From Nakazawaea peltata (taxonomy: Eukaryota; Ascomycota; Pichiomycetes; Alaninales; Pachysolenaceae), in contig BCGQ01000006.1 of NCBI GenBank assembly GCA_001599355.1, positions 310,001 through 374,000 of the forward strand: a stretch of 64,000 nucleotides of DNA, given 5' to 3'. How positions within the stretch are numbered: position 1 is the first letter of the stretch; each line of letters begins with the position of its first letter. The notes beneath the pieces are model-generated. The model saw only the letters and a program-made list of their open reading frames with translations. It searched no databases and was not told where the DNA came from. Shown piece after piece: positions 1 to 64,000 of this stretch. A program made the position numbers and the translations under genes.

Positions 1-873
1 GTTGAAGTTTCTCTCAGGGTGCTCCAAGATCTCGGAAGCAAAGACTGGGATGTAATGACCAGCGTAAGACTCACCGGCAATGTGGAATGGCAAGTCAGAG
101 TACTCTGGGAATTGTTGGAAGAACAATTGCAAGAAAGCATAAACATCTTGACCGGCAGCGACGGTGTTGCTAACTGAAGAACCAGAGTAAGAGTAACCAA
201 CATTGACAGGTTGGTCTAAGAAGATGACAGATGCATTGGAGTTCCAAGAGTGAGGGTTATAGATTGGCTTGAGGTCCTCACCGATAGAAGATGGACCCAA
301 TTCGAAGAACAAACCAGTCAAAGAAGAACAACCTGGACCACCGTTCAACCATAAAACGATTGGATCGTTCTTTGGGTCATTTCTAGATTCAAAGAACCAG
401 TAGAAGAAATGCTTGTCTTCGTCTTCGACATCGACATAACCAGAGTATTGCTTGACGTCATCGACACCCAAATCAATTGGAGTATTCTTGACTCTCAATT
501 TGTGGTTTGGCAACTCCTTGTTGGTGACGGTGTAATCCCAATTGTTGTGTTTTCTGCTCTTATAACGAGGGTGGGACAAAAGGTTCATCTTACTGACGGT
601 CTCTGGGAATTGCATGGTCATCTCAGCCCAAGTAGACTTGATGTCATCACTGATACTGTCAATTGATTCACCCAAGACAGAACTGACTTGGTCCAATAAA
701 GTGTGACCGAATTTCTGTGCGGCTCCCTTCAAAGTCTGTTTGACTGGCTGCTGAGTTTCTGGGGCATTAAATTGCAATGGCTTTTGAGCTCCCTCAAACA
801 AACCATCAAGCGACAAAGCTTGTGTAAAAGTAGTGGCCAAAATGGCGGTAAGTAATGTGTTGGACAATCTCAT
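1..873 (-). CDS. PRC1: Carboxypeptidase Y precursor, N-terminal 291 residues (runs off the window)
   Basis: Vacuolar serine carboxypeptidase that removes C-terminal residues from peptides. The window holds only the N-terminal part; the frame is open through base 1. Residues 1-20 form a hydrophobic signal peptide ending near TQA. Residues 30-33 read QKPL, matching the QRPL-type vacuolar sorting signal bound by Vps10 in S. cerevisiae. A propeptide of about 100 residues follows, then the mature enzyme with the oxyanion-hole motif NGGPGCSS and the nucleophile motif GESYAG, whose Ser is residue 269 (codon at 67-69). The catalytic Asp and His lie outside the window. The start at 873 is the only ATG giving a signal peptide. 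It is divergent from CHS7 across a 540-bp promoter region. Identity is near certain. Confidence 0.95.
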
Positions 874-1413
874 CTTCAATCAAATCGAATGCTCAACCTT
901 ATCTTATTCCAATAAATAATTTTAATCTGCGGAGGCAACTTGCTTTCTATATATAGTCTGAAGTTTCTTTTTTTTGGCCTGTGTATAATTTCCTGTTTTG
1001 GGGTGAAAAGCAGCCCAAAACGAAATGCTGGTTTCCCAATCGGGTAATCGGCCGTCCTTCAATCTCATCCTCTTTGCCCCTCTTGTAGGAACGGCATCTA
1101 ATAGTACCTGAGCAGTTTATCACAAATTCTATTTTGGGAAATATGTTGTTCTTGACTGAAACTTCTTTTTTTGGCACAGAAGGAAAATTTTTTTGAGCTT
1201 TGTGAAACAAGCAGAGGACAGAGGTTGTTTAAAGATCGAAGGAAGTTTGTCGAAGAATAGTTTTGGGGTATTTGAATGGTTGTGATTTTGGACGTTTGTT
1301 TAAACTGTTGATCAGAATTGAAATCATCATAAAGAAACTCCCGTTTTTCCCCTTCAGATCTTTGTCATAAACGCGTCATTACCCTCTTTTTTACCATTTA
1401 AGTTGAGTTAGAG
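874..1413. other. Divergent intergenic region PRC1/CHS7
   Basis: 540 bp between two divergent start codons, so it must carry both promoters. AT-rich with several T-runs. I see no RNA gene or convincing coding sequence; the open frame on the minus strand (947-1210) has no recognisable domain. Confidence 0.6.
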
Positions 1414-2400
1414 ATGTTTGGTGATTTCCAGTCAATTTGTGAGAAGACACCCCTCCCTTTCTGCTCGGTTGTCGACCTGTCATCAGGAGAAATAAATAAA
1501 TACTTTCCTACAGGTGTGATGACAACATGTTTTGCCAGATCGGTCGAGTTAAGTAATACAATGATTTATCAGGTGGGAAATGCCATTATCAATATTGGAG
1601 GATTGATCGTATGTTTGATAATAATTTTCCATATCAGATCCAAATATACGGCAATTCTGAGATCAGAAATGTGTGTCTTATTTTATCAGTTCACACTGCT
1701 TCTTATTTTGACCTTGATCTGTGATTGTGGAGTAGCCCCTCCAGGAAAACTGGTTTATGATTATTTCGTCGCAGCCCAGGTGGCCCTTGCAGGAAGTTGT
1801 TGTTGGGCCTTACTGTTCAATGGATTATTGTTTTTCCAAATATGGGAGGATGGAACTAGAAGATCTGTTGCACTGTTAAACATCACCTCGTTACTTATCG
1901 GTGCTGTTAATTTCGTCATAGCTCTCTTGACTTTTAAAGGTTGGGCTGGTAGCTCTCTTTCAAGATCTCATACTACAGGTTTATTTACCCTCATGTACAT
2001 CATTAACGCAGTTTTGGCGGGATTTTATGTTTTTTCCCAAATCATCCTCTCTGCACTCGTGTTAACAAATTATTGGGCCACCGGAGCCATCCTCTTGGGT
2101 TCTTTCTTTTTTATTGTCGGACAAATTGTTCTTTATGTCTTTTCGGAGACTATTTGTGATAATTTAGATCATTATTTGGATGGTTTATTTTTTGCTAGTT
2201 TGTTCAACTTATTTACCATCATGATGGTTTATAAATATTGGGATATCATCACTACTGAAGATTTAGAGTTCAGTATCGCAGCTCAAGAAACCGGTGTTCT
2301 GTTTAACACAGGCATTGCTGCTGCTCGTACTAATAACAATGAGAGGTATAGGCCTCGTCATGACATTTATGAGGAAAAAAGTCTTCTTTCATCTAATTAG
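1414..2400 (+). CDS. CHS7: Chitin synthase export chaperone Chs7
   Basis: ER membrane chaperone required for export of chitin synthase Chs3 from the ER. The 328-residue protein matches the family length (316 in S. cerevisiae). It begins with the typical lumenal stretch (MFGDFQSICEKTPLPFCSVV), followed by about seven hydrophobic segments between residues 50 and 285 and a short polar C-terminal tail. The charged segment HIRSKYTAILRSEM after the first membrane span and the CDCG motif after the second are characteristic of the family. Single exon with an unambiguous ATG. The gene is followed on the same strand by EFL1 after 360 bp, with no sign of co-transcription. Confidence 0.92.
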   Translation: MFGDFQSICEKTPLPFCSVVDLSSGEINKYFPTGVMTTCFARSVELSNTMIYQVGNAIINIGGLIVCLIIIFHIRSKYTAILRSEMCVLFYQFTLLLILTLICDCGVAPPGKLVYDYFVAAQVALAGSCCWALLFNGLLFFQIWEDGTRRSVALLNITSLLIGAVNFVIALLTFKGWAGSSLSRSHTTGLFTLMYIINAVLAGFYVFSQIILSALVLTNYWATGAILLGSFFFIVGQIVLYVFSETICDNLDHYLDGLFFASLFNLFTIMMVYKYWDIITTEDLEFSIAAQETGVLFNTGIAAARTNNNERYRPRHDIYEEKSLLSSN

Positions 2401-2760
2401 GTTAATATATGCATTTTGGTATTTGGAGTAGAAAAGTGGCATCATTTATTTATTATTCCTTTCATTCCCACCCCATCTCAGCTCTCAGCTCTCATCCCTC
2501 CTCTCTGCCCCCTCTCCCGTCACCCCCTTCTCGATCTGAAAAAATCCCTAACAATCCCTCGACATTTCCTAACAATGTCCTGACAATATGCTAACAATTT
2601 CCCTGAGCATCTCGCTCAAATTAGTAATTTGCTCATCCAAAATTCCCTTAGTAATCTACTCATCTCCTAAATTTCAATTCCGATTTTTCACACACCCATT
2701 CCCATACTTAGTGCATACAAATTTTTCACTTAATAGTGGCGGTTAACATCATCCAACAAT
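2401..2760. promoter_or_regulatory. CHS7-EFL1 intergenic region with Rap1-like site
   Basis: 360 bp containing the EFL1 promoter. A degenerate CTAACAAT-type unit recurs about four times between 2548 and 2604. ACACCCA at 2692-2698 matches the core of the Rap1 consensus known from S. cerevisiae and lies 63 bp upstream of the EFL1 start. The sites are visible; their function is inferred. Confidence 0.35.
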
Positions 2761-5700
2761 ATGCCTAGAGTTAGTACTGAGCAATTATCTCAGTTGCAAG
2801 CTAACCCTTCTAGTGTTAGGAACATCTGCATTTTAGCTCATGTCGACCATGGAAAGACCTCTCTTTCCGATTCTTTGCTTGCACTGAACGGTATCATCTC
2901 CCAAAGAATGGCAGGAAAGGTGAGATACTTAGATTCAAGACCAGATGAACAATTACGTGGTATCACTATGGAATCTTCTCTGGTTTCGTTATATTTCCGT
3001 GTCTTGAAGAAAAACAAAGAAGACCCGGAACTGCCCCCTACTGTAAATGAACATTTAATCAATTTGATAGATTCTCCAGGCCATATCGATTTTTCCTCAG
3101 AAGTATCAACACTGTCAAGATTATGTGATGGGGCAGTTGTGCTCGTTGATGTGGTAGAAGGTGTATGTTCTCAAACTGTCACTGTCTTAAGACAATCTTG
3201 GGTGGACAATTTGAAACCGATCTTGGTATTGAATAAAATCGATAGATTGATCACAGAATTAAAATTGACCCCCCAAGAACTGTATATTCATTTATCTAAA
3301 GTGATTGAACAAGTTAATTCGGTTTTGGGTTCCTTCTACGCAGGTGAAAGAATGCAAAATGATTATATTTACAGAGAAAAAATGGAGAATTTGAAGGAGG
3401 GAGAAGCTCATGAAGAGTTTGTAGAGAAGGATGATGATGATCTTTATTTCTCTCCCGAAAAGAATAATGTCATATTTGCTTCAGCTGTCGATGGTTGGGG
3501 GTTCAATATTTCTCAATTTGCCCTGTTTTACGAACGTAAGCTTGGAATGAATAGAGAAAACTTACAAAAAGTATTATGGGGAGCATTTTATTTGGATCCA
3601 AAGACTAAGAAAATCATCCCTTCTAAGGCTTTAAAAGGTCGTAATCTTAAGCCTTTGTTTGTTTCTTTTATTTTAGATAACATTTGGAGAATTTATCAGG
3701 ATTGTTTAATTGAGAGAAATCAAGATAATTTGACAAAAATTGTCTCCTCATTAAATTTGAAGATTTTACCGAGAGATTTGAGATCTAAGGATCATAAACT
3801 GCTCTTGCAATCCATTTTTGGCCAATGGATCCCGGTATCTACCCTGGTGTTACTTACAGTAGTTGAGAAATTACCCTCTCCTTTAGAATCTCAACGAATC
3901 AGAGTGCCTACCATCTTAGAGAACAGCAAAGAGGTCAATCCTATTTTGGAAAAACTGATGTTGGATTGTGATAGTGAGGGTCCAGTGAGTGCATATGTCT
4001 CTAAAATGGTATCAATTCCTGAGCTGGAGCTTCCTAAGAATCAACGTCTGCTGCTTAGTTCCGATGAGCTTCTGGAACGTGGAAGAATTCTGAGATTAGC
4101 AGCTCAAAGAGCTAGAGAAGAACTGCTCAAACTGGAAGGCCAAGAAGATGGAGAATCTGATGCCGAAGATAGTGAAGATGAATATATAACCAATAATTTC
4201 GTAGTTGATGATACTGCCGATCCAGGTTTCGAATGGGAATTTGAAGAAGAAGAAGAAATCCCTGAAGAAGTCGAGTTACCAAAAGAAGAATTGATCGGTT
4301 TTACTCGTGTCTACAGTGGATGCTTGAAAGTTGGTCAACAACTTAAAGTTTTGGGTCCTAAATATGACCCTCTGCATCCAAATGATCATATAGATACCGT
4401 AACCATCTCAGAGTTGTACCTTATGATGGGCCGTGATCTTGTCCTGTTAGACACCGTTCCTCTGGGTAATATTGCTGGAGTTGGAGGACTTCTGGGGAAA
4501 GTATTAAAGAATGGTACTTTAGTCAGTGAGGATATCACTGAAGGTGCTTGTAATTTACTGGGTGTCACTTTACTGCTGCCACCTATTGTTCGTGTAGCTT
4601 TAGAACCTGTAAATCCTATGCAAATTGCTCAATTGGAACGTGGATTACTGCTCTTAAATATGGCCGATCCTTGTGTTCAAACCTTTTTGCAAGATAGTGG
4701 TGAGCATATCTTAGCTACAGCTGGAGAATTACATTTAGAAAGATGTCTCAAGGATTTACGTGAGAGATTTGCCGGAATTGAGATCTCCCTGTCTCAACCT
4801 GTAATCCCATTCAGAGAGACTATCGCTCAGACTAAAGAAATGAACCCAGTAAAGAACCCCGAATTAGGAAGGGGAGTAGTTCAATTAGAAGTAGGATATC
4901 ACAAAATAACTTATAGAGTAAGACCATTACCATCTTCGGTGACTGAGGTCATTCTTGGTCATCCAGATCTTGTTGATAAGGTGGTTAATAGAGGTGCTGA
5001 AACTGATAAAGCTGTTCTTGAACAGAAGTTGAACGCGGCATTCGCCGAATCTAAACTGGATTCAAAGAAAGACGGAATTAATTGGGATAATTATGAACAA
5101 AAGATCGTAGGATTTGGTCCAAAGAGAACCGGTGCTAATGTTTTGTTTGATAATACATCTAAATTAAGAACCATATTTGGTGAAGAGCTGTCTCTGCTCT
5201 ATGAATATCTGGACAATATCAGTAACGGATTCCAACTTGCTATGAATGAGGGTCCATTACTGCAAGAAATCATCCAAGGAGTAGCTGTAATCGTAGAAAG
5301 TGTCACAGAGAGTAAGGATGACCAAGAGAATGTAACTGAGAATGAGACAGAGTCTGCAAATCTTGCTGGTAGAATCTTAACTATGACAAGAGATTGTATT
5401 CATAAACTGTTCTTAGATTGGTCTCCAAGATTAATGTTACTGATGTACCAATGTGAAATCCAACTGACCGCAGAAGTTTTAGGTAAGGTTTATGCTGTGG
5501 TACAACGTAGACGTGGATATATCGAGAGTGAAGAAATGAAGGAAGGTACGCCTTTCTTCAGTATCCAAGCTAAAATTCCAGCTGTAGAGCTGTTTGGTTT
5601 CGGAGAAGACATCAGAAAGAAAACTTCTGGTCTGCTGCAACCGCAATTAGTTTACGCAGGTTTCGAAATCATCGACCAAGATCCATTCTGGGTACCTACT

Positions 5701-5853
5701 ACTGAAGAAGAGTTAGAAGAATTGGGTGAAGTTGCCGACAAGGAAAACATTGCTCGTAAATACATGAATGGAATTAGACGTAGAAAAGGTTTATTCGTCG
5801 ACGAAAAAGTCGTTAAGAATGCTGAAAAGCAAAGAACTTTGAAAAAGGATTAA
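2761..5853 (+). CDS. EFL1: Elongation factor-like GTPase Efl1/Ria1 (60S maturation)
   Basis: Cytoplasmic EF-2-like GTPase that, with Sdo1, releases Tif6 from pre-60S subunits. The 1030 residues fit the family (1110 in S. cerevisiae). The G domain is clear: P-loop AHVDHGKTS (residues 26-34), switch region RGITMESS, DSPGH and NKID. An acidic insertion typical of Efl1 (around residues 465-520) separates the G domain from the domain II-V region with TAGELHLERCLKDL. The C-terminus has RKKTSG followed by DPFWVPTTEEELEEL. Six CTG codons sit at family alanine positions or at positions where alanine fits, including the adjacent pair at 5632-5637 (S. cerevisiae SGAAQPQ), making this gene strong evidence for CUG-Ala decoding. 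Convergent with COA6, 30 bp apart. Confidence 0.95.
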   Translation: MPRVSTEQLSQLQANPSSVRNICILAHVDHGKTSLSDSLLALNGIISQRMAGKVRYLDSRPDEQLRGITMESSLVSLYFRVLKKNKEDPELPPTVNEHLINLIDSPGHIDFSSEVSTLSRLCDGAVVLVDVVEGVCSQTVTVLRQSWVDNLKPILVLNKIDRLITELKLTPQELYIHLSKVIEQVNSVLGSFYAGERMQNDYIYREKMENLKEGEAHEEFVEKDDDDLYFSPEKNNVIFASAVDGWGFNISQFALFYERKLGMNRENLQKVLWGAFYLDPKTKKIIPSKALKGRNLKPLFVSFILDNIWRIYQDCLIERNQDNLTKIVSSLNLKILPRDLRSKDHKLLLQSIFGQWIPVSTLVLLTVVEKLPSPLESQRIRVPTILENSKEVNPILEKLMLDCDSEGPVSAYVSKMVSIPELELPKNQRLLLSSDELLERGRILRLAAQRAREELLKLEGQEDGESDAEDSEDEYITNNFVVDDTADPGFEWEFEEEEEIPEEVELPKEELIGFTRVYSGCLKVGQQLKVLGPKYDPLHPNDHIDTVTISELYLMMGRDLVLLDTVPLGNIAGVGGLLGKVLKNGTLVSEDITEGACNLLGVTLLLPPIVRVALEPVNPMQIAQLERGLLLLNMADPCVQTFLQDSGEHILATAGELHLERCLKDLRERFAGIEISLSQPVIPFRETIAQTKEMNPVKNPELGRGVVQLEVGYHKITYRVRPLPSSVTEVILGHPDLVDKVVNRGAETDKAVLEQKLNAAFAESKLDSKKDGINWDNYEQKIVGFGPKRTGANVLFDNTSKLRTIFGEELSLLYEYLDNISNGFQLAMNEGPLLQEIIQGVAVIVESVTESKDDQENVTENETESANLAGRILTMTRDCIHKLFLDWSPRLMLLMYQCEIQLTAEVLGKVYAVVQRRRGYIESEEMKEGTPFFSIQAKIPAVELFGFGEDIRKKTSGLLQPQLVYAGFEIIDQDPFWVPTTEEELEELGEVADKENIARKYMNGIRRRKGLFVDEKVVKNAEKQRTLKKD

Positions 5854-5883
5854 TCCATTTATATACAGGAATAAATACATAGT

Positions 5884-6210
5884 TTATTTACGAACACCAG
5901 GCAGGTCTATGAGTTTGGCATTCTCCAGCTCCATCTGTTTAAGCATTTTTTCTTTCTTAATATCAACATATCTTTTTTCCTTGAAGTATTTAACCCAACT
6001 CTTAGCACAATTAGCCTCGAAATTGGATTCTTGGGATGAACAATTCAGCTTGATGACCTTAGCATGTTTTGGATCGAGAGGGTTTTCAACTTCGATTTTG
6101 TCGAGGCATCCGAGGTATAAATCACGGGCCTCCCAACATTGTTGACGCTTTGAGCGTAACGGGACCTCTTCTTGTTTACCAGAACCTTCGAAATATGATA
6201 ATATTCCCAT
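5884..6210 (-). CDS. COA6: Cytochrome c oxidase assembly factor Coa6
   Basis: Small intermembrane-space protein of the twin-cysteine type that helps copper delivery to cytochrome c oxidase subunit 2. The 108-residue sequence has the diagnostic C-x9-C (Cys25, Cys35) followed by C-x10-C (Cys57, Cys68), with the family's CWEARDLYLGCLDK helix and a CAKSWVKYFKEKR segment in the second helix. There is no signal peptide, as expected for Mia40-dependent import. Start ATG at 6210. Divergent from FAA1 across 1.3 kb. Confidence 0.9.
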   Translation of the reverse strand: MGILSYFEGSGKQEEVPLRSKRQQCWEARDLYLGCLDKIEVENPLDPKHAKVIKLNCSSQESNFEANCAKSWVKYFKEKRYVDIKKEKMLKQMELENAKLIDLPGVRK

Positions 6211-7538
6211 TTTGTCTTGTTAGTGGATGGTTGACCTCTGGTTTGAATATGAGAGAAGAGTCTTTTAGAGATGAAAATTTTAGGTGTATCAAAGGCCGAG
6301 TTCCTGATTCGGTAATTTCTTATTTAGGAAGTGATACTGAGTGATGATCTGGTAAAAGAATGAAGGATAGTTAGATGGTCATATAAATGGGCTAATTGGA
6401 TGGATCTGGTTAGTTAATGGAAATGTACAATATAGTATTGCCTCGTGTTAAGTTCTGGAGTATGTCATCTCTGAGTCTTAGATATATACCGTAAAGTTGA
6501 TAGGGAGTAGGATATTGGTTATTTTTGCACTACCTGTGATAGCATAAGAATAAAGTTATTTGAAGGACTGACCAGTGGCTTGGGGTGTGATCTTGGCAAT
6601 AGCAACAGTTGATATTATTGACTGACTGAAATAAAGTTGAGATATCTTGAATAAGGCAACTCCAATAGAAGTTCTGATTAATCCAATCTCCGTTAATTTG
6701 CTTCTAGTTGTTTCCCAATATAATTCCCCATAGTTAATTTAGGGGTAATAAAGGATTTAAGAATATATAAAATATATATTGTAAATCTGAAGTTTAGAGA
6801 AAAGTAGAAAAACAAGAATCTGAATCAAACCTAAGTACTGCGCCTCGTCTTTTAACCCAATATCTATCATCCCCTTTCCCCCTCTCTCAACATAACTCGT
6901 TTCTTATCTATATCTCGCACTATAATTATCAGATGCACGTAATTTAACACATTTGAAAACCCAAAATCCCAACGAAAAATACCCAGCATTATTTGAGAGA
7001 GCTTCGTTCTTTTGCGCGCGCAAGACAAAATGAGGGGGGAAGAGGAGAAGTATCTGCGACATAAGTTCCGGGCGTAGCGATCGGAATCGGAAGGAACCAA
7101 GTTGCCACTGGATACCATCATTAGAAAGAATACAATTGTGGTCTTCTGCTAAACCGGATCACAACATCGTCAACCCTCAATGTTACATCTCCAATGTTAT
7201 ATCTCTCATAAACATCTCATCCCACGCCTCACTTCTCACTAACCCCTGACACCCAGCTCGTATCCCTGTTCTGACTGCTCTCAATTTAATTTTACCCCTT
7301 CTCCAGCCTCATCTCCTCTAAACGCGCAGAACCCAAAAGAACAAAAATGATCCCCCAATTCTTCAGCAAATTTCCAAAAACAGCAAAATGGAAACCGCTC
7401 CAGAACAAAAAAAAAGTTTAAAATCAGCTTTGGAGGGCAAAAAATTATTCCGCAACAATACTTTTTAACGGGTCGAATATTGGATTGAATATTGGATTGA
7501 AGACGCTGTTGAAAGAAAAGCACTTAAACAATTAGATA
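6211..7538. other. Divergent intergenic region COA6/FAA1
   Basis: 1.33 kb between divergent starts, AT-rich and without a recognisable gene. A GC-rich block lies at 7013-7022 (TGCGCGCGCA). A perfect 12-bp tandem duplication (GAATATTGGATT twice) lies near 7477-7500, about 40 bp upstream of the FAA1 start, and may be part of the 5' leader. Open frames here lack domains and look like chance. Confidence 0.55.
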
Positions 7539-9638
7539 ATGCCACTGCAAATCAACGTTGAAGTAGGCAAGGCCAAACTGGGCGAGACCGCCCCAAGAAG
7601 ATACTACAAGACCGCTGATGGAGCCGTCGAGAGACCCCGCGACTCGAAACTGACCAATCTTTTCGAGTTCTTCAACGAGTGTGTCGAGAGACGCCCTAAT
7701 AAGAGAGCTGTCGGATGGAGAAATCTTGTTGATTTACACGACGAGGAGAAGATGGTCAAGAAGATGGTCGAAGGTAAATTGACCGATGTCCCAAAGACAT
7801 GGACTTATTTCCAGTATTCCGAATACGAGTACTTGACATACAAACAATTACAGACTTTAATTGTTAAGTACGGTAAGGGTTTGGTAAAGTTGGGTATTAA
7901 GCCTGCTAATGAGGAAAGATTCCACATTTTCCTGTCCACCTCGGCTAAATGGATGCAATCTTTCTTGGCATGTCAATCTCAACTGATCCCTGTTGTTACT
8001 GCCTATGACACTTTGGGTGAGAGTGGATTGACTCATTCTATGGTTCAAACCGAGAGTGTTGCTGTTTTCACCGACAATGCTTTATTGAGCAAATTGATTA
8101 ACCCAATTCAAAAGCTGAAGGGTATCAGAATTATTATTCACTCTGAGCCAATTTCTGAGTCCGACAAGAGACACAACGGTAAATTATACAAGGACCTGAA
8201 AGACCTGGTTGAAAAGATTAAAGAAGTCAGACCTGATATTCAACTTATCTCTCTCGACGAAGTTTTGAAATTAGGAGAAGCTCTGAGTCTGGAAATTGAT
8301 GTCACTAACCCTAAGCCATCTGATCTCTCTTGTATCATGTACACTTCTGGATCCACTGGTACTCCAAAGGGTGTTGTATTGAAGCATGAGAACATTCTTG
8401 CTGGTATTGCTGGTGTCGGTATTATCGTTGATAACAATTTCGTCACCGAAAATGATCGTATTATTCTGTTCTTGCCATTGGCTCACATTTTCGAGTTGGC
8501 TTTCGAATTGATCTCCTTCTGGTGGGGTGGTTGTCTTGGATATGCTACTGTTAAGACTTTAAGTGATAGTTCCGTCAGACATTGTCAAGGTGATATGAAG
8601 GAATTCCAACCTACTGTTATGGTTGGTGTTGCTGCTGTTTGGGAAAGTGTTAAGAAGGGAATTCAACTGCAAATTGAGAAATTACCTCCAATGACTCAAA
8701 AGATCTTCTGGGCTCTGTACAAAGCTAAGCTTTCCATGAAACTGTACAGAATTCCAGGTACCTCTCTTATTGACACTTTAATCTTCAAGAAGGTTAAACT
8801 GGCTACTGGTGGACACTTACGTCTTCTTTTGAATGGTGGTTCTCCAATCTCTCCTGACACTCAAAGATTCATCAGTAACTTGATTGCTCCTATGTCCATT
8901 GGATACGGTTTAACTGAGACAGTTGCCAACACCACTGTTGTTCCATTCGAGCACTTCGAGTACGATGTTGCTGGTGCTTTGACTGGTGCAATCACCGTCA
9001 AGTTAGTTGATGTCGCCGAAGCTGGTTACTATGCTAAGAACAACCAAGGTGAAATCTTGATCAGAGGTAAGCCAGTTATGTCTGAGTACTACAGAAATGA
9101 AGAAGAGACCAAGGGTCTGTTCAATGACGAAGGTTGGTTCTGTACTGGTGACATTGGTGAATGGACTCCAAAGGGTTACTTAAAGGTAATTGACCGTAAG
9201 AAGAACTTAGTCAAGACTTTGAATGGTGAGTATATTGCCTTGGAGAAGTTGGAGAGTGTTTACCGTTCCAACAAGTACGTTATGAACATTTGTTGTTACG
9301 CTGATATCACCAAGGTTAAACCTATCGGTATTATGATTCCAAATGAGATCCCATTGAAAGAGTTGGCTGTTAAATTGAATTTGGCTCCTTCCATCGATGA
9401 AGCTGATCTTTCTCATCTTGTCAACGATGCCAAATTGAACAAGCTGGTTTTGAAATCATTATTAGAGACAGCTAAGACCCAAGGTTTGGCCGGTATCGAA
9501 TTGATCGCCGGTGTCGTTATCTTGGATGACGAATGGACTCCACAAAACGGCTTTGTCACTAGTGCTCAAAAGTTGCAAAGAAAGAAGATTTTGGAGAGTT
9601 GCCAAGATCGTGTCGATGAGGCTTACAAGAATGCTTAA
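7539..9638 (+). CDS. FAA1: Long-chain fatty acyl-CoA synthetase (Faa1/Faa4 type)
   Basis: Activates imported and endogenous long-chain fatty acids to acyl-CoA using ATP and CoA. The 699 residues equal the Faa1/Faa4 length (700 and 694). The AMP-binding signature YTSGSTGTPKGV lies near residues 268-279, followed by LNGGSPIS, the GYGLTET motif, and the FACS region with GWFCTGDIGEW and IDRKKNLVK. S. cerevisiae has a FAA1/FAA4 pair; a single ancestral-type gene is expected here, so the symbol is by homology only. CTG codons at 7932, 8715 and 8799 align with alanine in relatives (for example VK-A-ATGG). Convergent with the MRX7-like gene, 174 bp apart. Confidence 0.93.
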   Translation: MPLQINVEVGKAKLGETAPRRYYKTADGAVERPRDSKLTNLFEFFNECVERRPNKRAVGWRNLVDLHDEEKMVKKMVEGKLTDVPKTWTYFQYSEYEYLTYKQLQTLIVKYGKGLVKLGIKPANEERFHIFLSTSAKWMQSFLACQSQLIPVVTAYDTLGESGLTHSMVQTESVAVFTDNALLSKLINPIQKLKGIRIIIHSEPISESDKRHNGKLYKDLKDLVEKIKEVRPDIQLISLDEVLKLGEALSLEIDVTNPKPSDLSCIMYTSGSTGTPKGVVLKHENILAGIAGVGIIVDNNFVTENDRIILFLPLAHIFELAFELISFWWGGCLGYATVKTLSDSSVRHCQGDMKEFQPTVMVGVAAVWESVKKGIQLQIEKLPPMTQKIFWALYKAKLSMKLYRIPGTSLIDTLIFKKVKLATGGHLRLLLNGGSPISPDTQRFISNLIAPMSIGYGLTETVANTTVVPFEHFEYDVAGALTGAITVKLVDVAEAGYYAKNNQGEILIRGKPVMSEYYRNEEETKGLFNDEGWFCTGDIGEWTPKGYLKVIDRKKNLVKTLNGEYIALEKLESVYRSNKYVMNICCYADITKVKPIGIMIPNEIPLKELAVKLNLAPSIDEADLSHLVNDAKLNKLVLKSLLETAKTQGLAGIELIAGVVILDDEWTPQNGFVTSAQKLQRKKILESCQDRVDEAYKNA

Positions 9639-9812
9639 ACTCGAACCTTTTGTTTACTTCTACTTCATATATAGGATTAATGATCCGTGTTACTGTACTA
9701 CATGTAGACTAACCTTGTAGGCTAAACCTTTCATTCACTTATAATATTTGATTAATATACACGACCTTTAGATTAACATATAACATGACGACACTATAAC
9801 CTATCAGTATTG

Positions 9813-10067
9813 TTACCTCGACTTAAACCCAAAACTAATCTTCATCTCATCCCAAAATAAAAACCGAAACAGTTTGAACTTCTGACCTGGTGTCGGCACC
9901 GTCAGCGTTTGTTGATGTAAATGAGGACGATGAGTTTGCCTCTCCAATTGAGCAGGGGTGGGAAGACCATTAATTTTGGCATGAACAGTTCTAACGAATC
10001 TATGAAACAGAGCACTTTTCATTAATTTCTCGAAAAGGAGATCTTCTATACTCTTTGGATTCCTCAT
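9813..10067 (-). CDS. Small protein, possibly MIOREX component Mrx7
   Basis: 84-residue basic protein. The segment LMKSALFHRFVRTVHAKING (residues 15-34) resembles, from memory, the core of the Mrx7 family, a roughly 90-residue mitochondrial protein associated with the mitoribosome (MIOREX). The C-terminus FRFLFWDEMKISFGFKSR is also compatible with that family. There is no transmembrane segment. The start ATG at 10067 begins immediately before the conserved part. The gene fits well in a compact stretch, divergent from OST4 by 250 bp. That it is a real gene is likely; the Mrx7 label is tentative and would need a profile search with PF10906. Confidence 0.5.
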   Translation of the reverse strand: MRNPKSIEDLLFEKLMKSALFHRFVRTVHAKINGLPTPAQLERQTHRPHLHQQTLTVPTPGQKFKLFRFLFWDEMKISFGFKSR

Positions 10068-10317
10068 ATTGATTGGTATTAGCTACTTTCGATGTCACCC
10101 ATCTATTCAATAAAGTCTTAACTAAATAGGTTTCAGAGTTTCGTAATGTGCTAATCGAAATAAAAATATTTCTTCCAATATTCATAAAATGCTGCACTTT
10201 CCACATCCCCTGGCGTTTTATCAATCACCAAGCCACTAAGAAAAACATAAAAACCTTTTGTTGTGCTGTTACTTTCAGAGTGGGTCGACGAAACATCACT
10301 ACACTACAACCATTAAG

Positions 10318-10449
10318 ATGATCACCGATAATCAATTATACTCAATGGCCATATTCTTCGGTGTGGGGTCATTTTTATTGATCCTTGTTTACCATTTATT
10401 ATCTACAAGCTTTGTCGCCGATGAGGTCGAAGAAAAGAAACTGCTTTGA
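10318..10449 (+). CDS. OST4: Oligosaccharyltransferase subunit Ost4
   Basis: Tiny ER membrane subunit that links Ost3/Ost6 to Stt3 in the N-glycosylation complex. 43 residues: MITDNQLYSMAIFFGVGSF then a single membrane helix ending in VYHLL, closely matching the S. cerevisiae 36-residue Ost4 (MISDEQLNSLAITFGI, VIYHA). I chose the ATG at 10318 because family members begin exactly there; the open frame extends upstream without support. The tail after the helix (TSFVADEVEEKKAL with CUG as Ala) is several residues longer and more acidic than in S. cerevisiae. Its stop lies 1 bp from the stop of the convergent cullin gene. Confidence 0.9.
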   Translation: MITDNQLYSMAIFFGVGSFLLILVYHLLSTSFVADEVEEKKLL

Positions 10450-10450
10450 T

Positions 10451-12832
10451 TCAAGGAATATACACGTACTGATGGTCCAGTTCGAGGACATTTCTATAGA
10501 TATACTCCTCGTCGATTAATTTTTCAATGTTCAACTTGATCACCTGATGATTCACTAAGGGATGGAGTTCCAATACTTTGAGTATCAATGCCGAATGAGA
10601 GAGTCGTTTCTCAGCTTTCATAGTACGTACAATGGACGTACGTAATTTGTCTTCCATATCCAAACTTTGCAGTGTCAACACTTCATTATCAATAGAGGTT
10701 GTTTGTCCAATTTGTTTTGAATCGTTGTTAAGAGGTCCTAAAACAGGTCTGACTAAACTCGACTTCGATTTGAATTCCTCATTAATTTCATAACTATTCT
10801 TATCCTCGCTTCTCAATAAAAGTTTATACTTCTTTTCAATTAACGAATCCAAATGCTGTTCTAATACTCTGTCATCCACCACTCTTAGATACCTCTTAAT
10901 TTCGTCATAAGTCAATCTCTCGTAACTATTGAAAAGTAATAATATAGAAGCTTGCAAAAGGTTCACAAATATGGTCTTCTCTTTCTTACCAAATCTACGA
11001 GTAACTGTTACTTGATGCAAATTATAGAACCATTTCAATGTCTTCAGACCCATGCTATCCTCTTGAGATTTCCAATAATCTTCGTACATTGTCAACATGT
11101 CCTGCATGTCTCTAGGGATCCTGAAACTGATTTCTGTTCTCAATTCTTGAGATTTACGTACATGGCCCCAATTAGTAGCAGCTAATACCAACACCTCGAA
11201 ATCGAACCTGGAATCAGATAAGAAGAACCCATTACAAAGAGAACGAGACGATCCGATATCCAAAATCATTTCTTCTAACGATTTAACAAATTCTGGTCCT
11301 GCCTCACTTTTCAATTGGCCAATCACATATGATTCTCTATCAAGATCACTCTTATTAAAAATTAACCTTCTCAGCAATTGCATCAGATAGATCTCCTTGA
11401 ACAAACTTTTATCGACTATCAAAGTGAATACATTAATAGCGGGAACAATGAACTCGTCAATACCAGAAGACGCAACATCGGACCCATTCCTCACCACAGG
11501 ATCCATCCACTTCATCCATCTTTCCACCAATAATCTCAAATGTTGTTTGGCTCCTATTATAGTCTTAACCAAATCACGGACTTTAGTCCGAAGCGTCCTA
11601 TCAGGGACTATTTCTTCCAGTGCGCGGCATGTAGTCTGAACAAAATTATCAAGCTCCTTAATAACATTGTCTCCCGAAGTGACAAGAGTTTCTTCCACTT
11701 GGGTGGTTAAGATCTTTTTATACAGTTCTATATAAATTTCAATTCGGCTCGAGCTCAGATAAAATTTGTACAATTGCCTTAATGAAGGAACGTCCTCTGT
11801 AAACAATACGGGTAATAACTCACTTAACAATTCCTGCTCATTATCATAAATCAATAACTTCAACACTATCAGCTTTATCGACTCTTCATATGATTTGGAC
11901 TCTTTGCAATAATGTCTTAACCATGACCGTATAGTTTGTACTATACTATCACATTTAATTATGTATTGCTTATCTAATTGACCCGATTCGGAATCTATAA
12001 GAGTCGCGCATTGCCCATCTTGGATCAGTTTGGCGACTAAATCTCTCATCAATGAGGGGAAACCAACAATTCCATCGGAATCTAAATCGATCAAAAGTGA
12101 GATCAGTGATCTGATAATATCTTGTATGTCGTCATCTCTTGTTTTCAAATATTGTGACATCATTTGAATGAGACTACCAAATATGGTGTACCTCGATTTC
12201 AATTCGCCTGGGTTGTATAATTTATCGCTTGCCAGACCAGGCAGCTTCAGGGCCAATAAATTGGATGCAAATAAATGAGATCCATGCCTCAGAATAGTAG
12301 ATTTGGTTTTGGATACTCTCAAATAATTATTCTCAAGATATAAAAGTGCCAATCTAAGTTGATTTACTCTTTGATTCCAAGTCTCCCAATAATTCAAAAA
12401 TACCTCACAACCGCCATTGCTATCTTTCTGAGAAAGTTCAGCAACAATTAGTGGCAGGAAATCATTTTCAAAATATGTAGTCATCTTGCTCTCTACCATC
12501 AGATATAACTCCAAAAACAGTCCCATCCGACACATCTTTTCCCCGAGATAAGAATACTCGTTAAGTGATCTGGCCAATGGTTCCGATCTTAAGGTCAGAT
12601 CCACAAAACGCGACAACAATGATAATGTACCATCGATAATATCTTTCTCCAATTCTTTGGCTCGTCCTCCACGAATGTTCCGATTCACCGTGTCAGTTTT
12701 AGAACTCTCACGCCATTCATATGTATTCTCTAAAAGACCTGACCTCAGTTGCGAAAGTTCGGCAAATCCGAGCTTGAATTTGCCTTCGAACCCGGGTCTT
12801 TGCGGGAACCCTTTCAATTGATTGCTGGCCAT
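10451..12832 (-). CDS. Cullin family ubiquitin-ligase scaffold
   Basis: 793 residues with cullin organisation: N-terminal cullin repeats (LFLELYLMVESKMTTYFENDF, then WETWNQRVNQLR), the cullin-homology region (FRIPRDMQDMLTMYEDYWKS, KTIFVNLLQASILLLFN) and the C-terminal winged helix with the neddylation motif IVRTMKAEKRLSHS, whose Met-Lys provides the Nedd8/Rub1 acceptor, ending in YVYIP. The scaffold would bring a RING E2-recruiting subunit to substrate adaptors in the nucleus or cytoplasm. I cannot decide between the Cdc53, Cul3 and Rtt101 subfamilies. Apc2 is unlikely because its neddylation motif is not conserved. The open frame extends to a GTG 11 codons upstream; I chose the first ATG (12832). 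Confidence 0.8.
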   Translation of the reverse strand: MASNQLKGFPQRPGFEGKFKLGFAELSQLRSGLLENTYEWRESSKTDTVNRNIRGGRAKELEKDIIDGTLSLLSRFVDLTLRSEPLARSLNEYSYLGEKMCRMGLFLELYLMVESKMTTYFENDFLPLIVAELSQKDSNGGCEVFLNYWETWNQRVNQLRLALLYLENNYLRVSKTKSTILRHGSHLFASNLLALKLPGLASDKLYNPGELKSRYTIFGSLIQMMSQYLKTRDDDIQDIIRSLISLLIDLDSDGIVGFPSLMRDLVAKLIQDGQCATLIDSESGQLDKQYIIKCDSIVQTIRSWLRHYCKESKSYEESIKLIVLKLLIYDNEQELLSELLPVLFTEDVPSLRQLYKFYLSSSRIEIYIELYKKILTTQVEETLVTSGDNVIKELDNFVQTTCRALEEIVPDRTLRTKVRDLVKTIIGAKQHLRLLVERWMKWMDPVVRNGSDVASSGIDEFIVPAINVFTLIVDKSLFKEIYLMQLLRRLIFNKSDLDRESYVIGQLKSEAGPEFVKSLEEMILDIGSSRSLCNGFFLSDSRFDFEVLVLAATNWGHVRKSQELRTEISFRIPRDMQDMLTMYEDYWKSQEDSMGLKTLKWFYNLHQVTVTRRFGKKEKTIFVNLLQASILLLFNSYERLTYDEIKRYLRVVDDRVLEQHLDSLIEKKYKLLLRSEDKNSYEINEEFKSKSSLVRPVLGPLNNDSKQIGQTTSIDNEVLTLQSLDMEDKLRTSIVRTMKAEKRLSHSALILKVLELHPLVNHQVIKLNIEKLIDEEYIYRNVLELDHQYVYIP

Positions 12833-13064
12833 ACTCCAATACACTGCTACTAAACCACAGCTCACTATATCAGACTGCTAATCTGCCAGATCTTACTCCA
12901 CTACACTGCTTTTTGTTGCGACTAAAAACGCGGAAATAAAATATGTTTGGGACTAAGATCTGAGCGAAAAATCATTCTGCAGACTAAACACATATTAAGC
13001 ACATATTTAAAAATATACAAATATTTACCAGATCCACTCCAAATAGCTATTCGCTTCTAACAAA

Positions 13065-13439
13065 ATGAGCTCGGACCAACGCGTCTTCAAAGATTCAGGC
13101 AAATTGGTTTCGCTGTATAAAAAGCGGGGAACATTCGATGAGTCACGGAAACGCTTATTCGAAGAATTCAAGGCATCCGAGCAGTTCGCCCAGCTCAAAT
13201 CGGATTTGCATGAATTTATCAAGACTTCAATTGATAAAGATCCTAATATTTTGAGCAAGAATAGAGTTCAGATGGCAGCATTGCTTCAGAATCAGTTCCT
13301 TAACAAGACTTCCAATTCTGTCATCGAGAAGTTCATAGCTGATAAGTTTGATTCCGAGGGTGCTGATAATGAATTTCTCAAGACACTCACAAGGGATTTA
13401 AATCATGAATTTTCAGAGACATATTTAAAAGTTGATTAA
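13065..13439 (+). CDS. SHG1: COMPASS subunit Shg1 (BOD1/SHG1 family)
   Basis: Subunit of the Set1 (COMPASS) histone H3K4 methyltransferase. The 124-residue helical protein carries the BOD1/SHG1 signature: LVSLYKKRGTFDESRKRLFE near residues 14-33, then a FKAS...FAQLKSDLHEFI helix and the DPNILSKNR motif. Length is close to S. cerevisiae Shg1 (142). Start ATG at 13065, 232 bp from the divergent cullin start. Its 3' end faces VPS17, 47 bp away. Confidence 0.82.
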   Translation: MSSDQRVFKDSGKLVSLYKKRGTFDESRKRLFEEFKASEQFAQLKSDLHEFIKTSIDKDPNILSKNRVQMAALLQNQFLNKTSNSVIEKFIADKFDSEGADNEFLKTLTRDLNHEFSETYLKVD

Positions 13440-13486
13440 CTAGCATACAGTTTGCATTAGAATATACAATATCAAAAGATTACTGA

Positions 13487-15196
13487 TCAAAACGTGGATG
13501 AACCCAATAAACTAGCTGCACTCTTCGCATCAACAACAGTGCCTTCATCACTAGCATCATCAGCCAAAGTTTGAGAATTCATCTCATCTACTAATGACTC
13601 CACAAGACTCTTGTCATCCAGCAAATAATCATCCGATCTCTTCTTTTTCCGGTTATTCCATGAATCTCCCTCCACCGTCTGAGATTTTGTCGCCTTGGTA
13701 GGAGACAATGGGTAGTCTTCTCTACCTAACCTGGATAATCCTCCCTTGATTGAACTGATCTCTCTCAAGTCATGTCTATAGTTTTCTAATACCAGCAATT
13801 TCTTTCTTTCACTCTCAATAGTCTTAATTGCCAATTTCTTGAAGATTTTCTGTGTCTCAGACGTCAAAAATTTCAAGTATTCTTCTTCCTCCAACATCAT
13901 ATTGTACGTAGTTCTGATCACGTCACGACGTAATTTCTTTTCGGTCAATGTGGCTTGTTCAAGTGCCAAGATAGCCTCGTCCACTCTTGAAGGATCAATG
14001 ACAGTCTTATTCCTCAATTTAGCAATATTCGCATGCTTCTTCTTGGCAGAATCTTCCGCGTTGATCAATTCCCGCATCAATAAGTGTCTGTTTGTTAACG
14101 ATTCCTTAATAGTGTAAGTATCATCGATGACTAAATTGAGATAATCTGTGAGAATTGATCCGGTAGTATGTTTCTTAATCAAGTCTATCTCGTTAATGAC
14201 GTTCAAATTTCTTGAAATTCGAGCCCACAGTTTCTTCATATCCTCTGTAGATTCCAGTTCGCTTAACTCGCTTAAACGAGCATAAAAATCAGAATTTTGC
14301 AGGGAGATTCTCTTATCGTATTTATCGACGGACTGTAATTGCTCTCTAAGTTTGGATGCATTGACAAATGTCAGCTTCATAAGTGGTCTAAAAGAAGCCA
14401 AATCTTGGCATTCATCATATGGTAATTGCAACTGCTTTAAAGTTTTTCTTTTGAGTCCTATAGCCATAGCAATATTAGAGGGTTTAGTACGGGACGGAGT
14501 GTACTGGAAATCTGAATTTTCCAAGAATAAGATAAATTCTTGATTCTTGATCAAGATCAGATTTGAGGTCAATCTGGCAAACCAGGTCTGTACCGATTCG
14601 GATAAACTATTCTTGAATTCATCCGATCCAAAGTTATATAAAGTCGGAACTGTTGGTAACAGAGGGACAAATACTTCCAAATTATTCAATTGAAGGAATT
14701 TGTTGAACAGTTCCAATTCTTTATAAGTTCTTCTGATCTCTTTGTAACTAGTCTTCCTATAACCAGGCAATCCTTTAATTGATGCACTGAACTTGATAAT
14801 TGGATTCTTATAAGAGCTAGCCACACTATTGCCGTTCTTCTCGATATCATCAACTTGAAGTTTGATTGAGAATTTAGAGCTGAGATACTTCTCTGGAATG
14901 AATTTCTTAAGCTCCAGTTCTGTAGGTTTACGATTCAAAGGAGCCACTGGATTCGAGTCATCAATCGAAGATTTCGGTGGTTCTTGCAGCAACGGTTGCT
15001 CTGTTCTGACAGATGATGGCTGTGGGTCGGCAAACCCATTGAATTCCGCCTCAGGAATGCTTTCTACAACAGGTCCCGCTGTTGTGGCATTGCCGCCTAC
15101 ACCACTCTGGTCATCTGGGAGTAATGTCGGGACAGATTGCTCTGCAAATGGATTGTTATCAAAGTCGTCAGGGTCGTAAGGAATAGCAGATGTCAT
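13487..15196 (-). CDS. VPS17: Retromer sorting nexin Vps17 (PX-BAR)
   Basis: Partner of Vps5 in the membrane-bending half of retromer, which retrieves Vps10 and other cargo from endosomes to the Golgi. 569 residues (551 in S. cerevisiae). A disordered acidic N-terminus (DPDDFDNNPF) is followed by a PX domain at about 105-230 (GYRKTSYKEIRRTYKELELF, then PLLP) and the family linker GLKRKTLKQLQLPYDECQD before a coiled-coil BAR region at about 270-480. The basic PI3P pocket of canonical PX domains is not obvious, in line with weak lipid binding known for Vps17. Single exon, ATG at 15196. Confidence 0.85.
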   Translation of the reverse strand: MTSAIPYDPDDFDNNPFAEQSVPTLLPDDQSGVGGNATTAGPVVESIPEAEFNGFADPQPSSVRTEQPLLQEPPKSSIDDSNPVAPLNRKPTELELKKFIPEKYLSSKFSIKLQVDDIEKNGNSVASSYKNPIIKFSASIKGLPGYRKTSYKEIRRTYKELELFNKFLQLNNLEVFVPLLPTVPTLYNFGSDEFKNSLSESVQTWFARLTSNLILIKNQEFILFLENSDFQYTPSRTKPSNIAMAIGLKRKTLKQLQLPYDECQDLASFRPLMKLTFVNASKLREQLQSVDKYDKRISLQNSDFYARLSELSELESTEDMKKLWARISRNLNVINEIDLIKKHTTGSILTDYLNLVIDDTYTIKESLTNRHLLMRELINAEDSAKKKHANIAKLRNKTVIDPSRVDEAILALEQATLTEKKLRRDVIRTTYNMMLEEEEYLKFLTSETQKIFKKLAIKTIESERKKLLVLENYRHDLREISSIKGGLSRLGREDYPLSPTKATKSQTVEGDSWNNRKKKRSDDYLLDDKSLVESLVDEMNSQTLADDASDEGTVVDAKSAASLLGSSTF

Positions 15197-15441
15197 TGTT
15201 AACAGGCCACTTCTCCCAATTTGTCTATACCTTCTGCTCTAATCAACTTGACTATCTTAACCAAAACTCCGAGTTCCGAAACTATGTGTTCTTTGGGGAA
15301 AATTCGTATACTGCTCAGGCAAACTTTATCGGGGAACTGAAAGCGAAAAATAAGTAAAAGGGGGAGTCATAGGGCAAATCACGAGGGGCTAATAGAGTTC
15401 GGACGAGTCTTGGTAAAGTTAAAAGGGGGCAGATTTGGACG

Positions 15442-16326
15442 ATGAGTCTTAGACGCTTAATGTTAGTTCCTAAGGGAGCAAATGATACAAAAATTAGGGG
15501 CGTTATATTTGATATGGATGGGACTTTGTGTCTTCCTCAGGTGAGTCGATTTTTAGGGATCGAGATCGGGAGATCTCGAAAGGCAGGCATGGACAGCCGA
15601 TCGGTGTTACCTGACTGGTCTCTTGTCTGCTGGCCCAAGCCTATGCCTTCATAGTAGCTAAGATTACTAACAAAATAGCCATGGATGTTCAGTAAGTAAT
15701 ATCACCATCTTTTAATCATCCCATACTAACACCTCACAGCTCAAATGAGAGAAGCCATTGGAATATTAGGCAAACCCATTGACATATTAGGCCACATCGC
15801 TACCTTATCTCCAGAGGATCTGATGGTCCTGAATAAAGCCATTGCCGATGTAGAAGAAAGAGCAATGAATGAAATGCAACCTCAACCAGGTCTTGCCCAA
15901 TTGTTCCTGTTTTTAACCACCAACAAGATCAACAAGACCATCTGTACCAGGAATTTGATTAAACCAGTCAATCATTTGATGTTGAACCATCTTATAGACG
16001 TTACAATGGATGAGCCGATCATCACTCGTTCATTTGAACCCACAAAGCCATCGCCAGCTCCATTGCTCCATATCATCAAAGAATGGGGGTTGACTCCAGA
16101 CGAAGTCATCATGGTTGGTGATTCTGCCGATGATATGTTGAGTGGGATCCGTGCTGGATGCGGTGTGATCTTGATTAGACATGCAAACAACGGTCATTTA
16201 CTAGAAAAGATCCCTGAAATAGACCACGTGATCAATACTTTAGACGAGATCATCCCATTATTAGAATCGGGTCTAGAGATTAAAAGTAGAACTACATTTA
16301 ATTCTGATATCTCAATTATTACTTAA
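15442..16326 (+). CDS. HAD-superfamily phosphatase, YOR131C-like, three exons including a 13-nt microexon
   Basis: Putative HAD hydrolase of unknown substrate. Exons: 15442-15540, 15679-15691 and 15740-16326, giving 232 residues (YOR131C has 218). Exon 1 ends in phase 0 after the catalytic motif FDMDGT and CLPQ. The 13-nt exon supplies P-W-M-F plus one base. Exon 3 continues T-QMREAIGI. The joined PQPWMF-QMREAIG reproduces the family consensus directly behind the nucleophile motif. Later motifs are QPQPGL, the Lys in FEPTKPSPAPLLH, and MVGDSADDM. Both introns have GT-AG ends and exact TACTAAC branch points. Skipping the microexon would give an immediate stop in exon 3. Convergent with APM3, 12 bp apart. 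Confidence 0.85.
15541..15678 (+). other. Intron 1 of the HAD phosphatase gene
   Basis: 138 nt. Donor GTGAGT, branch point TACTAAC at 15665-15671, acceptor TAG ending at 15678, only 7 nt beyond the branch-point motif. Retention runs into a stop codon. Confidence 0.85.
15692..15739 (+). other. Intron 2 of the HAD phosphatase gene
   Basis: 48 nt, very short. Donor GTAAGT, branch point TACTAAC at 15724-15730, acceptor CAG ending at 15739. Confidence 0.87.
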
Positions 16327-16338
16327 GATTTATCTATA

Positions 16339-18171
16339 TTACCTTAGAATGAATTCTCCTGTTTGAGTGATATATTTAACTCCCTTGTAAGGCTTAACAT
16401 TGTCACCTAATCCCTTTGCACTTAAGATCTGAAGACTAGACACTTTTATACCACTTGCTAAACTGCCTTTACAGACGTACGAAACCTTAGCGAATAATGG
16501 ACGTTTTGGCCTTGAACGAGATGCTGCTGTATTGGTAATCGAAGCATCAGATGAAAAATGCGAAACGTCATCAGATGAGCTATTCGGAGACACAACTTGG
16601 GCATACAAAAGAGGGAAAATTCCCAATGAAACCGTCTTATCAAACACCCATTGGTATCTATTGGAAGAAATTTTCATCAAATCACCATGAGTCAACTTCA
16701 AAGTCTTGATCACATCTTCGTCGTTGACGTAAATATCAATAGCAAGACCTTCAAGGTTGGACACATTTTTCAACATCTGAATGTTCAATTTGAGCTCAAA
16801 CTCATTTTTCAGTTCACCTAAACCTGTCTCGAAGTGGAAATCGACCAACCCAAGGTATCTCCACATTTCATTCAAGTTATCACTGTATTTGGAATGGTTT
16901 AATAAGTCTATTTGATAGTTCATGAGGGTGGATTTTCCATCGGCTGGAATGAAGGAGAGAGTATTTTTGGACTTGTCCCACTTATCGATTCTAATTGAAG
17001 GATGGAACAGAGGAAGACCCAAATCATGTCTACCAGTATCTAATACCAATTCCAAGTCAGGAATTCCAGAGAGATGAGATGTGAATTGGACTTGTCCATC
17101 GATAGTGGCAGATATTGGGAATACTGGCTTCACTGTACTTGAGCTGTTATAAAAAGCGGAAGAGTATTTCAATGGAGTCCCGTTCCCCAGAACACTTGAC
17201 CTGCCCTTCCTAACAGGGAATGTAACACTTATGGTCTCTATCAAATCGACAAACATTTCATTGTTGGTGTATTTGACGTTAGATCTACGCCATGGGATTT
17301 TGTTATTTGGTTCAAGGACCGATAATTTCTGTGCTGAAGATACTGTTGGACGGAATGACTTGGATGAATTCATAGAACCTGAAGATGATGTCCTGGTGAT
17401 CGAATTAGCAGCAGTATTGGAAATCTTCATCGTTTGAGTAAGTAATTTGTTTATGATAGAGTCCTTAGGAGTCAATTCTTTCAATTGGTTCAAATCTGTA
17501 GTGAATGGATATTGAGATTCGATCATATGCTGTAAAATCATGTTGACTATTTCGTATTTGTTGGCAAGTTTCGAGGACGAGAGAGGGGTTGATACGTAAG
17601 ATTCTAGGATTTGAATGAAAGTTTTGATGAACTCAACTGTGGTGAGTGGGTTTTTCATATCGTAAATACGTTGTATGTCCTCCGTGGAATCAGTTTCTGG
17701 AGTCTCAGTGTTTGGAGTTTGAGTGGTTGGAGCATCAGTCTCCTCCACCTCTCTCTCATTATTCGTATCATCTAAATCATCATAACCATCTGACTCCTCC
17801 TCCTCCTCAGTACTCGATTCTTCCTCAGATTCACTTTCTTCATCACTTCCCTCACTAAACTTATCAATCTTGTCTAAACTTCCCACTATGTAAAAGCGGA
17901 AATCATCATGTTTATAACTTGTGAGAAGATTATCTTTATCCAATTCGATGACAGGATCCAAGATCATCTGATCAGATTCCTTCAAAAGTGCCCTCTCTGC
18001 AGACTCAGCATCGAATTGTTGCTCATTATATTGCTGTTGTCGCAGAAGCTGCTTAAGAGACTCGACTTGGGACTGGACGTAATTGAACGATGGGGTAGAA
18101 AGAGAAGTCAAATATTGGAAAATCAACTTATCTTTCTCATCGGTGATGTAAACCAGGTCGATCAATCCCAT
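16339..18171 (-). CDS. APM3: AP-3 adaptor complex medium subunit Apm3
   Basis: Mu subunit of AP-3, which sorts cargo such as alkaline phosphatase from Golgi to vacuole. The N-terminal longin-like domain reads YITDEKDKLIFQYL (S. cerevisiae YITDTKNKLIFQYL). The C-terminal mu-homology domain begins at IPWRRSNVKYTNNEMFVDL and ends KPYKGVKYITQTGEFILR, almost the family C-terminus. At 610 residues it is longer than S. cerevisiae Apm3 (483), mainly because of an acidic low-complexity linker (ESESEEESSTEEEEESDGYD) in the N-terminal half. The frame is open 48 codons upstream but without any ATG, so I start at 18171, giving MGLIDLVYITD. Confidence 0.88.
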   Translation of the reverse strand: MGLIDLVYITDEKDKLIFQYLTSLSTPSFNYVQSQVESLKQLLRQQQYNEQQFDAESAERALLKESDQMILDPVIELDKDNLLTSYKHDDFRFYIVGSLDKIDKFSEGSDEESESEEESSTEEEEESDGYDDLDDTNNEREVEETDAPTTQTPNTETPETDSTEDIQRIYDMKNPLTTVEFIKTFIQILESYVSTPLSSSKLANKYEIVNMILQHMIESQYPFTTDLNQLKELTPKDSIINKLLTQTMKISNTAANSITRTSSSGSMNSSKSFRPTVSSAQKLSVLEPNNKIPWRRSNVKYTNNEMFVDLIETISVTFPVRKGRSSVLGNGTPLKYSSAFYNSSSTVKPVFPISATIDGQVQFTSHLSGIPDLELVLDTGRHDLGLPLFHPSIRIDKWDKSKNTLSFIPADGKSTLMNYQIDLLNHSKYSDNLNEMWRYLGLVDFHFETGLGELKNEFELKLNIQMLKNVSNLEGLAIDIYVNDEDVIKTLKLTHGDLMKISSNRYQWVFDKTVSLGIFPLLYAQVVSPNSSSDDVSHFSSDASITNTAASRSRPKRPLFAKVSYVCKGSLASGIKVSSLQILSAKGLGDNVKPYKGVKYITQTGEFILR

Positions 18172-18929
18172 AATGAAATTGTATATCCGTTGATATCTTT
18201 GAATCACTTGGAGGTGAAGAATGGTCTCTTGTAGTTTTTGAATGATCTTGAACCTCGAGGAAAAGTCCGTTTCCGACTTTTGTAATTTGCTCAGACCATA
18301 CGCGCTGCCTTTCAAAATTTCGCTATAAATCTCGCTAAGAGATTCCCTAACACAAAAATGCTTGCAAAAATCTCCTGCAAAAGTTCATTTAGCTCAGAAA
18401 AAAAACGTACAGCTTTTAAGCCCTTTAACCCCTTTAACCCTACAACCCTTACTAAACCTACTACCTACAATATATTCATGACCGTCGAATAATTCAATTA
18501 GATTAAGATAACCAAATAGGTAATCGAAGTCAAAAAATCAGAAACTATTTAACGGAAATATTGAGTGAACTTCCCCAAGTCTACTCAAGTCTGCAATGAA
18601 AATAATACAAAAAAAAAAAAAAGTATAAGACAGATCGATGATCAATAATGATTGTAATTAAGTTCAATTAGATTTCTCAATTACCATTCGTAAAAAAACA
18701 CACACAAACGAATAGTGCACAAGAAATCTAAACGATCGTCATATTTCAATTCACGCGCAATACGGTTAATAACACACACAATAACGAATAGCTATGAACG
18801 AGATAACAATCGCCTAATGAACATCAATTAGCAACCAATACGATCACCAACACCCACCTTAACGTAAACATATAAAAAGAAAGCACCCCCTCCCGAATTC
18901 TCTCTTTTTTTCTCTTCTTAAGAAGAAAC
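18172..18929. other. Intergenic region APM3 promoter / FET3 3' side
   Basis: 758 bp. It contains the APM3 promoter, a run of about 14 A near 18607, CCCTTTAACCC-type short repeats at 18420-18450 and AC-rich microsatellite-like tracts near 18695-18710 and 18770-18785. No RNA gene recognised. Confidence 0.5.
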
Positions 18930-20795
18930 TTATTTGGATTTAGATCCGGAGCTAGCAGAACCAGCTTCCTCATCGTCATCCAGTAAAAGCTCATCAGTTT
19001 CGACATCAATGTTGTAGTCTTCAACGACTTGCTTTTCAATGTTGTCGACACCGGCCAAACCGTAGTACATGATGGTGCAACAACCCAAGATACCAGCGAT
19101 ACAAGAGAAGACCAAGGCAACGATACCTCTAGCGGTGAATCCATCTGGTAAGGCCAGAACTTGCTTGTTTTGACCCTTAAGATCAGTCCAGTCTTCAGTG
19201 TTAGCAGCAGCATTACCTTCCCATGGAGTTCCACCCAGTTCACAAATACTCTTGTGGTTCTCTGGCAAGGATTGGAATTCTTGGATTTGATCTGGCAGTT
19301 CAACGAATACCAGCAGCAAACCTTGGAGCAAATGCCATTCGATGTGACAATGGAAGAACCAAACACCTGGGTTATCAGCCTTGAAACGAATAACAAAGTA
19401 AGATTGAGGCAAAACGTAGAAAGTATCTCTTCTCATTGGGTATTCTGGCCATTCCAGGTGATCAGATTCATTGTAAGCAACTGGTGGATCAGAGTCATCA
19501 ACAGCTGGAGCTCTCTCCAAGACTTGGAAGACGTGTCCGTGCAAATGGAATGGATGCTTACCGGTATCTTGGTTGTTCAAGACAAGTTCAACAATCTCGT
19601 CCTTTTGTAAGACAAAGGCATTAATGTTATCACCGTAGATAGTAGCGTCATCAGCGTATTCACCAGACGATAAGACAGTCAACAGAACTGGAACCTTGTT
19701 ATGGGTATAAGTAATGTTGTTGAAGAAGGCATAGTTGATACCGTTACCCAAGTTGTTCATGGCAACATCCAAAGTGACTTGGACATCGTAATCATCGTAC
19801 AATTCAATCTTATCAACTGGTTCCAAGTAAAAGTCATCCAAGTAGTCATCCAAAGAATCAACGTAGTATTGGTCGACAGCAGCATTGTCAGAACTGTAAG
19901 AAATAGTGTTGGTCGAGTTCAAGGTGATGACACCGTCCAAAACATCTAACATATCTTCGTCCATCTTTTGCATGAAGGCAAAGTTCTTAGAAGTCTCATC
20001 CTTAGTGGTGATCAAAACAGTGTAACGTTGAGCAACAGTGATGTAGATCATCTCAGTGGTGTTTGGTTGAACGTAAATACCATCGATTTCAACAACGGTC
20101 ATGTCATGGTCTTCAATCCAGACATATTGAGACAAGAAAGCACCAATGTTAACAAGGTTAACCTTGTAAGTGGTGTTTGGCTTAACATCCCAAGTGAAGT
20201 TGTAAGAGTTGTTCATCAACAAAGTTTGAGGAATTGGCTCGGCACCAGTTGGGTTGTTCAAGTTCAAGAAAGACTTGGTCAAGACTGGAATAGTGTCGTG
20301 GTACCATTCAGTCAAAGTCAAAGTAACTTCTTCATCGTAGTCGTATGGCAATTCGTCCTTGTCATGGATAATGAAAGCACCTCTGAAACCGTCACCATAT
20401 TGACCCTTAGAATGGGAATGGTACCAGTAAGCACCATGTTGGTCAGGAACACTGAAGTTGTAAGTCATAGTCTCATTTGGTGGGATTGGACATTGGGAGA
20501 TCATTTCTGGACCATCCATAACAGTAGAGTTATGTTGGAAAAGACCGTGGAAATGGACAGAGGTGTTTTGATCTGGCAAACCATTCTTCAAGTTGATGAT
20601 GACTCTGTCACCTTGGTCAACTTCAATGTTAGGCCATGGATACTCACCGTTAACACCAACGACTTCTCTTTCGTAGAAACCATCTGGATTGGCAGTAACA
20701 TAGGTTGTTTCCCAGTCGAAAGTGTGGGTCAGAGCACTGACCAAGCTAGGAGCAGCAGCTCCAGCTAAAAGTAAGACCTTACTCAAGCTCAACAT
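18930..20795 (-). CDS. FET3: Plasma-membrane multicopper ferroxidase Fet3
   Basis: Oxidises Fe2+ to Fe3+ for uptake by permease Ftr1. 621 residues (636 in S. cerevisiae). Signal peptide at 1-21, many N-glycosylation sequons, then three cupredoxin domains with the copper ligands HFHGLF, WYHSHS, HPFHLHGH and HCHIEWHLLQG. Residues required for ferroxidase activity appear conserved: Glu in TEWYHD, Glu-Asp in WIEDHDM, and Asp in the MQKMDED segment (counterparts of E185, E227-D228 and D283). A C-terminal membrane helix (ALVFSCIAGILGCCTIMYYGL) is followed by an acidic cytoplasmic tail. Codon use is strongly biased, as in a highly expressed gene. No FTR1 gene is adjacent, unlike in many fungi. Confidence 0.95.
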   Translation of the reverse strand: MLSLSKVLLLAGAAAPSLVSALTHTFDWETTYVTANPDGFYEREVVGVNGEYPWPNIEVDQGDRVIINLKNGLPDQNTSVHFHGLFQHNSTVMDGPEMISQCPIPPNETMTYNFSVPDQHGAYWYHSHSKGQYGDGFRGAFIIHDKDELPYDYDEEVTLTLTEWYHDTIPVLTKSFLNLNNPTGAEPIPQTLLMNNSYNFTWDVKPNTTYKVNLVNIGAFLSQYVWIEDHDMTVVEIDGIYVQPNTTEMIYITVAQRYTVLITTKDETSKNFAFMQKMDEDMLDVLDGVITLNSTNTISYSSDNAAVDQYYVDSLDDYLDDFYLEPVDKIELYDDYDVQVTLDVAMNNLGNGINYAFFNNITYTHNKVPVLLTVLSSGEYADDATIYGDNINAFVLQKDEIVELVLNNQDTGKHPFHLHGHVFQVLERAPAVDDSDPPVAYNESDHLEWPEYPMRRDTFYVLPQSYFVIRFKADNPGVWFFHCHIEWHLLQGLLLVFVELPDQIQEFQSLPENHKSICELGGTPWEGNAAANTEDWTDLKGQNKQVLALPDGFTARGIVALVFSCIAGILGCCTIMYYGLAGVDNIEKQVVEDYNIDVETDELLLDDDEEAGSASSGSKSK

Positions 20796-22504
20796 TGTGA
20801 TGATGCGCTCTTGGGTCCCTTATTTTTTGTAATTTGCTTCTGTTTGATAACTGTTCCTGCTTCTAACCAAAATGTATTGGGGGAATATAGAAGACAAGAA
20901 TAGGTGGGAAGAGAGAAAAAAAGAGAGGGGGGAGGTTTGATCTCTTGATGAAAACCAAATTCACAAAAATGTTTTCAAAGATTTTTTAGATTAAATACTT
21001 TTATGAAGAACCGGCAATCTATTTATATATGGGGGCCTGAACGTTTTCTTTTTGTTCTAATTTTCTGTTAATGCAAAGGGCCGAAAAAGATGCAGCAGAG
21101 GGCAAAGAGAGCGGGAGTTTGGTGCAAGAGGGGCAGAATCGAATTAATGTGGAAAATTTTTCAAAACACCCGCTATAGGTTAGCTCGGGGTAAAAAGGTT
21201 GAGCTCCGAAATAAATGAAGTCAGTTTGTGTGGGGTGGGGAGAAGATTCGTTAGGAGGGTGAGTCTTAGAGCGACAAGTTTCTTTATGGTTTTACAGTAT
21301 TTTGAGATAAAAGTAGTTTATGATTAGCGAAATTGAGTATCGAAACATCATTGAAGATGCCTTGAAGGGCTTTGCATCCTCCCTTCTGTTAGCCCGTTCA
21401 AATTTACATCGACTGAGGAATTTTTGCTGCATATGAGGAGATCGAATTGATAATATTTCGCGCATATATCACTAAAAATTGAGGACTGGTTGACAATAAG
21501 GATGGGAAATTTGCCCTTTTTGAAGAAGGGCAGAAATTGATTCAAAAGCTTATTTGTTCATGCCATAGGGGGGCTTTTGGCCGAGCTACGTAAGAGCCTC
21601 TTCCTCATCAGGACTAATTTCCCTATTCAGATATGAGTTTATAGAAGAATTAATAGTAGATATATGAAAGAGCACTAGCGAAACTCGCTTAAGGATTCAT
21701 TAGATGTTTTCGAGCCACAACTTGAAAATACCAGCACAAACATCTTCTATTCTCCTCAAACTATACAAATTTCCCTCAAGTTATCTGATCAGAACTGGAT
21801 GAGACTGAATTGGATAATAATGCGATTATTCCCGACATATTAGACGCATTACAACCAGAATCCGCTGTAGTCTTTCGCTTCCTTCATTTGCTGAAAATTA
21901 TGTGATTCGCTCCCGTCGAATAATCAAAGAGTTGCCCCATATGTGAAGATTTTTTCAGATAATTTTGTCCAATCAAACTTCACCATTTTATCTTAGTCGT
22001 CTTTCTCTCCTCAACAAAAAAATAAATTTGCCCTTTCTTTTATTAAAACCCAAAAAAAGCTCCTACTCCTTATTATTACAGGCTCTTCCTTGACCGCATG
22101 ATGCACCGTAAACTCCAACAAGGATCACGAATCGCATGATGTTGTAATAGTTCTTGGCGTTGATCCTCTAAAGTCCTTGATCGGGTCGCCTCCGTCTTTG
22201 AACCCAATTCGGTCCCGCTCCTTTCGGCAGCCCTCCGCACCTCCTAAAGTTCATAATCTGCTCACTTGCTCTTCTGTCCATTTCCGGCCTTTGTATGCGC
22301 TCTTCTCTTGTTGGGTAGTAGAATTTTCCATCGAAGCTGTTTGTTTTCCTTTTCTTAACGCAAGGTCCCAAGATTTTTGAACCTGTTTTAGTAGTGCAGT
22401 CCGAAGACTTGTTAAAGTGTTAGTAGTGCGGATTTGGTGTCAGAAGTGATCCTGGTGCTATTATTTTGATGTTTAGGTGACGTTTATAGGCAGTTTTGTC
22501 CATT
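20796..22504. other. Long divergent intergenic region FET3/CLD1
   Basis: 1.71 kb between divergent starts, without a recognisable gene. Open frames are short and lack motifs. It must hold the FET3 promoter, and one GATA-type iron motif is annotated separately. A palindromic-looking AAGGGC...GCCCTT pair lies near 21513-21531. No exact TGCACCC Aft1 site was seen by eye. Confidence 0.5.
21781..21789 (-). promoter_or_regulatory. Iron-responsive GATA motif (ATCAGATAA)
   Basis: TTATCTGAT on the plus strand is ATCAGATAA on the minus strand, an exact match to the ATCWGATAA element bound by fungal iron-responsive GATA repressors (Fep1, SRE, Urbs1, Sfu1). It lies 986 bp upstream of FET3 and 716 bp upstream of CLD1. 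Regulation of FET3 is inferred. Confidence 0.35.
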
Positions 22505-23758
22505 ATGTTGGTTAAAAATCGTGTATTAATTCGTCAACGTGTTAGGGGACTGGCCCATTTCAGTTCTGGCCATCTGTTAGAGGTGTCTTTTAATGCTCCA
22601 AAGAGCTCTTCAGCAGCAGCTCTGTCGTCGCTGTCGGTCAGGTCGCAATATAGAAGATCAACTCTGCCTTCAGGCGTACCGCTCTCTAAGATCCTAAGTA
22701 ACTCATTCCCATTATCGGTATCCGAGTCCATCGCAGATTTTAAAAATCGGAAACAACTTGATGTCATGCAAGAGAATTTGTTCTCCACTTTGCCGTTCTT
22801 CCCAGAACCTGACCTGAATCGTACTCTGAAGTTTGTGAAGACCGTCATCAACGATGCTACCGGTGATTATATGAACGAATTTGTCATTCAACCAAAGAAC
22901 TGTTCCTATGAAGATTGCAAACATTTGGTCATCACCCATGGATATGGAGCAGGGATGGGATTCTTCTTGAAGAATATGGATCAGATCAGTGAATATGGGG
23001 CTCAAAATAACTGGTGTATTCATGCTGTGGATTTATTTGGATTTGGTGCCAGCTCAAGACCCAAATTTCCTACCCATTTGAATACTTTGGAAGAGGTAGA
23101 ACCTTGGTTCACAGACTCTTTGAAACAATATTTCAACCGTCGTGGTATCAACTCATCTAATGGTCTTGTAGTTCTGCATTCTGTAGGAGGATATTTCGCC
23201 GCAAGAACCAATATGTTACACCCAGAGTTGTTCAAGAAATTGGTACTTGTGTCTCCTCTGCTGATCACATACCCAGCTAATCCTCCTTGTATCCCTCAAT
23301 GGTTCAAATTACTTTGGGAAAGGAATATCTCTCCTTTCAGTCTTGTGCGTAACGCAGGTCCTTTAGGATCCTTCTTCCTGAGTGGTTGGAGTACTAGAAG
23401 ATTTGGTAAATTATCCACCGAGGAACAACAACTCTTACATAAATACACTTACGGAATTTTCAACGCTCCAGGTTCCGGAGAATACGTTTTAAACTACCTC
23501 TTACTGCCTGGAGGGGTTCCAAGACAACCATTAATCAACCAAATCGATAAGATAAACTGTGATTTGGTCTGGCTTTACGGTGAAGAAGATTGGATGGACG
23601 TCGAAGGAGGGGAACGTGCCTCTCAAATCGTGTCCGAATCTACACCTCATAACAGCACATTCAAATTAATCAGCCACGCTGGCCATCACATTTATTTAGA
23701 CAACTATATAGAGTTCAACAATACCATCATCCAAGAGATGTCGAGGTTCGAAAATTAA
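22505..23758 (+). CDS. CLD1: Mitochondrial alpha/beta hydrolase, cardiolipin phospholipase Cld1 / Ict1 family
   Basis: Member of the ABHD4/5-like family that includes Cld1, which deacylates cardiolipin before remodelling, and the acyltransferase Ict1. 417 residues (445 in Cld1). The basic N-terminus (MLVKNRVLIRQRVRGLAHFS) looks like a mitochondrial presequence. The core shows HGYGAGMGFF (oxyanion loop), DLFGFGASSRP, the nucleophile elbow and a C-terminal HHIYLD matching the family's H-x4-D motif. The elbow codon before HSVGG is CTG (23174). Read as alanine it gives AHSVGG, a sensible variant of GHSxGG; as leucine it would be unusual. The frame begins at a TTG; the ATG is three codons in. Its stop shares TTAA with the convergent VID27 stop. 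Confidence 0.82.
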   Translation: MLVKNRVLIRQRVRGLAHFSSGHLLEVSFNAPKSSSAAALSSLSVRSQYRRSTLPSGVPLSKILSNSFPLSVSESIADFKNRKQLDVMQENLFSTLPFFPEPDLNRTLKFVKTVINDATGDYMNEFVIQPKNCSYEDCKHLVITHGYGAGMGFFLKNMDQISEYGAQNNWCIHAVDLFGFGASSRPKFPTHLNTLEEVEPWFTDSLKQYFNRRGINSSNGLVVLHSVGGYFAARTNMLHPELFKKLVLVSPLLITYPANPPCIPQWFKLLWERNISPFSLVRNAGPLGSFFLSGWSTRRFGKLSTEEQQLLHKYTYGIFNAPGSGEYVLNYLLLPGGVPRQPLINQIDKINCDLVWLYGEEDWMDVEGGERASQIVSESTPHNSTFKLISHAGHHIYLDNYIEFNNTIIQEMSRFEN

Positions 23759-24953
23759 CGGTATTCCTTTACCACAGATCCGAACCCGAGACTTTCTCTT
23801 GTTGCTTTTTTCAAATTCCTTTTGTTAACCGTTTGTACATCATCTTCTAACAGCAAGATCACCTTCTTGTCACCACCAAACTTGAAGTTATCACTGATCA
23901 CATTAGATTCGTATTTCTTGATCTTATAACTCTTAACTCCCTTCAAGATATCCTTCAATGACCAGGTGATGACGTATGGACCAGAGGAGGTCACAATCGT
24001 TTGTTCATTGTTCTTCAAATCGATGTTGAAGTACAGTTTTGAGAATGACAATGGTGTTTTCCTACTGACCATGAACAGGATATGTTCTGGACTCAAAGTT
24101 AATCTCACAGGTTTAGGTTTGGTATCTTTACCGAAAGATTTCTCAAATCCAAGAGATCCACTATTCTTTCCTTCTTTGATCTTGGTATCAATTAACAATA
24201 AATGAGTATTGTAGGTTGCTAAGATCCATCTTCCATCCTTGGAGACATCCAAAGCATAACTTGGTTCTCCATAATCTGGTAACAGAGTCTTGGCATTCAC
24301 TCCCAATCTATCATACAATCTGATACCACCCTTCAGAGACAGTGTCAGTAAGTAACCTTGATCTGTGGTCAGAATTGTGGTGAAATCTGTCTTTGAGGCA
24401 TAATTCTTGAATTGACTTTCGACTAATTTCTCACCTGCAAGTCTTGGATCGATCTTGAAAAGACCTTGAGCTGAAACACCGACAAAAGTCTGCTCTCCAG
24501 TCAATTGAGATAACTTGGAAGTAGGGTTGAAATCAACAACCTTAAGTCCTTCCTTAACATAATAATCATCTACAACTTGACCTCTTTCCAAATCCATACG
24601 ATATAAATGGTCAGCATGATCTGGATCTTGTAAAATCATGGACTTATCTTGCATATGCAACATCATTTTGGAAGGATCAAATGTCTTCTGAGAACCTTTG
24701 GTCTTAATACCATTGATAGCGACATGGAATTTCATGCTGTCATCATCTTCATCTTCTTTGAAGACTCCAATAGATGAGCCACGAGCAACATAAGCACGAT
24801 TATCATTATAGGCAACAGTCATATGCTTGTTTTTACCCTTCGAAGATTTCAAATACAGAGATTTCAGTACCTCTTCTTCATCAGCATCCTCATCATCTTC
24901 GTCCACAAATAATTTATCCTTCTTACCGAATCTCAAGTTAGATCTAGACGGCA

Positions 24954-24987
<34 letters not shown>

Positions 24988-26073
24988 CTCGGATTGAGCT
25001 CCTCGTTCCAATACTAATTCTCCATCATCACTCAAAATATAATCTCTTTCATCTGTATTTACTTTAAGCCATTTGATTCTGTTCATCGATTCCCAAAGTG
25101 CAATTTTATACAGCTCTTGGAAAGATTCCAAAGCTTTGAAAGAAGAGAACTTCAATAAATACGTTTGTGAGTCCTCCATTATGCTGAAAATAAAACTAAC
25201 AGTATCAAAATCAAACACTGGGTTCATAGATCCAGCAATCTTGAACAGTAAAGTCTTCCCCTTAGTATTAATCAACAATTTATAAGAGAAATCTCCTTGA
25301 TCAAGAACATTAACAGGTACGTTCTCATCATTTAACTTGAATTTTAAGACAGATGCATCATACATATAAAACCCAACGACATCCTTAAAAGTAATATCAC
25401 CTCTCAAATCCGAGGAACCATCTTGAGCATCATGGAAATCATCATCATCATCCTCAGAGTTCTCATCGTCCAGTTCTCCACCTTTCAAACTCAACTTCCT
25501 ATCAAAATCCTTATGCAATACACTATCAGGAGCAAACTCCAGAAGCAACAGCTCATCTGAAATGTCGTCCGAGTCTCGGCTATACTTTCTTTCAAACTCA
25601 CATCTGTAAAGAGTATTAACAAACAACTCGACCAATCTCTCCTTCACCGCCTTCTTCTCTATGACCAATTCGAATCTATCACCGTAATCTCCATTCAATT
25701 CTTTCCACGAGATCTCATAACTGTCAGGTCTGTCCTTAGTGAAGCGGAAATCAAGAGACTCATCGATCAAGAAATCCCACTCATCTTTGAACAGCGCTTC
25801 GAATTCGTCGTCATCTTCGCCCTCAAATTCCCCATCGTTGTCCAACTCATCTTCTTCATACAGCTTCTGAACAATCAATTGATAGTTGAAGCTGGTGGAC
25901 GTCTTACGGATCCCAGCAACACAGTCATTGGAAATACATTCCAACTCTCCCTTAGGAGAGGAAGGCGATCTCTTTAAATACAACAGCGCTGAAGGAATCG
26001 TGACTAACTGATCCAAATCAGTGGCCGTAGGGGCCGGTTTGGATGTGTCTAAGATCTTCTTGATAATGTTCAT
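23755..26073 (-). CDS. VID27: Vid27, vacuolar import and degradation family protein
   Basis: Cytoplasmic protein linked to vacuolar import and degradation of gluconeogenic enzymes in yeast; its molecular role is unclear. 772 residues (782 in S. cerevisiae). The start MNIIKKIL and the segment SALLYLKRSPSSPKGELEC match the family N-terminus. The middle has several acidic runs (including about twelve Glu near residue 370), and the C-terminal half is the beta-propeller-like VID27 domain with HMTVAYNDNRAYVARG, SQLTGEQTFVGVS and DVSKDGRWILATYNTHLLLID. The frame extends 14 codons upstream to a TTG, so I chose the ATG at 26073. The terminal TAA overlaps CLD1 by 4 bp on the opposite strand. Confidence 0.9.
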
Positions 26074-26369
26074 GGTACAAAGGTCCCTTGTGTAGACGCT
26101 GTAGTTGGGCGGCAATTGTTCATTTAACTGAAGGCGATTTTAAAAGTAAACAAACAAATTGATGGAATTACTTGATTGGGTAATTTGGGATCAGACGAAC
26201 TACCAAATAGTTACAACATTGAAGAGTCGTGTACATCAACCAAATTAGATTCAAGTTTCGTAAACTGCTCTCGATGAGATAAAATTTTTAAGCATTTTAT
26301 TTCTCGTAAAGGGGCAATTAAAGGGAAGTATACGGGGACTATACGGGACAGTAAACAAACAATATTTAG

Positions 26370-26999
26370 ATGTTGAGGTCAGGTGCACAAACACGTGGTT
26401 TCAGTACGTTTAGTCGGGTGCTACAGAAAAATAACGTATGGGTGCTCCCAAGGATTGATATCCCATCAACTGATGAATCTACTCAAACCCAGACAGGATC
26501 AAGAAATGTCAAATTTGCAGCTTTGAACTCTGGAGTTCAATTACCTTCGAATTGGAGATCTAATAAGAATTTGCCCGAGTGGAAAAGACAAAAATTTGCT
26601 CTTAAGGAAAAGTTTGGTGAACAAAAATGGAATCCCAAGAAGAAGCTCTCTCGAGAGACTATGGATCAGATTAAAGTATTGAATCAAACCTACCCAGACC
26701 TTAATGCTGGGGTACTACTGAAGCTGTTCCAAATGTCACCTGAACTGATCAGAAGAGTATTGAAGAGTAAATTCAAGCCAAGCGCAGAAGAATGTGAACG
26801 TATTTTAGAGCGTTGGAAGAGAAGGGGGGAACGTCATTTACAACTGAAGTTAGTTAAACAATTAGCATCAGAATTTGCATATAAGAAGACCGAAGAGTTG
26901 ACCGAAATGAACCTGGATTTGGAGGTAGAAGATACCGAGAAATTGGAAAAGATGATCGCCGAACGTATTTTAGGGAAAAAGGATCTCTACAAACCGTAG
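26370..26999 (+). CDS. RRG9: Rrg9, mitochondrial genome maintenance protein (neugrin family)
   Basis: Mitochondrial protein required for respiratory growth and mtDNA maintenance. 209 residues (214 in S. cerevisiae). It has an arginine- and serine-containing presequence (MLRSGAQTRGFSTFSRVLQ). The neugrin/Rrg9 core is LPEWKRQKFALKEKFGEQKW followed by KLSRETMDQIKVLNQ, FQMSPELIRRVLKSKF and EECERILERWKRRGER. Single exon, ATG at 26370, divergent from VID27 by 296 bp. Confidence 0.9.
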   Translation: MLRSGAQTRGFSTFSRVLQKNNVWVLPRIDIPSTDESTQTQTGSRNVKFAALNSGVQLPSNWRSNKNLPEWKRQKFALKEKFGEQKWNPKKKLSRETMDQIKVLNQTYPDLNAGVLLKLFQMSPELIRRVLKSKFKPSAEECERILERWKRRGERHLQLKLVKQLASEFAYKKTEELTEMNLDLEVEDTEKLEKMIAERILGKKDLYKP

Positions 27000-27020
27000 T
27001 AATACTTGTACATAATGAAA

Positions 27021-27734
27021 TTAATAGTTTTTTAATGAATGCTTCCTAAGATCCTTGAGGATCAGTTTAATATCCAACATTATATTTGTGTTTGTCAGAC
27101 CTGATCTCAGACCACGTCTGAAAAATTCGTAACCTTTATTGTTGGTTCTACCGAAGGTTTGTTCATTGGTGACAGCCAATTCGCTTTGAAGCAGTTTCAA
27201 TTGGAAATTCAATGGAGTCATCTCACTATTTTGAGTCGAAATCACATCATCCGAATCTTCATTATCGTAAGAACTCAATTTTAATCTGAGTAATGTTTCT
27301 TCGAGTTTATCAAGTTTTTCACTCAAATCCACTGGTTCTACTTTTGGTTTCAGATCTAGCTCCTCATTGTCTCCAGCAAATCTGACTGACTTTGCACTAC
27401 TTCTTGTCACTATTGGTGATTCATCGGTCTGTACCGAGGCATCTGAATAAAGCTTGTCACCATACTTAACAATGACCGAGGGGAAGTTGGGTAATTTCAG
27501 AATTATTTGACCATATAACTTGTCTGTCAATCTGGACCTCACCATTTGAAGGATTTCTAACCGTCTTTCAACTTGAATATGTAACATTGGAGATAATATA
27601 AATATAGCAATCAGGTAAATCACCAGGAGAACCGCCCCTGATCCATATAGGAGTTTCATGAGGTATATGAGGGTTCTTGGTGTTCTAGAACGGTAGGTCC
27701 CATCTTCTGGGAATGAGATGGCTTGAACGGGCAT
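27021..27734 (-). CDS. Single-pass membrane protein, possibly peroxin Pex17
   Basis: 237 residues. A basic N-terminus (YRSRTPRTLIYLMKLLYG) precedes one strong membrane helix (residues 33-50, GAVLLVIYLIAIFILSPM), an amphipathic region (VERRLEILQMVRSRLTDKLYGQI), the segment VKYGDKLYSDASVQTDESP, then a disordered part and a short coiled coil near 135-160. This order resembles Pex17 of methylotrophic yeasts, a docking-complex subunit at the peroxisomal membrane, and the D-A-x-Q-T-D stretch adds some support from memory. I cannot confirm it. Another ER or peroxisome membrane protein is possible. Convergent with RRG9, 21 bp apart. Confidence 0.5.
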   Translation of the reverse strand: MPVQAISFPEDGTYRSRTPRTLIYLMKLLYGSGAVLLVIYLIAIFILSPMLHIQVERRLEILQMVRSRLTDKLYGQIILKLPNFPSVIVKYGDKLYSDASVQTDESPIVTRSSAKSVRFAGDNEELDLKPKVEPVDLSEKLDKLEETLLRLKLSSYDNEDSDDVISTQNSEMTPLNFQLKLLQSELAVTNEQTFGRTNNKGYEFFRRGLRSGLTNTNIMLDIKLILKDLRKHSLKNY

Positions 27735-27944
27735 GGTAATTGATACACTGAGTGATACTTCGACACTACCTTTGAGGCTAATCAGTCAACAACCTTGCTG
27801 GGTAAGAGGAAGATTCATATTTTGCTAAAATATGGAGAAATGATATAATGCTCATGGGTTTACTTTTGATATTTAACGCACGACTTTAGACAAATATAAC
27901 TTTATAATACATAGATTGACTTATTTAATGACTTGTTGATTCAC

Positions 27945-30035
27945 TCACTTAGCAGACTTCTTCCTATTCACAACAGGACTCTTCAGTCCAACAGATTTAG
28001 GTGAAACTGCCGTATTTTTCCTATTTGTTGTCCCATTCCCAACAGGAGAAGGATCATTCAGACTGACTCGACGACGTTTATTCAAAGTTGACAGAGATAA
28101 GTCAAGTTTAGGAGTTTCACCATTAGAGGGACTAGGCAGTACATCGATGCTTTTACCGTTCAGAGTCTTTTGTCTTTTCACAGCAGGTCTCAGACCACTT
28201 CTAGGTGATGGAGAATCCAGAGAATTCTTAGTTTCATCGTTAGGCGAGATCTCCGACTTGGGTACTTGATTCTTTGGATCTTGTCCCAGCTGTTGCAGCT
28301 GTTGCATTTTCTTCAACAATTGAACTTGATTGCCATTGGCAGTATTTTGTTTCACAAAACTGTTCAAAGCATCCAATGGACCCGCACAATCCAGTCTTGA
28401 AGCATATATCATCAACGTTTGCAAATGAGACATCACATCGCTGACTTGCATGACTCTCATGACACTTTCCTGTAAACCAAATTGAGACATATTCTTGAAA
28501 ACTTCAAGATTATTCTTCAACTTGTCGACGTCTTTCACTTCATTCTTCTTTGATTCGTCATTGAATACTTTTTCAATGGCATTCCAATCTAAACCTGGAG
28601 TGAAATGATGAGTCTGGAAATCGAACCATTCAATTTTCAATTGTTGGTTGAAAAGAACTCTGACAGTTCCGAAAACAGTGAGGTATGAATCATCTTTATG
28701 CCAATGACGCATCGAAGCTCTGGAACTCTCCAAATAAGAAGTTCCGTTAGGCAAGACTTGAATTTTAATTGCGTTCGGTACGAATTCGAACCTTGTTACT
28801 CCATTTTGAATGATAGAATAATAGAATCTAGGGATTAAAGCCGTTCCAAATTCGAATTGTCGACTGTCGGTAGCATTCCTGATACTATACCTAAAGATAC
28901 CAGTATCTTTAAAATATTCGTCGGTGATTTTACGCCAATAACCTAAACTATGCTCCAGTTTAATACCGGTATGTTCACAGAATTCGAGGAATTTCATAAT
29001 AGCAAGGTTTGAGATCTGTTTACGGAGGTTAAGAACAGGGTTAGCTGCTAACATCGACATCAGTTGAGGGTTATTAGCTATTGGCATGTAATTTTGAGGT
29101 GGCTGAATACCTGCTTGAGCTGGACCTTGGTTAGGACCTTGAGCTGGGGCTTGGATGCCTGGCTGTCCTGGTGCTTGACCAGGTCCCGGAATACCTCCCT
29201 GGACCAACAACTGTTGTTGCATTCCTTGAGGTAAAACCATTTGTTGACCACCGGGAATGAAGTTTTGCAGTGGGACCTGTTGTGGCATTTGATGTAAATG
29301 TTGTTGTTGCTGCTGCAGATTCATTATTTTCTGTTGGAGAGCCAGAGGGTGTGAAATTGAAGGGTGTCTTGAACTGTGATTACTTAAATTTTGAATCATT
29401 GAAGGTGTTTGTGGCTGCAGTTGGGAAATATTAGGAGTCGTAGCTGAAGGTGGGACAGCTAAATTGGCATTATTGGGGATGAAATTCTGGTTCTGACCAT
29501 TTGCATTGAATGCAATCGGAATTTGCAGCTGCTGAGGCAGCGTTTGCAGTTGTTGAGGCAGATGCTGATGCTGTGGTTGTTGCTGCTGAGACTGTGGTTG
29601 TTGAGGCAGGGACTGCTGTTGTTGAGGTTGTGGCTGTTGTTGTCTCATAATCCCATTCCCATTGAATTGATTAGTAAACATTTGCTGAGGAAGCTGTTGC
29701 AGCAGAATCAGTTGCTGAATTTGTTGCTGTTGAGATTGAGGAATTCTCCCCAGTTGAGGTCCTCCTCTCATTTGTGAATTGACATGTCTCATCAGCAGTT
29801 GCAGTTGCAGTTGCAGTTGCAGTCCAGAAGTGTTACCTGCATTGGCAGAGGGGTTGACTCCATTAGGCCCAACGGCTGGACTGATTCCAATCATAAGATT
29901 CAGATTGTTCATCATATTGGGATTCATCATATTGGCGTTAATCAAATTTGGGGCAACGTTCATCATTCCAAGGCCATCAGGATTAACAATGAGGGGGTCG
30001 GTATTACCAGAAGTAGCTCCGGAATTTCGATTCAT
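27945..30035 (-). CDS. MFG1: Mfg1/PtaB-like LIM-binding (Ldb1 family) transcriptional regulator
   Basis: Nuclear regulator that acts with Flo8 and Mss11 in filamentation and invasive growth in other yeasts. 696 residues. The N-terminal 330 residues are Gln/Asn/Pro-rich low complexity. The folded LIM-binding domain spans about 340-510: LAIMKFLEFCEHTGIKLEHS, YWRKITDEYF, FEFGTALIPRFYYSIIQNGV, SSRASMRHWHKDDSYLTVFG and the IEWFDFQTHHFTPGL motif. The basic C-terminus (RKSVGL-like KSPVVNRKKSAK) suggests nuclear localisation. The FLO8/MSS11 partners are not in this window. Confidence 0.85.
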   Translation of the reverse strand: MNRNSGATSGNTDPLIVNPDGLGMMNVAPNLINANMMNPNMMNNLNLMIGISPAVGPNGVNPSANAGNTSGLQLQLQLQLLMRHVNSQMRGGPQLGRIPQSQQQQIQQLILLQQLPQQMFTNQFNGNGIMRQQQPQPQQQQSLPQQPQSQQQQPQHQHLPQQLQTLPQQLQIPIAFNANGQNQNFIPNNANLAVPPSATTPNISQLQPQTPSMIQNLSNHSSRHPSISHPLALQQKIMNLQQQQQHLHQMPQQVPLQNFIPGGQQMVLPQGMQQQLLVQGGIPGPGQAPGQPGIQAPAQGPNQGPAQAGIQPPQNYMPIANNPQLMSMLAANPVLNLRKQISNLAIMKFLEFCEHTGIKLEHSLGYWRKITDEYFKDTGIFRYSIRNATDSRQFEFGTALIPRFYYSIIQNGVTRFEFVPNAIKIQVLPNGTSYLESSRASMRHWHKDDSYLTVFGTVRVLFNQQLKIEWFDFQTHHFTPGLDWNAIEKVFNDESKKNEVKDVDKLKNNLEVFKNMSQFGLQESVMRVMQVSDVMSHLQTLMIYASRLDCAGPLDALNSFVKQNTANGNQVQLLKKMQQLQQLGQDPKNQVPKSEISPNDETKNSLDSPSPRSGLRPAVKRQKTLNGKSIDVLPSPSNGETPKLDLSLSTLNKRRRVSLNDPSPVGNGTTNRKNTAVSPKSVGLKSPVVNRKKSAK

Positions 30036-30534
30036 CCTAGGTATAAGAGAAGGAGATTAGTTCGAATGATCTGTAATCAACCGCTGACCTCAACTGTTGC
30101 TTTGAAAAATGCTGGCTGACAGGTCAATTTGCAGGGAAAATCGTTTTATTTGATAATTTTTATTAGGGGAAAATGGAGGTTTTGTGGCTGGGATTTTAGT
30201 AGGGGGGATAATGGGGGTAGTAGAGGGGGTGGAAAGATGAAAGTCTGGAAATATGATCTGAAGGGATATAGAAATCCGAATATGTGATTTTTGGTGGGTT
30301 TAAGTGTTTATTGATGGTTTTATTATACCCTTGTAGTGTTGATCGTTATCTGCAATATACCTAATTGGGAAGTTTATGTTATATACTTATTTGGGAAATC
30401 TAATATACGATCTGAGAATCAAGCCAATCTACTTGAAAAATTCCTATTTGGGGATACACCTATGGAGAATTTCCTATTTGGGAACATACCTTTACACAAC
30501 TACCTATTTAGGTTATTGTTCATGTATTAGGAAA
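30036..30534. repeat. MFG1 promoter region with degenerate CTATTTGGG repeats
   Basis: About 500 bp between MFG1 and IES2, both on the minus strand. Five diverged copies of a CTATTTGGGA-like unit lie between 30359 and 30513 (CTAATTGGGA, CTTATTTGGGA, CCTATTTGGGG, CCTATTTGGGA, CCTATTTAGG), spaced about 25-50 bp apart. No gene recognised. Confidence 0.5.
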
Positions 30535-31548
30535 TTATACAGGATACCCCTCTGGAATAGCCAAAGAAAGCCCCAGTTTAGTTGAAGTCCATTTAAGTAA
30601 CAGTTTATGTTGCAACATTGGTCTACGAGGGACTTCCTTTGGAGTGTCATCATCGTCTTCATTCAATTGACGAGTATCACGCACTTTTCCAGCTCTTTTA
30701 CGTAATAATTTATTCAAAGTATCACGCTTTTCTTCCTCCAATTTCTTTTCCGAGAAGTTCTTTCTCTTTCTTGCACTCTCCAGCTTCTTTAACAGTAATT
30801 CTTCCAGGGAAAGTTCTTTCTTTTTGGAATCTGTAGTCAATTGTAAGTATCCATTCCCGTCTGAGGCCACATTATAGTTGTTTACCAGGATATTACTGGA
30901 GCTAGATGTACCATTCAGCTCTAGTATCTTATTTCTCTGTCTTTCGGTCATTTTGGAGATATCATTGGTCGATTGGGGGTTCATTTCCCATTCTTCTTCA
31001 TCTGTTAAGAGTAATTCTCTATCGAAATCATCTTCATCATCTTCTTCATCCAATTCATCATCATCCCCTTCGAGTTCTGGGCTTATTTCATCTTCTTCAT
31101 CTTCATCTTCGTCATCCTCTTCTTCTTCTTCTGGTTCTACAATCACAGGTTTAGCCTTCAGCAGCGCCTGTTTAGCTCTCTTAGAAGTAGGCAATACTTC
31201 AGTGAGATCTTCTTCCTCTTCTTCTTCATCCCAATCCTCTGTCTCATTATAAGATCTCTTACCATTTTTCAACCTTGTTGATCTCAGAGAAGTTCTAGGA
31301 GCTGGTGCCAGCGCCAGCTTGACCAGGGAAGATCTTTTAGGTCTGGTGCTAACTGGCTTCAGAGCCAGTTTAGATCTCAGTGACAGTCCGCGTTTAGGTT
31401 TCAGTCTCGAAGACCTAGATTCAACTTCCGAATAATCATCATCTAATTCTTCTTCCTCAACCTCATCCTCATAATTATCTTCTTCTTCATCATATTCGTC
31501 ACTTAAATCTGGTGACAGATACTTTTCTTTTCTCAGTCTTCTTGCCAT
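30535..31548 (-). CDS. IES2: INO80 chromatin-remodelling complex subunit Ies2
   Basis: Subunit that stimulates the Ino80 ATPase in nucleosome sliding. 337 residues (320 in S. cerevisiae). The N-terminal half is highly acidic and low complexity. The conserved part is the motif DISKMTERQRNKIL (PAPA-1-like, about residue 198), followed by SLEELLLKKLESARKRKN, FSEKKLEEEKRDTLNKLLRK, and a short C-terminal segment ending PEGYPV. Two CTG codons, 30795-30793 and 30783-30781, convert the helix to EELALKKAESARKRKN if CUG is alanine, matching the family consensus (ALRRAENARRRKN). Divergent from the WRKY-GCM1-type gene. Confidence 0.88.
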   Translation of the reverse strand: MARRLRKEKYLSPDLSDEYDEEEDNYEDEVEEEELDDDYSEVESRSSRLKPKRGLSLRSKLALKPVSTRPKRSSLVKLALAPAPRTSLRSTRLKNGKRSYNETEDWDEEEEEEDLTEVLPTSKRAKQALLKAKPVIVEPEEEEEDDEDEDEEDEISPELEGDDDELDEEDDEDDFDRELLLTDEEEWEMNPQSTNDISKMTERQRNKILELNGTSSSSNILVNNYNVASDGNGYLQLTTDSKKKELSLEELLLKKLESARKRKNFSEKKLEEEKRDTLNKLLRKRAGKVRDTRQLNEDDDDTPKEVPRRPMLQHKLLLKWTSTKLGLSLAIPEGYPV

Positions 31549-31834
31549 TATGGAGGTGCTTGACTGCTCTTGGAAAACACGTTCAATCGCGTTGAATCAG
31601 CTTTTAAATCGCCCCTGAACTTGGCGATTGTTTGTTAAGCGCTCTCTAATTGATTTCGCTGGTTAATTGGCGAAAAGCTGTATTTTGCTCAAATACAATA
31701 AGAGCACAAAAAGTTGAGGTTACCCGGACAAAGTCTGCAATTTTTTCCACCTTCTCTTTTTTGTTTATTTTATCCGGTTCAATAAGATATCATATTGACA
31801 CGGAAGACAGGTGATCAGGTACAGAATTTTGCAG

Positions 31835-33565
31835 ATGTCAAGTACACAAGAAGAAAGAGAGAATCTTGAGAACCAGATCAAGTTTCTTAAAGCACAAATT
31901 GCTCAGTTTCAAGGAGATGATGCTGCTGCTGAGCTGGTGGCCGCTGCGGTGGCCGCAGCTGAACAACATCAACTGGAACAAGATGCTCATAATGGAGATG
32001 ATTCACATGATGGAATTGATGAGAACATGATCGATTCGTCTTTCTTGGTAGAGACAGCTAATAAGATGCGCCAGCAACAACAGGATGTAAACGCTGAGAA
32101 ATCTGATCTGAAATTGTCTATTGAGAAGAGTACAGACAAATCTGATGACAAGGAAGAAGATCATGAATCAAGTATGGTGAAACAGATCGAAGAAGCTTAC
32201 GCTCAAAGTGAATCCTTAGTCAAACTGCAAGAACTTAAGAAACTGGCCGCTCATCCTGTACTGGAAGATGGGGTTAAGAAATGCTCGAGATGTCGTGTTA
32301 AGAGACAACGTGAGACTCCGGAGATGTTAGAGAAATACGCTACATGTATTAACTGTAGAACCCGTAGGAAGATCGATCGCAGAAACAAACATGATGAAAG
32401 CGCTTACGAATTACCCTCGGCCCAATCTACGGCTGAAGCTTTGACTGCGGCAATGAACGCATCCCGTAAGGAAAATGAGGAGAAAAATCAGTTACTTGAA
32501 GCAGAGACTAAGAAGCTGAAGAAAAGGGGTAAAAAATCGGAAAATTCCGGTGCTGACTTAATGGCCAAACCAAAGAAGAAGCAAAAAATCAAAAACTACT
32601 CGCATTTACCAAATTTGTACACTGATTATAATGAGTTTATTGAGAGGATCAGATTGAATGGAGATTTGGATTTGTTTGATCATCATTTCCGTGGGTTTGT
32701 CGATGAGAACCTTATTCCGAAGTACTCGTATGAAGATGTGGATGACTCCATCTTCCATTACACTTCCAGGAAGCTCATCAGTGTTTATATGCAACCATTA
32801 ATGGGGGTTACGGGATACAGGTTCCCAGTTAGGGACTTCCATAAAGGAGGAACTAAGTCGAAGAGGATCACGTTTATGTTTATTTGTTCCCAGGACCGCA
32901 CCAAGCAACGTAAATCCAGATCAAATGATCAACGTAGAATTGTAAATAGATTGAAAGTTCATGATTGTGAATCTCGGATTACTTTGAACTATGATTTATG
33001 TACTGGATTCTTACAAATTGACTTCAACCATAAGGCTCATCATCCTTATATGTGGAAGGCCGAGTCGATATCATTACTCAAGAATTCTTCAGGCGATTAT
33101 ATTGACGAAGTAGAGGATGGAAATGGAGAATATGATAGAGATGAACATGGAGAGGGTAGCAATTCTGATAGTGTTGCGGCCCGTGCATCTGCTCTGTTGC
33201 AGCAACATGAGCTGTCTCATCACGGTTCTAACGAGTCTAATGAACCAGATGCAGATGGCCATGATGATGAGAATATCGATTTACATTTGATCAATTCATT
33301 ACCACTGTCTTCAATGCAATATCTTGCTGAGGTCAGCAATGGAGGTCGTGATTCTGAGATCGATCGTCAAGCGGAACTTGACCGTCAAGCAGTTGAAGCT
33401 GCTGCTAATCAATTTTTACAAGAACAAGCTCGTCGTTTTAAGGAAGAAGAAGAAGCTGAAGCAGAGGCTGCTGCCGCTCTGGCTGAGACAAATTCTGATC
33501 AAAATGATCAAGAAAAGGATGAAATTAATGTTCAAAACATTGATCAAGATCTTTTGGATATGTGA
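31835..33565 (+). CDS. Putative WRKY-GCM1-type zinc-finger transcription factor (Rbf1/Rcs1-like)
   Basis: 576 residues. A Cys4 cluster, C-x2-C-x17-C-x2-C (Cys150, 153, 171, 174), in a basic context is followed by a second module FMFICSQDRTKQRKSRSNDQ to FNHKAHHPY with C-x26-C-x20-H-x2-H spacing (Cys351, Cys378, His399, His402). The second module fits the WRKY-GCM1 zinc-finger superfamily, known in fungi from Rcs1/Aft1 and Candida Rbf1 and related to Mutator-type transposase domains. The flanks are low complexity (Asp/Glu-rich and Ala-rich; several CTG codons lie inside Ala runs). No target can be given. The frame opens at a GTG; I use the ATG at 31835. Confidence 0.6.
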   Translation: MSSTQEERENLENQIKFLKAQIAQFQGDDAAAELVAAAVAAAEQHQLEQDAHNGDDSHDGIDENMIDSSFLVETANKMRQQQQDVNAEKSDLKLSIEKSTDKSDDKEEDHESSMVKQIEEAYAQSESLVKLQELKKLAAHPVLEDGVKKCSRCRVKRQRETPEMLEKYATCINCRTRRKIDRRNKHDESAYELPSAQSTAEALTAAMNASRKENEEKNQLLEAETKKLKKRGKKSENSGADLMAKPKKKQKIKNYSHLPNLYTDYNEFIERIRLNGDLDLFDHHFRGFVDENLIPKYSYEDVDDSIFHYTSRKLISVYMQPLMGVTGYRFPVRDFHKGGTKSKRITFMFICSQDRTKQRKSRSNDQRRIVNRLKVHDCESRITLNYDLCTGFLQIDFNHKAHHPYMWKAESISLLKNSSGDYIDEVEDGNGEYDRDEHGEGSNSDSVAARASALLQQHELSHHGSNESNEPDADGHDDENIDLHLINSLPLSSMQYLAEVSNGGRDSEIDRQAELDRQAVEAAANQFLQEQARRFKEEEEAEAEAAAALAETNSDQNDQEKDEINVQNIDQDLLDM

Positions 33566-33911
33566 GGACAGATATACCCGATCTTCCTGTATTCAGGGAC
33601 CACCTCCTATGTATTATTAGTGTACTATATCAATACCAATGTGAATATCTTATTTATGATTATGTAATCGCTCCAATTAGTACATATTAGTCATGCACGA
33701 CTTCTTTGAGATGAATAGAAAGTACTTCCTAATCAAGAATGCTGATAGTGAGTGCACGACCTTATCTTATGTGTACCCCTAATCACATCTTATTTACCTC
33801 CTCTCATTCAGCTTCATACTTAATACCAACCCTAACGCCCATCTTACTATATAATATCCCTCCTACATATCTCACTAACAAAACTCTCTTAATATACAAT
33901 AAAAAATACAA
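33566..33911. other. Convergent intergenic region
   Basis: 346 bp between the 3' ends of the WRKY-GCM1-type gene and RAP1. AT-rich, with pyrimidine-rich stretches, consistent with two 3' UTRs. No gene or structured element recognised. Confidence 0.5.
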
Positions 33912-35854
33912 TTACAGCTCAGCAAGGTCCTTCAAAAGCAGCTTTCTATGCTTAAATCTACGTTTACCATGAAGTTTCATTAATCTGGAATGACCCAGTC
34001 TATCATTAGGATCAGCAATGACCAGATCATCCTCTTTGGTGAAGATACCCTTGACATTTGGAGGGTCAAGTTGGCCAGTCTCCAAATAAATTCTCATATA
34101 CTCAAAGAAAGAGGCTAAATCCCCAGAAACCGCATGCACCATAGAAGTGGTCAACTCTTCAGATATGCCGAGGCTTGTCTTGAAGGCTGCACCTAATTCT
34201 TCGGCATCCTGACAAGACTTGGCTACTTCGGCTACTCTTTCTAAGAATTTAGATCTGGAGGTGGAGTTGAGAATCTCAGTATCGATATGATCACGTTGGA
34301 TGATTCGAGGTTCTTCGTTATGCTCTGTAAGAGTCTCTGCGGCATCGGCATAATCTAATTCACTCTCATCAGGGGATGAATACTCTTTACCTGTTGCTGG
34401 TTTCTTTGGTGCAACTTCCTCTGCAACATCTTTGGCCTTACGTTTCATTACCCTCTTTTCATCTCTAACACTAGACTTAACCTTGAGATCTTGGTCGAGT
34501 AAATCCATCAGAGATTTCAATTCAGCTTCACTGATAGGTTCTTCGTTGACTTTAGGTTTCTTGCCGACCCGAGAATGAGCTGGTCCATCATCCACGCTCA
34601 ATTCTTCCTGAGATGTAGGAATAGTTGGAGGAATAAATTCAGGTATAGATTCGCCTTGATCTTGTTTCAGTTGAACAAATTGTTCAAATTCTTTTTTAAC
34701 TTTTGGATAATCAGCCTCGAATTTCAAGAGATTCTCAATATCTTCTCTTCCCATCTTGACCATTGATTCATAATAATCTACATAGTTGTTGAAACGTAAT
34801 TTTGGCAACCCGAATTTACGTGCTCTGTCTCTCCAGGAATTGTAAGTATGTGAAGGATAAGTTGAGCTTAATCTGTTATAGAAGGAGGGAGTCTTTGGTT
34901 TAATCGACACTTTCAAGTCGTTTTCTGGGTCAACAATAATCTGCTCTTGTGTAAGGGCTTTACATAAAATGTAATCTTCGTCTGGAGTAAACGATGTCTT
35001 AAGACGAGAACCTGATTCTGTCTCGACGACATAGTTTCCGTCATCATCTTTGATAACCATCCCATCAGGTCCGGTTTTGAAATAGTTATTATTAACTACG
35101 GCCTTGAGTCTGGATCTGAATCTGGCTCTAATAGAAGCGATAGTATGAGATCTGAGTTGTTTATGAACGTGCTCGAAGAACAGCTGTGAGTCAGACATCA
35201 ATGGGTTTTTACGAGCCAAGGCAATGATAGTAGCATCCTCCTCAGGGGTGAAATACTGCTTACTATTGTCTTTGGATACCTTAGACAGAGGAACAGCGAA
35301 CTTATGACCTTGAGAAACAGCTTGAGATCCATCTGGAGTAGCTGCCAGAGCCGCGGCAACAGCGGCCAGAGCAGTATCTTCCATCAATTGAGGGAGCTCC
35401 AACTTATAATCGTCTAATTTTTGAGTAAAACCTTGAGAAACCGAGTCATAAACGAACTCAGGTCTATAAAATCCCAGAAACAGTAACTTCAAATCATCTT
35501 TAATATGAGAAAGCAGCGATGTCACTGGAATAATCGAGTTGAGGAACTCGTCACCTTTCTCAAGATCGTCCTGGGTGAGATCTGTTAAGACTTCACCACC
35601 ATTCTCTTCGATCAATTTGGCCAATCGAGCAAGTTCGGGTTCTTCATGTGAAATATAGAAAGCATAACCTTTGCTTTTTGAGTCTACAAACAACCTTAAC
35701 GCGTGTGTTAGTAACATCGTGACACCGATGGGACCGCTAGAGGCGTCAGCCGAGGGTAAAGAGCGGTTGATCACCCGGTAACATATACATACTTCCCAGT
35801 TGCGGTTTTGATCCCGTTGGAGTTCAGTCCAGGGAATCCTCCGAATTCTGACAT
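33912..35854 (-). CDS. RAP1: Telomere/promoter-binding protein Rap1 (two exons)
   Basis: Rap1 binds telomeric repeats and promoters, recruiting silencing and length-control factors. Exon 1 is 35793-35854, exon 2 33912-35694; 614 residues. Splicing joins MSEFGGFPGL...TATGK to LFVDSKSKGYAFYIS, completing a BRCT domain (residues about 20-115, with LAKLIEENGGEVL). Two Myb-type domains follow: YFTPEEDATIIALARKNP with RSHTIASIRARFRSRL, then SFTPDEDYILCKAL with YNSWRDRARKFGL and YVDYYES, exactly the Rap1 arrangement. The C-terminal RCT-like region is about 500-614 (GIFTKEDDLVI...MKLHGKRRFKHRKLLLKDL). Length is below S. cerevisiae Rap1 (827), like other short yeast Rap1 proteins. With CUG as alanine, an 11-residue Ala-rich run appears near residues 122-132. 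Confidence 0.9.
35695..35792 (-). other. RAP1 intron
   Basis: 98 nt. Donor GTATGT (35792-35787), branch point TACTAAC (35713-35707), acceptor AAG ending at 35695. The AAG is the first AG after the branch point; the next AG (a TAG) would break the reading frame. Exon 1 ends with two bases of a Lys codon. Confidence 0.82.
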
Positions 35855-36363
35855 GATTTTATTTTGTACCAGTTGATTTGGGTTTGATGTAATGAAGTTT
35901 GTTTACGTTTGGTGTTAAGATTTTTGTTGAGAAATTAGGGATTAGTGGAATGTGAATGAGCAGACTACGAATACAAGATGAGCAAATTATTACATAATAA
36001 TGATGAAATTTAGATGAGCAGTTTATTAATTAGGGGATTTGGGGGGTTAGTAAAGATGAGAGGGGGGTAAGCAAAGAAGGGTGGGTAAGACAATGAGGGA
36101 TCAGATTCATTGGATGATGTGGTGGGGATATCAATTGAACTAGAGGATTCCATGAGATTTGTAACAGAACCTCAAAGACTACAAATATCTAAACATCATC
36201 ATTATATTATCATATTTAACTCTGAATCTTGGGATTACAGAGGTACTGTTTGGGTGTTGCCTGGGTGTTGCCTGGGTGTTCCTAGACACCGGAATTGCAT
36301 AACCATTCACTTCACGAACTGAAATTGTATGGCCATCTCTTGTCACTTCGTATTATCTCGTCC
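35855..36363. promoter_or_regulatory. RAP1 upstream region with G-run cluster
   Basis: 509 bp between the RAP1 start and the GYP7 stop. Plus-strand G-runs of 4, 6, 6, 3 and 3 lie at 36033-36085. A tandem 11-bp repeat is annotated separately. No gene is seen; the open frame at 36110-36322 has no domain. Confidence 0.5.
36251..36279 (-). promoter_or_regulatory. Three tandem TGGGTGT (ACACCCA) elements upstream of RAP1
   Basis: TGGGTGT occurs at 36251-36257, 36262-36268 and 36273-36279, a perfect 11-bp period (unit TGGGTGTTGCC). Its complement ACACCCA is the core of the S. cerevisiae Rap1 site. The elements lie about 400-425 bp upstream of the RAP1 ATG and read ACACCCA on the RAP1 coding strand. 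Binding by Rap1 is inferred. Confidence 0.45.
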
Positions 36364-38568
36364 CTAACCACCCATTACTCCCTCAGGTCTAGGTCCCTCT
36401 TTTTGTATAACCATCTTAGTACTTAATAACGTCCTCAAGTCATCACTAACTGGATTCTCTGTCACAGGTCTACCGTTAACTCTCAGTACACGTTGTTCAT
36501 GATCAATTGCATCCACCATTTTCCGGAATCTCAAGAATAAAAGTTCGGCCCTCACTAAAATATCATCCAACTCGATCGTGTTAGAAAGATCATTGAAATA
36601 TTTCAATACCTGATCAAATCTCAAAAGATATTTCTTTATAACTTTCTCATGCTTGAAAAGTAACAGTAAACATATGAAAAGTTGGAATTGAGAAGAATGA
36701 TAATCTGTGAACAAAACTTCCCACAATCTCATCACATCCTTGTATTCGAATTCACGTTTAAACCATACTAATAACATTCGGAAGAAGAAGAACAAATTGT
36801 TGGAATCCGCTTTTTCCAAATGAATATACAAATCCGGCAACATGAATTGAACTAACTCGTTCAAAGTACTCATCTGAGTCTTCATTCCTGATTGGTCTCG
36901 AAGGAAATTTCTTTCCATACGTACCATCACTTTGGTGAATGCCCAGAATGAGAGAGACTCATCACGGGTGATGAAGAATATAGGTGATAATAAGTCGGTC
37001 ATTCCTTGAACGTAACCAAGATTCAGATTATACTCGTTATATGTGATCAAAATGTTCCTCAACTTTTGCAAATTAGGGTTCTTAATATCACCGACATCCT
37101 GAGTTTCAGAGTCAGGAGCTTCTCCATGATGGTATTTAAATCCATCGGTGGTATTGTACTTATAAATTTCAAGAGAACGATCACATCTATTCACGTCTTT
37201 GTCAATTCTGAATTTCTGGTCTTTCCAGAAAGCATCCTCTTCTTGTCTTTTGAAGTCGTCTTCCCATTGATTCTTCAACTTCGTATAAACCATGAAAAGA
37301 TTCTTTCTGATAGTCGCCCGGTCAATTCTAGAAGAGGACCAAGGATATACTCCAAGAAGGAAAAGCCATCCTTCGGGTCTGACATCCTCTTCGAATCCTC
37401 CATGGAAAATTCTCTCTTTGATTTCATTGACTGTGATAGATAATCTTCCAGCATGATCAAAGAAGGAGTTCCATTCCACTAATGAGATGGGTTTACGACG
37501 TCTGGTTCTGCTGACTTCTTCAGGAGTCAATACATTTTGAATACTATCAACTCCGAGCTCATTTTTCAAAACTGTGGTATAATAATCTTCCAAAATGATC
37601 TTCTTTCTGGAACTCTCCAGATCTTCTTGAACTTTCATAGCCCATTTGGCCAAATAAACCCTAGCACTATCGAAATCTTCACCAACTTGTTGAACTTCTG
37701 TCCATTGGAGAAGCTTTTTCACAGGTTCAGGTGACTCATCAACCACATCTTTCACCTTCTCTCTGGTTCTGTTAGTAAGACCCAGCATTGTCTCCAATAT
37801 TTTCCATTTAGCACCGTTCAAAAAGCCATTGAAATCAAAAGGTTTAGCCTTCTCCTCCAGTACTGGTGGTTTGAAGTTGATAAGATCGTCTGAAGAGGGA
37901 TTAATTAAGAAAATCGACTTCTCAAGACTTGATCTCTCCATAACACAGAAATTCTTCAACACCTTAAAGAAAGAATCACCNCCCCAGAACAAATCTCCTG
38001 ATCCCGCCTCATCACTGAACACATTGAAGTTCTTATTTCTCAATTCTTGCTCCCTGATAGTGCTCGGGCTCTCATCATCGTGGAAGAATATGACAGGAAT
38101 GGTCTCAGATGACTTAGAGTTCAATATAACGGAACCCCACCACCAACCCAACGACGGCGGTCTTGATTGGACAGAAAATACAGCGGAAATAGGCAATCCA
38201 AACGCATAAGAAGTCACCGACGAGATCAATGGCTTGTTCACATAGTGATGTTGGCTGGCCAAACTCAGGATATTGAACCCACTTTGCAGTACAGTCTCAG
38301 AAGCGAACATCATATCCACCTCCTGGTACACCTTGTAGTCATCCGGGTGGATCATTGTCTCTGGGGTGAACGATATCACAATGTCATTGTTCAGGGTATT
38401 GAAGGGTTCTCTGGTCAAGGAAAGGAAGCCCGGGATATTGTCCTTTGATGAGGTGGTGGGATGGATATAAACTTTTGATTTGCAGTAAATCAATTCGGCT
38501 TTGTCGCCGATTCCCAGAGAGCTTCTGCGTCTCTCGAGGCGATCTTTTGAGAGGGTGGTATCGACCAT
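36364..38568 (-). CDS. GYP7: Rab GTPase-activating protein Gyp7 (TBC domain)
   Basis: GAP for Ypt7 at the vacuole, controlling late endosome and vacuole fusion. 734 residues (746 in S. cerevisiae). The N-terminal half carries a PH-like/DUF3548-type region (MIHPDDYKVYQEVD, RPPSLGWWWGSVILN). The TBC domain is about 387-690: GGFEEDVRPEGWLFLLG, the Arg-finger motif IDKDVNR (455-461), the Gln-finger motif YVQG (519-522), and LWEVLFTDYHSSQFQLFI. Base 37981 is N, but the affected codon 196 is GGN and therefore glycine in any case. ATG at 38568. Confidence 0.92.
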   Translation of the reverse strand: MVDTTLSKDRLERRRSSLGIGDKAELIYCKSKVYIHPTTSSKDNIPGFLSLTREPFNTLNNDIVISFTPETMIHPDDYKVYQEVDMMFASETVLQSGFNILSLASQHHYVNKPLISSVTSYAFGLPISAVFSVQSRPPSLGWWWGSVILNSKSSETIPVIFFHDDESPSTIREQELRNKNFNVFSDEAGSGDLFWXGDSFFKVLKNFCVMERSSLEKSIFLINPSSDDLINFKPPVLEEKAKPFDFNGFLNGAKWKILETMLGLTNRTREKVKDVVDESPEPVKKLLQWTEVQQVGEDFDSARVYLAKWAMKVQEDLESSRKKIILEDYYTTVLKNELGVDSIQNVLTPEEVSRTRRRKPISLVEWNSFFDHAGRLSITVNEIKERIFHGGFEEDVRPEGWLFLLGVYPWSSSRIDRATIRKNLFMVYTKLKNQWEDDFKRQEEDAFWKDQKFRIDKDVNRCDRSLEIYKYNTTDGFKYHHGEAPDSETQDVGDIKNPNLQKLRNILITYNEYNLNLGYVQGMTDLLSPIFFITRDESLSFWAFTKVMVRMERNFLRDQSGMKTQMSTLNELVQFMLPDLYIHLEKADSNNLFFFFRMLLVWFKREFEYKDVMRLWEVLFTDYHSSQFQLFICLLLLFKHEKVIKKYLLRFDQVLKYFNDLSNTIELDDILVRAELLFLRFRKMVDAIDHEQRVLRVNGRPVTENPVSDDLRTLLSTKMVIQKEGPRPEGVMGG

Positions 38569-38953
38569 AGTTGGATGGGGTGATCTTGTCGTGGTGATTG
38601 TGGCGGTGATTGTAACGGCGGTTAATTAAATGAATGTGATCTTTTAAGCAATTGAAGGGATGAGATAGCAAAAAATGAAAATTTGCCGCTGCGGCGCAGC
38701 GTGCACATGCGATGACACAGAAAATGTCAAGGCGATGACAGTGACACAGGTGACACTATTCAATTTGTTGTAACTATAGTAACATATGCATTAATATTAT
38801 GTAGGATAATAACATGTAGGTCATGTAGGTAATAACATGTAGGATGATATACAGGTATTGTTGGTCCAGTGGCAGAATCACTCTGCTAGAATTATCCTCC
38901 TAGAATCACTTTGCTAGCATCGCTTTGTAGCTGAATCTCGCTGTAGGTGTTTC
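38569..38953. repeat. GYP7 promoter / PPN2 3' region with ATGTAGG repeats
   Basis: 385 bp. ATGTAGG occurs four times at about 38799-38838 (partly as AATAACATGTAGG), followed by CTAGAATcAC and TGCTAG-type short repeats to 38930. A GC-rich patch GCCGCTGCGGCGCAGC lies at 38689-38701 or slightly beyond. No gene recognised. Confidence 0.45.
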
Positions 38954-40102
38954 CTAACACTTCACTTGATAAAGTCGATCTCTATACACAATCTTCTTCC
39001 CCGTATATTCAGCCCAAATCGCAATTGCACTCAATTTCCCTCCTGTCACACATCCGGTGTCAAGTCCCTGAGAATATTCCCGGGTCTCTAATCCCTTCCT
39101 TGCATTATGGCCGTAAAATACTTTGAGTGGCTCTGAGGCTGATTTTTGATGTTTATTCCAATGTTTGGACCAATTCTCTGCTCCATCAATATGAGGATCA
39201 TCAGTTGGCTCCGTGAAATCAGGTGCTAATAAGGCTCTCATTGTAAGCACACTGTCGGTACTTTGGTCTTCCAAGTTCTCAATATTCCATTGTAATCCAC
39301 CATGTACAGCTACTCCTTCTAGACTGTGTTTATCGTAGAATTTCTTATGGTCAGAGTAGGAGTGTGCAACAGGACCTACTTCTGTTATCAATGGACAAGT
39401 CAAGAGATATTCGACTTGGTCAGCAGTGAGTTTCTTTGCCAATTTCATTTCATCATCCAAATCATAGAAATCTTTAGTCAAGAATGAAGTCTCAGTGGAA
39501 TTTCCCACAGATGGAGCCTTCAAAGAATGAAATTGAGCATACCTGTTTAATATATAATATTCGTGGTTTCCAAGGATACACCCAACATTATTGGCCATTG
39601 CCCAGTTCAATACGGCAATAGAATCTGGTCCTTTACTTATAAAATCTCCTAACAATAAGATATAATCCCTCTTTGGATTGATTTTCATCTTCTTGATCAA
39701 TTTGGATAACTCCCTGTAGGATCCATGAATATCTCCAATCATGACAATTCTTCTTGCCAGTCTTCTATTATCGTTCTTTTTCCTCTTTTGGACTGTATAC
39801 TCCTCTACAAACCGATAATTATCGATATCAAAGAGCTCGTCCTTTTCGGTGGGCTCAATAGGATGCAAATAAACAGGAAGCGAGCTTACCTTGGGCAAAT
39901 CCAAAGGTAAACTAGTAGCTTCAGGTACAATACCGGGAAGATATACCGCTACGAACCATACCAGGGGAACTAATAAACACACCATCGATATATACAAGAT
40001 TTTCAATTGGAATGCTCGTCTCTTCTCGGTGTATTCCGAGTACAATGACTCGTAATCGTAGCCATCGTCTTCAGCTATCAACGGGGTCTGTTCACTACTC
40101 AT
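38954..40102 (-). CDS. PPN2: Vacuolar endopolyphosphatase Ppn2 (calcineurin-like metallophosphatase)
   Basis: Zn2+-dependent polyphosphatase of the vacuole lumen in S. cerevisiae (YNL217W). 382 residues. A short cytoplasmic N-terminus (MSSEQTPLIAEDD) resembling a sorting-signal region is followed by one membrane helix (about 34-55, LKILYISMVCLLVPLVWFVA). The lumenal phosphatase domain then shows the metal-binding motifs GDIHGSYREL, GDFISKGPDS, GNHEYY, AVHGG and YGHNAR with a final GLDTGCVTGGKLSA. The open frame begins 8 codons earlier at a TTG; I use the ATG at 40102. Confidence 0.9.
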   Translation of the reverse strand: MSSEQTPLIAEDDGYDYESLYSEYTEKRRAFQLKILYISMVCLLVPLVWFVAVYLPGIVPEATSLPLDLPKVSSLPVYLHPIEPTEKDELFDIDNYRFVEEYTVQKRKKNDNRRLARRIVMIGDIHGSYRELSKLIKKMKINPKRDYILLLGDFISKGPDSIAVLNWAMANNVGCILGNHEYYILNRYAQFHSLKAPSVGNSTETSFLTKDFYDLDDEMKLAKKLTADQVEYLLTCPLITEVGPVAHSYSDHKKFYDKHSLEGVAVHGGLQWNIENLEDQSTDSVLTMRALLAPDFTEPTDDPHIDGAENWSKHWNKHQKSASEPLKVFYGHNARKGLETREYSQGLDTGCVTGGKLSAIAIWAEYTGKKIVYRDRLYQVKC

Positions 40103-40619
40103 AATCAGAATCTCAATCTTTATCAAATTATATACTCAGAACACAAACTCCGATTCTAATGGTGGTATCTCAACTTCTGCTCTTCTCGGCTCAAAATATT
40201 TTAAACAATGCTCAAATGAGATGAGAAAATCACTTCTTGTTTGTATGGGGAAAAACTGCACGTGCACCGTTCTAGAAGGAGTCTGCAGACAGGAAGATGT
40301 TCAATTGGCTGCAGATGTGGAGATTGGGGTGTTCGATATTGCTGGACAAGAAATACAAAGCGGTACTTGTTCGTGTTAATATTTCGTCTTATCCTTATTC
40401 TCAGTCTCACCCTTGTGCTAATCCTGATCTTCTCATCCCTTCCATCTCTTCATCCCCTTCCTTCTCGCCAATCTTCACTAATCTTTTTCGCTTCGGATTA
40501 ACCGCGCGCTCCTTAGTGAGCCGCGGCCCGCCGCAAATCTGCTTTTCTCATAATACATTTCTTCATAATGTGCTCACTCCAGTCACCTGACCTCGCAGCT
40601 CCTGTATCCCTAAAATTCA
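40103..40619. other. Intergenic region between PPN2 start and the Virilizer-like gene end
   Basis: 517 bp holding the PPN2 promoter. Apart from the candidate small frame at 40221-40379 it contains a pyrimidine-rich stretch at 40382-40490 and a GC-rich patch (AACCGCGCGC, GCCGCGGCCCGCCGC) at 40499-40535. No RNA gene recognised. Confidence 0.45.
40221..40379 (+). CDS. Candidate 52-residue cysteine-containing small protein
   Basis: ATG to TAA frame encoding 52 residues with six Cys (8, 13, 15, 22, 50, 52), including two C-x-C pairs (NCTC and a terminal GTCSC). Such pairs occur in metallothioneins and other metal-binding peptides, but I recognise no family. It lies divergent to PPN2 (118 bp away) in an otherwise empty 517-bp interval. 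The frame also stays open upstream of the ATG without another ATG, so a 5' exon cannot be excluded. It may be chance. Confidence 0.2.
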   Translation: MRKSLLVCMGKNCTCTVLEGVCRQEDVQLAADVEIGVFDIAGQEIQSGTCSC

Positions 40620-42599
40620 TTACGAAGGAAGTCTCCCAAAATCATCGACATGAATACTTTGGGCTCTCGAGGTGTTCAGCCCATGAATATAGTCTTGACC
40701 TTTCATTCCATAACCTGTCAGATTTCCAGTTGAGGACAGATAGTCTTGAGAGTAATTGATTGTATGCCATGCCCTCTGATTAGGACCAAACTGGCTTACC
40801 TCAGCTGACATCTCCTTAGACGAGTCCAGAGACGAATTTAATAGACATTTTTGACATAATTCGAAGATTGCGTTACGTTCTTCTTCTGAAACTGAAGCTG
40901 TTGAGTGTATGTCGTCGAGTTGCACATTGTAGAGGTCACTTATAGTTGATGCTACTTCATTGGAGGGTGAAAACTGTAATAGATCCTCCAAAATATGTTT
41001 ACAAATCTCATTCTCACTTATACACTTCGTGATGGTCTCGTTCTGACCTAGAAATGTCAAAAATTCAAACACGATTTTAACATACCCCATTTCCTGTCTA
41101 CAACAGTTTTTCAAAAGCTGTAAAAGACAACTTATTGAAATCGGACCATGGCTCTTTAATAAAGTTTCTAAGACTTTGATTACTCCACATTTCAATTCAT
41201 GGGCAATCAATAGATAATTAAGGTTGTTATCTTTCAAAAATACTTCCTCTGCAATATTAGAGACCACCATATTTGAAATTAATGACGAAATTATAACTCT
41301 GACATACTGCTCAGAAAGTTTAAACCTTAAAGAAGGAGATGTTTTCTCTACACCATCTCCAGAAGACAAAGCTATGTAATTTAATACAGACCCAAGAATC
41401 TTCATTACATGACTTAAGCATAAAATCAGTGTGTTGCTACGACGAGTCTCTCTCTTTTTCTCAATCAATTCATACAAAGACCTAGATTTTGTGATGGTTG
41501 GAGGCCTATGATATTCAAATGGGGTTTTGAGTACTTCGAGATATTGAACAGAATCTTTACCTCTCTGCTTCAAATATACAGCAGATATATCGTAGGAGCA
41601 ATAAGCCAAAAGTACTGGGAAACATAAAGTTGAAGAACTTGAAAATTGCATAAGTGATAAGAAATCTTTACTTGATTCTAGTGATGTGTTTAGATCGAAT
41701 AAAAACTCCTCTAAATACTGTAACACATTCGGATTCAGTTTTATTTCAATCTCTGGAATATCTAAAATCTCATTCAATAAAAGGAATCCTCTAGAGAATA
41801 CATCTTTGTTCCGTGAGAAAATTGAACTTGAAGTTGCCTGATATTTAGATAGTTGAAGAGCTTCTAATATCGGCTCTTCTACATGGGCTTTTTGATCTGG
41901 TTCCTTAAGAACTTTAGCTAAGAATACAGGTGCAAAAGACCTGGTGAACTCATCCTCAAAATCTTTCAAAGAAACCTTTGAGGATCTTAGATTTACACTT
42001 TCTTTAATACTATTTAATAACTCCTGATGAAAGGACAGTTTCTCTACTATAAAGTCACATATTTGTTGACTATAATCATCATCTACCAAATCCAGACAAA
42101 ATAATACTGGATATGTGTCGGAATTTTCAAATGACTTGATCAATGAACTCACGGTGAACACCATCTTATATTTCTGCTGTCTTCTAATGCTCAGTAATCT
42201 TGAAGACTCGCTTATGAGCAAGCTGATTACTTTTTCCTGACAATTCGTGAACAAATACCCGTAGCAAACCAAATATATGAAAAAATTCGAAAGAATCACC
42301 TCATTCTTATACTCAAATTGTTGAGATACTTCAATAATACTAACCAATGATTTGAGAATATTGGGGAATATTGAGCTGATATCTGTCGAGTGATATTCTC
42401 CTGATCTGAGCAAATAAAAAATTTGTCTCAACACAAGCATACAGTTTTTGAATCCCTCGATATTAAGACTTTCCGAAGTCAATGATATACTAAGGGCGTT
42501 ACTGCATTTGAGAAGGGCTAAGATCATGAGCTGCTCCTTTTCTGAGGTGTCACCATCTGAAGAGATGATATCGGGCTGAAGTTTTTGGACCGATGACAT
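40620..42599 (-). CDS. Helical-repeat protein with Virilizer-like C-terminal motif (function uncertain)
   Basis: 659 residues, almost entirely predicted helical with hydrophobic heptad-like spacing, as in ARM/HEAT-type proteins; no signal peptide or membrane segment. The only recognisable feature is the extreme C-terminus, NTSRAQSIHVDDF, about 7 residues before the end. From memory this closely resembles NTSRPPSMHVDDF near the C-terminus of human VIRMA (Virilizer), the scaffold of the m6A mRNA methyltransferase complex. S. cerevisiae has a diverged helical Vir1 in its meiotic m6A complex. The assignment is a hypothesis from a short motif; an unrelated ARM-repeat protein is possible. Start ATG at 42599, single exon. 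Confidence 0.35.
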   Translation of the reverse strand: MSSVQKLQPDIISSDGDTSEKEQLMILALLKCSNALSISLTSESLNIEGFKNCMLVLRQIFYLLRSGEYHSTDISSIFPNILKSLVSIIEVSQQFEYKNEVILSNFFIYLVCYGYLFTNCQEKVISLLISESSRLLSIRRQQKYKMVFTVSSLIKSFENSDTYPVLFCLDLVDDDYSQQICDFIVEKLSFHQELLNSIKESVNLRSSKVSLKDFEDEFTRSFAPVFLAKVLKEPDQKAHVEEPILEALQLSKYQATSSSIFSRNKDVFSRGFLLLNEILDIPEIEIKLNPNVLQYLEEFLFDLNTSLESSKDFLSLMQFSSSSTLCFPVLLAYCSYDISAVYLKQRGKDSVQYLEVLKTPFEYHRPPTITKSRSLYELIEKKRETRRSNTLILCLSHVMKILGSVLNYIALSSGDGVEKTSPSLRFKLSEQYVRVIISSLISNMVVSNIAEEVFLKDNNLNYLLIAHELKCGVIKVLETLLKSHGPISISCLLQLLKNCCRQEMGYVKIVFEFLTFLGQNETITKCISENEICKHILEDLLQFSPSNEVASTISDLYNVQLDDIHSTASVSEEERNAIFELCQKCLLNSSLDSSKEMSAEVSQFGPNQRAWHTINYSQDYLSSTGNLTGYGMKGQDYIHGLNTSRAQSIHVDDFGRLPS

Positions 42600-42730
42600 T
42601 CTGATGGAATAGATAGAATTGATGGAAATAATAAGGTGATGGTTTTGAGTGGACTTTGGTCGTTTACAACTACCCCTACTAATAGCCTGACTATTAGATC
42701 TTTCCGAAGAGCTAACCCCTTTCTGAAGTG

Positions 42731-42769
42731 AAAAAAATTAAAAAAAAATGTAAAAAATAAAAAATAAAA
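42731..42769 (-). terminator. Pol III terminator of tRNA-Val
   Basis: Consecutive A-runs on the plus strand, hence T-runs on the tRNA strand, beginning a few bases past the tRNA 3' end; typical RNA polymerase III termination signal. Confidence 0.75.
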
Positions 42770-42772
42770 GAG

Positions 42773-42846
42773 TGATTTCGCCCAGGATCGAACTGGGGAC
42801 CTTCTGCGTGTTAAGCAGATGCCATGACCAACTAGACCACGAAACC
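42773..42846 (-). tRNA. tRNA-Val (anticodon AAC)
   Basis: 74-nt intronless tRNA on the minus strand. The acceptor stem GGTTTCG pairs with CGAAATC, and the discriminator base is A. The D-arm contains the A-box-like GGTCTAGTTGG. The anticodon stem TCTGC/GCAGA encloses TTAACAC with anticodon AAC at 42812-42810. The T-arm CCCAGTTCGATCCTGGG is the B box. It is nearly identical to S. cerevisiae tRNA-Val(AAC). CCA is not encoded. A run of several T-tracts on the transcribed strand follows at once (plus-strand A-runs 42731-42769) and serves as Pol III terminator. It is not the CUG-decoding tRNA. Confidence 0.97.
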
Positions 42847-43322
42847 ATTCTTAAGAAAAGTATTTGGAATGTTTATATATGATGAGATGGATATTATTTA
42901 GGGTGATTAGGATTGAATTATTGGGGTAGTTTGAAGAAGATCAGAGAGGTCTTTTAGGCAAAGAGAGCGATGAGCTTATTAGAGAGTAATTAGTTGTTCA
43001 GGCGAATTGTTTGATTAGGAGTAATAAATCATTGAGTTCCTCTTATAAGTCATTTAAAATGATATATAAATTTTATATGTAAAATCATGGATTACGCTTA
43101 ATGAAGATTGATGAAGTGATACTTTTGAGTCAAATTCTGAGGTAATAGATAATCATTTAGAACGCATTGAATCTACCTATAGCGAATTTCCCTTGTCATA
43201 TTTGTTCCCCCCTACATCACCTTCTCCCATTAATTCACCTCTTCATATTTAGCATATTTTAACATATTTTACATATTTTTCTTATCACCAGATCGATCCA
43301 CTGATAAATTATCGCCAGAACA

Positions 43323-44015
43323 ATGAGTCAATTCAAACCAGCATTGATTATTGTGGACTTACAAGAAGATTTCCTTCCACCTGGAGGATCATTAGCAGTC
43401 AAAGAAGGTCGTGATACTATTCCGAAGATTATCGAAACGTTGAATAATCATAAATGGAGTAAGGTGATTGTGACTCAAGATTGGCACCCATCTAATCACA
43501 TTTCATTTGCATCAAATCATCAGGGCAAAAAGCCATTTGAGACAATTTCATTGACAAATCCAGGTACAGAATCCAGCGAAGAGACGAAATTACAAACTTT
43601 ATGGCCAGACCATTGTGTTCAAGGCACTAAGGGAGCCGATTTAGCTGAAGAATTCATTCCAGTATGGGAAAAATTCAAGGCAGACTCGGGAATCTCTACA
43701 AATGTAGTTAAGAAAGGCTATTTAGAGGATCGAGAATATTATTCATGTTTCCAAGATGTCTGGAAGGGTCATAAAACGGAATGTGATTCGATTTTGAAAG
43801 AGTCTGAAATCACTCATGTTTTTGTTTGTGGACTTGCCTATGATTTCTGCGTCTTCAATTCCGCAGCTGATAGTAGCAGATTAGGATATAAGACTTATGT
43901 GATTAAGGATTGTTGTAGGAGTGTTGATTTTGAGAATGTTGAGAAGGCGGATGAGGAGTTCAAGGCCGCAGGGGTTGAGATTATTAGTAGTGAATCCGAG
44001 GAGTTGAATTTTTGA
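43323..44015 (+). CDS. PNC1: Nicotinamidase Pnc1
   Basis: Hydrolyses nicotinamide to nicotinic acid and ammonia in the NAD+ salvage pathway, also relieving nicotinamide inhibition of sirtuins. 230 residues (216 in S. cerevisiae). The catalytic triad is present: Asp12 in IIVDLQEDF, Lys in VVKKGYLEDREYYSCF, and Cys in GLAYDFCVF. Metal-binding residues appear in TQDWHPSNHISFAS (Asp, His, His). LWPDHCVQGTKGA is the family's substrate-loop motif. ATG at 43323. A repeat-rich 3' region separates it from ENP2. Confidence 0.95.
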   Translation: MSQFKPALIIVDLQEDFLPPGGSLAVKEGRDTIPKIIETLNNHKWSKVIVTQDWHPSNHISFASNHQGKKPFETISLTNPGTESSEETKLQTLWPDHCVQGTKGADLAEEFIPVWEKFKADSGISTNVVKKGYLEDREYYSCFQDVWKGHKTECDSILKESEITHVFVCGLAYDFCVFNSAADSSRLGYKTYVIKDCCRSVDFENVEKADEEFKAAGVEIISSESEELNF

Positions 44016-44086
44016 TGAGATGATGATATGGTAAGGAGGGGGAAATTTAGTGATGTGGAAGAATATGAAGATGTAGGGAAATTTAT

Positions 44087-44255
44087 AGGAAAATACAGAA
44101 GAAAATACATAGTGAAGATACATAAGAAAATACAAGAAAATACATAGGAAAATACATAGGAAAATACATAGTTAAAATGTAGGAAAATTTATAGGGAATG
44201 TATAGGGGAATGTATAGGGAAATGTATGGGAAAATATATAGGGAAATATATAGAG
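44087..44255 (+). repeat. Degenerate tandem repeat, 11-13-bp units
   Basis: About 14 imperfect copies of a GGAAAATACATA-type unit that drifts into GGGAATGTATAG variants toward the right end. It lies just past PNC1, probably in or beyond its 3' UTR. Simple-sequence expansion; no coding potential. Confidence 0.7.
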
Positions 44256-44293
44256 ATGGAGTAGAATTTAGTAGGATGGAGTATAGGAAGATG

Positions 44294-44315
44294 ATAGGAG
44301 GGAACTCCCTCCTAT
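44294..44315. repeat. Perfect 10-bp inverted repeat
   Basis: ATAGGAGGGA and its exact reverse complement TCCCTCCTAT are separated by 2 bp, between PNC1 and ENP2. It could form a hairpin in RNA (possible terminator or processing signal) but may be chance in this purine/pyrimidine-biased stretch. Confidence 0.4.
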
Positions 44316-44452
44316 ATTCTGCCTGTACTATATTGCATACCACTATCATTGCCCTACTCGATACTGCCCTCCTTGATTCTGCCCTCCTCCATACTCCCCT
44401 TCTAGATACTTCCTTCTCCATTATTAATAATCCGCTCACCTCATCCCATCGC

Positions 44453-44494
44453 GCGATGAAAATTTTAATCTAAAAATTTTACCTAAAAATTTTT
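44453..44494 (+). promoter_or_regulatory. PAC-like and RRPE-like ribosome-biogenesis promoter elements of ENP2
   Basis: GCGATGA at 44453-44459 matches the PAC element (GCGATGAG) except its last base. AAAAATTTT at 44472-44480 and AAAAATTTTT at 44485-44494 match RRPE. The order and 10-30-bp spacing within 115 bp of the ATG are typical of yeast ribosome-biogenesis genes, which fits the ENP2 product. Confidence 0.6.
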
Positions 44495-44510
44495 CTTAAC
44501 AGAGTAGAGT

Positions 44511-44555
44511 AGTCAGTGTCAGTGTCAGTCAGTGAGTCAGTGTCAGTCAGTCACT
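44511..44555 (+). repeat. GTCAGT-type microsatellite in ENP2 leader
   Basis: Short units GTCAGT/GTCA/GAGTCA repeated about eight times just upstream of the ENP2 ATG. In the upstream open frame it would encode a Ser-Val repeat, but no ATG precedes it, so it is read as 5' leader. Confidence 0.6.
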
Positions 44556-44566
44556 ATAGTGTCATC

Positions 44567-46675
44567 ATGGTATTGAAATCAACTTCCGCTGGTGGAGTCT
44601 CCGTTTATCAAGTCTCAGGAACAAACGCCTCCAGATCTTTACCCGACTGGATCGCCAAAAAACGTAAGAAGGCGTTAAAGAACGACCTCGATTATCAGAA
44701 CAGAGTCGAATTGATCCAAGATTTCGAATTCAGTGAAGCCTCCAACAAGATCAAGATCACCCCAGACGGTCAATATGCCATGGCAACAGGTACTTACAAA
44801 CCTCAAATCCACGTGTACGATTTCAGTAATTTGTCATTGAAGTTTGAGAGACATACCGATTGTGAGAATGTCGATTTCATAGTTTTATCGAATGACTGGT
44901 CGAAATCGGTCCATTTACAAAACGACAGGTCGATTCAATTCCAGGCCAGAGGAGGGGTCCATTACGCTACAAGGATCCCCAAATTCGGTAGAACCATGTC
45001 TTATAATGCTCTGAATTGTGATCTTTATTTGGGAGCCGCGGGAAATGAGTTGTATAGGTTGAATTTGGACCAAGGAAGGTTCTTACAACCATTGGAATTG
45101 GATACCGAGTTGGGTTGTAACAGTTTAGATATCAATAAGGTTCATAATTTGATCGGTGCTGGATTGGAGGATGGAACTGTGGAGTTTTTCGACCCAAGAA
45201 GTAGACAAAGAGTGGCCAAATTGCAGATCAACGAGACTCAACTGTTCCAAGGAAGTCCCGAGATCACCTCTGTAGCATTTAGAAACGATGGTTTGAATTT
45301 CGCATGTGGAACTTCCACTGGTAAATCGTTGATTTACGACTTGAGAAATCCTACACCATTGATCAATAAAGATCAAGGGTATGGGTTCCCGGTGAAGAAG
45401 ATCTTGTGGATCGACGAGAATAGCTCGGACTCGAATAAGATCTTGACCTCTGACAAGAGAATCGCTAAGATCTGGAGTAGATACGATGGTACTCCATACA
45501 CATCGATGGAGCCAAGTGTAGATATTAATGACATTGAGTATTGTAAAGAGTCGGGATTATTCTTCATGCTGAACGAGGGAATGCCAATGCATACTTATTA
45601 CGTACCCAACTTGGGTCCGGCACCGAAATGGTGTTCTTTCTTGGACAATCTTACCGAGGAATTGGAAGAGAAACCGTCCGATACTATTTATTCGAATTAC
45701 AAGTTCATTACTCGTCAAGAGGTTGCGAAATTGAACTTGAGTCATTTGGTTGGGTCCAAGGTATTGCGGTCGTATATGCATGGGTTCTTTATTGATAATG
45801 AGTTGTACGATAAGGTGAACTTGATTGCCAATCCTAACTCTTATAGAGATCAAAGAGAACGTGAGATTCAAAAGAGGATCCAAGAAGAGAGAGAGTCGAG
45901 AATTAGATCGACTGGAGCTCTTAAGAACACTAAAGTCAAGGTCAATAAGGATTTGGCTACTAAATTGCATGAGAAATCGGCTTCTCAAGCTGAAGAAATC
46001 ATTAATGATGATCGTTTCAAGGAGATGTTTGAGAATCCTGATTTCCTGATCGATACTGAGTCTCATGAGTATAAACAATTGAATCCAGTTCTGTCGACTA
46101 AGGATATTGAGAGTTCACGTCCACGAGGTAAGACTCTGGCCGAGGAATCGGATGATGAAAGAATGGAGGTGAATGATAAGAGAGGAATGTTTAGTGACAG
46201 TGAATCTGAGTCTGAATCTGAAGAAGAAGAAGCTCTGGAATCTGAAGAAGAGTCCGATGACGAAACTAAACAACTTCAAAAGCTGAAGATCCAGAAACAA
46301 CTTCTGAAAGAACGTAGAAAGAAACAAATCCAACAAGAGACCGACCAATTCCTTGCTAATATGAAACCTGTGGATCCCCTGAGTCTCGAGTCGTCCAATT
46401 CCACTAAACGTGATAAGCAATTGGTGTCATTTGGTAGTCAGGTGAAGAAGATCAGTAAAGTATCGAAGGCTGAACTGCAAAGAAGAGCCGACACGAGGGT
46501 TCATAAGAACGCTAAAGGTGAGCTGGAGATGACGTTTGTGCCATCGGGAAAGAAACCAGTCAGAAAGCAAGTTCAATTCGACGACGACGACGAGCCAAAG
46601 AAGGACAATGGACGTTCCAGACAAAGATTCGAGGGAAGAAGAAGAGCTAGTAAGAATGCTTTTAGGGGAATGTAA
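44567..46675 (+). CDS. ENP2: Nucleolar 40S-biogenesis WD-repeat protein Enp2
   Basis: Component of 90S pre-ribosomes required for 18S rRNA processing. 702 residues (707 in S. cerevisiae). The start MVLKSTSAGGVSVYQVSG and SLPDWIAKKRKKALK match the family N-terminus. A beta-propeller spans about residues 35-350 (FEFSEASNKIKITPDGQYAM, FGRTMSYNALNCDLYLGAAG, GTVEFFDPRSRQRVA, DWSKSVHLQNDRSI). The NUC153-like segment FEDPEF-equivalent is DDRFKEMFENPDFLID near 485. The C-terminus is acidic, then basic and nucleolar (RRKKQIQQE, GRRRASKNAFRG). The frame extends to a GTG; the ATG at 44567 is used because conservation begins there. Convergent with LSB3, 45 bp apart. Confidence 0.93.
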   Translation: MVLKSTSAGGVSVYQVSGTNASRSLPDWIAKKRKKALKNDLDYQNRVELIQDFEFSEASNKIKITPDGQYAMATGTYKPQIHVYDFSNLSLKFERHTDCENVDFIVLSNDWSKSVHLQNDRSIQFQARGGVHYATRIPKFGRTMSYNALNCDLYLGAAGNELYRLNLDQGRFLQPLELDTELGCNSLDINKVHNLIGAGLEDGTVEFFDPRSRQRVAKLQINETQLFQGSPEITSVAFRNDGLNFACGTSTGKSLIYDLRNPTPLINKDQGYGFPVKKILWIDENSSDSNKILTSDKRIAKIWSRYDGTPYTSMEPSVDINDIEYCKESGLFFMLNEGMPMHTYYVPNLGPAPKWCSFLDNLTEELEEKPSDTIYSNYKFITRQEVAKLNLSHLVGSKVLRSYMHGFFIDNELYDKVNLIANPNSYRDQREREIQKRIQEERESRIRSTGALKNTKVKVNKDLATKLHEKSASQAEEIINDDRFKEMFENPDFLIDTESHEYKQLNPVLSTKDIESSRPRGKTLAEESDDERMEVNDKRGMFSDSESESESEEEEALESEEESDDETKQLQKLKIQKQLLKERRKKQIQQETDQFLANMKPVDPLSLESSNSTKRDKQLVSFGSQVKKISKVSKAELQRRADTRVHKNAKGELEMTFVPSGKKPVRKQVQFDDDDEPKKDNGRSRQRFEGRRRASKNAFRGM

Positions 46676-46720
46676 AAGTCTACAGCAGTCAATGATCTAT
46701 ATAATACAATAAATCCATAC

Positions 46721-47998
46721 TTAGTTCAATTTAACATAGTTAGCTGGGAAGATACCTTCCTTTCCGTTGAGTCTTCCGGTCCACCAATCGTCGGTGCTGT
46801 CGGATTTCTGGATGATCGTGAGCACTTCACCCTTCTTGAAACCCAAATCTCCTGGCTGCTGAGCATCGAAAGTGAACAAAGCTGTAGCAGTATTTGGTTT
46901 TGGAGCCAGAACAGGTGGAGAAGGAGCAGTACGTCTGGAGGACGACCCGTTCGAGTTCCCAAACGACGGCTTATCGGATGATGGTCTATAAGGTTTACCG
47001 TTCAAGCTGGAGTTTCTCATTCTACTGGACAATCCGGCTTCGTAGTCATCGTCATCGCTATAATTACTGGTTCTTCTGGTGTTATAAGATCTATCGTAGA
47101 TATCGTCTTCCCAGGAGGTTGGTTTGGCCGGTTTTTTCGAAGCCGAAGGTCTACTGGATCTACGAGATGAATAATAATCGTCGTCGTCGTCGTCTTCTTC
47201 ACTCAAATCATCGTATCTTCTAGAAGAACGACTTCCACCGAATCTGGATCTTCTTGGAGATTCATGAAGAGAGGAGCCGTCGGAACTGAATCTCGATGGC
47301 ATATCGTCGTAATCATCGTCACTATATCCATCTTGATCAGCATTAGCATTGAAAGCTTTGGATTCCAAGACTCTGAACAAAGGTTCACAAGCTGGAGGAG
47401 GTCTAACTTTACCGGCTAAAATGTAACGAGCTTTACAGTTGTCACCGTAGAACTTTCTGTTGGCTTCTCTTCTTTCCAAGATGGCAGAACCTTCTAAAGA
47501 GACACCGGCGAACAAACCTTTGGTCTTTGAGTAGGCAAAGATTGGGGCGACGGCTTTTAAAGAGGCACTTCCGGCCAGTTCGGCGTTCCTACCAAGTGGG
47601 CCGGCAGCAACGGAGATATTACCACCCAAAGTGACGGAACCAAGTTGGGAGAACGATCTGACAGCGTCGTCAGTGTTCAAAATGAAAACGAAATCGGTCA
47701 ATTCAGCACCGATTTGACCACCGACACCGGCACCAGCGGTAACGATGGCGGATGGGGCCGACCACGATCCGTCGGGAAGTCTGGCCACAACGACACCCGA
47801 ACCGGCTCTTCCACTGAAAAGGAAACCGGCCTTTAACACGGTGATGATGGCCAAACCTTTGGCGTTCCGTAAGACTTCGAGAGGGATGACTCTGTCGGGA
47901 CCCAATGCCTGGTTGGGCTTGACAAACGAGGTCAACACTTTGGCTGCTTTTTTACATTCGGCTTTCAATCCTAAAGGGACTGGATTGTTGATACCCAT
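46721..47998 (-). CDS. LSB3: Actin-patch SYLF-SH3 protein Lsb3/Ysc84
   Basis: Binds and bundles actin and interacts with Las17 (WASP) at endocytic sites. 425 residues (Lsb3 451, Ysc84 468). The SYLF/Ysc84 domain is residues 1-220, starting MGINNPVPLGLKAECKKAAK and containing AGFLFSGRAGSGVVVARLPD and ERREANRKFYGDNC. A long acidic and Arg/Ser-rich linker follows. The C-terminal SH3 domain is about 370-425 with ALFTFDAQQPGDLGF, DDWWTGRLNG and GIFPANYVKLN. S. cerevisiae YSC84 has an intron near its start; none is needed here. The frame runs 109 codons upstream without family similarity, so I use the ATG at 47998. Confidence 0.92.
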   Translation of the reverse strand: MGINNPVPLGLKAECKKAAKVLTSFVKPNQALGPDRVIPLEVLRNAKGLAIITVLKAGFLFSGRAGSGVVVARLPDGSWSAPSAIVTAGAGVGGQIGAELTDFVFILNTDDAVRSFSQLGSVTLGGNISVAAGPLGRNAELAGSASLKAVAPIFAYSKTKGLFAGVSLEGSAILERREANRKFYGDNCKARYILAGKVRPPPACEPLFRVLESKAFNANADQDGYSDDDYDDMPSRFSSDGSSLHESPRRSRFGGSRSSRRYDDLSEEDDDDDDYYSSRRSSRPSASKKPAKPTSWEDDIYDRSYNTRRTSNYSDDDDYEAGLSSRMRNSSLNGKPYRPSSDKPSFGNSNGSSSRRTAPSPPVLAPKPNTATALFTFDAQQPGDLGFKKGEVLTIIQKSDSTDDWWTGRLNGKEGIFPANYVKLN

Positions 47999-48560
47999 GG
48001 TGACGAGTTGGAGAGGTGGATGGGTGCGATCTGAATAGCAGTGATCTGAATAGATTCGATCAATTGATGGAGTGACTTTTGGTCTGGGTGGAGCGCAGTG
48101 CGACACAATTTTCTGTCTGCGGGTAATTTTTGATAAAGGCAGGGACAGTGGGAGCGGAAACGGAAGGGCAAAAGACGGGGCAATGACAGAAAAGGAGAGG
48201 GAGTGACTGGGATTCACAGGACAGGGGCAATGCCAAGGAGGAGGGGGATTAGTAATTCTGTACGGGGGGCGTCGGGTTAGAGAGTACAGGGGTAGATTGA
48301 TTGTATTTAGATAGGGATAGTACATGGTGTCAATGGCTAGTTGTGGACTATCCGTTCTTACGTCATCATCGGTCCTAAGAGGAATAGGTTAAGTAAAGTC
48401 GTGTATAAAAATCTAATTTTCATATTATTATCAGCTCTGGAAAGTTGTGCCCTGCTGTGCTCTGCCCATCGGCCTGCCTCTGATAAATTAGGTTTCACTG
48501 ACTACTGACTGCTGCTCACTGCCACTGCCACCGCTCACTGCCACTGCCACTGCGACCACA
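47999..48560. other. Divergent intergenic region LSB3/DUF1776 gene with CACTGC repeat
   Basis: 562 bp holding two promoters. Near the right end, 48515-48553, CACTGC/CACTGCCAC units are repeated about six times just before the start of the DUF1776 gene. No other feature is recognised. Confidence 0.5.
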
Positions 48561-49997
48561 ATGAACGACCCAGTAGAAAAAGTCTTCGATACAACTTACT
48601 CCTTCTATTTGAGGTCCCTGAGAGCCGCAACCTCCACCCTAGACTTCATCCAAGACAAGGCATCGCAGATCGGAGACTCCCTCAACGAAACTGACTTCTC
48701 GTCGTACATATTTTCAAATGACGACGGATCTGCATCTCTTACTGCCGCAGCTGACAATGCATCTGGTTTTCGGATCGGAATTGGAATGCTGCAGATCGAT
48801 CTCACCAACAAATTGCATGTGCTCGGTTTAGTCACCGGATCATCGCTTGCTCTGGTTTATATGTGGAATCGGTTCTCCGATCATCAGGATCAGCTCCATA
48901 TCAATTCCAGGTACAAACTTCGTTCCCGAAATGGACGCAAATATAGAAGGGCCAACAAACTATACAATGGAGCAAGATACGAGACCGTTCTCGTGATTGG
49001 AAATCCACTCAATCCTTCGATCCAAAGGTTGATCAACGACTTGAACCAACGTGGATTCATCATTTATGTCACCGTGAGCTCTGAGAATGAATTGAAAGTG
49101 GTGGAACTGGAGGATTCCTCCGATATCAGACCGTTACTGATCTCATATGAATCGATCAAGACCGTCAAGGAACTGTTGGACAATTTCAAGACATTGTTGT
49201 CGACTCCCGTCTTGCCATTTGCCAATGCTGATGAACATTACTTGAATTTGAAAGCCGTGCTAGTCATCCCTGATTATAATCATTTCCCTAAAGGTCTCAT
49301 TGAGGAGATTCCACTCATGGAATGGGAGAGAGTGTTGAGGGGGCAATTCCTCAAATTCACCAGTCTTTTTTACAATGGGTTAATCCAGATAATACGTGAT
49401 AGCAATAAGCTGAAGAAACAGATCGAGAAGATAAACAAGATCTACACAGATGATGAAGATGAAGAGCCAGAATCTAAGCCTGACTACAGTGAATTATATA
49501 ATATCGGAGGGGATACCAAACTTGTGTTTATAAATTTCATCAATGACCTGAATCGAAAGGTGAAGAATTTCCATTTCCTGGAACTGATGTCCATCTCTTT
49601 GAAAGAACAACTATACAATGCATTATATTCGGATATTCAACATATGAGTCGGTTTGATATACCTGAACAAGACTCATGGTACAAAAGATGGTTTTTCCGT
49701 CGTGCGAAGTCACCTCATTTCATCAATATTTCTCATTTGATCGTCAACTACTCTCCGTCAAGACCACTCGGTTCAATGTATTTGTCACAAGAATCTCAAT
49801 ACATTTCATCACCAAGATTGGCTCATCAGAAACTCTTCTGTCAAATCTCTCAACTTTGGACTCGTCTCATGACTCATCTCTCAATGTACCACAGATCCAA
49901 TAAAATCAATTCCACAAGATTACACCAACAAATTTTCGATATGATTTACTCCACCAAAGATTTACCCAAGACAGTCAGATTTGGTCCGTCTTCCTGA
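48561..49997 (+). CDS. DUF1776 family protein (degenerate short-chain dehydrogenase fold)
   Basis: 478 residues. A membrane-prone segment at about residues 87-103 (LHVLGLVTGSSLALVYMW) follows a soluble N-terminus. The recognisable core is ETVLVIGNPLNPSIQRLINDL then RGFIIYVTVSSENELKVVE and SSDIRPLLISYES, the signature I recall for fungal DUF1776 proteins. They have a Rossmann-like SDR fold, but no intact glycine-rich Gly-x3-Gly-x-Gly or Tyr-x3-Lys motif is seen here, so oxidoreductase activity cannot be claimed. Its stop directly abuts the stop of convergent PTR3 (0 bp). Cellular role unknown. Confidence 0.65.
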   Translation: MNDPVEKVFDTTYSFYLRSLRAATSTLDFIQDKASQIGDSLNETDFSSYIFSNDDGSASLTAAADNASGFRIGIGMLQIDLTNKLHVLGLVTGSSLALVYMWNRFSDHQDQLHINSRYKLRSRNGRKYRRANKLYNGARYETVLVIGNPLNPSIQRLINDLNQRGFIIYVTVSSENELKVVELEDSSDIRPLLISYESIKTVKELLDNFKTLLSTPVLPFANADEHYLNLKAVLVIPDYNHFPKGLIEEIPLMEWERVLRGQFLKFTSLFYNGLIQIIRDSNKLKKQIEKINKIYTDDEDEEPESKPDYSELYNIGGDTKLVFINFINDLNRKVKNFHFLELMSISLKEQLYNALYSDIQHMSRFDIPEQDSWYKRWFFRRAKSPHFINISHLIVNYSPSRPLGSMYLSQESQYISSPRLAHQKLFCQISQLWTRLMTHLSMYHRSNKINSTRLHQQIFDMIYSTKDLPKTVRFGPSS

Positions 49998-52145
49998 TCA
50001 GCATATTAATTTACATCTAGTTATATCATGGTTCTGAGAGGTTCCTGCGGTGAAATCCTCAATATATAATACCCCCTTCCTATCTAAGATGAATAATTTA
50101 TAACCTTCTTTATCGAACCGGAGTGTAGCCAGTTCCCTCATTCTATAAGCATTAGTAACTTCCAGTACTATGACGATTCTTTTATTTTCATTGTCTCCCA
50201 TATGAGGAGAACTCATCAAATACACTACTCCATTACGATCTAAGAACAGTACCAGGTCACCTCTAGGACTTACTTCCAGTTTATGAATCGAAGACCCCAC
50301 TTCATCCACTCGGAGGAGCATCACCGGTTGCAGAATCCCCTGGATACTTGTGATTGACGAGATTTTGGTGTCGATGATGATCGGAGGAGCATTGAACAGT
50401 ACACTTGTGATCAGCATCCATCTGTTATCTGGGAAGAACAGCAAATCGGTGACTCCTTCACTTTCTAGAGAGGTGTCTAATGACCGGAGAGATTTCATCA
50501 CCAATTTGGGCTCGTCCGGATTCACAAGTGAGATCACTACAAACCTTGACTCTAAGGCCGTCGAACATGACAAGTACACGGAGTTAGGGGAGAATTTGAG
50601 GATATTAATAGGATCTCTATAAGGAAGAGTGATCGTTATCGACGTCACATCAAACCTTATAGGATCTGGACGACCCAATTTCAAAAGCACAATGAGCAGT
50701 TGTTCCAGTTGAGTTCGTTTATCCCGCCCTGTTATCCCCACACTCACAAACTTCTCATTACGAGATATATCCACACATCTAATAGGGAATTTGGAACAGT
50801 ACGTGTATACACATTGACCGCGTTGTCTTAAGTCGAAGATCCGAAGAAGTCCCCGTGTCCCTGCCACCACCAAAAGATTATCCGAGAGTTTGCAGTACAA
50901 ATGTTCCCAATGAAGTAACTTCTCCACCAAATCTTGTTCCTCTTCCCCCTTTGGCGAGATATGGTTCTGATTGCTCGACGCCACCAAGCTTTGGACGGAT
51001 TGCTTTTGTAATGACTCCATGTTGGGACCGTATTCGCCCGTGGATTTACTGACACAGAACAATTGAGGGGGTTCCGAGGGCTGCTTCGGATTCAAAGTAT
51101 AAACCTCGAATTTCTTCTCGGTTAATAAGACGAATTTGGATAAATTGGGCGAAATGTCTGTGCCTATGAATAATTTGGAGTAACGCCCCTTTAAGAAGAA
51201 TTTGGACGAGCGGGTAGAATGCTGGATCTGTTTGCGGAAGAAGGGGAAGTTCTTCGCGTATAATAACTCGCGGTCGGCGACACTCTCTGTAGGATTAAGC
51301 ACATGCTGGTCATCTTCAGGAGGCATAATGTGAGTTTGAGTGCGTATGGCGTCGGTCAAATGGGAGATCCGTTGCTGCTGCAGGTTCTGTGACAGTTTTT
51401 CTGACACGGGTCTGTCAGTGTGCGGGGATTGTAAAGTGGCCGAGTCGGTCATTTCGACGATCCAGTCGCCGACGTTACTTTCTCCTGGTGATGAACTAAT
51501 TGGTGCATCCAGCAGGAGGGTAGGAGGAGGTTGGCTCAGTATTTGAAGTGATACTGGAGATGAAGAGTGACTCTCTGGTGTGTCGGAAGGTTGTTTTTGT
51601 AATTCATTCAATGCTTCATGAAATGCAGTCAATAATGACATTTTTGGGACTGGGACTTTCTTGGCAGATGAACGTCTCCGCAGTCTTTGCATAGATTCTC
51701 TACGTTTGATTAGTACAGGAGATGATGATTGTTCAGATAAGACGTCACTTTTGGCTGACCAAGATTCCAGAATTGGTACTGACAGCGTCAGGGGCAGGAA
51801 CAGCAGTGTCAGTGTCACCGACTGTGTCACTGCCGGTGTCACTGACCCATCTTGTCCTCCAACCCATTTCTGATATTCCCCATACAAAGTCCTCAACTGC
51901 GGCACAGAATTCAACATCTTCGCATGTTGTGTAAAGCAAACAGGACATGTTATCTCCTCCCGTTGGTGGATCCGTTGAAGTTGTTCGTACAATGTCTCCG
52001 AAATGATGTTTCCACATGACAATACAATGGCATCTGCAACCATTTCATATACGATTTGATTTGACTCCGGGGCAAATCGCGCAGGCATCGTTAGAATGAG
52101 TTCCAATGAGTTTAACAAGGCCACAGGGGCTTGCTGTGAAGTCAT
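49998..52145 (-). CDS. PTR3: SPS amino-acid sensor component Ptr3
   Basis: Peripheral plasma-membrane scaffold of the Ssy1-Ptr3-Ssy5 sensor, which activates Stp1/Stp2 in response to extracellular amino acids. 715 residues (678 in S. cerevisiae). The N-terminus has a U-box/RING-like segment (YEMVADAIVLSCGNIISE, ITCPVCFTQH) missing most zinc ligands. A disordered middle precedes the conserved KNFPFFRKQIQHSTRSSKFF and DISPNLSKFVLLTEKKFEVY block, which starts a WD-like propeller (LLRIFDLRQRGQCVYTY). The frame opens at a TTG; in-frame ATGs occur at 52223 and 52145. I chose 52145, close to where conservation begins. Abuts the DUF1776 gene. Confidence 0.8.
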   Translation of the reverse strand: MTSQQAPVALLNSLELILTMPARFAPESNQIVYEMVADAIVLSCGNIISETLYEQLQRIHQREEITCPVCFTQHAKMLNSVPQLRTLYGEYQKWVGGQDGSVTPAVTQSVTLTLLFLPLTLSVPILESWSAKSDVLSEQSSSPVLIKRRESMQRLRRRSSAKKVPVPKMSLLTAFHEALNELQKQPSDTPESHSSSPVSLQILSQPPPTLLLDAPISSSPGESNVGDWIVEMTDSATLQSPHTDRPVSEKLSQNLQQQRISHLTDAIRTQTHIMPPEDDQHVLNPTESVADRELLYAKNFPFFRKQIQHSTRSSKFFLKGRYSKLFIGTDISPNLSKFVLLTEKKFEVYTLNPKQPSEPPQLFCVSKSTGEYGPNMESLQKQSVQSLVASSNQNHISPKGEEEQDLVEKLLHWEHLYCKLSDNLLVVAGTRGLLRIFDLRQRGQCVYTYCSKFPIRCVDISRNEKFVSVGITGRDKRTQLEQLLIVLLKLGRPDPIRFDVTSITITLPYRDPINILKFSPNSVYLSCSTALESRFVVISLVNPDEPKLVMKSLRSLDTSLESEGVTDLLFFPDNRWMLITSVLFNAPPIIIDTKISSITSIQGILQPVMLLRVDEVGSSIHKLEVSPRGDLVLFLDRNGVVYLMSSPHMGDNENKRIVIVLEVTNAYRMRELATLRFDKEGYKLFILDRKGVLYIEDFTAGTSQNHDITRCKLIC

Positions 52146-52333
52146 TGTGATGCTGATGAGTGGTGTGAGTTGAAATGTTGTGTGCCCTTTTATGGAGTGT
52201 CGCGGTGACAGTGCAGGGCACATTTCGAGCCGAAAATGAAAAACTGACTGGCACAAATAAATGGGCGAAAAAAAAATCAAACTTCGAAACGGTTCAAGAT
52301 CAAGAAGGTGAACTGTTTAAGAGATAGTTGAAC

Positions 52334-53991
52334 ATGTCTCAATATGCAGGATTCCGAGTGCTTTTGGTCTTAAAAGATGGCCAGAAAGTCAAAGGATTAG
52401 TCAACCAAGTTGTGGATAAAAAAATCCATTTATCAGATGGTAAGTTACGACCCTTTGTGTGAGTGACACAGAGTTGAAATACTGACAGAGAACAGCTAAT
52501 GCTCCTGGAGTTGCTAAAAACCAAGATTACGTGGTCAATGGAGATCAAATCCTGGATTTGGTGGTATTAGAGTTGCCTCAGAAAAAGAAGAACTCGAAAA
52601 AGAACAAGAAACTGAAGGAATTACTCCCTAGCTCGATGTCATCCAATGGAAGTTCGGCAGTTCAATCTCCAAAGCAAGATACCCTGATATTAAAGAAGAA
52701 CAAATCGAAGAAAAGAGATGAACAAGTGGATTGGGAAGAACCTTCATCAACTACAGAGTTACCTGAGTTTGATTTCCAAGGAAATTTGGCCAAATTCGAC
52801 AAAAACTCGGTCTTCGCAGAGTTGTCTCTGCAAGATTCAATCGACCCATCCCAAAGATTAGTAGGACATAACAAGAACTCGAATGTTTCGACTCCACAAC
52901 AGGATGTCCGTAAACAGAACTACGAGAACAATGAGATGGTGAAAACCGGATCGAATTGGCAAGAAAATTGGGATCAAATCAAAGTGGATGATCAAACTGC
53001 TATTGAAAGATTGACTCAACAATTAAACCAACAACAAGAACAAAAGACAAGACAGCAGTCGGTCCGTATGTCGACCTCAACTCCAAGTAATAGTAGTGTA
53101 TACTCCATGGTGAAAAGTGGAGAGAAGGACAAGTTGCCCTTGGCCTCTCCAATCAACCTTTTGGAGATCGAAAGATTGGCCCAAGATGAATATTTCTACA
53201 GTGCTCAATTGTTACTGGAGAATGCTGGTAGTGGGTTGAGTTCTGTCGTCATTGACATCTTCGGAGGTACTCTGACCAGTAGAATTGATCGTGGAAGTGA
53301 CTCGGCTTCCAGATTCAACGTCAATTCTCCACCTTTGATCTTGTTGTTAGTCTCAAATAATAGAACCGGTGCTAAAGTCTTGAGTGCCGGTAGACATTTG
53401 TCTAACCGTGGCTTGAGAGTGATCAGTTTGTTCATCAATGAGGATGACGAGATCGACGAGTTGCTTGCTACGGTCTCGGAACAGTTACAATTGTTCGAGA
53501 TGTACGGAGGGAAATGTGTCTACAATCTTTCTCAATTGACTAATTTATTGAAGAAGGTTGACTCTCCATTAGAATTGATTGTGGACGGATTACAAGGATT
53601 TGATGCTAATATCTCTGATTTGTTGGAGTCTGAGTTAGCTAAAGCCATTGAGGTTATCCATTGGGCCAATAAACAACCATGTCATAAATTATCTATTGAT
53701 ATTCCATCTGGAATCGACTCAGGTTCGGGACTTTTAGTAGATGTCGAACATATTTCGGACTCGGCCGAACCTTGTTACATACAATCAAAATATGTAGTCA
53801 GTATGTGTTTACCCCTTGCAGCTGTCATCCATTCTTATGGGAATGGACTTCTTAGTGGGAACATTCATTATCTTGTTGATACGGGAGTACCTAATAAATT
53901 ATATCAAAGGGGATCATTAAGGAAATTTGATAGAAATTGGTTTGGATCTAAGTCGACTGTTAAGTTGGATGTTATTTTAAAAAGCGAATAG
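52334..53991 (+). CDS. EDC3: mRNA decapping enhancer Edc3 (two exons)
   Basis: P-body scaffold that binds Dcp2 and stimulates decapping. Exons 52334-52439 and 52496-53991, 533 residues (551 in S. cerevisiae). The N-terminal LSm domain begins MSQYAGFRVLLVLKDGQKVK and is interrupted by the intron after IHLSD; the junction codon is GCT (Ala). It continues NAPGVAKNQDYVVNGDQILD. The FDF motif is LPEFDFQGNLAKFDKNSVF (about residue 110), followed by the RLVGHNK segment. The C-terminal YjeF-N (Rossmann) domain is about 260-533, with AQLLLENAGSGLSS, DGLQGFDANISD and IDIPSGIDSGSG. The gene starts 189 bp from the divergent PTR3 start. Confidence 0.92.
52440..52495 (+). other. EDC3 intron
   Basis: 56 nt. 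Donor GTAAGT, branch point TACTGAC (52480-52486, one change from TACTAAC), acceptor CAG ending at 52495. It interrupts codon 36 after its first base. Confidence 0.85.
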
Positions 53992-54635
53992 TAATAAAGA
54001 TTAGAGTGATAAATTGTAGACAGATTCTTGTGACAGTATATTTTGATGACACTACATTCTTATGACACTACATATATTTTCAGAAACTTAAAAATACAGT
54101 AGTAAAATATGTAAGAATAAACGGAAATGTCCGAACGTAAGATACTAAAGGGGGTTAAGATGAGATCGGCCATTAAAGTATATCAGCACAATATACCAGA
54201 ACAATTTACCCTATGTACTCAACTCTTGCCCTTATTGCTTGCCCCTGTTAGCCCTGCCTGTCTGCTTATCCACCCTGCGTATCCGCCCTCCCTAGTCATT
54301 GCTCCCAAAACGGAAATGGCTGACACCCTCGAAAACGCAACTTCCAAAACCGAAGTGTCACTCGCAATAACGAAAACTTTGCCCTTCCCAAAACAGTAAA
54401 TTAACAAATTTTGACTACAAAAATAAAACAAAAAACAACCAACGCCAACTCGCCTCTAACAAATACAAAAGAGAAGCTGTAAAGAAGCAAGGTTGAAATA
54501 CGTGAAGATCCGAGGTTGGGCAATTCGCTTTGGAGAGAGATTGTGTTCCCCTTGATTGATTGATTACATCGACTAATACCGTTTGAACCGACGTGTTTTC
54601 ACCATCTTGCTCTCACCCATCGGCGTCTATAAGAA
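53992..54635. other. Intergenic region EDC3-VAC8
   Basis: 644 bp upstream of VAC8. The open frame 54127-54399 is rich in Leu/Pro without a domain and is probably chance. TGACACTACAT occurs twice near 54046-54070. Nothing else recognised. Confidence 0.5.
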
Positions 54636-56276
54636 ATGGGATTCTGTTTCAGTTGTATGAAAGGGTCCGGGTCGGGAGACTCGGCTAATCCAACTTTGTT
54701 AGCTGATAACGAGCGTGAGGCCATCTCTCTGTTGTTGCATTTCTTGGAAAATAGACCTGAAGTTGACTTCTTCGGAGGTAGTCCTTTGAAACTGTTAAGT
54801 ACTCTTGTCTACTCCGATAATGTGGACTTACAAAGAAGCGCCCTGCTCCTGTTTGCGGAAATTACCGAGAAAGACATCAAAACTGTCGATAGAGATGTAT
54901 TGGAACCTATATTAATCTTATTACAAAGCAATGACCTGGAGGTACAAAGAGCAGCCTGTGCTGCCTTGGGAAACTTGGCGGTTGACAATGATAACAAAAT
55001 ATTGATCGTTGAAATGGGTGGTTTGGAACCTTTAATCAAACAAATGATGTCTTCGAATATCGAGGTACAGTGTAACGCGGTTGGATGCATAACAAACTTG
55101 GCTACTCAAGATGATAATAAACTGAAAATTGCCCGTTCTGGTGCTTTGGTCCCATTGACAAGGCTAGCTAAGTCGAAGGATTTGCGTGTCCAAAGAAATG
55201 CCACTGGAGCTTTATTGAACATGACTCACTCTTTGGAGAATAGACAAGAATTGGTTAATGCTGGACTGGTACCGGTCTTGATTCAGCTTTTGTCAAGTGA
55301 TGACCCTGATGTTCAGTATTATTGTACTACTCTGTTATCCAATATTGCTGTAGATGAGGTGAATAGGAAGAAATTATCTGTTAGTGAACCTAAATTGGTC
55401 TCTCAATTAGTTCAATTGATGGACTCTGTCAGTCCAAGAGTCCAATGTCAAGCTACATTACTGTTAAGAAACTTGGCTTCCGATGCTACTTATCAATTGG
55501 AGATCGTTAGAGCCGGAGGTTTACCTAATTTGGTGACACTTTTACAATCGACTCATCAACCATTGGTCTTAGCTGCCGTTGCATGTATCAGAAATATCTC
55601 TATTCATCCATTAAATGAAGCCTTAATAATCGAGGCTGGCTTCTTGAAACCTTTGGTCACCTTGTTGGACTACACCGAGAGCGAAGAAATCCAATGTCAT
55701 CTGGTTTCTACTTTACGTAACTTGGCCGCCAGCAGCGAGAGGAATAGAAAACTGTTATTAGACGCTGGTCTGGTAAGTAAATGTAAAGAGTTGGTTTTGA
55801 AATCACCAATCTCAGTTCAAAGTGAAATTAGTGCATGTTTCGCCATCTTACTGTTGGCAGACGACTTAAAATCACAATTATTGAAGTTAGATATCATCGA
55901 CGTCTTAATTCCTTTGACATACAGTAACAATGGAGAAGTTTGTGGAAATCTGGCCCTGGCCCTGGCCAATTTATGCTCTAGAATCGATGATTATTCGATC
56001 ATTTTGAAATCCTGGACAGAACCAAAAGGTGGTATCTTTGGATTCTTAACTAGATTCTTACAAAGTGGTAACCCTACATTTGAGCATATTTCATTATGGA
56101 CCATTGCCCAATTGTTGGACTCGGAGAACAATGAGATCATCAATAACTTGAAAATCTCAACTTTGAAACAACAGATTGGAAGTATCCGTCAAACTCACTT
56201 ATCCAACGATACTGAAGTAGAAGGAGGCGAAGATATCTTAAATTTAAGTGAGCAAATCTTAACTTCGTTGAATTAA
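54636..56276 (+). CDS. VAC8: Vacuolar armadillo-repeat protein Vac8
   Basis: Lipid-anchored vacuole-membrane scaffold for vacuole inheritance (Vac17), nucleus-vacuole junctions (Nvj1) and autophagy (Atg13). 546 residues (578 in S. cerevisiae). The N-terminus [10 protein letters not shown] offers Gly2 for myristoylation and Cys4/Cys7 for palmitoylation. About eleven armadillo repeats follow, with near-identical family stretches such as [51 protein letters not shown] and [14 protein letters not shown]. At least eight CTG codons fall on alanines of S. cerevisiae Vac8 (for example codons 70 and 72 in QRSA-A-L-A-FAEITEK, and [21 protein letters not shown]). This is the best evidence in the window for CUG-Ala decoding. 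Confidence 0.97.
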
Positions 56277-57607
56277 TTATTGTAACCCTAATAAATTTGG
56301 TGTTGTTCCTCAAAATCGTAAACCGTTTCCTTAGTAAAATATGCTTATCGGCCCCTATTATCCAATAGCTGCAGGTTTTGACAAGTGTCTCAAATTCCTA
56401 CGGAAATTTCAAACAAAAATACGTGAAACTTTAAGTCCTTAAGGACAATAAATATTTTTTCGGACGCCTGGATCAGCTGAGACTTGAGATTTTGGGTAGT
56501 GCAACATTAACGTAGACTTTATTATGCGACTATAGGATCAACGGATGTCCGAGATTGCAAGGGAACCTCAAAGTTTAACCGCAGCGGTAACTGAATCCGA
56601 CTGTTATTCGCATGGATAAGGACTTATTGGGACATAACACACCCGGCACTAGTGCGCAAATCTTGCCGCATTATTGTTGAATTTCAAGTACATCAAGAGT
56701 GGAGAAACGATGCGCAGTTGGGCGACAACGGACGGCAAGGCAAGCCCTTTCTTTGAAAATATCCCTGTAATTGCTGCCTTGAGTCTATTTTACGCTTACA
56801 CCCGAGATATTGCAGGCCATATTATCAGACGAGACTAACATTGATCTATCTTTCTAATTATAAGCTTTTTTTTCTTGTTGGGTATCATATCCGCTCAGCT
56901 CACCCAATTTAAGGTTTTGTTACTTAGATATTCTCTCTCCAATATTACTGCACGGATTTAATGTCGCAACATACTAGGAAAAGCACATTTCAATCAACCT
57001 GGTTCTCCCCCCTTTTTTTGGTTTCTAGTCCCGTGCAGACTTTTTCTGCGCATGCCGATTATCTACTAGTCTTATATTCTTGGCCTCTTCTTTGAGTGCT
57101 ACTGTAGTAGCCTTTGTGGCATTGTCTTGATTTTTCCTGTGAAATCAAGATTCTACTTGCCATTTTGAGATGAGTCAAGTGCAGTAAGAATACGACTTTT
57201 GGAGGTCATTCCTTTACCGGGATTTAATCCGACTTGTGGGCCGAAACTGTTCTTGCACTTCATAGAAGTGGACAATGTCGGAGCAAATGAAATCCGAAGT
57301 CAGTCTTTCCACCCTTCCCAGCTCTCCTCAAGCTAAACCCGTCCCCTCTTTAACACCCCCTACCCTCTCAACTGCCAAGCTGTCATCCTGCATGAACATA
57401 AAGTGGTTTCAAACCCACCTTTGCTAGGGAATTATTCCCCAAAACGGTATTATGATCTCCAAACGGCCAGACCATCCACCCGTTGTCACCCTCCCCTGGC
57501 TCAGTATGGATATTTCTCCGTCCCAAACACACAAAAGAAAAAAACTACTGAATTCGGATGTCCGTTAAAAGAAGTAAAATAAATTAAATACTGTATGTAA
57601 AGGGGTC
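56277..57607. other. Unexplained 1.33-kb gap between convergent genes
   Basis: VAC8 and the MYB gene both end here, so no promoter for either is expected, yet the gap is far longer than at the other convergent pairs in the window (0 to about 350 bp). Composition is mixed and not simple repeat. A GTGCAGA-CTTTT-TCTGCGC hairpin is at 57033-57051. T-runs that could end Pol III transcripts are at 56867-56874 and 57013-57019. I tried to match U1, U2, U4, U5, U6, 5S, SRP and RNase P cores by eye and found none. A candidate small reading frame is listed separately. Confidence 0.5.
57275..57427 (+). CDS. Candidate 50-residue Ser/Pro/Thr-rich small protein
   Basis: ATG to TAG frame whose first 40 residues have a coding-like, Ser/Thr/Pro-rich composition (MSEQMKSEVSLSTLPSSPQA, then KPVPSLTPPTLSTAKLSS). 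This could be a short gene, a 5' exon, or chance in the long VAC8/MYB gap. No family recognised. Confidence 0.18.
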   Translation: MSEQMKSEVSLSTLPSSPQAKPVPSLTPPTLSTAKLSSCMNIKWFQTHLC

Positions 57608-59533
57608 TTAACCAAGTAAATTTGCAATGGACATTCTACGTTTATCATTGCCATCATCCTTTTTAGATTCTGGTTGCTTTTTCGGATCGTATTGCCCTTC
57701 TCCCATCATCTGATCAGGAGCTGGCCCTTGTAACTGTTGTAAAGGGTGGGTCAGTTGTAATGACAGAGGATCTTCCGACCTGTGAGTCGATCCCGTCTCT
57801 GTAGACGCATCGTCCTTGATTTTGGAAGTCAATTTCGATAAGGAAAATTCTCTTTTGAACATATTCGGAGTCGTAGTACCAGAAGATGACAGTGTGTGAC
57901 TCGCCTGCGGGGACTGTGCATCAGTCTGATGGAGACTACTATTTGTCACTGTAAGAGAAAGTGGGGGTAATCTTTCGGAATGGATGGAATTTTGTCTCGA
58001 ATTGGATAATGCCACGGGTGACAACGGTGGAAGATTGATATTGGACAGTGAAGAGATGGAGAGACGAGATGGAGCCTGTAAATGATGTAATTGAGATTGT
58101 TGCAGAGCGAACGACGGCGAAAGATGCATGTTATGAGATGAGACATTGTTCTTGCGGTACACCAGATGGATATCACCGAAGGCCGATGATCTTCTCGATT
58201 GAGATTCTGTGTCTGATGAATTATAAGAGATGATCCCGGTGAATTCATGACTCAAAGAAGAATTTCTGGAAGAAATCGAAGGAGGGTGTGATAATGGAGA
58301 TGACGTGCCTCCAGCCCCAGAAGATCCAGTCAAACTTATCATCAGAGCCGAATGACGCCTGGAAATTGGCTCATCGATAAGCTTTCTCTGCTTTCTAGGG
58401 AATCCTCCATGGAATGAATGATCTTGTGATACTTGATAAATCCCTCCACTATTGGAATGTTGTAAAGGTGGAGCTGACATTTGCTGTGGATATTTGAAAT
58501 CAAAAGATTGAGATCTCTGTTGGGGTACACTATGAACAGTTGGGTGCTGGTGTGATGTCTGAGAAGACAGAGATTCAGAAGCTCCCTCATTATGGAAAAT
58601 GCCGGTATTGAAAGAGATCTTCGAATCTTGTGATTGTGCTTCCTCTGGTTTGGGTTGATCTGATTGAGATTCCGATGGTTGTGGAGTCAGAGGATCAGAT
58701 CTCTTAGATGCTGCCGAGTCAGATGATTTCACAGTTGTCAACATAGAACCATCGGTCAGCTGAGCAGAAGCTCTGCGTCTACGGTTAGCTCCTCCATTCC
58801 ACCAATTTTTTACAGCATTATCACTACGTCCATTAAGATGTCTAGCAATCTCAGCCCATTTCTTACCACATGTAGCCACCAATTGCTCTATTAACTCACC
58901 TTCTTCTGGAGTAATTGGAGATCTATTCAAAGAAGGCTTCAAATTCTGATGATATCTTTCTCTACATTGTTTAGGAGTCCTAGTACCCAACAGCTGTGAT
59001 ATACGTACCCAATTGGAAGCACCGAACTGATTTATCAATTCAAGTAACTTATTGTCCTCATCAGGAGACCATGGACCTCTTCTATGAGTCGGCTTCTTTG
59101 CACCATCCATTCCAATATCTTGAGATTGTGGATGGATCAGAGACCGTACAGACATAGAATTGGGCACCTCGGCCTGATGATGATCTATATGATATGCGTG
59201 TGGTGGTGGTGGTTGATGAACATACCCTGGTGGTGGTAGAGGATGCTGCTGAACTGGATGATGCGGCAGTTGATTTAGAAGCACCTGTGGTTGTTTCATA
59301 TATTGCTCATTAGGATGTATAAAAGGATGACCTGGCTGTAATTGACTCAGTGACGGAAGCAATTGACCATTTGCAGGAGCTCCAGCCATCCCATTATTAG
59401 GATAAGTACGATACTGGTGGCTTGAAAGGGGCATTGACATATTCTGTGGAAGTTGTCTTTGCGATGATGACCTTGCTGCGTCATGTTCTTGCTGCTGTGC
59501 CTCAAATGTATTCCTATCGTTATAATGATTCAT
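57608..59533 (-). CDS. R2R3 MYB transcription factor, FlbD-like
   Basis: 641 residues. Two adjacent MYB repeats occupy residues 151-201 (RRGPWSPDEDNKLLELINQF, NWVRISQ, GTRTPKQCRERYHQNLKPSL) and 203-252 (ITPEEGELIEQLVATCGKKW, AEIARHLNGRSDNAVKNWWN). This pattern is very close to Aspergillus FlbD, a developmental regulator, and to related yeast MYB proteins. The Trp spacing is intact (first Trp of R3 replaced by Ile, as is common). The flanks are Gln/His/Pro/Ser-rich and disordered, likely activation or interaction regions. The promoter is long (1.57 kb), consistent with a regulated factor. S. cerevisiae lacks a clear one-to-one orthologue as far as I recall, so no symbol is given. Confidence 0.82.
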   Translation of the reverse strand: MNHYNDRNTFEAQQQEHDAARSSSQRQLPQNMSMPLSSHQYRTYPNNGMAGAPANGQLLPSLSQLQPGHPFIHPNEQYMKQPQVLLNQLPHHPVQQHPLPPPGYVHQPPPPHAYHIDHHQAEVPNSMSVRSLIHPQSQDIGMDGAKKPTHRRGPWSPDEDNKLLELINQFGASNWVRISQLLGTRTPKQCRERYHQNLKPSLNRSPITPEEGELIEQLVATCGKKWAEIARHLNGRSDNAVKNWWNGGANRRRRASAQLTDGSMLTTVKSSDSAASKRSDPLTPQPSESQSDQPKPEEAQSQDSKISFNTGIFHNEGASESLSSQTSHQHPTVHSVPQQRSQSFDFKYPQQMSAPPLQHSNSGGIYQVSQDHSFHGGFPRKQRKLIDEPISRRHSALMISLTGSSGAGGTSSPLSHPPSISSRNSSLSHEFTGIISYNSSDTESQSRRSSAFGDIHLVYRKNNVSSHNMHLSPSFALQQSQLHHLQAPSRLSISSLSNINLPPLSPVALSNSRQNSIHSERLPPLSLTVTNSSLHQTDAQSPQASHTLSSSGTTTPNMFKREFSLSKLTSKIKDDASTETGSTHRSEDPLSLQLTHPLQQLQGPAPDQMMGEGQYDPKKQPESKKDDGNDKRRMSIANLLG

Positions 59534-61102
59534 TGTCTATGCGTGTAATTGTACTGTAAAACATATATGGGGACATTAAAAGAATCAAATCGTTAATGGT
59601 GGAAAGCAAGGGAATAAAAGCCGGCGGCGACTAGTTAAAATGATGAAAATATGCAAATAAGGGAAAAGAAGTGAAAAACAGCGATTGGTAATACTTCTTG
59701 AGTGATGACACCTAGTCTGATCTTCAGGTCGTGGCAGTGCTAATGGGAAACCCCCTTTTCAAATGCCAATGGTAACAACGGCAGGAGTTAAGGTTGCGGC
59801 TAGTGTCACGATTTTAAGTTGAGTCACAAGTAATAAATATGGAGCAGAGAAAAAGTCCTGCGGGCGGTCGTTGTCGGTTAGAAAGGGAAGTTGCAGATAT
59901 TGACTCCGATTCACCGATATATATATATATAATGTCAATATATATAATCTTTAAATAATCAAAGGATATAACCACCAGAAAAATGTCCCTGAATATATAT
60001 ACAACAGCGAGTGTCGCCTATGATTGCAGTTGGAATCTACCTAATTCAGAAAATTTTTCTCCCTTACTTCACCCATACCGATTTCGCTTCATGCTACAGA
60101 GTTTTTTTAAATGTACGAGAGAGTATCAAAATTCATATTTCATGCGTAAGCCCACTAAAACAATTACATATTTATCAGGAAATAGAAAATATGTTTCCGA
60201 AAATGCATACATATTTTTGCAAGAAAAAACAAAATAAGGTTTTTCAAGAGAAATCCGAGCAACAGTTCACCTGAGAGAGAAGAAGGGGGAGCATCTTGCT
60301 TCCAAGATATGTTTATACAGCCAAGAGCCATAGTCAACTGTCAATGCAGTTTCGTGATCATTATCTGTACACTCGTGAACCTCGTCAGTTTGACTTCTCC
60401 TTCTGAAGGCCCCAACATATTCAATCGATTTTCAGTAAACAAATTCCCAAAAAATACAACATCCATGTCTTATTTTTGGAGCGCATTTCATCTTTCTATC
60501 TTAAAGTTTACTTAGTTGATCAGATCCTTAAACGTCTTGCCCCCTTCTTTTGTGTCTATCAGCTATTGTGGTTGCAATCGTATTACTTGAAATTAGACTG
60601 ATCTTGCTGCAAGAAGAATTTCATACACCCTTTATTTATAATTCTACACTCCCTAGCTCTTAACTCCTTCGTAATCGCTAATCCCCTTAATTTCATCAAC
60701 CTTAATGCTTACAAACAATAGAGATAGAAGCACCTTGAGCAAAACAACAACCCGAAAAGACAAACCTTTATTCTCTTATTCAGTATATCACATGTAAGAG
60801 GGCTCACCGCACAATCTTGCATGCTTCAACAGCTCACCTCACTTATTGTACGTGCATCTGATTCGTGACAATGTTTCACTTTTTACACTCCCTTTCTCCT
60901 TGTTAGTAATATTTAACGAGCAACGAGCCGACGGTCCACTTTTACAGCCGACTTATTTTTTTTTTCTATTACTGCACAGAAAAGAGTCTGTCCGGGCCTA
61001 TGAGCCTGGCGCGATCCTACGCGGTGCACTCTAAAGGAGACTACTACGCATTTACCACTATGCTTGTATAAAAAAATATGTGCATTAAAAGATATGTGTG
61101 AT
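59534..61102. other. Long promoter region of the MYB gene
   Basis: 1.57 kb between the MYB start and the IMH1 stop, both genes on the minus strand. It contains an (AT)n microsatellite at 59916-59932 and AT-rich sequence throughout. Open frames of 62-87 codons show no motifs. No RNA gene recognised. Such a length suggests complex regulation or a long 5' leader. Confidence 0.5.
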
Positions 61103-63883
61103 CTAATTCAAATTGCTTGTCAAGACGTTGACTTCGTTGCTATCAAGTTGTAACAACATTGTTATCACTGGTAACAAACTACTTCTCTGTGCCTTGTTCT
61201 GCAAATATCCCATCAAGACATTTTTGATGTACGAGATCCTTTCGGAATCGGACGACCCATTTTCTGCAGGGGCAGGTTGCACTGCTGGAGTCTCAGTGAC
61301 AGAAGACGCAGAACTAAGTCTTCTTTGTAAATCCACAGAATCAGACCTAGTCCGTTTCAACTCCTGCTGCTGCATTCTATAACTTTTATTTAATTTCTCC
61401 AATTTCAAAGACAAATCCTCGTTTAATTTCTTCAAAATGCCATTCATTCTATCCGATTCTTTGGATTTTGCCAATTGTAACTCGAGTTGGTTTTGTAATG
61501 TCGAGAGTTTGGCATTTAAGAGTTGCTCTCTTTGTTCCAGTGCTTTATTACTTGTCGAGGTCGAGTTCAGTTCGTTTACTTGTGCAGAACCACCAGAATG
61601 ATCCTGGGATGTTTCAAAGCTTCTTAACTTGGTACGCAACTCCGCAATCTCTTGTTTGTTTTTCTTGCTGATCCTGTTGACCTCAATGTTCAATTTATCA
61701 ATCTCATCGTCCTTCTTAATCAACTTCGACTCATAATCTCTGTGTAACGACTTCTTTTGTTCCTCCAAATCAACCATCATCTTCCTTATAGTCGACAGTT
61801 CTCTAGTACGTTCTTGCAACATCACTCTGCATTCATTCAACTCCTCTTGCAAAGTCTCATAAGCTGTGTTGAGTTCATGAAGACGCATACCTAACTCCTC
61901 CTTCACTTTCTTCAAAGCCACTACCTGTTCACTATTGTTGCTCTTACTGTTCGCCAGATCAGCAACCTTATCGTGCAACTCATCACGGCTCTTGATTAAC
62001 AGCGAATTCTCGGCATTCAATTTACCTAATTTTACATTCAAAGATCTGGTTTCTTCCTTCAATCTTTCGGTTTCTGTCATCAACTTGTTCGATTGTTCAC
62101 TGCTTTGACTTAACTGTTGTTTCAAGTTTCCTGTCATCACCTTCAAATCTACAATCTTATCATTCAACTTATTCTTCTCCTCTTCCAAATACCCAATTCT
62201 TGAATCTTTCTCTTGGATCATCTTCTCCTTCATTTCTACGGATTTCTTCAAGTTATTCACCTCTAATTTCAAGTCGATGTCCAGGTCTTTGCTGGCTTCC
62301 AATTCTTTTATCTTCGTTTGAGTCAGTTCCTTCTCCTTCTTAAGCACCTCATTCTCAGATTGCAGTTTCAGCGAAGTTTCCTTTAATTCGCAGATCTGGT
62401 CCCTCAAAGCCTTGATCTGCTTCTCATATTGAGTAATTAACTCTGTATGTTGAAGATGTAACGTTCTTTCACCTTGCGACTCACTCAGTTTCAAGTCAAC
62501 TAATTCATTACCGACATTGGTCAAACTTTCCTTCAAAGTCTCGATCTCCTCTTTAGCCAATCTGAGTTCTTTATTCAAGTTAGAGATTGTCTCTTTGTGT
62601 TCTTTAATTTCGGCCAAATTCAGTTCAATTGTAGAGTCTTTAGATGCTAATTGTTCCTCGAAATCTTTCTTCTCGGACTCGTCATCCACTTCAGTACCGG
62701 ACAACATTTCAGTATCTCTGACAGCAGGAGTATCTTCTTCTTCTGGATCCTTCAGAGCTGCCTTCTTCAGTTTCTTCTTTTGCTTCTTCTTTGCATTCTT
62801 CGATAATGGCAGAGAAACAGGTTCAGGTGTAGAGCTTGCAATAGCCTGAGCTTTACTTAACTCTTCTTCTTTCAGAGCCAATTCTGAAACCTTCAATGCT
62901 ATCTCTTTATCCTTAGCTTCAATGGTCTCTTTATACTCTTTGATTAGATCATCTTTAGAAGCCAATTCCTTAGCATGTTCTTCATTATGTGGTTCCAGTG
63001 GAACTTCTTTCTCCTCCAGCTTTAACTCCAGCTTCAATTCCTCAATAATCTTCTCGTTCTCCAGCTTCAACTCCTCAGTAATCTTCTCCTTCTCCAACTT
63101 TGACTCCTCAATAATCTTCTCCTTCTCCAGCTTTATCTCCTCCAATTTCTCCTCCAATTCCTTGATCTTTGGCTCATTTTTCTGTAAATTCTTGATCATC
63201 ACCTGAAACTTAGAAATATCCTGCTCATGTTTCTCCCTTGTGATCCTCATCTCAGCAGCATTCTTCTTCAATTCCTCATTCACCAACGTGTTCTTATCCT
63301 GTAAATCCTTAATATACTGAAACAAAATCTCGCTCTCCGATATCTTAGAACAAGGAGTGTGCTCTTGCAATAAACTCTCGAAACTCTCGATCAAAGAGTT
63401 CTTCGATTTCTCAGTCTTATAAGCGTCCAATAACACGGGATATTTTTCCTCATATTTGGCGAATTTCTTCATCTTGGACCTCAATTCCGGAGATAATTGA
63501 GAAATGTCAATCCCACTAACAATCAATGGCTTCGGTGAAGGCGATGGAGCGCTTGATGTGGGCACGGATGGATCCGTCGGCAGTGGTGTAGACGCCGTAC
63601 TGGACTGATCAACCGGTTCATCTTCCGGCTGTGTCATTGAATCGGGTTCAGGTGTCTTGGTATGAATCAACCTATCATTTGAATCGATCTCCCTCATGAT
63701 TTTAGTCTCCAATTGTGATTTGCCTTCCTCGGTCTTCGCCGCGTTGGCGTTAGCGAAAGTGTTGGCGTTAGTGGCCAATTGTTGGGCCTGAGTCAGCGCC
63801 ATCTTGAAGAATGACGCCGCCTTCTTATTGAAATCATTCTCTCCGGGTCCTTTCGCCCCTTCATTATTGAATTTAGAGAACAT
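61103..63883 (-). CDS. IMH1: Golgi coiled-coil tether Imh1 (GRIP domain)
   Basis: Golgin recruited to the late Golgi by Arl1 and acting in endosome-to-Golgi vesicle tethering. 926 residues (911 in S. cerevisiae). The N-terminal 150 residues are disordered. Residues about 150-850 are an almost continuous coiled coil, including a Lys/Glu-rich run of near-identical 9- to 12-residue units (LKLEKEKI, LKLENEKI; plus strand 63000-63160). The C-terminal GRIP domain is about 880-920: ERISYIKNVLMGYLQ with the conserved Tyr, then LLPVITMLLQLDSNEV. A KKQKKKLKKA basic patch lies near residue 365. ATG at 63883. The region beyond to 64000 is its upstream sequence. Confidence 0.88.
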   Translation of the reverse strand: MFSKFNNEGAKGPGENDFNKKAASFFKMALTQAQQLATNANTFANANAAKTEEGKSQLETKIMREIDSNDRLIHTKTPEPDSMTQPEDEPVDQSSTASTPLPTDPSVPTSSAPSPSPKPLIVSGIDISQLSPELRSKMKKFAKYEEKYPVLLDAYKTEKSKNSLIESFESLLQEHTPCSKISESEILFQYIKDLQDKNTLVNEELKKNAAEMRITREKHEQDISKFQVMIKNLQKNEPKIKELEEKLEEIKLEKEKIIEESKLEKEKITEELKLENEKIIEELKLELKLEEKEVPLEPHNEEHAKELASKDDLIKEYKETIEAKDKEIALKVSELALKEEELSKAQAIASSTPEPVSLPLSKNAKKKQKKKLKKAALKDPEEEDTPAVRDTEMLSGTEVDDESEKKDFEEQLASKDSTIELNLAEIKEHKETISNLNKELRLAKEEIETLKESLTNVGNELVDLKLSESQGERTLHLQHTELITQYEKQIKALRDQICELKETSLKLQSENEVLKKEKELTQTKIKELEASKDLDIDLKLEVNNLKKSVEMKEKMIQEKDSRIGYLEEEKNKLNDKIVDLKVMTGNLKQQLSQSSEQSNKLMTETERLKEETRSLNVKLGKLNAENSLLIKSRDELHDKVADLANSKSNNSEQVVALKKVKEELGMRLHELNTAYETLQEELNECRVMLQERTRELSTIRKMMVDLEEQKKSLHRDYESKLIKKDDEIDKLNIEVNRISKKNKQEIAELRTKLRSFETSQDHSGGSAQVNELNSTSTSNKALEQREQLLNAKLSTLQNQLELQLAKSKESDRMNGILKKLNEDLSLKLEKLNKSYRMQQQELKRTRSDSVDLQRRLSSASSVTETPAVQPAPAENGSSDSERISYIKNVLMGYLQNKAQRSSLLPVITMLLQLDSNEVNVLTSNLN

Positions 63884-64000
63884 TTTCCACCCCTTCTACT
63901 CAGATCAACCACTTTACCGCCCAAACTCTCCGCCTGGTTTTAACTCTACGTTTTCTACCAAAACGAGGTTGATTTTTTCTCATCTTTTCGTATTATGCTC

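Follow-up and report, generated by a model that had tools for sequence, protein, structure and literature searches.

In a stretch of 64,000 bases of DNA (the window), conserved genes carry CTG codons at alanine positions. We put the probability at roughly 0.94 that the window derives from the nuclear genome of a budding yeast in which CUG is translated as alanine (NCBI translation table 26), with the Alaninales/Pachysolenaceae (Pachysolen, Nakazawaea, Peterozyma) as its most likely affiliation. Its origin in a nuclear budding-yeast genome of the Alaninales is suggested by gene content together with the code. The window is gene-dense, 40% G+C and budding-yeast-like, with 28 long open reading frames (ORFs) counted after three nested ORFs of 31 were dropped. 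Pfam matches point to a gene content that includes CHS7, EFL1, an acyl-CoA ligase, an APC2-like cullin, an adaptor subunit, a multicopper oxidase, VID27, RAP1, ENP2, a YSC84 homologue, EDC3, VAC8 and a GRIP-domain golgin, some of these names being our interpretation of the Pfam and structure matches. The features that bear on the analysis are as follows.

54636..56276, forward strand: VAC8, armadillo-repeat vacuolar protein of 546 aa, with 16 CTG codons.
2761..5853, forward strand: EFL1/RIA1, elongation-factor-like GTPase, with 36 CTG codons; 8 of the 22 tabulated against human EFL1 face Ala.
44567..46675, forward strand: ENP2, ribosome biogenesis, with 12 CTG codons, 11 of them aligned to S. 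cerevisiae Enp2.
23755..26073, reverse strand: VID27, with 18 CTG codons; Pfam VID27 domain scores compared over six readings.
10451..12832, reverse strand: APC2-like cullin, with 20 CTG codons; Cullin domain score 202.3 (Ala), 200.0 (Ser), 185.5 (Leu).
22505..23758, forward strand: alpha/beta hydrolase, with 12 CTG codons; Abhydrolase_1 score 70.0 (Ala), 67.2 (Ser), 60.5 (Leu).
33912..35717, reverse strand: RAP1-like gene, with 13 CTG codons, two of them within the alanine run TAxAAVAAAxAAT.
42772..42846, reverse strand: tRNA-Val(AAC), the sole tRNA found in the window and not a reader of CUG.
27948-30035, reverse strand: LIM-binding-domain protein with glutamine-rich stretches.
36364-38568, reverse strand: TBC-domain gene, containing the single N of the window.
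46721-48325, reverse strand: ORF of the YSC84 homologue, whose first ATG lies 109 codons ahead of the likely start (MGINNP, 47998).

The MGINNP start of YSC84 is the one expected for the family, and the part of the ORF upstream of it resembles untranslated sequence read as protein. Within the LIM-binding-domain protein, CTG alternates with Gln codons (Q-x-Q-x-Q-x-Q-x-x), and these stretches are Gln-Ala repeats under table 26, not Gln-Leu.

The ORF at 54636-56276 was identified as VAC8 by its top match among solved structures, S. cerevisiae Vac8 (7ycj, E 7.5e-229). The original prediction had named ten CTG codons of this gene as sites that are alanine in the yeast protein, and all ten (codons 70, 72, 211, 233, 276, 356, 379, 406, 439 and 441) were found opposite Ala; positions 54843 and 54849 had been located correctly and are codons 70 and 72, as had 55950 and 55956, which are codons 439 and 441. 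Taken together, the 16 CTG codons of VAC8 face 11 Ala, 2 Leu, 1 Pro, 1 His, 1 Glu and 0 Ser, the six absent from the earlier list being codons 53 (Ala), 32 and 443 (Leu), 101 (Pro), 163 (His) and 373 (Glu). The accompanying claim that neither leucine nor serine fits any of the sites holds for serine over the whole gene; for leucine it holds at the ten listed codons and fails for VAC8 as a whole, given codons 32 and 443. The omission of these two Leu sites made the initial case slightly too clean, although the pattern stands.

Codons of VAC8, ENP2 and EFL1 were then tabulated column by column against S. cerevisiae Vac8, S. cerevisiae Enp2 and human EFL1, all proteins of solved structure, the EFL1 columns being drawn from an alignment without the block at residues 208-305 and without its second part, and with its third part covered incompletely. 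CTG was entered as X, and its decoding was therefore unable to bias the alignments. A tabulation of this kind against orthologues had been proposed as a check, with dominance of Leu or Ser at CTG as the outcome to be feared. Across the 49 CTG columns of the three genes Ala was the commonest residue (22), followed by Leu and Lys (4 each) and by Pro, Glu, Val and Ile (3 each), with a single Ser and other residues once or twice each. The background frequency of Ala in non-CTG columns was 6.3% (binomial p = 3e-14, sites treated as independent). Expressed as BLOSUM62 log-odds, the CTG columns gave +30.0 bits for Ala, -1.4 for Ser, -5.8 for Val and -16.6 for Leu, placing Ala first among the 20 residues with Ser the runner-up 31 bits behind. 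As a control, the same scoring assigned all 53 of the other codons that had five or more columns to their correct residues, and among codons with enough columns CTG alone deviates from the standard code; CTA and CGG (1 column each), ACG, CGA and CAC (2 each), TGC (4) and CGC (0) fell below five columns and outside the control. Two of the genes carry the signal individually, the lead of Ala over Ser being 15.5 bits in VAC8 and 11.5 bits in EFL1. ENP2 alone is weak, with Ala in 3 of 11 columns and ahead of Val by 1.6 bits.

These columns bear directly on the reading of CUG as leucine under the standard code, in which the proteins would merely have diverged. Leu does face CTG in four of the 49 columns. 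However, in the 187 columns of the five remaining Leu codons the facing residue is Leu 130 times and Ala 6 times, and general divergence therefore does not explain the gap at CTG. The GCN codons, for comparison, face Ala in 54 of 91 columns, and the lower frequency of Ala at CTG (22/49) differs from this with p = 0.11.

An ambiguous CUG, decoded for the most part as alanine but to a considerable extent as leucine, whether by competition between tRNAs or by mischarging, would accommodate the Leu opposite codons 32 and 443 of VAC8 (yeast Vac8) and codons 455 and 538 of EFL1 (human EFL1), and competing tRNA genes are carried by the related Ser2 clade (PMC5951914). Yet the excess of Leu at CTG (4/49) over that at GCN codons (2/91) is not significant (Fisher p = 0.18), in a sequence comparison that is blind to a small share of leucine at CUG, and leucine is the lowest of three readings in the Pfam totals given below. 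Such ambiguity is very improbable.

More distant relatives gave a thinner signal and were kept apart from the 49 columns. Against eEF2, a distant paralogue of EFL1, Ala was found in 5 of 27 and 3 of 22 columns, with Lys in 4 of each; two of four chains were tabulated, one without its last ten residues (which hold no CTG) and the other without the second part and one block of the third. ENP2 aligned to human NOL10, tabulated without the first block, the last block and a weak second part, showed Ala at 1 of 4 CTG columns. For the acyl-CoA ligase, APC2 and RAP1, structure searches gave remote or partial relatives only. In these alignments, which were inspected by eye with the first listed chain as reference, Ala was present at 4 of 11 CTG columns, the other seven holding Gly, Thr, Leu, Arg, Asn, Ser and Val, one each. 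Among them are the four CTG codons of the APC2-like cullin that aligned with 7shk, codons 483, 487 and 785 facing Ala and codon 596 facing Gly. An alignment-free test based on neighbouring residues placed Ala 9th for CTG; its own control recovered 4 of 45 codons, and the test was therefore discarded as having no power.

Conserved domains provided a second line of evidence. Pfam scans under tables 26, 1 and 12 covered twenty of the 28 proteins, while the eight genes starting at 26370, 27024, 31835, 38957, 40623, 43323, 50001 and 61106 lay outside the Leu and Ser scans. Summed over 36 domains of the 20 proteins, scores were 4205.1 for Ala, 4139.8 for Ser and 4051.8 for Leu, which puts Ala ahead of Leu by 153 bits and of Ser by 65. 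Ala outscored Leu in 29 of the 36 domains and Ser in 26, and was the sole best reading in 23, against 6 each for Ser and Leu and one tie. Overlapping secondary families were excluded from the 36, within which the EFL1 and EFG_IV domains overlap by 21 residues. The excluded families are divided: ARMC5 and the HEAT families favour Ala, KAP and EF-G_D2 favour Ser, and ARM_PUB and TPR_IPO5 favour Leu.

Glycine, threonine and valine readings were tried on two genes, VAC8 and VID27. The Arm family in VAC8 scored highest with Ala (244.2), followed by Thr (233.2), Val (228.4), Ser (214.7), Leu (214.2) and Gly (208.5). In the weaker, overlapping families of VAC8 another residue sometimes outscores Ala, be it Val, Thr, Ser or Leu: ARM_PUB gave Val 66.8, Leu 66.4 and Ala 64.5, V-ATPase_H_N gave Thr 35.2, Val 34.3 and Ala 30, and KAP, outside the 36, gave Ser 42.4 and Ala 32.4. 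The C-terminal VID27 domain again preferred Ala (488.6) to Ser (478.2), Thr (476.5), Gly (473.8), Val (472.1) and Leu (468.2). Ala was also ahead of Gly, Thr and Val in VID27_N, whereas VID27_PH gave Gly 81.4 and Ala 80. The Rap1 DNA-binding domain slightly prefers Ser (56.9) to Ala (54.4).

Serine decoding, the code of the Candida (Ser1) and the Ascoidea/Saccharomycopsis (Ser2) clades, takes second place in the Pfam total and is the best reading in six of the 36 domains. The chemical closeness of Ser to Ala would account for that second place. Given one Ser in 49 columns, and deficits to Ala of 31 bits in the alignments and 65 bits in Pfam, a serine reading is scarcely credible. Leucine, for all its six best-scoring domains, has 153 bits against it in the Pfam totals and is the least credible reading of all. 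Both decodings were rejected on the alignment columns and Pfam together. The proposal that CTG means alanine in this genome is borne out by the alignment columns, by the Pfam totals under tables 26, 12 and 1 and by the Gly, Thr and Val trials on two genes, and table 26 is the natural assignment for a codon found at Ala positions 11 times in 16 in VAC8 and 22 times in 49 over three genes.

CTG is common in the window, at 353 of 15,603 codons in the 28 genes (22.6 per 1000). With CTG included in the alanine set it is the commonest alanine codon (32.1%), followed by GCT (30.4%), GCC (18.0%), GCA (14.5%) and GCG (4.9%), and the Ala share of residues rises from 4.78% to about 7.0%. Several CTG codons lie within alanine runs. 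Inside and outside Pfam domains, respectively, CTG was counted 131 and 222 times and GCN 298 and 447 times (p = 0.39), so CTG is not significantly kept off conserved regions; this split used the best Pfam stretches, with VAC8 taken as residues 33-503, no domain given to PTR3, and YSC84 begun 15 bases inside its likely start. The CTG share of alanine codons differs by gene (chi-square 89.6, 27 df, p = 1e-8), the extremes being PNC1 (0 of 12 alanine-set codons) and IES2 (20 of 32). Across the 28 genes the share tracked neither GC3 (p = 0.33) nor an optimal-codon index built on an assumed codon set (p = 0.50). The leucine codon CTA is rare (33 codons, 2.1 per 1000), whereas TTA and other codons ending in A are common, and this rarity may be linked to avoidance of a wobble-reading tRNA-Leu(UAG). 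Whether CUG is a preferred or co-preferred alanine codon across the whole genome, entering conserved sites as readily as GCN does, is a proposition that we consider evenly balanced.

A route to this code can be proposed. CUG would be decoded by a tRNA-Ala that had acquired the anticodon CAG. Since alanyl-tRNA synthetase needs no particular anticodon bases, such a tRNA would continue to receive alanine. The former tRNA-Leu(CAG) would have disappeared, and CTG would afterwards have risen to be the commonest alanine codon of the window. The single tRNA detected here, the tRNA-Val(AAC), scored 56.4 bits against the Rfam tRNA model. It was missed on the whole window with the default gathering threshold (0 matches) and found with an E-value threshold; zero matches from the default run are therefore untrustworthy for tRNAs. 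A search with VAC8 in genome-contig and viral-contig collections, which are not yeast-genome sets, returned no close relatives.

The reading of CUG as alanine has been known since 2016. In PMC5951914 it is described as found in that year in Pachysolen tannophilus and extended by Krassowski et al. in 2018 to Nakazawaea and Peterozyma, with a tRNA-Ala whose anticodon mutated to CAG as the cause; nuclear reassignment of a sense codon is described there as very rare. Other papers add that Pachysolen CUG was absent from highly conserved positions of Leu or Ser in an earlier survey (PMC4986446), that five CUG-Ala species were left out by LaBella et al. (2019) because software was unable to handle them (PMC6701816), that for 453 of 462 yeast species the Codetta reading of CUG is consistent with its known distribution (PMC8629427), and that a 2024 codon-usage survey was corrected for the Alaninales code (PMC11540330). 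On Ascoidea rubescens the papers disagree, CUG being given as alanine in a 2017 review (PMC5499181) and as serine by mass spectrometry in PMC5951914.

The window resembles the table 26 clade (Pachysolen tannophilus, Nakazawaea and Peterozyma, order Alaninales) in having CUG at conserved alanine positions, a standard meaning for the other codons with enough columns, and budding-yeast gene content. With CUG-Ser1 (table 12) and CUG-Ser2 it shares reassignment of the same codon in budding yeasts, which in those clades came about through an anticodon-mutated tRNA (PMC5951914). It is unlike them in the residue, which is serine in those clades, with Ser in 1 of 49 columns here. It also departs from the description of code-changed clades in the same paper, where CUG is relatively rare and lies away from well-conserved sites, as well as from the rarity of CUG in reassigned species stated by LaBella et al. 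(2021; PMC8084343); here CTG is the commonest alanine codon and conserved domains are not significantly avoided, a contrast that is drawn with the published description and not with CTG frequencies of known Ala-clade species. The passages of the 2024 survey (PMC11540330) held no CTG frequency for the Alaninales, and in the literature searched, as partial texts, no mention of a CUG-Ala species with abundant CUG was met, which is not proof of absence.

The high usage of CTG, in differing from the published description of those clades (PMC5951914), could be taken to favour a separate reassignment of CUG to alanine in a lineage outside the Pachysolenaceae. That scenario has no positive support, and the single known Ala clade (same source) offers the simpler reading; a separate origin is highly improbable. 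Membership of the known clade is therefore preferred, and the unusual part of the finding, worth following, is the abundant use of CTG, including at conserved sites.

The proper translation of the window is settled, with CTG as alanine. The warning that standard translations are wrong at every CTG applies to 353 codons here; CUG is unusually common in the window, and one residue in about 44 is therefore misread under the standard code. An Ala-clade yeast with abundant CUG at conserved sites would be a good system for studying the refilling of a reassigned codon, and would also be suited to asking whether any leucine reading persists at CUG. If the preferred use of CUG holds genome-wide, the reassignment of this sense codon would be fully mature here, in contrast to the published picture of code-changed yeasts, in which CUG is rare and avoids conserved sites, and this yeast would serve as a test case for the repopulation of a captured codon.
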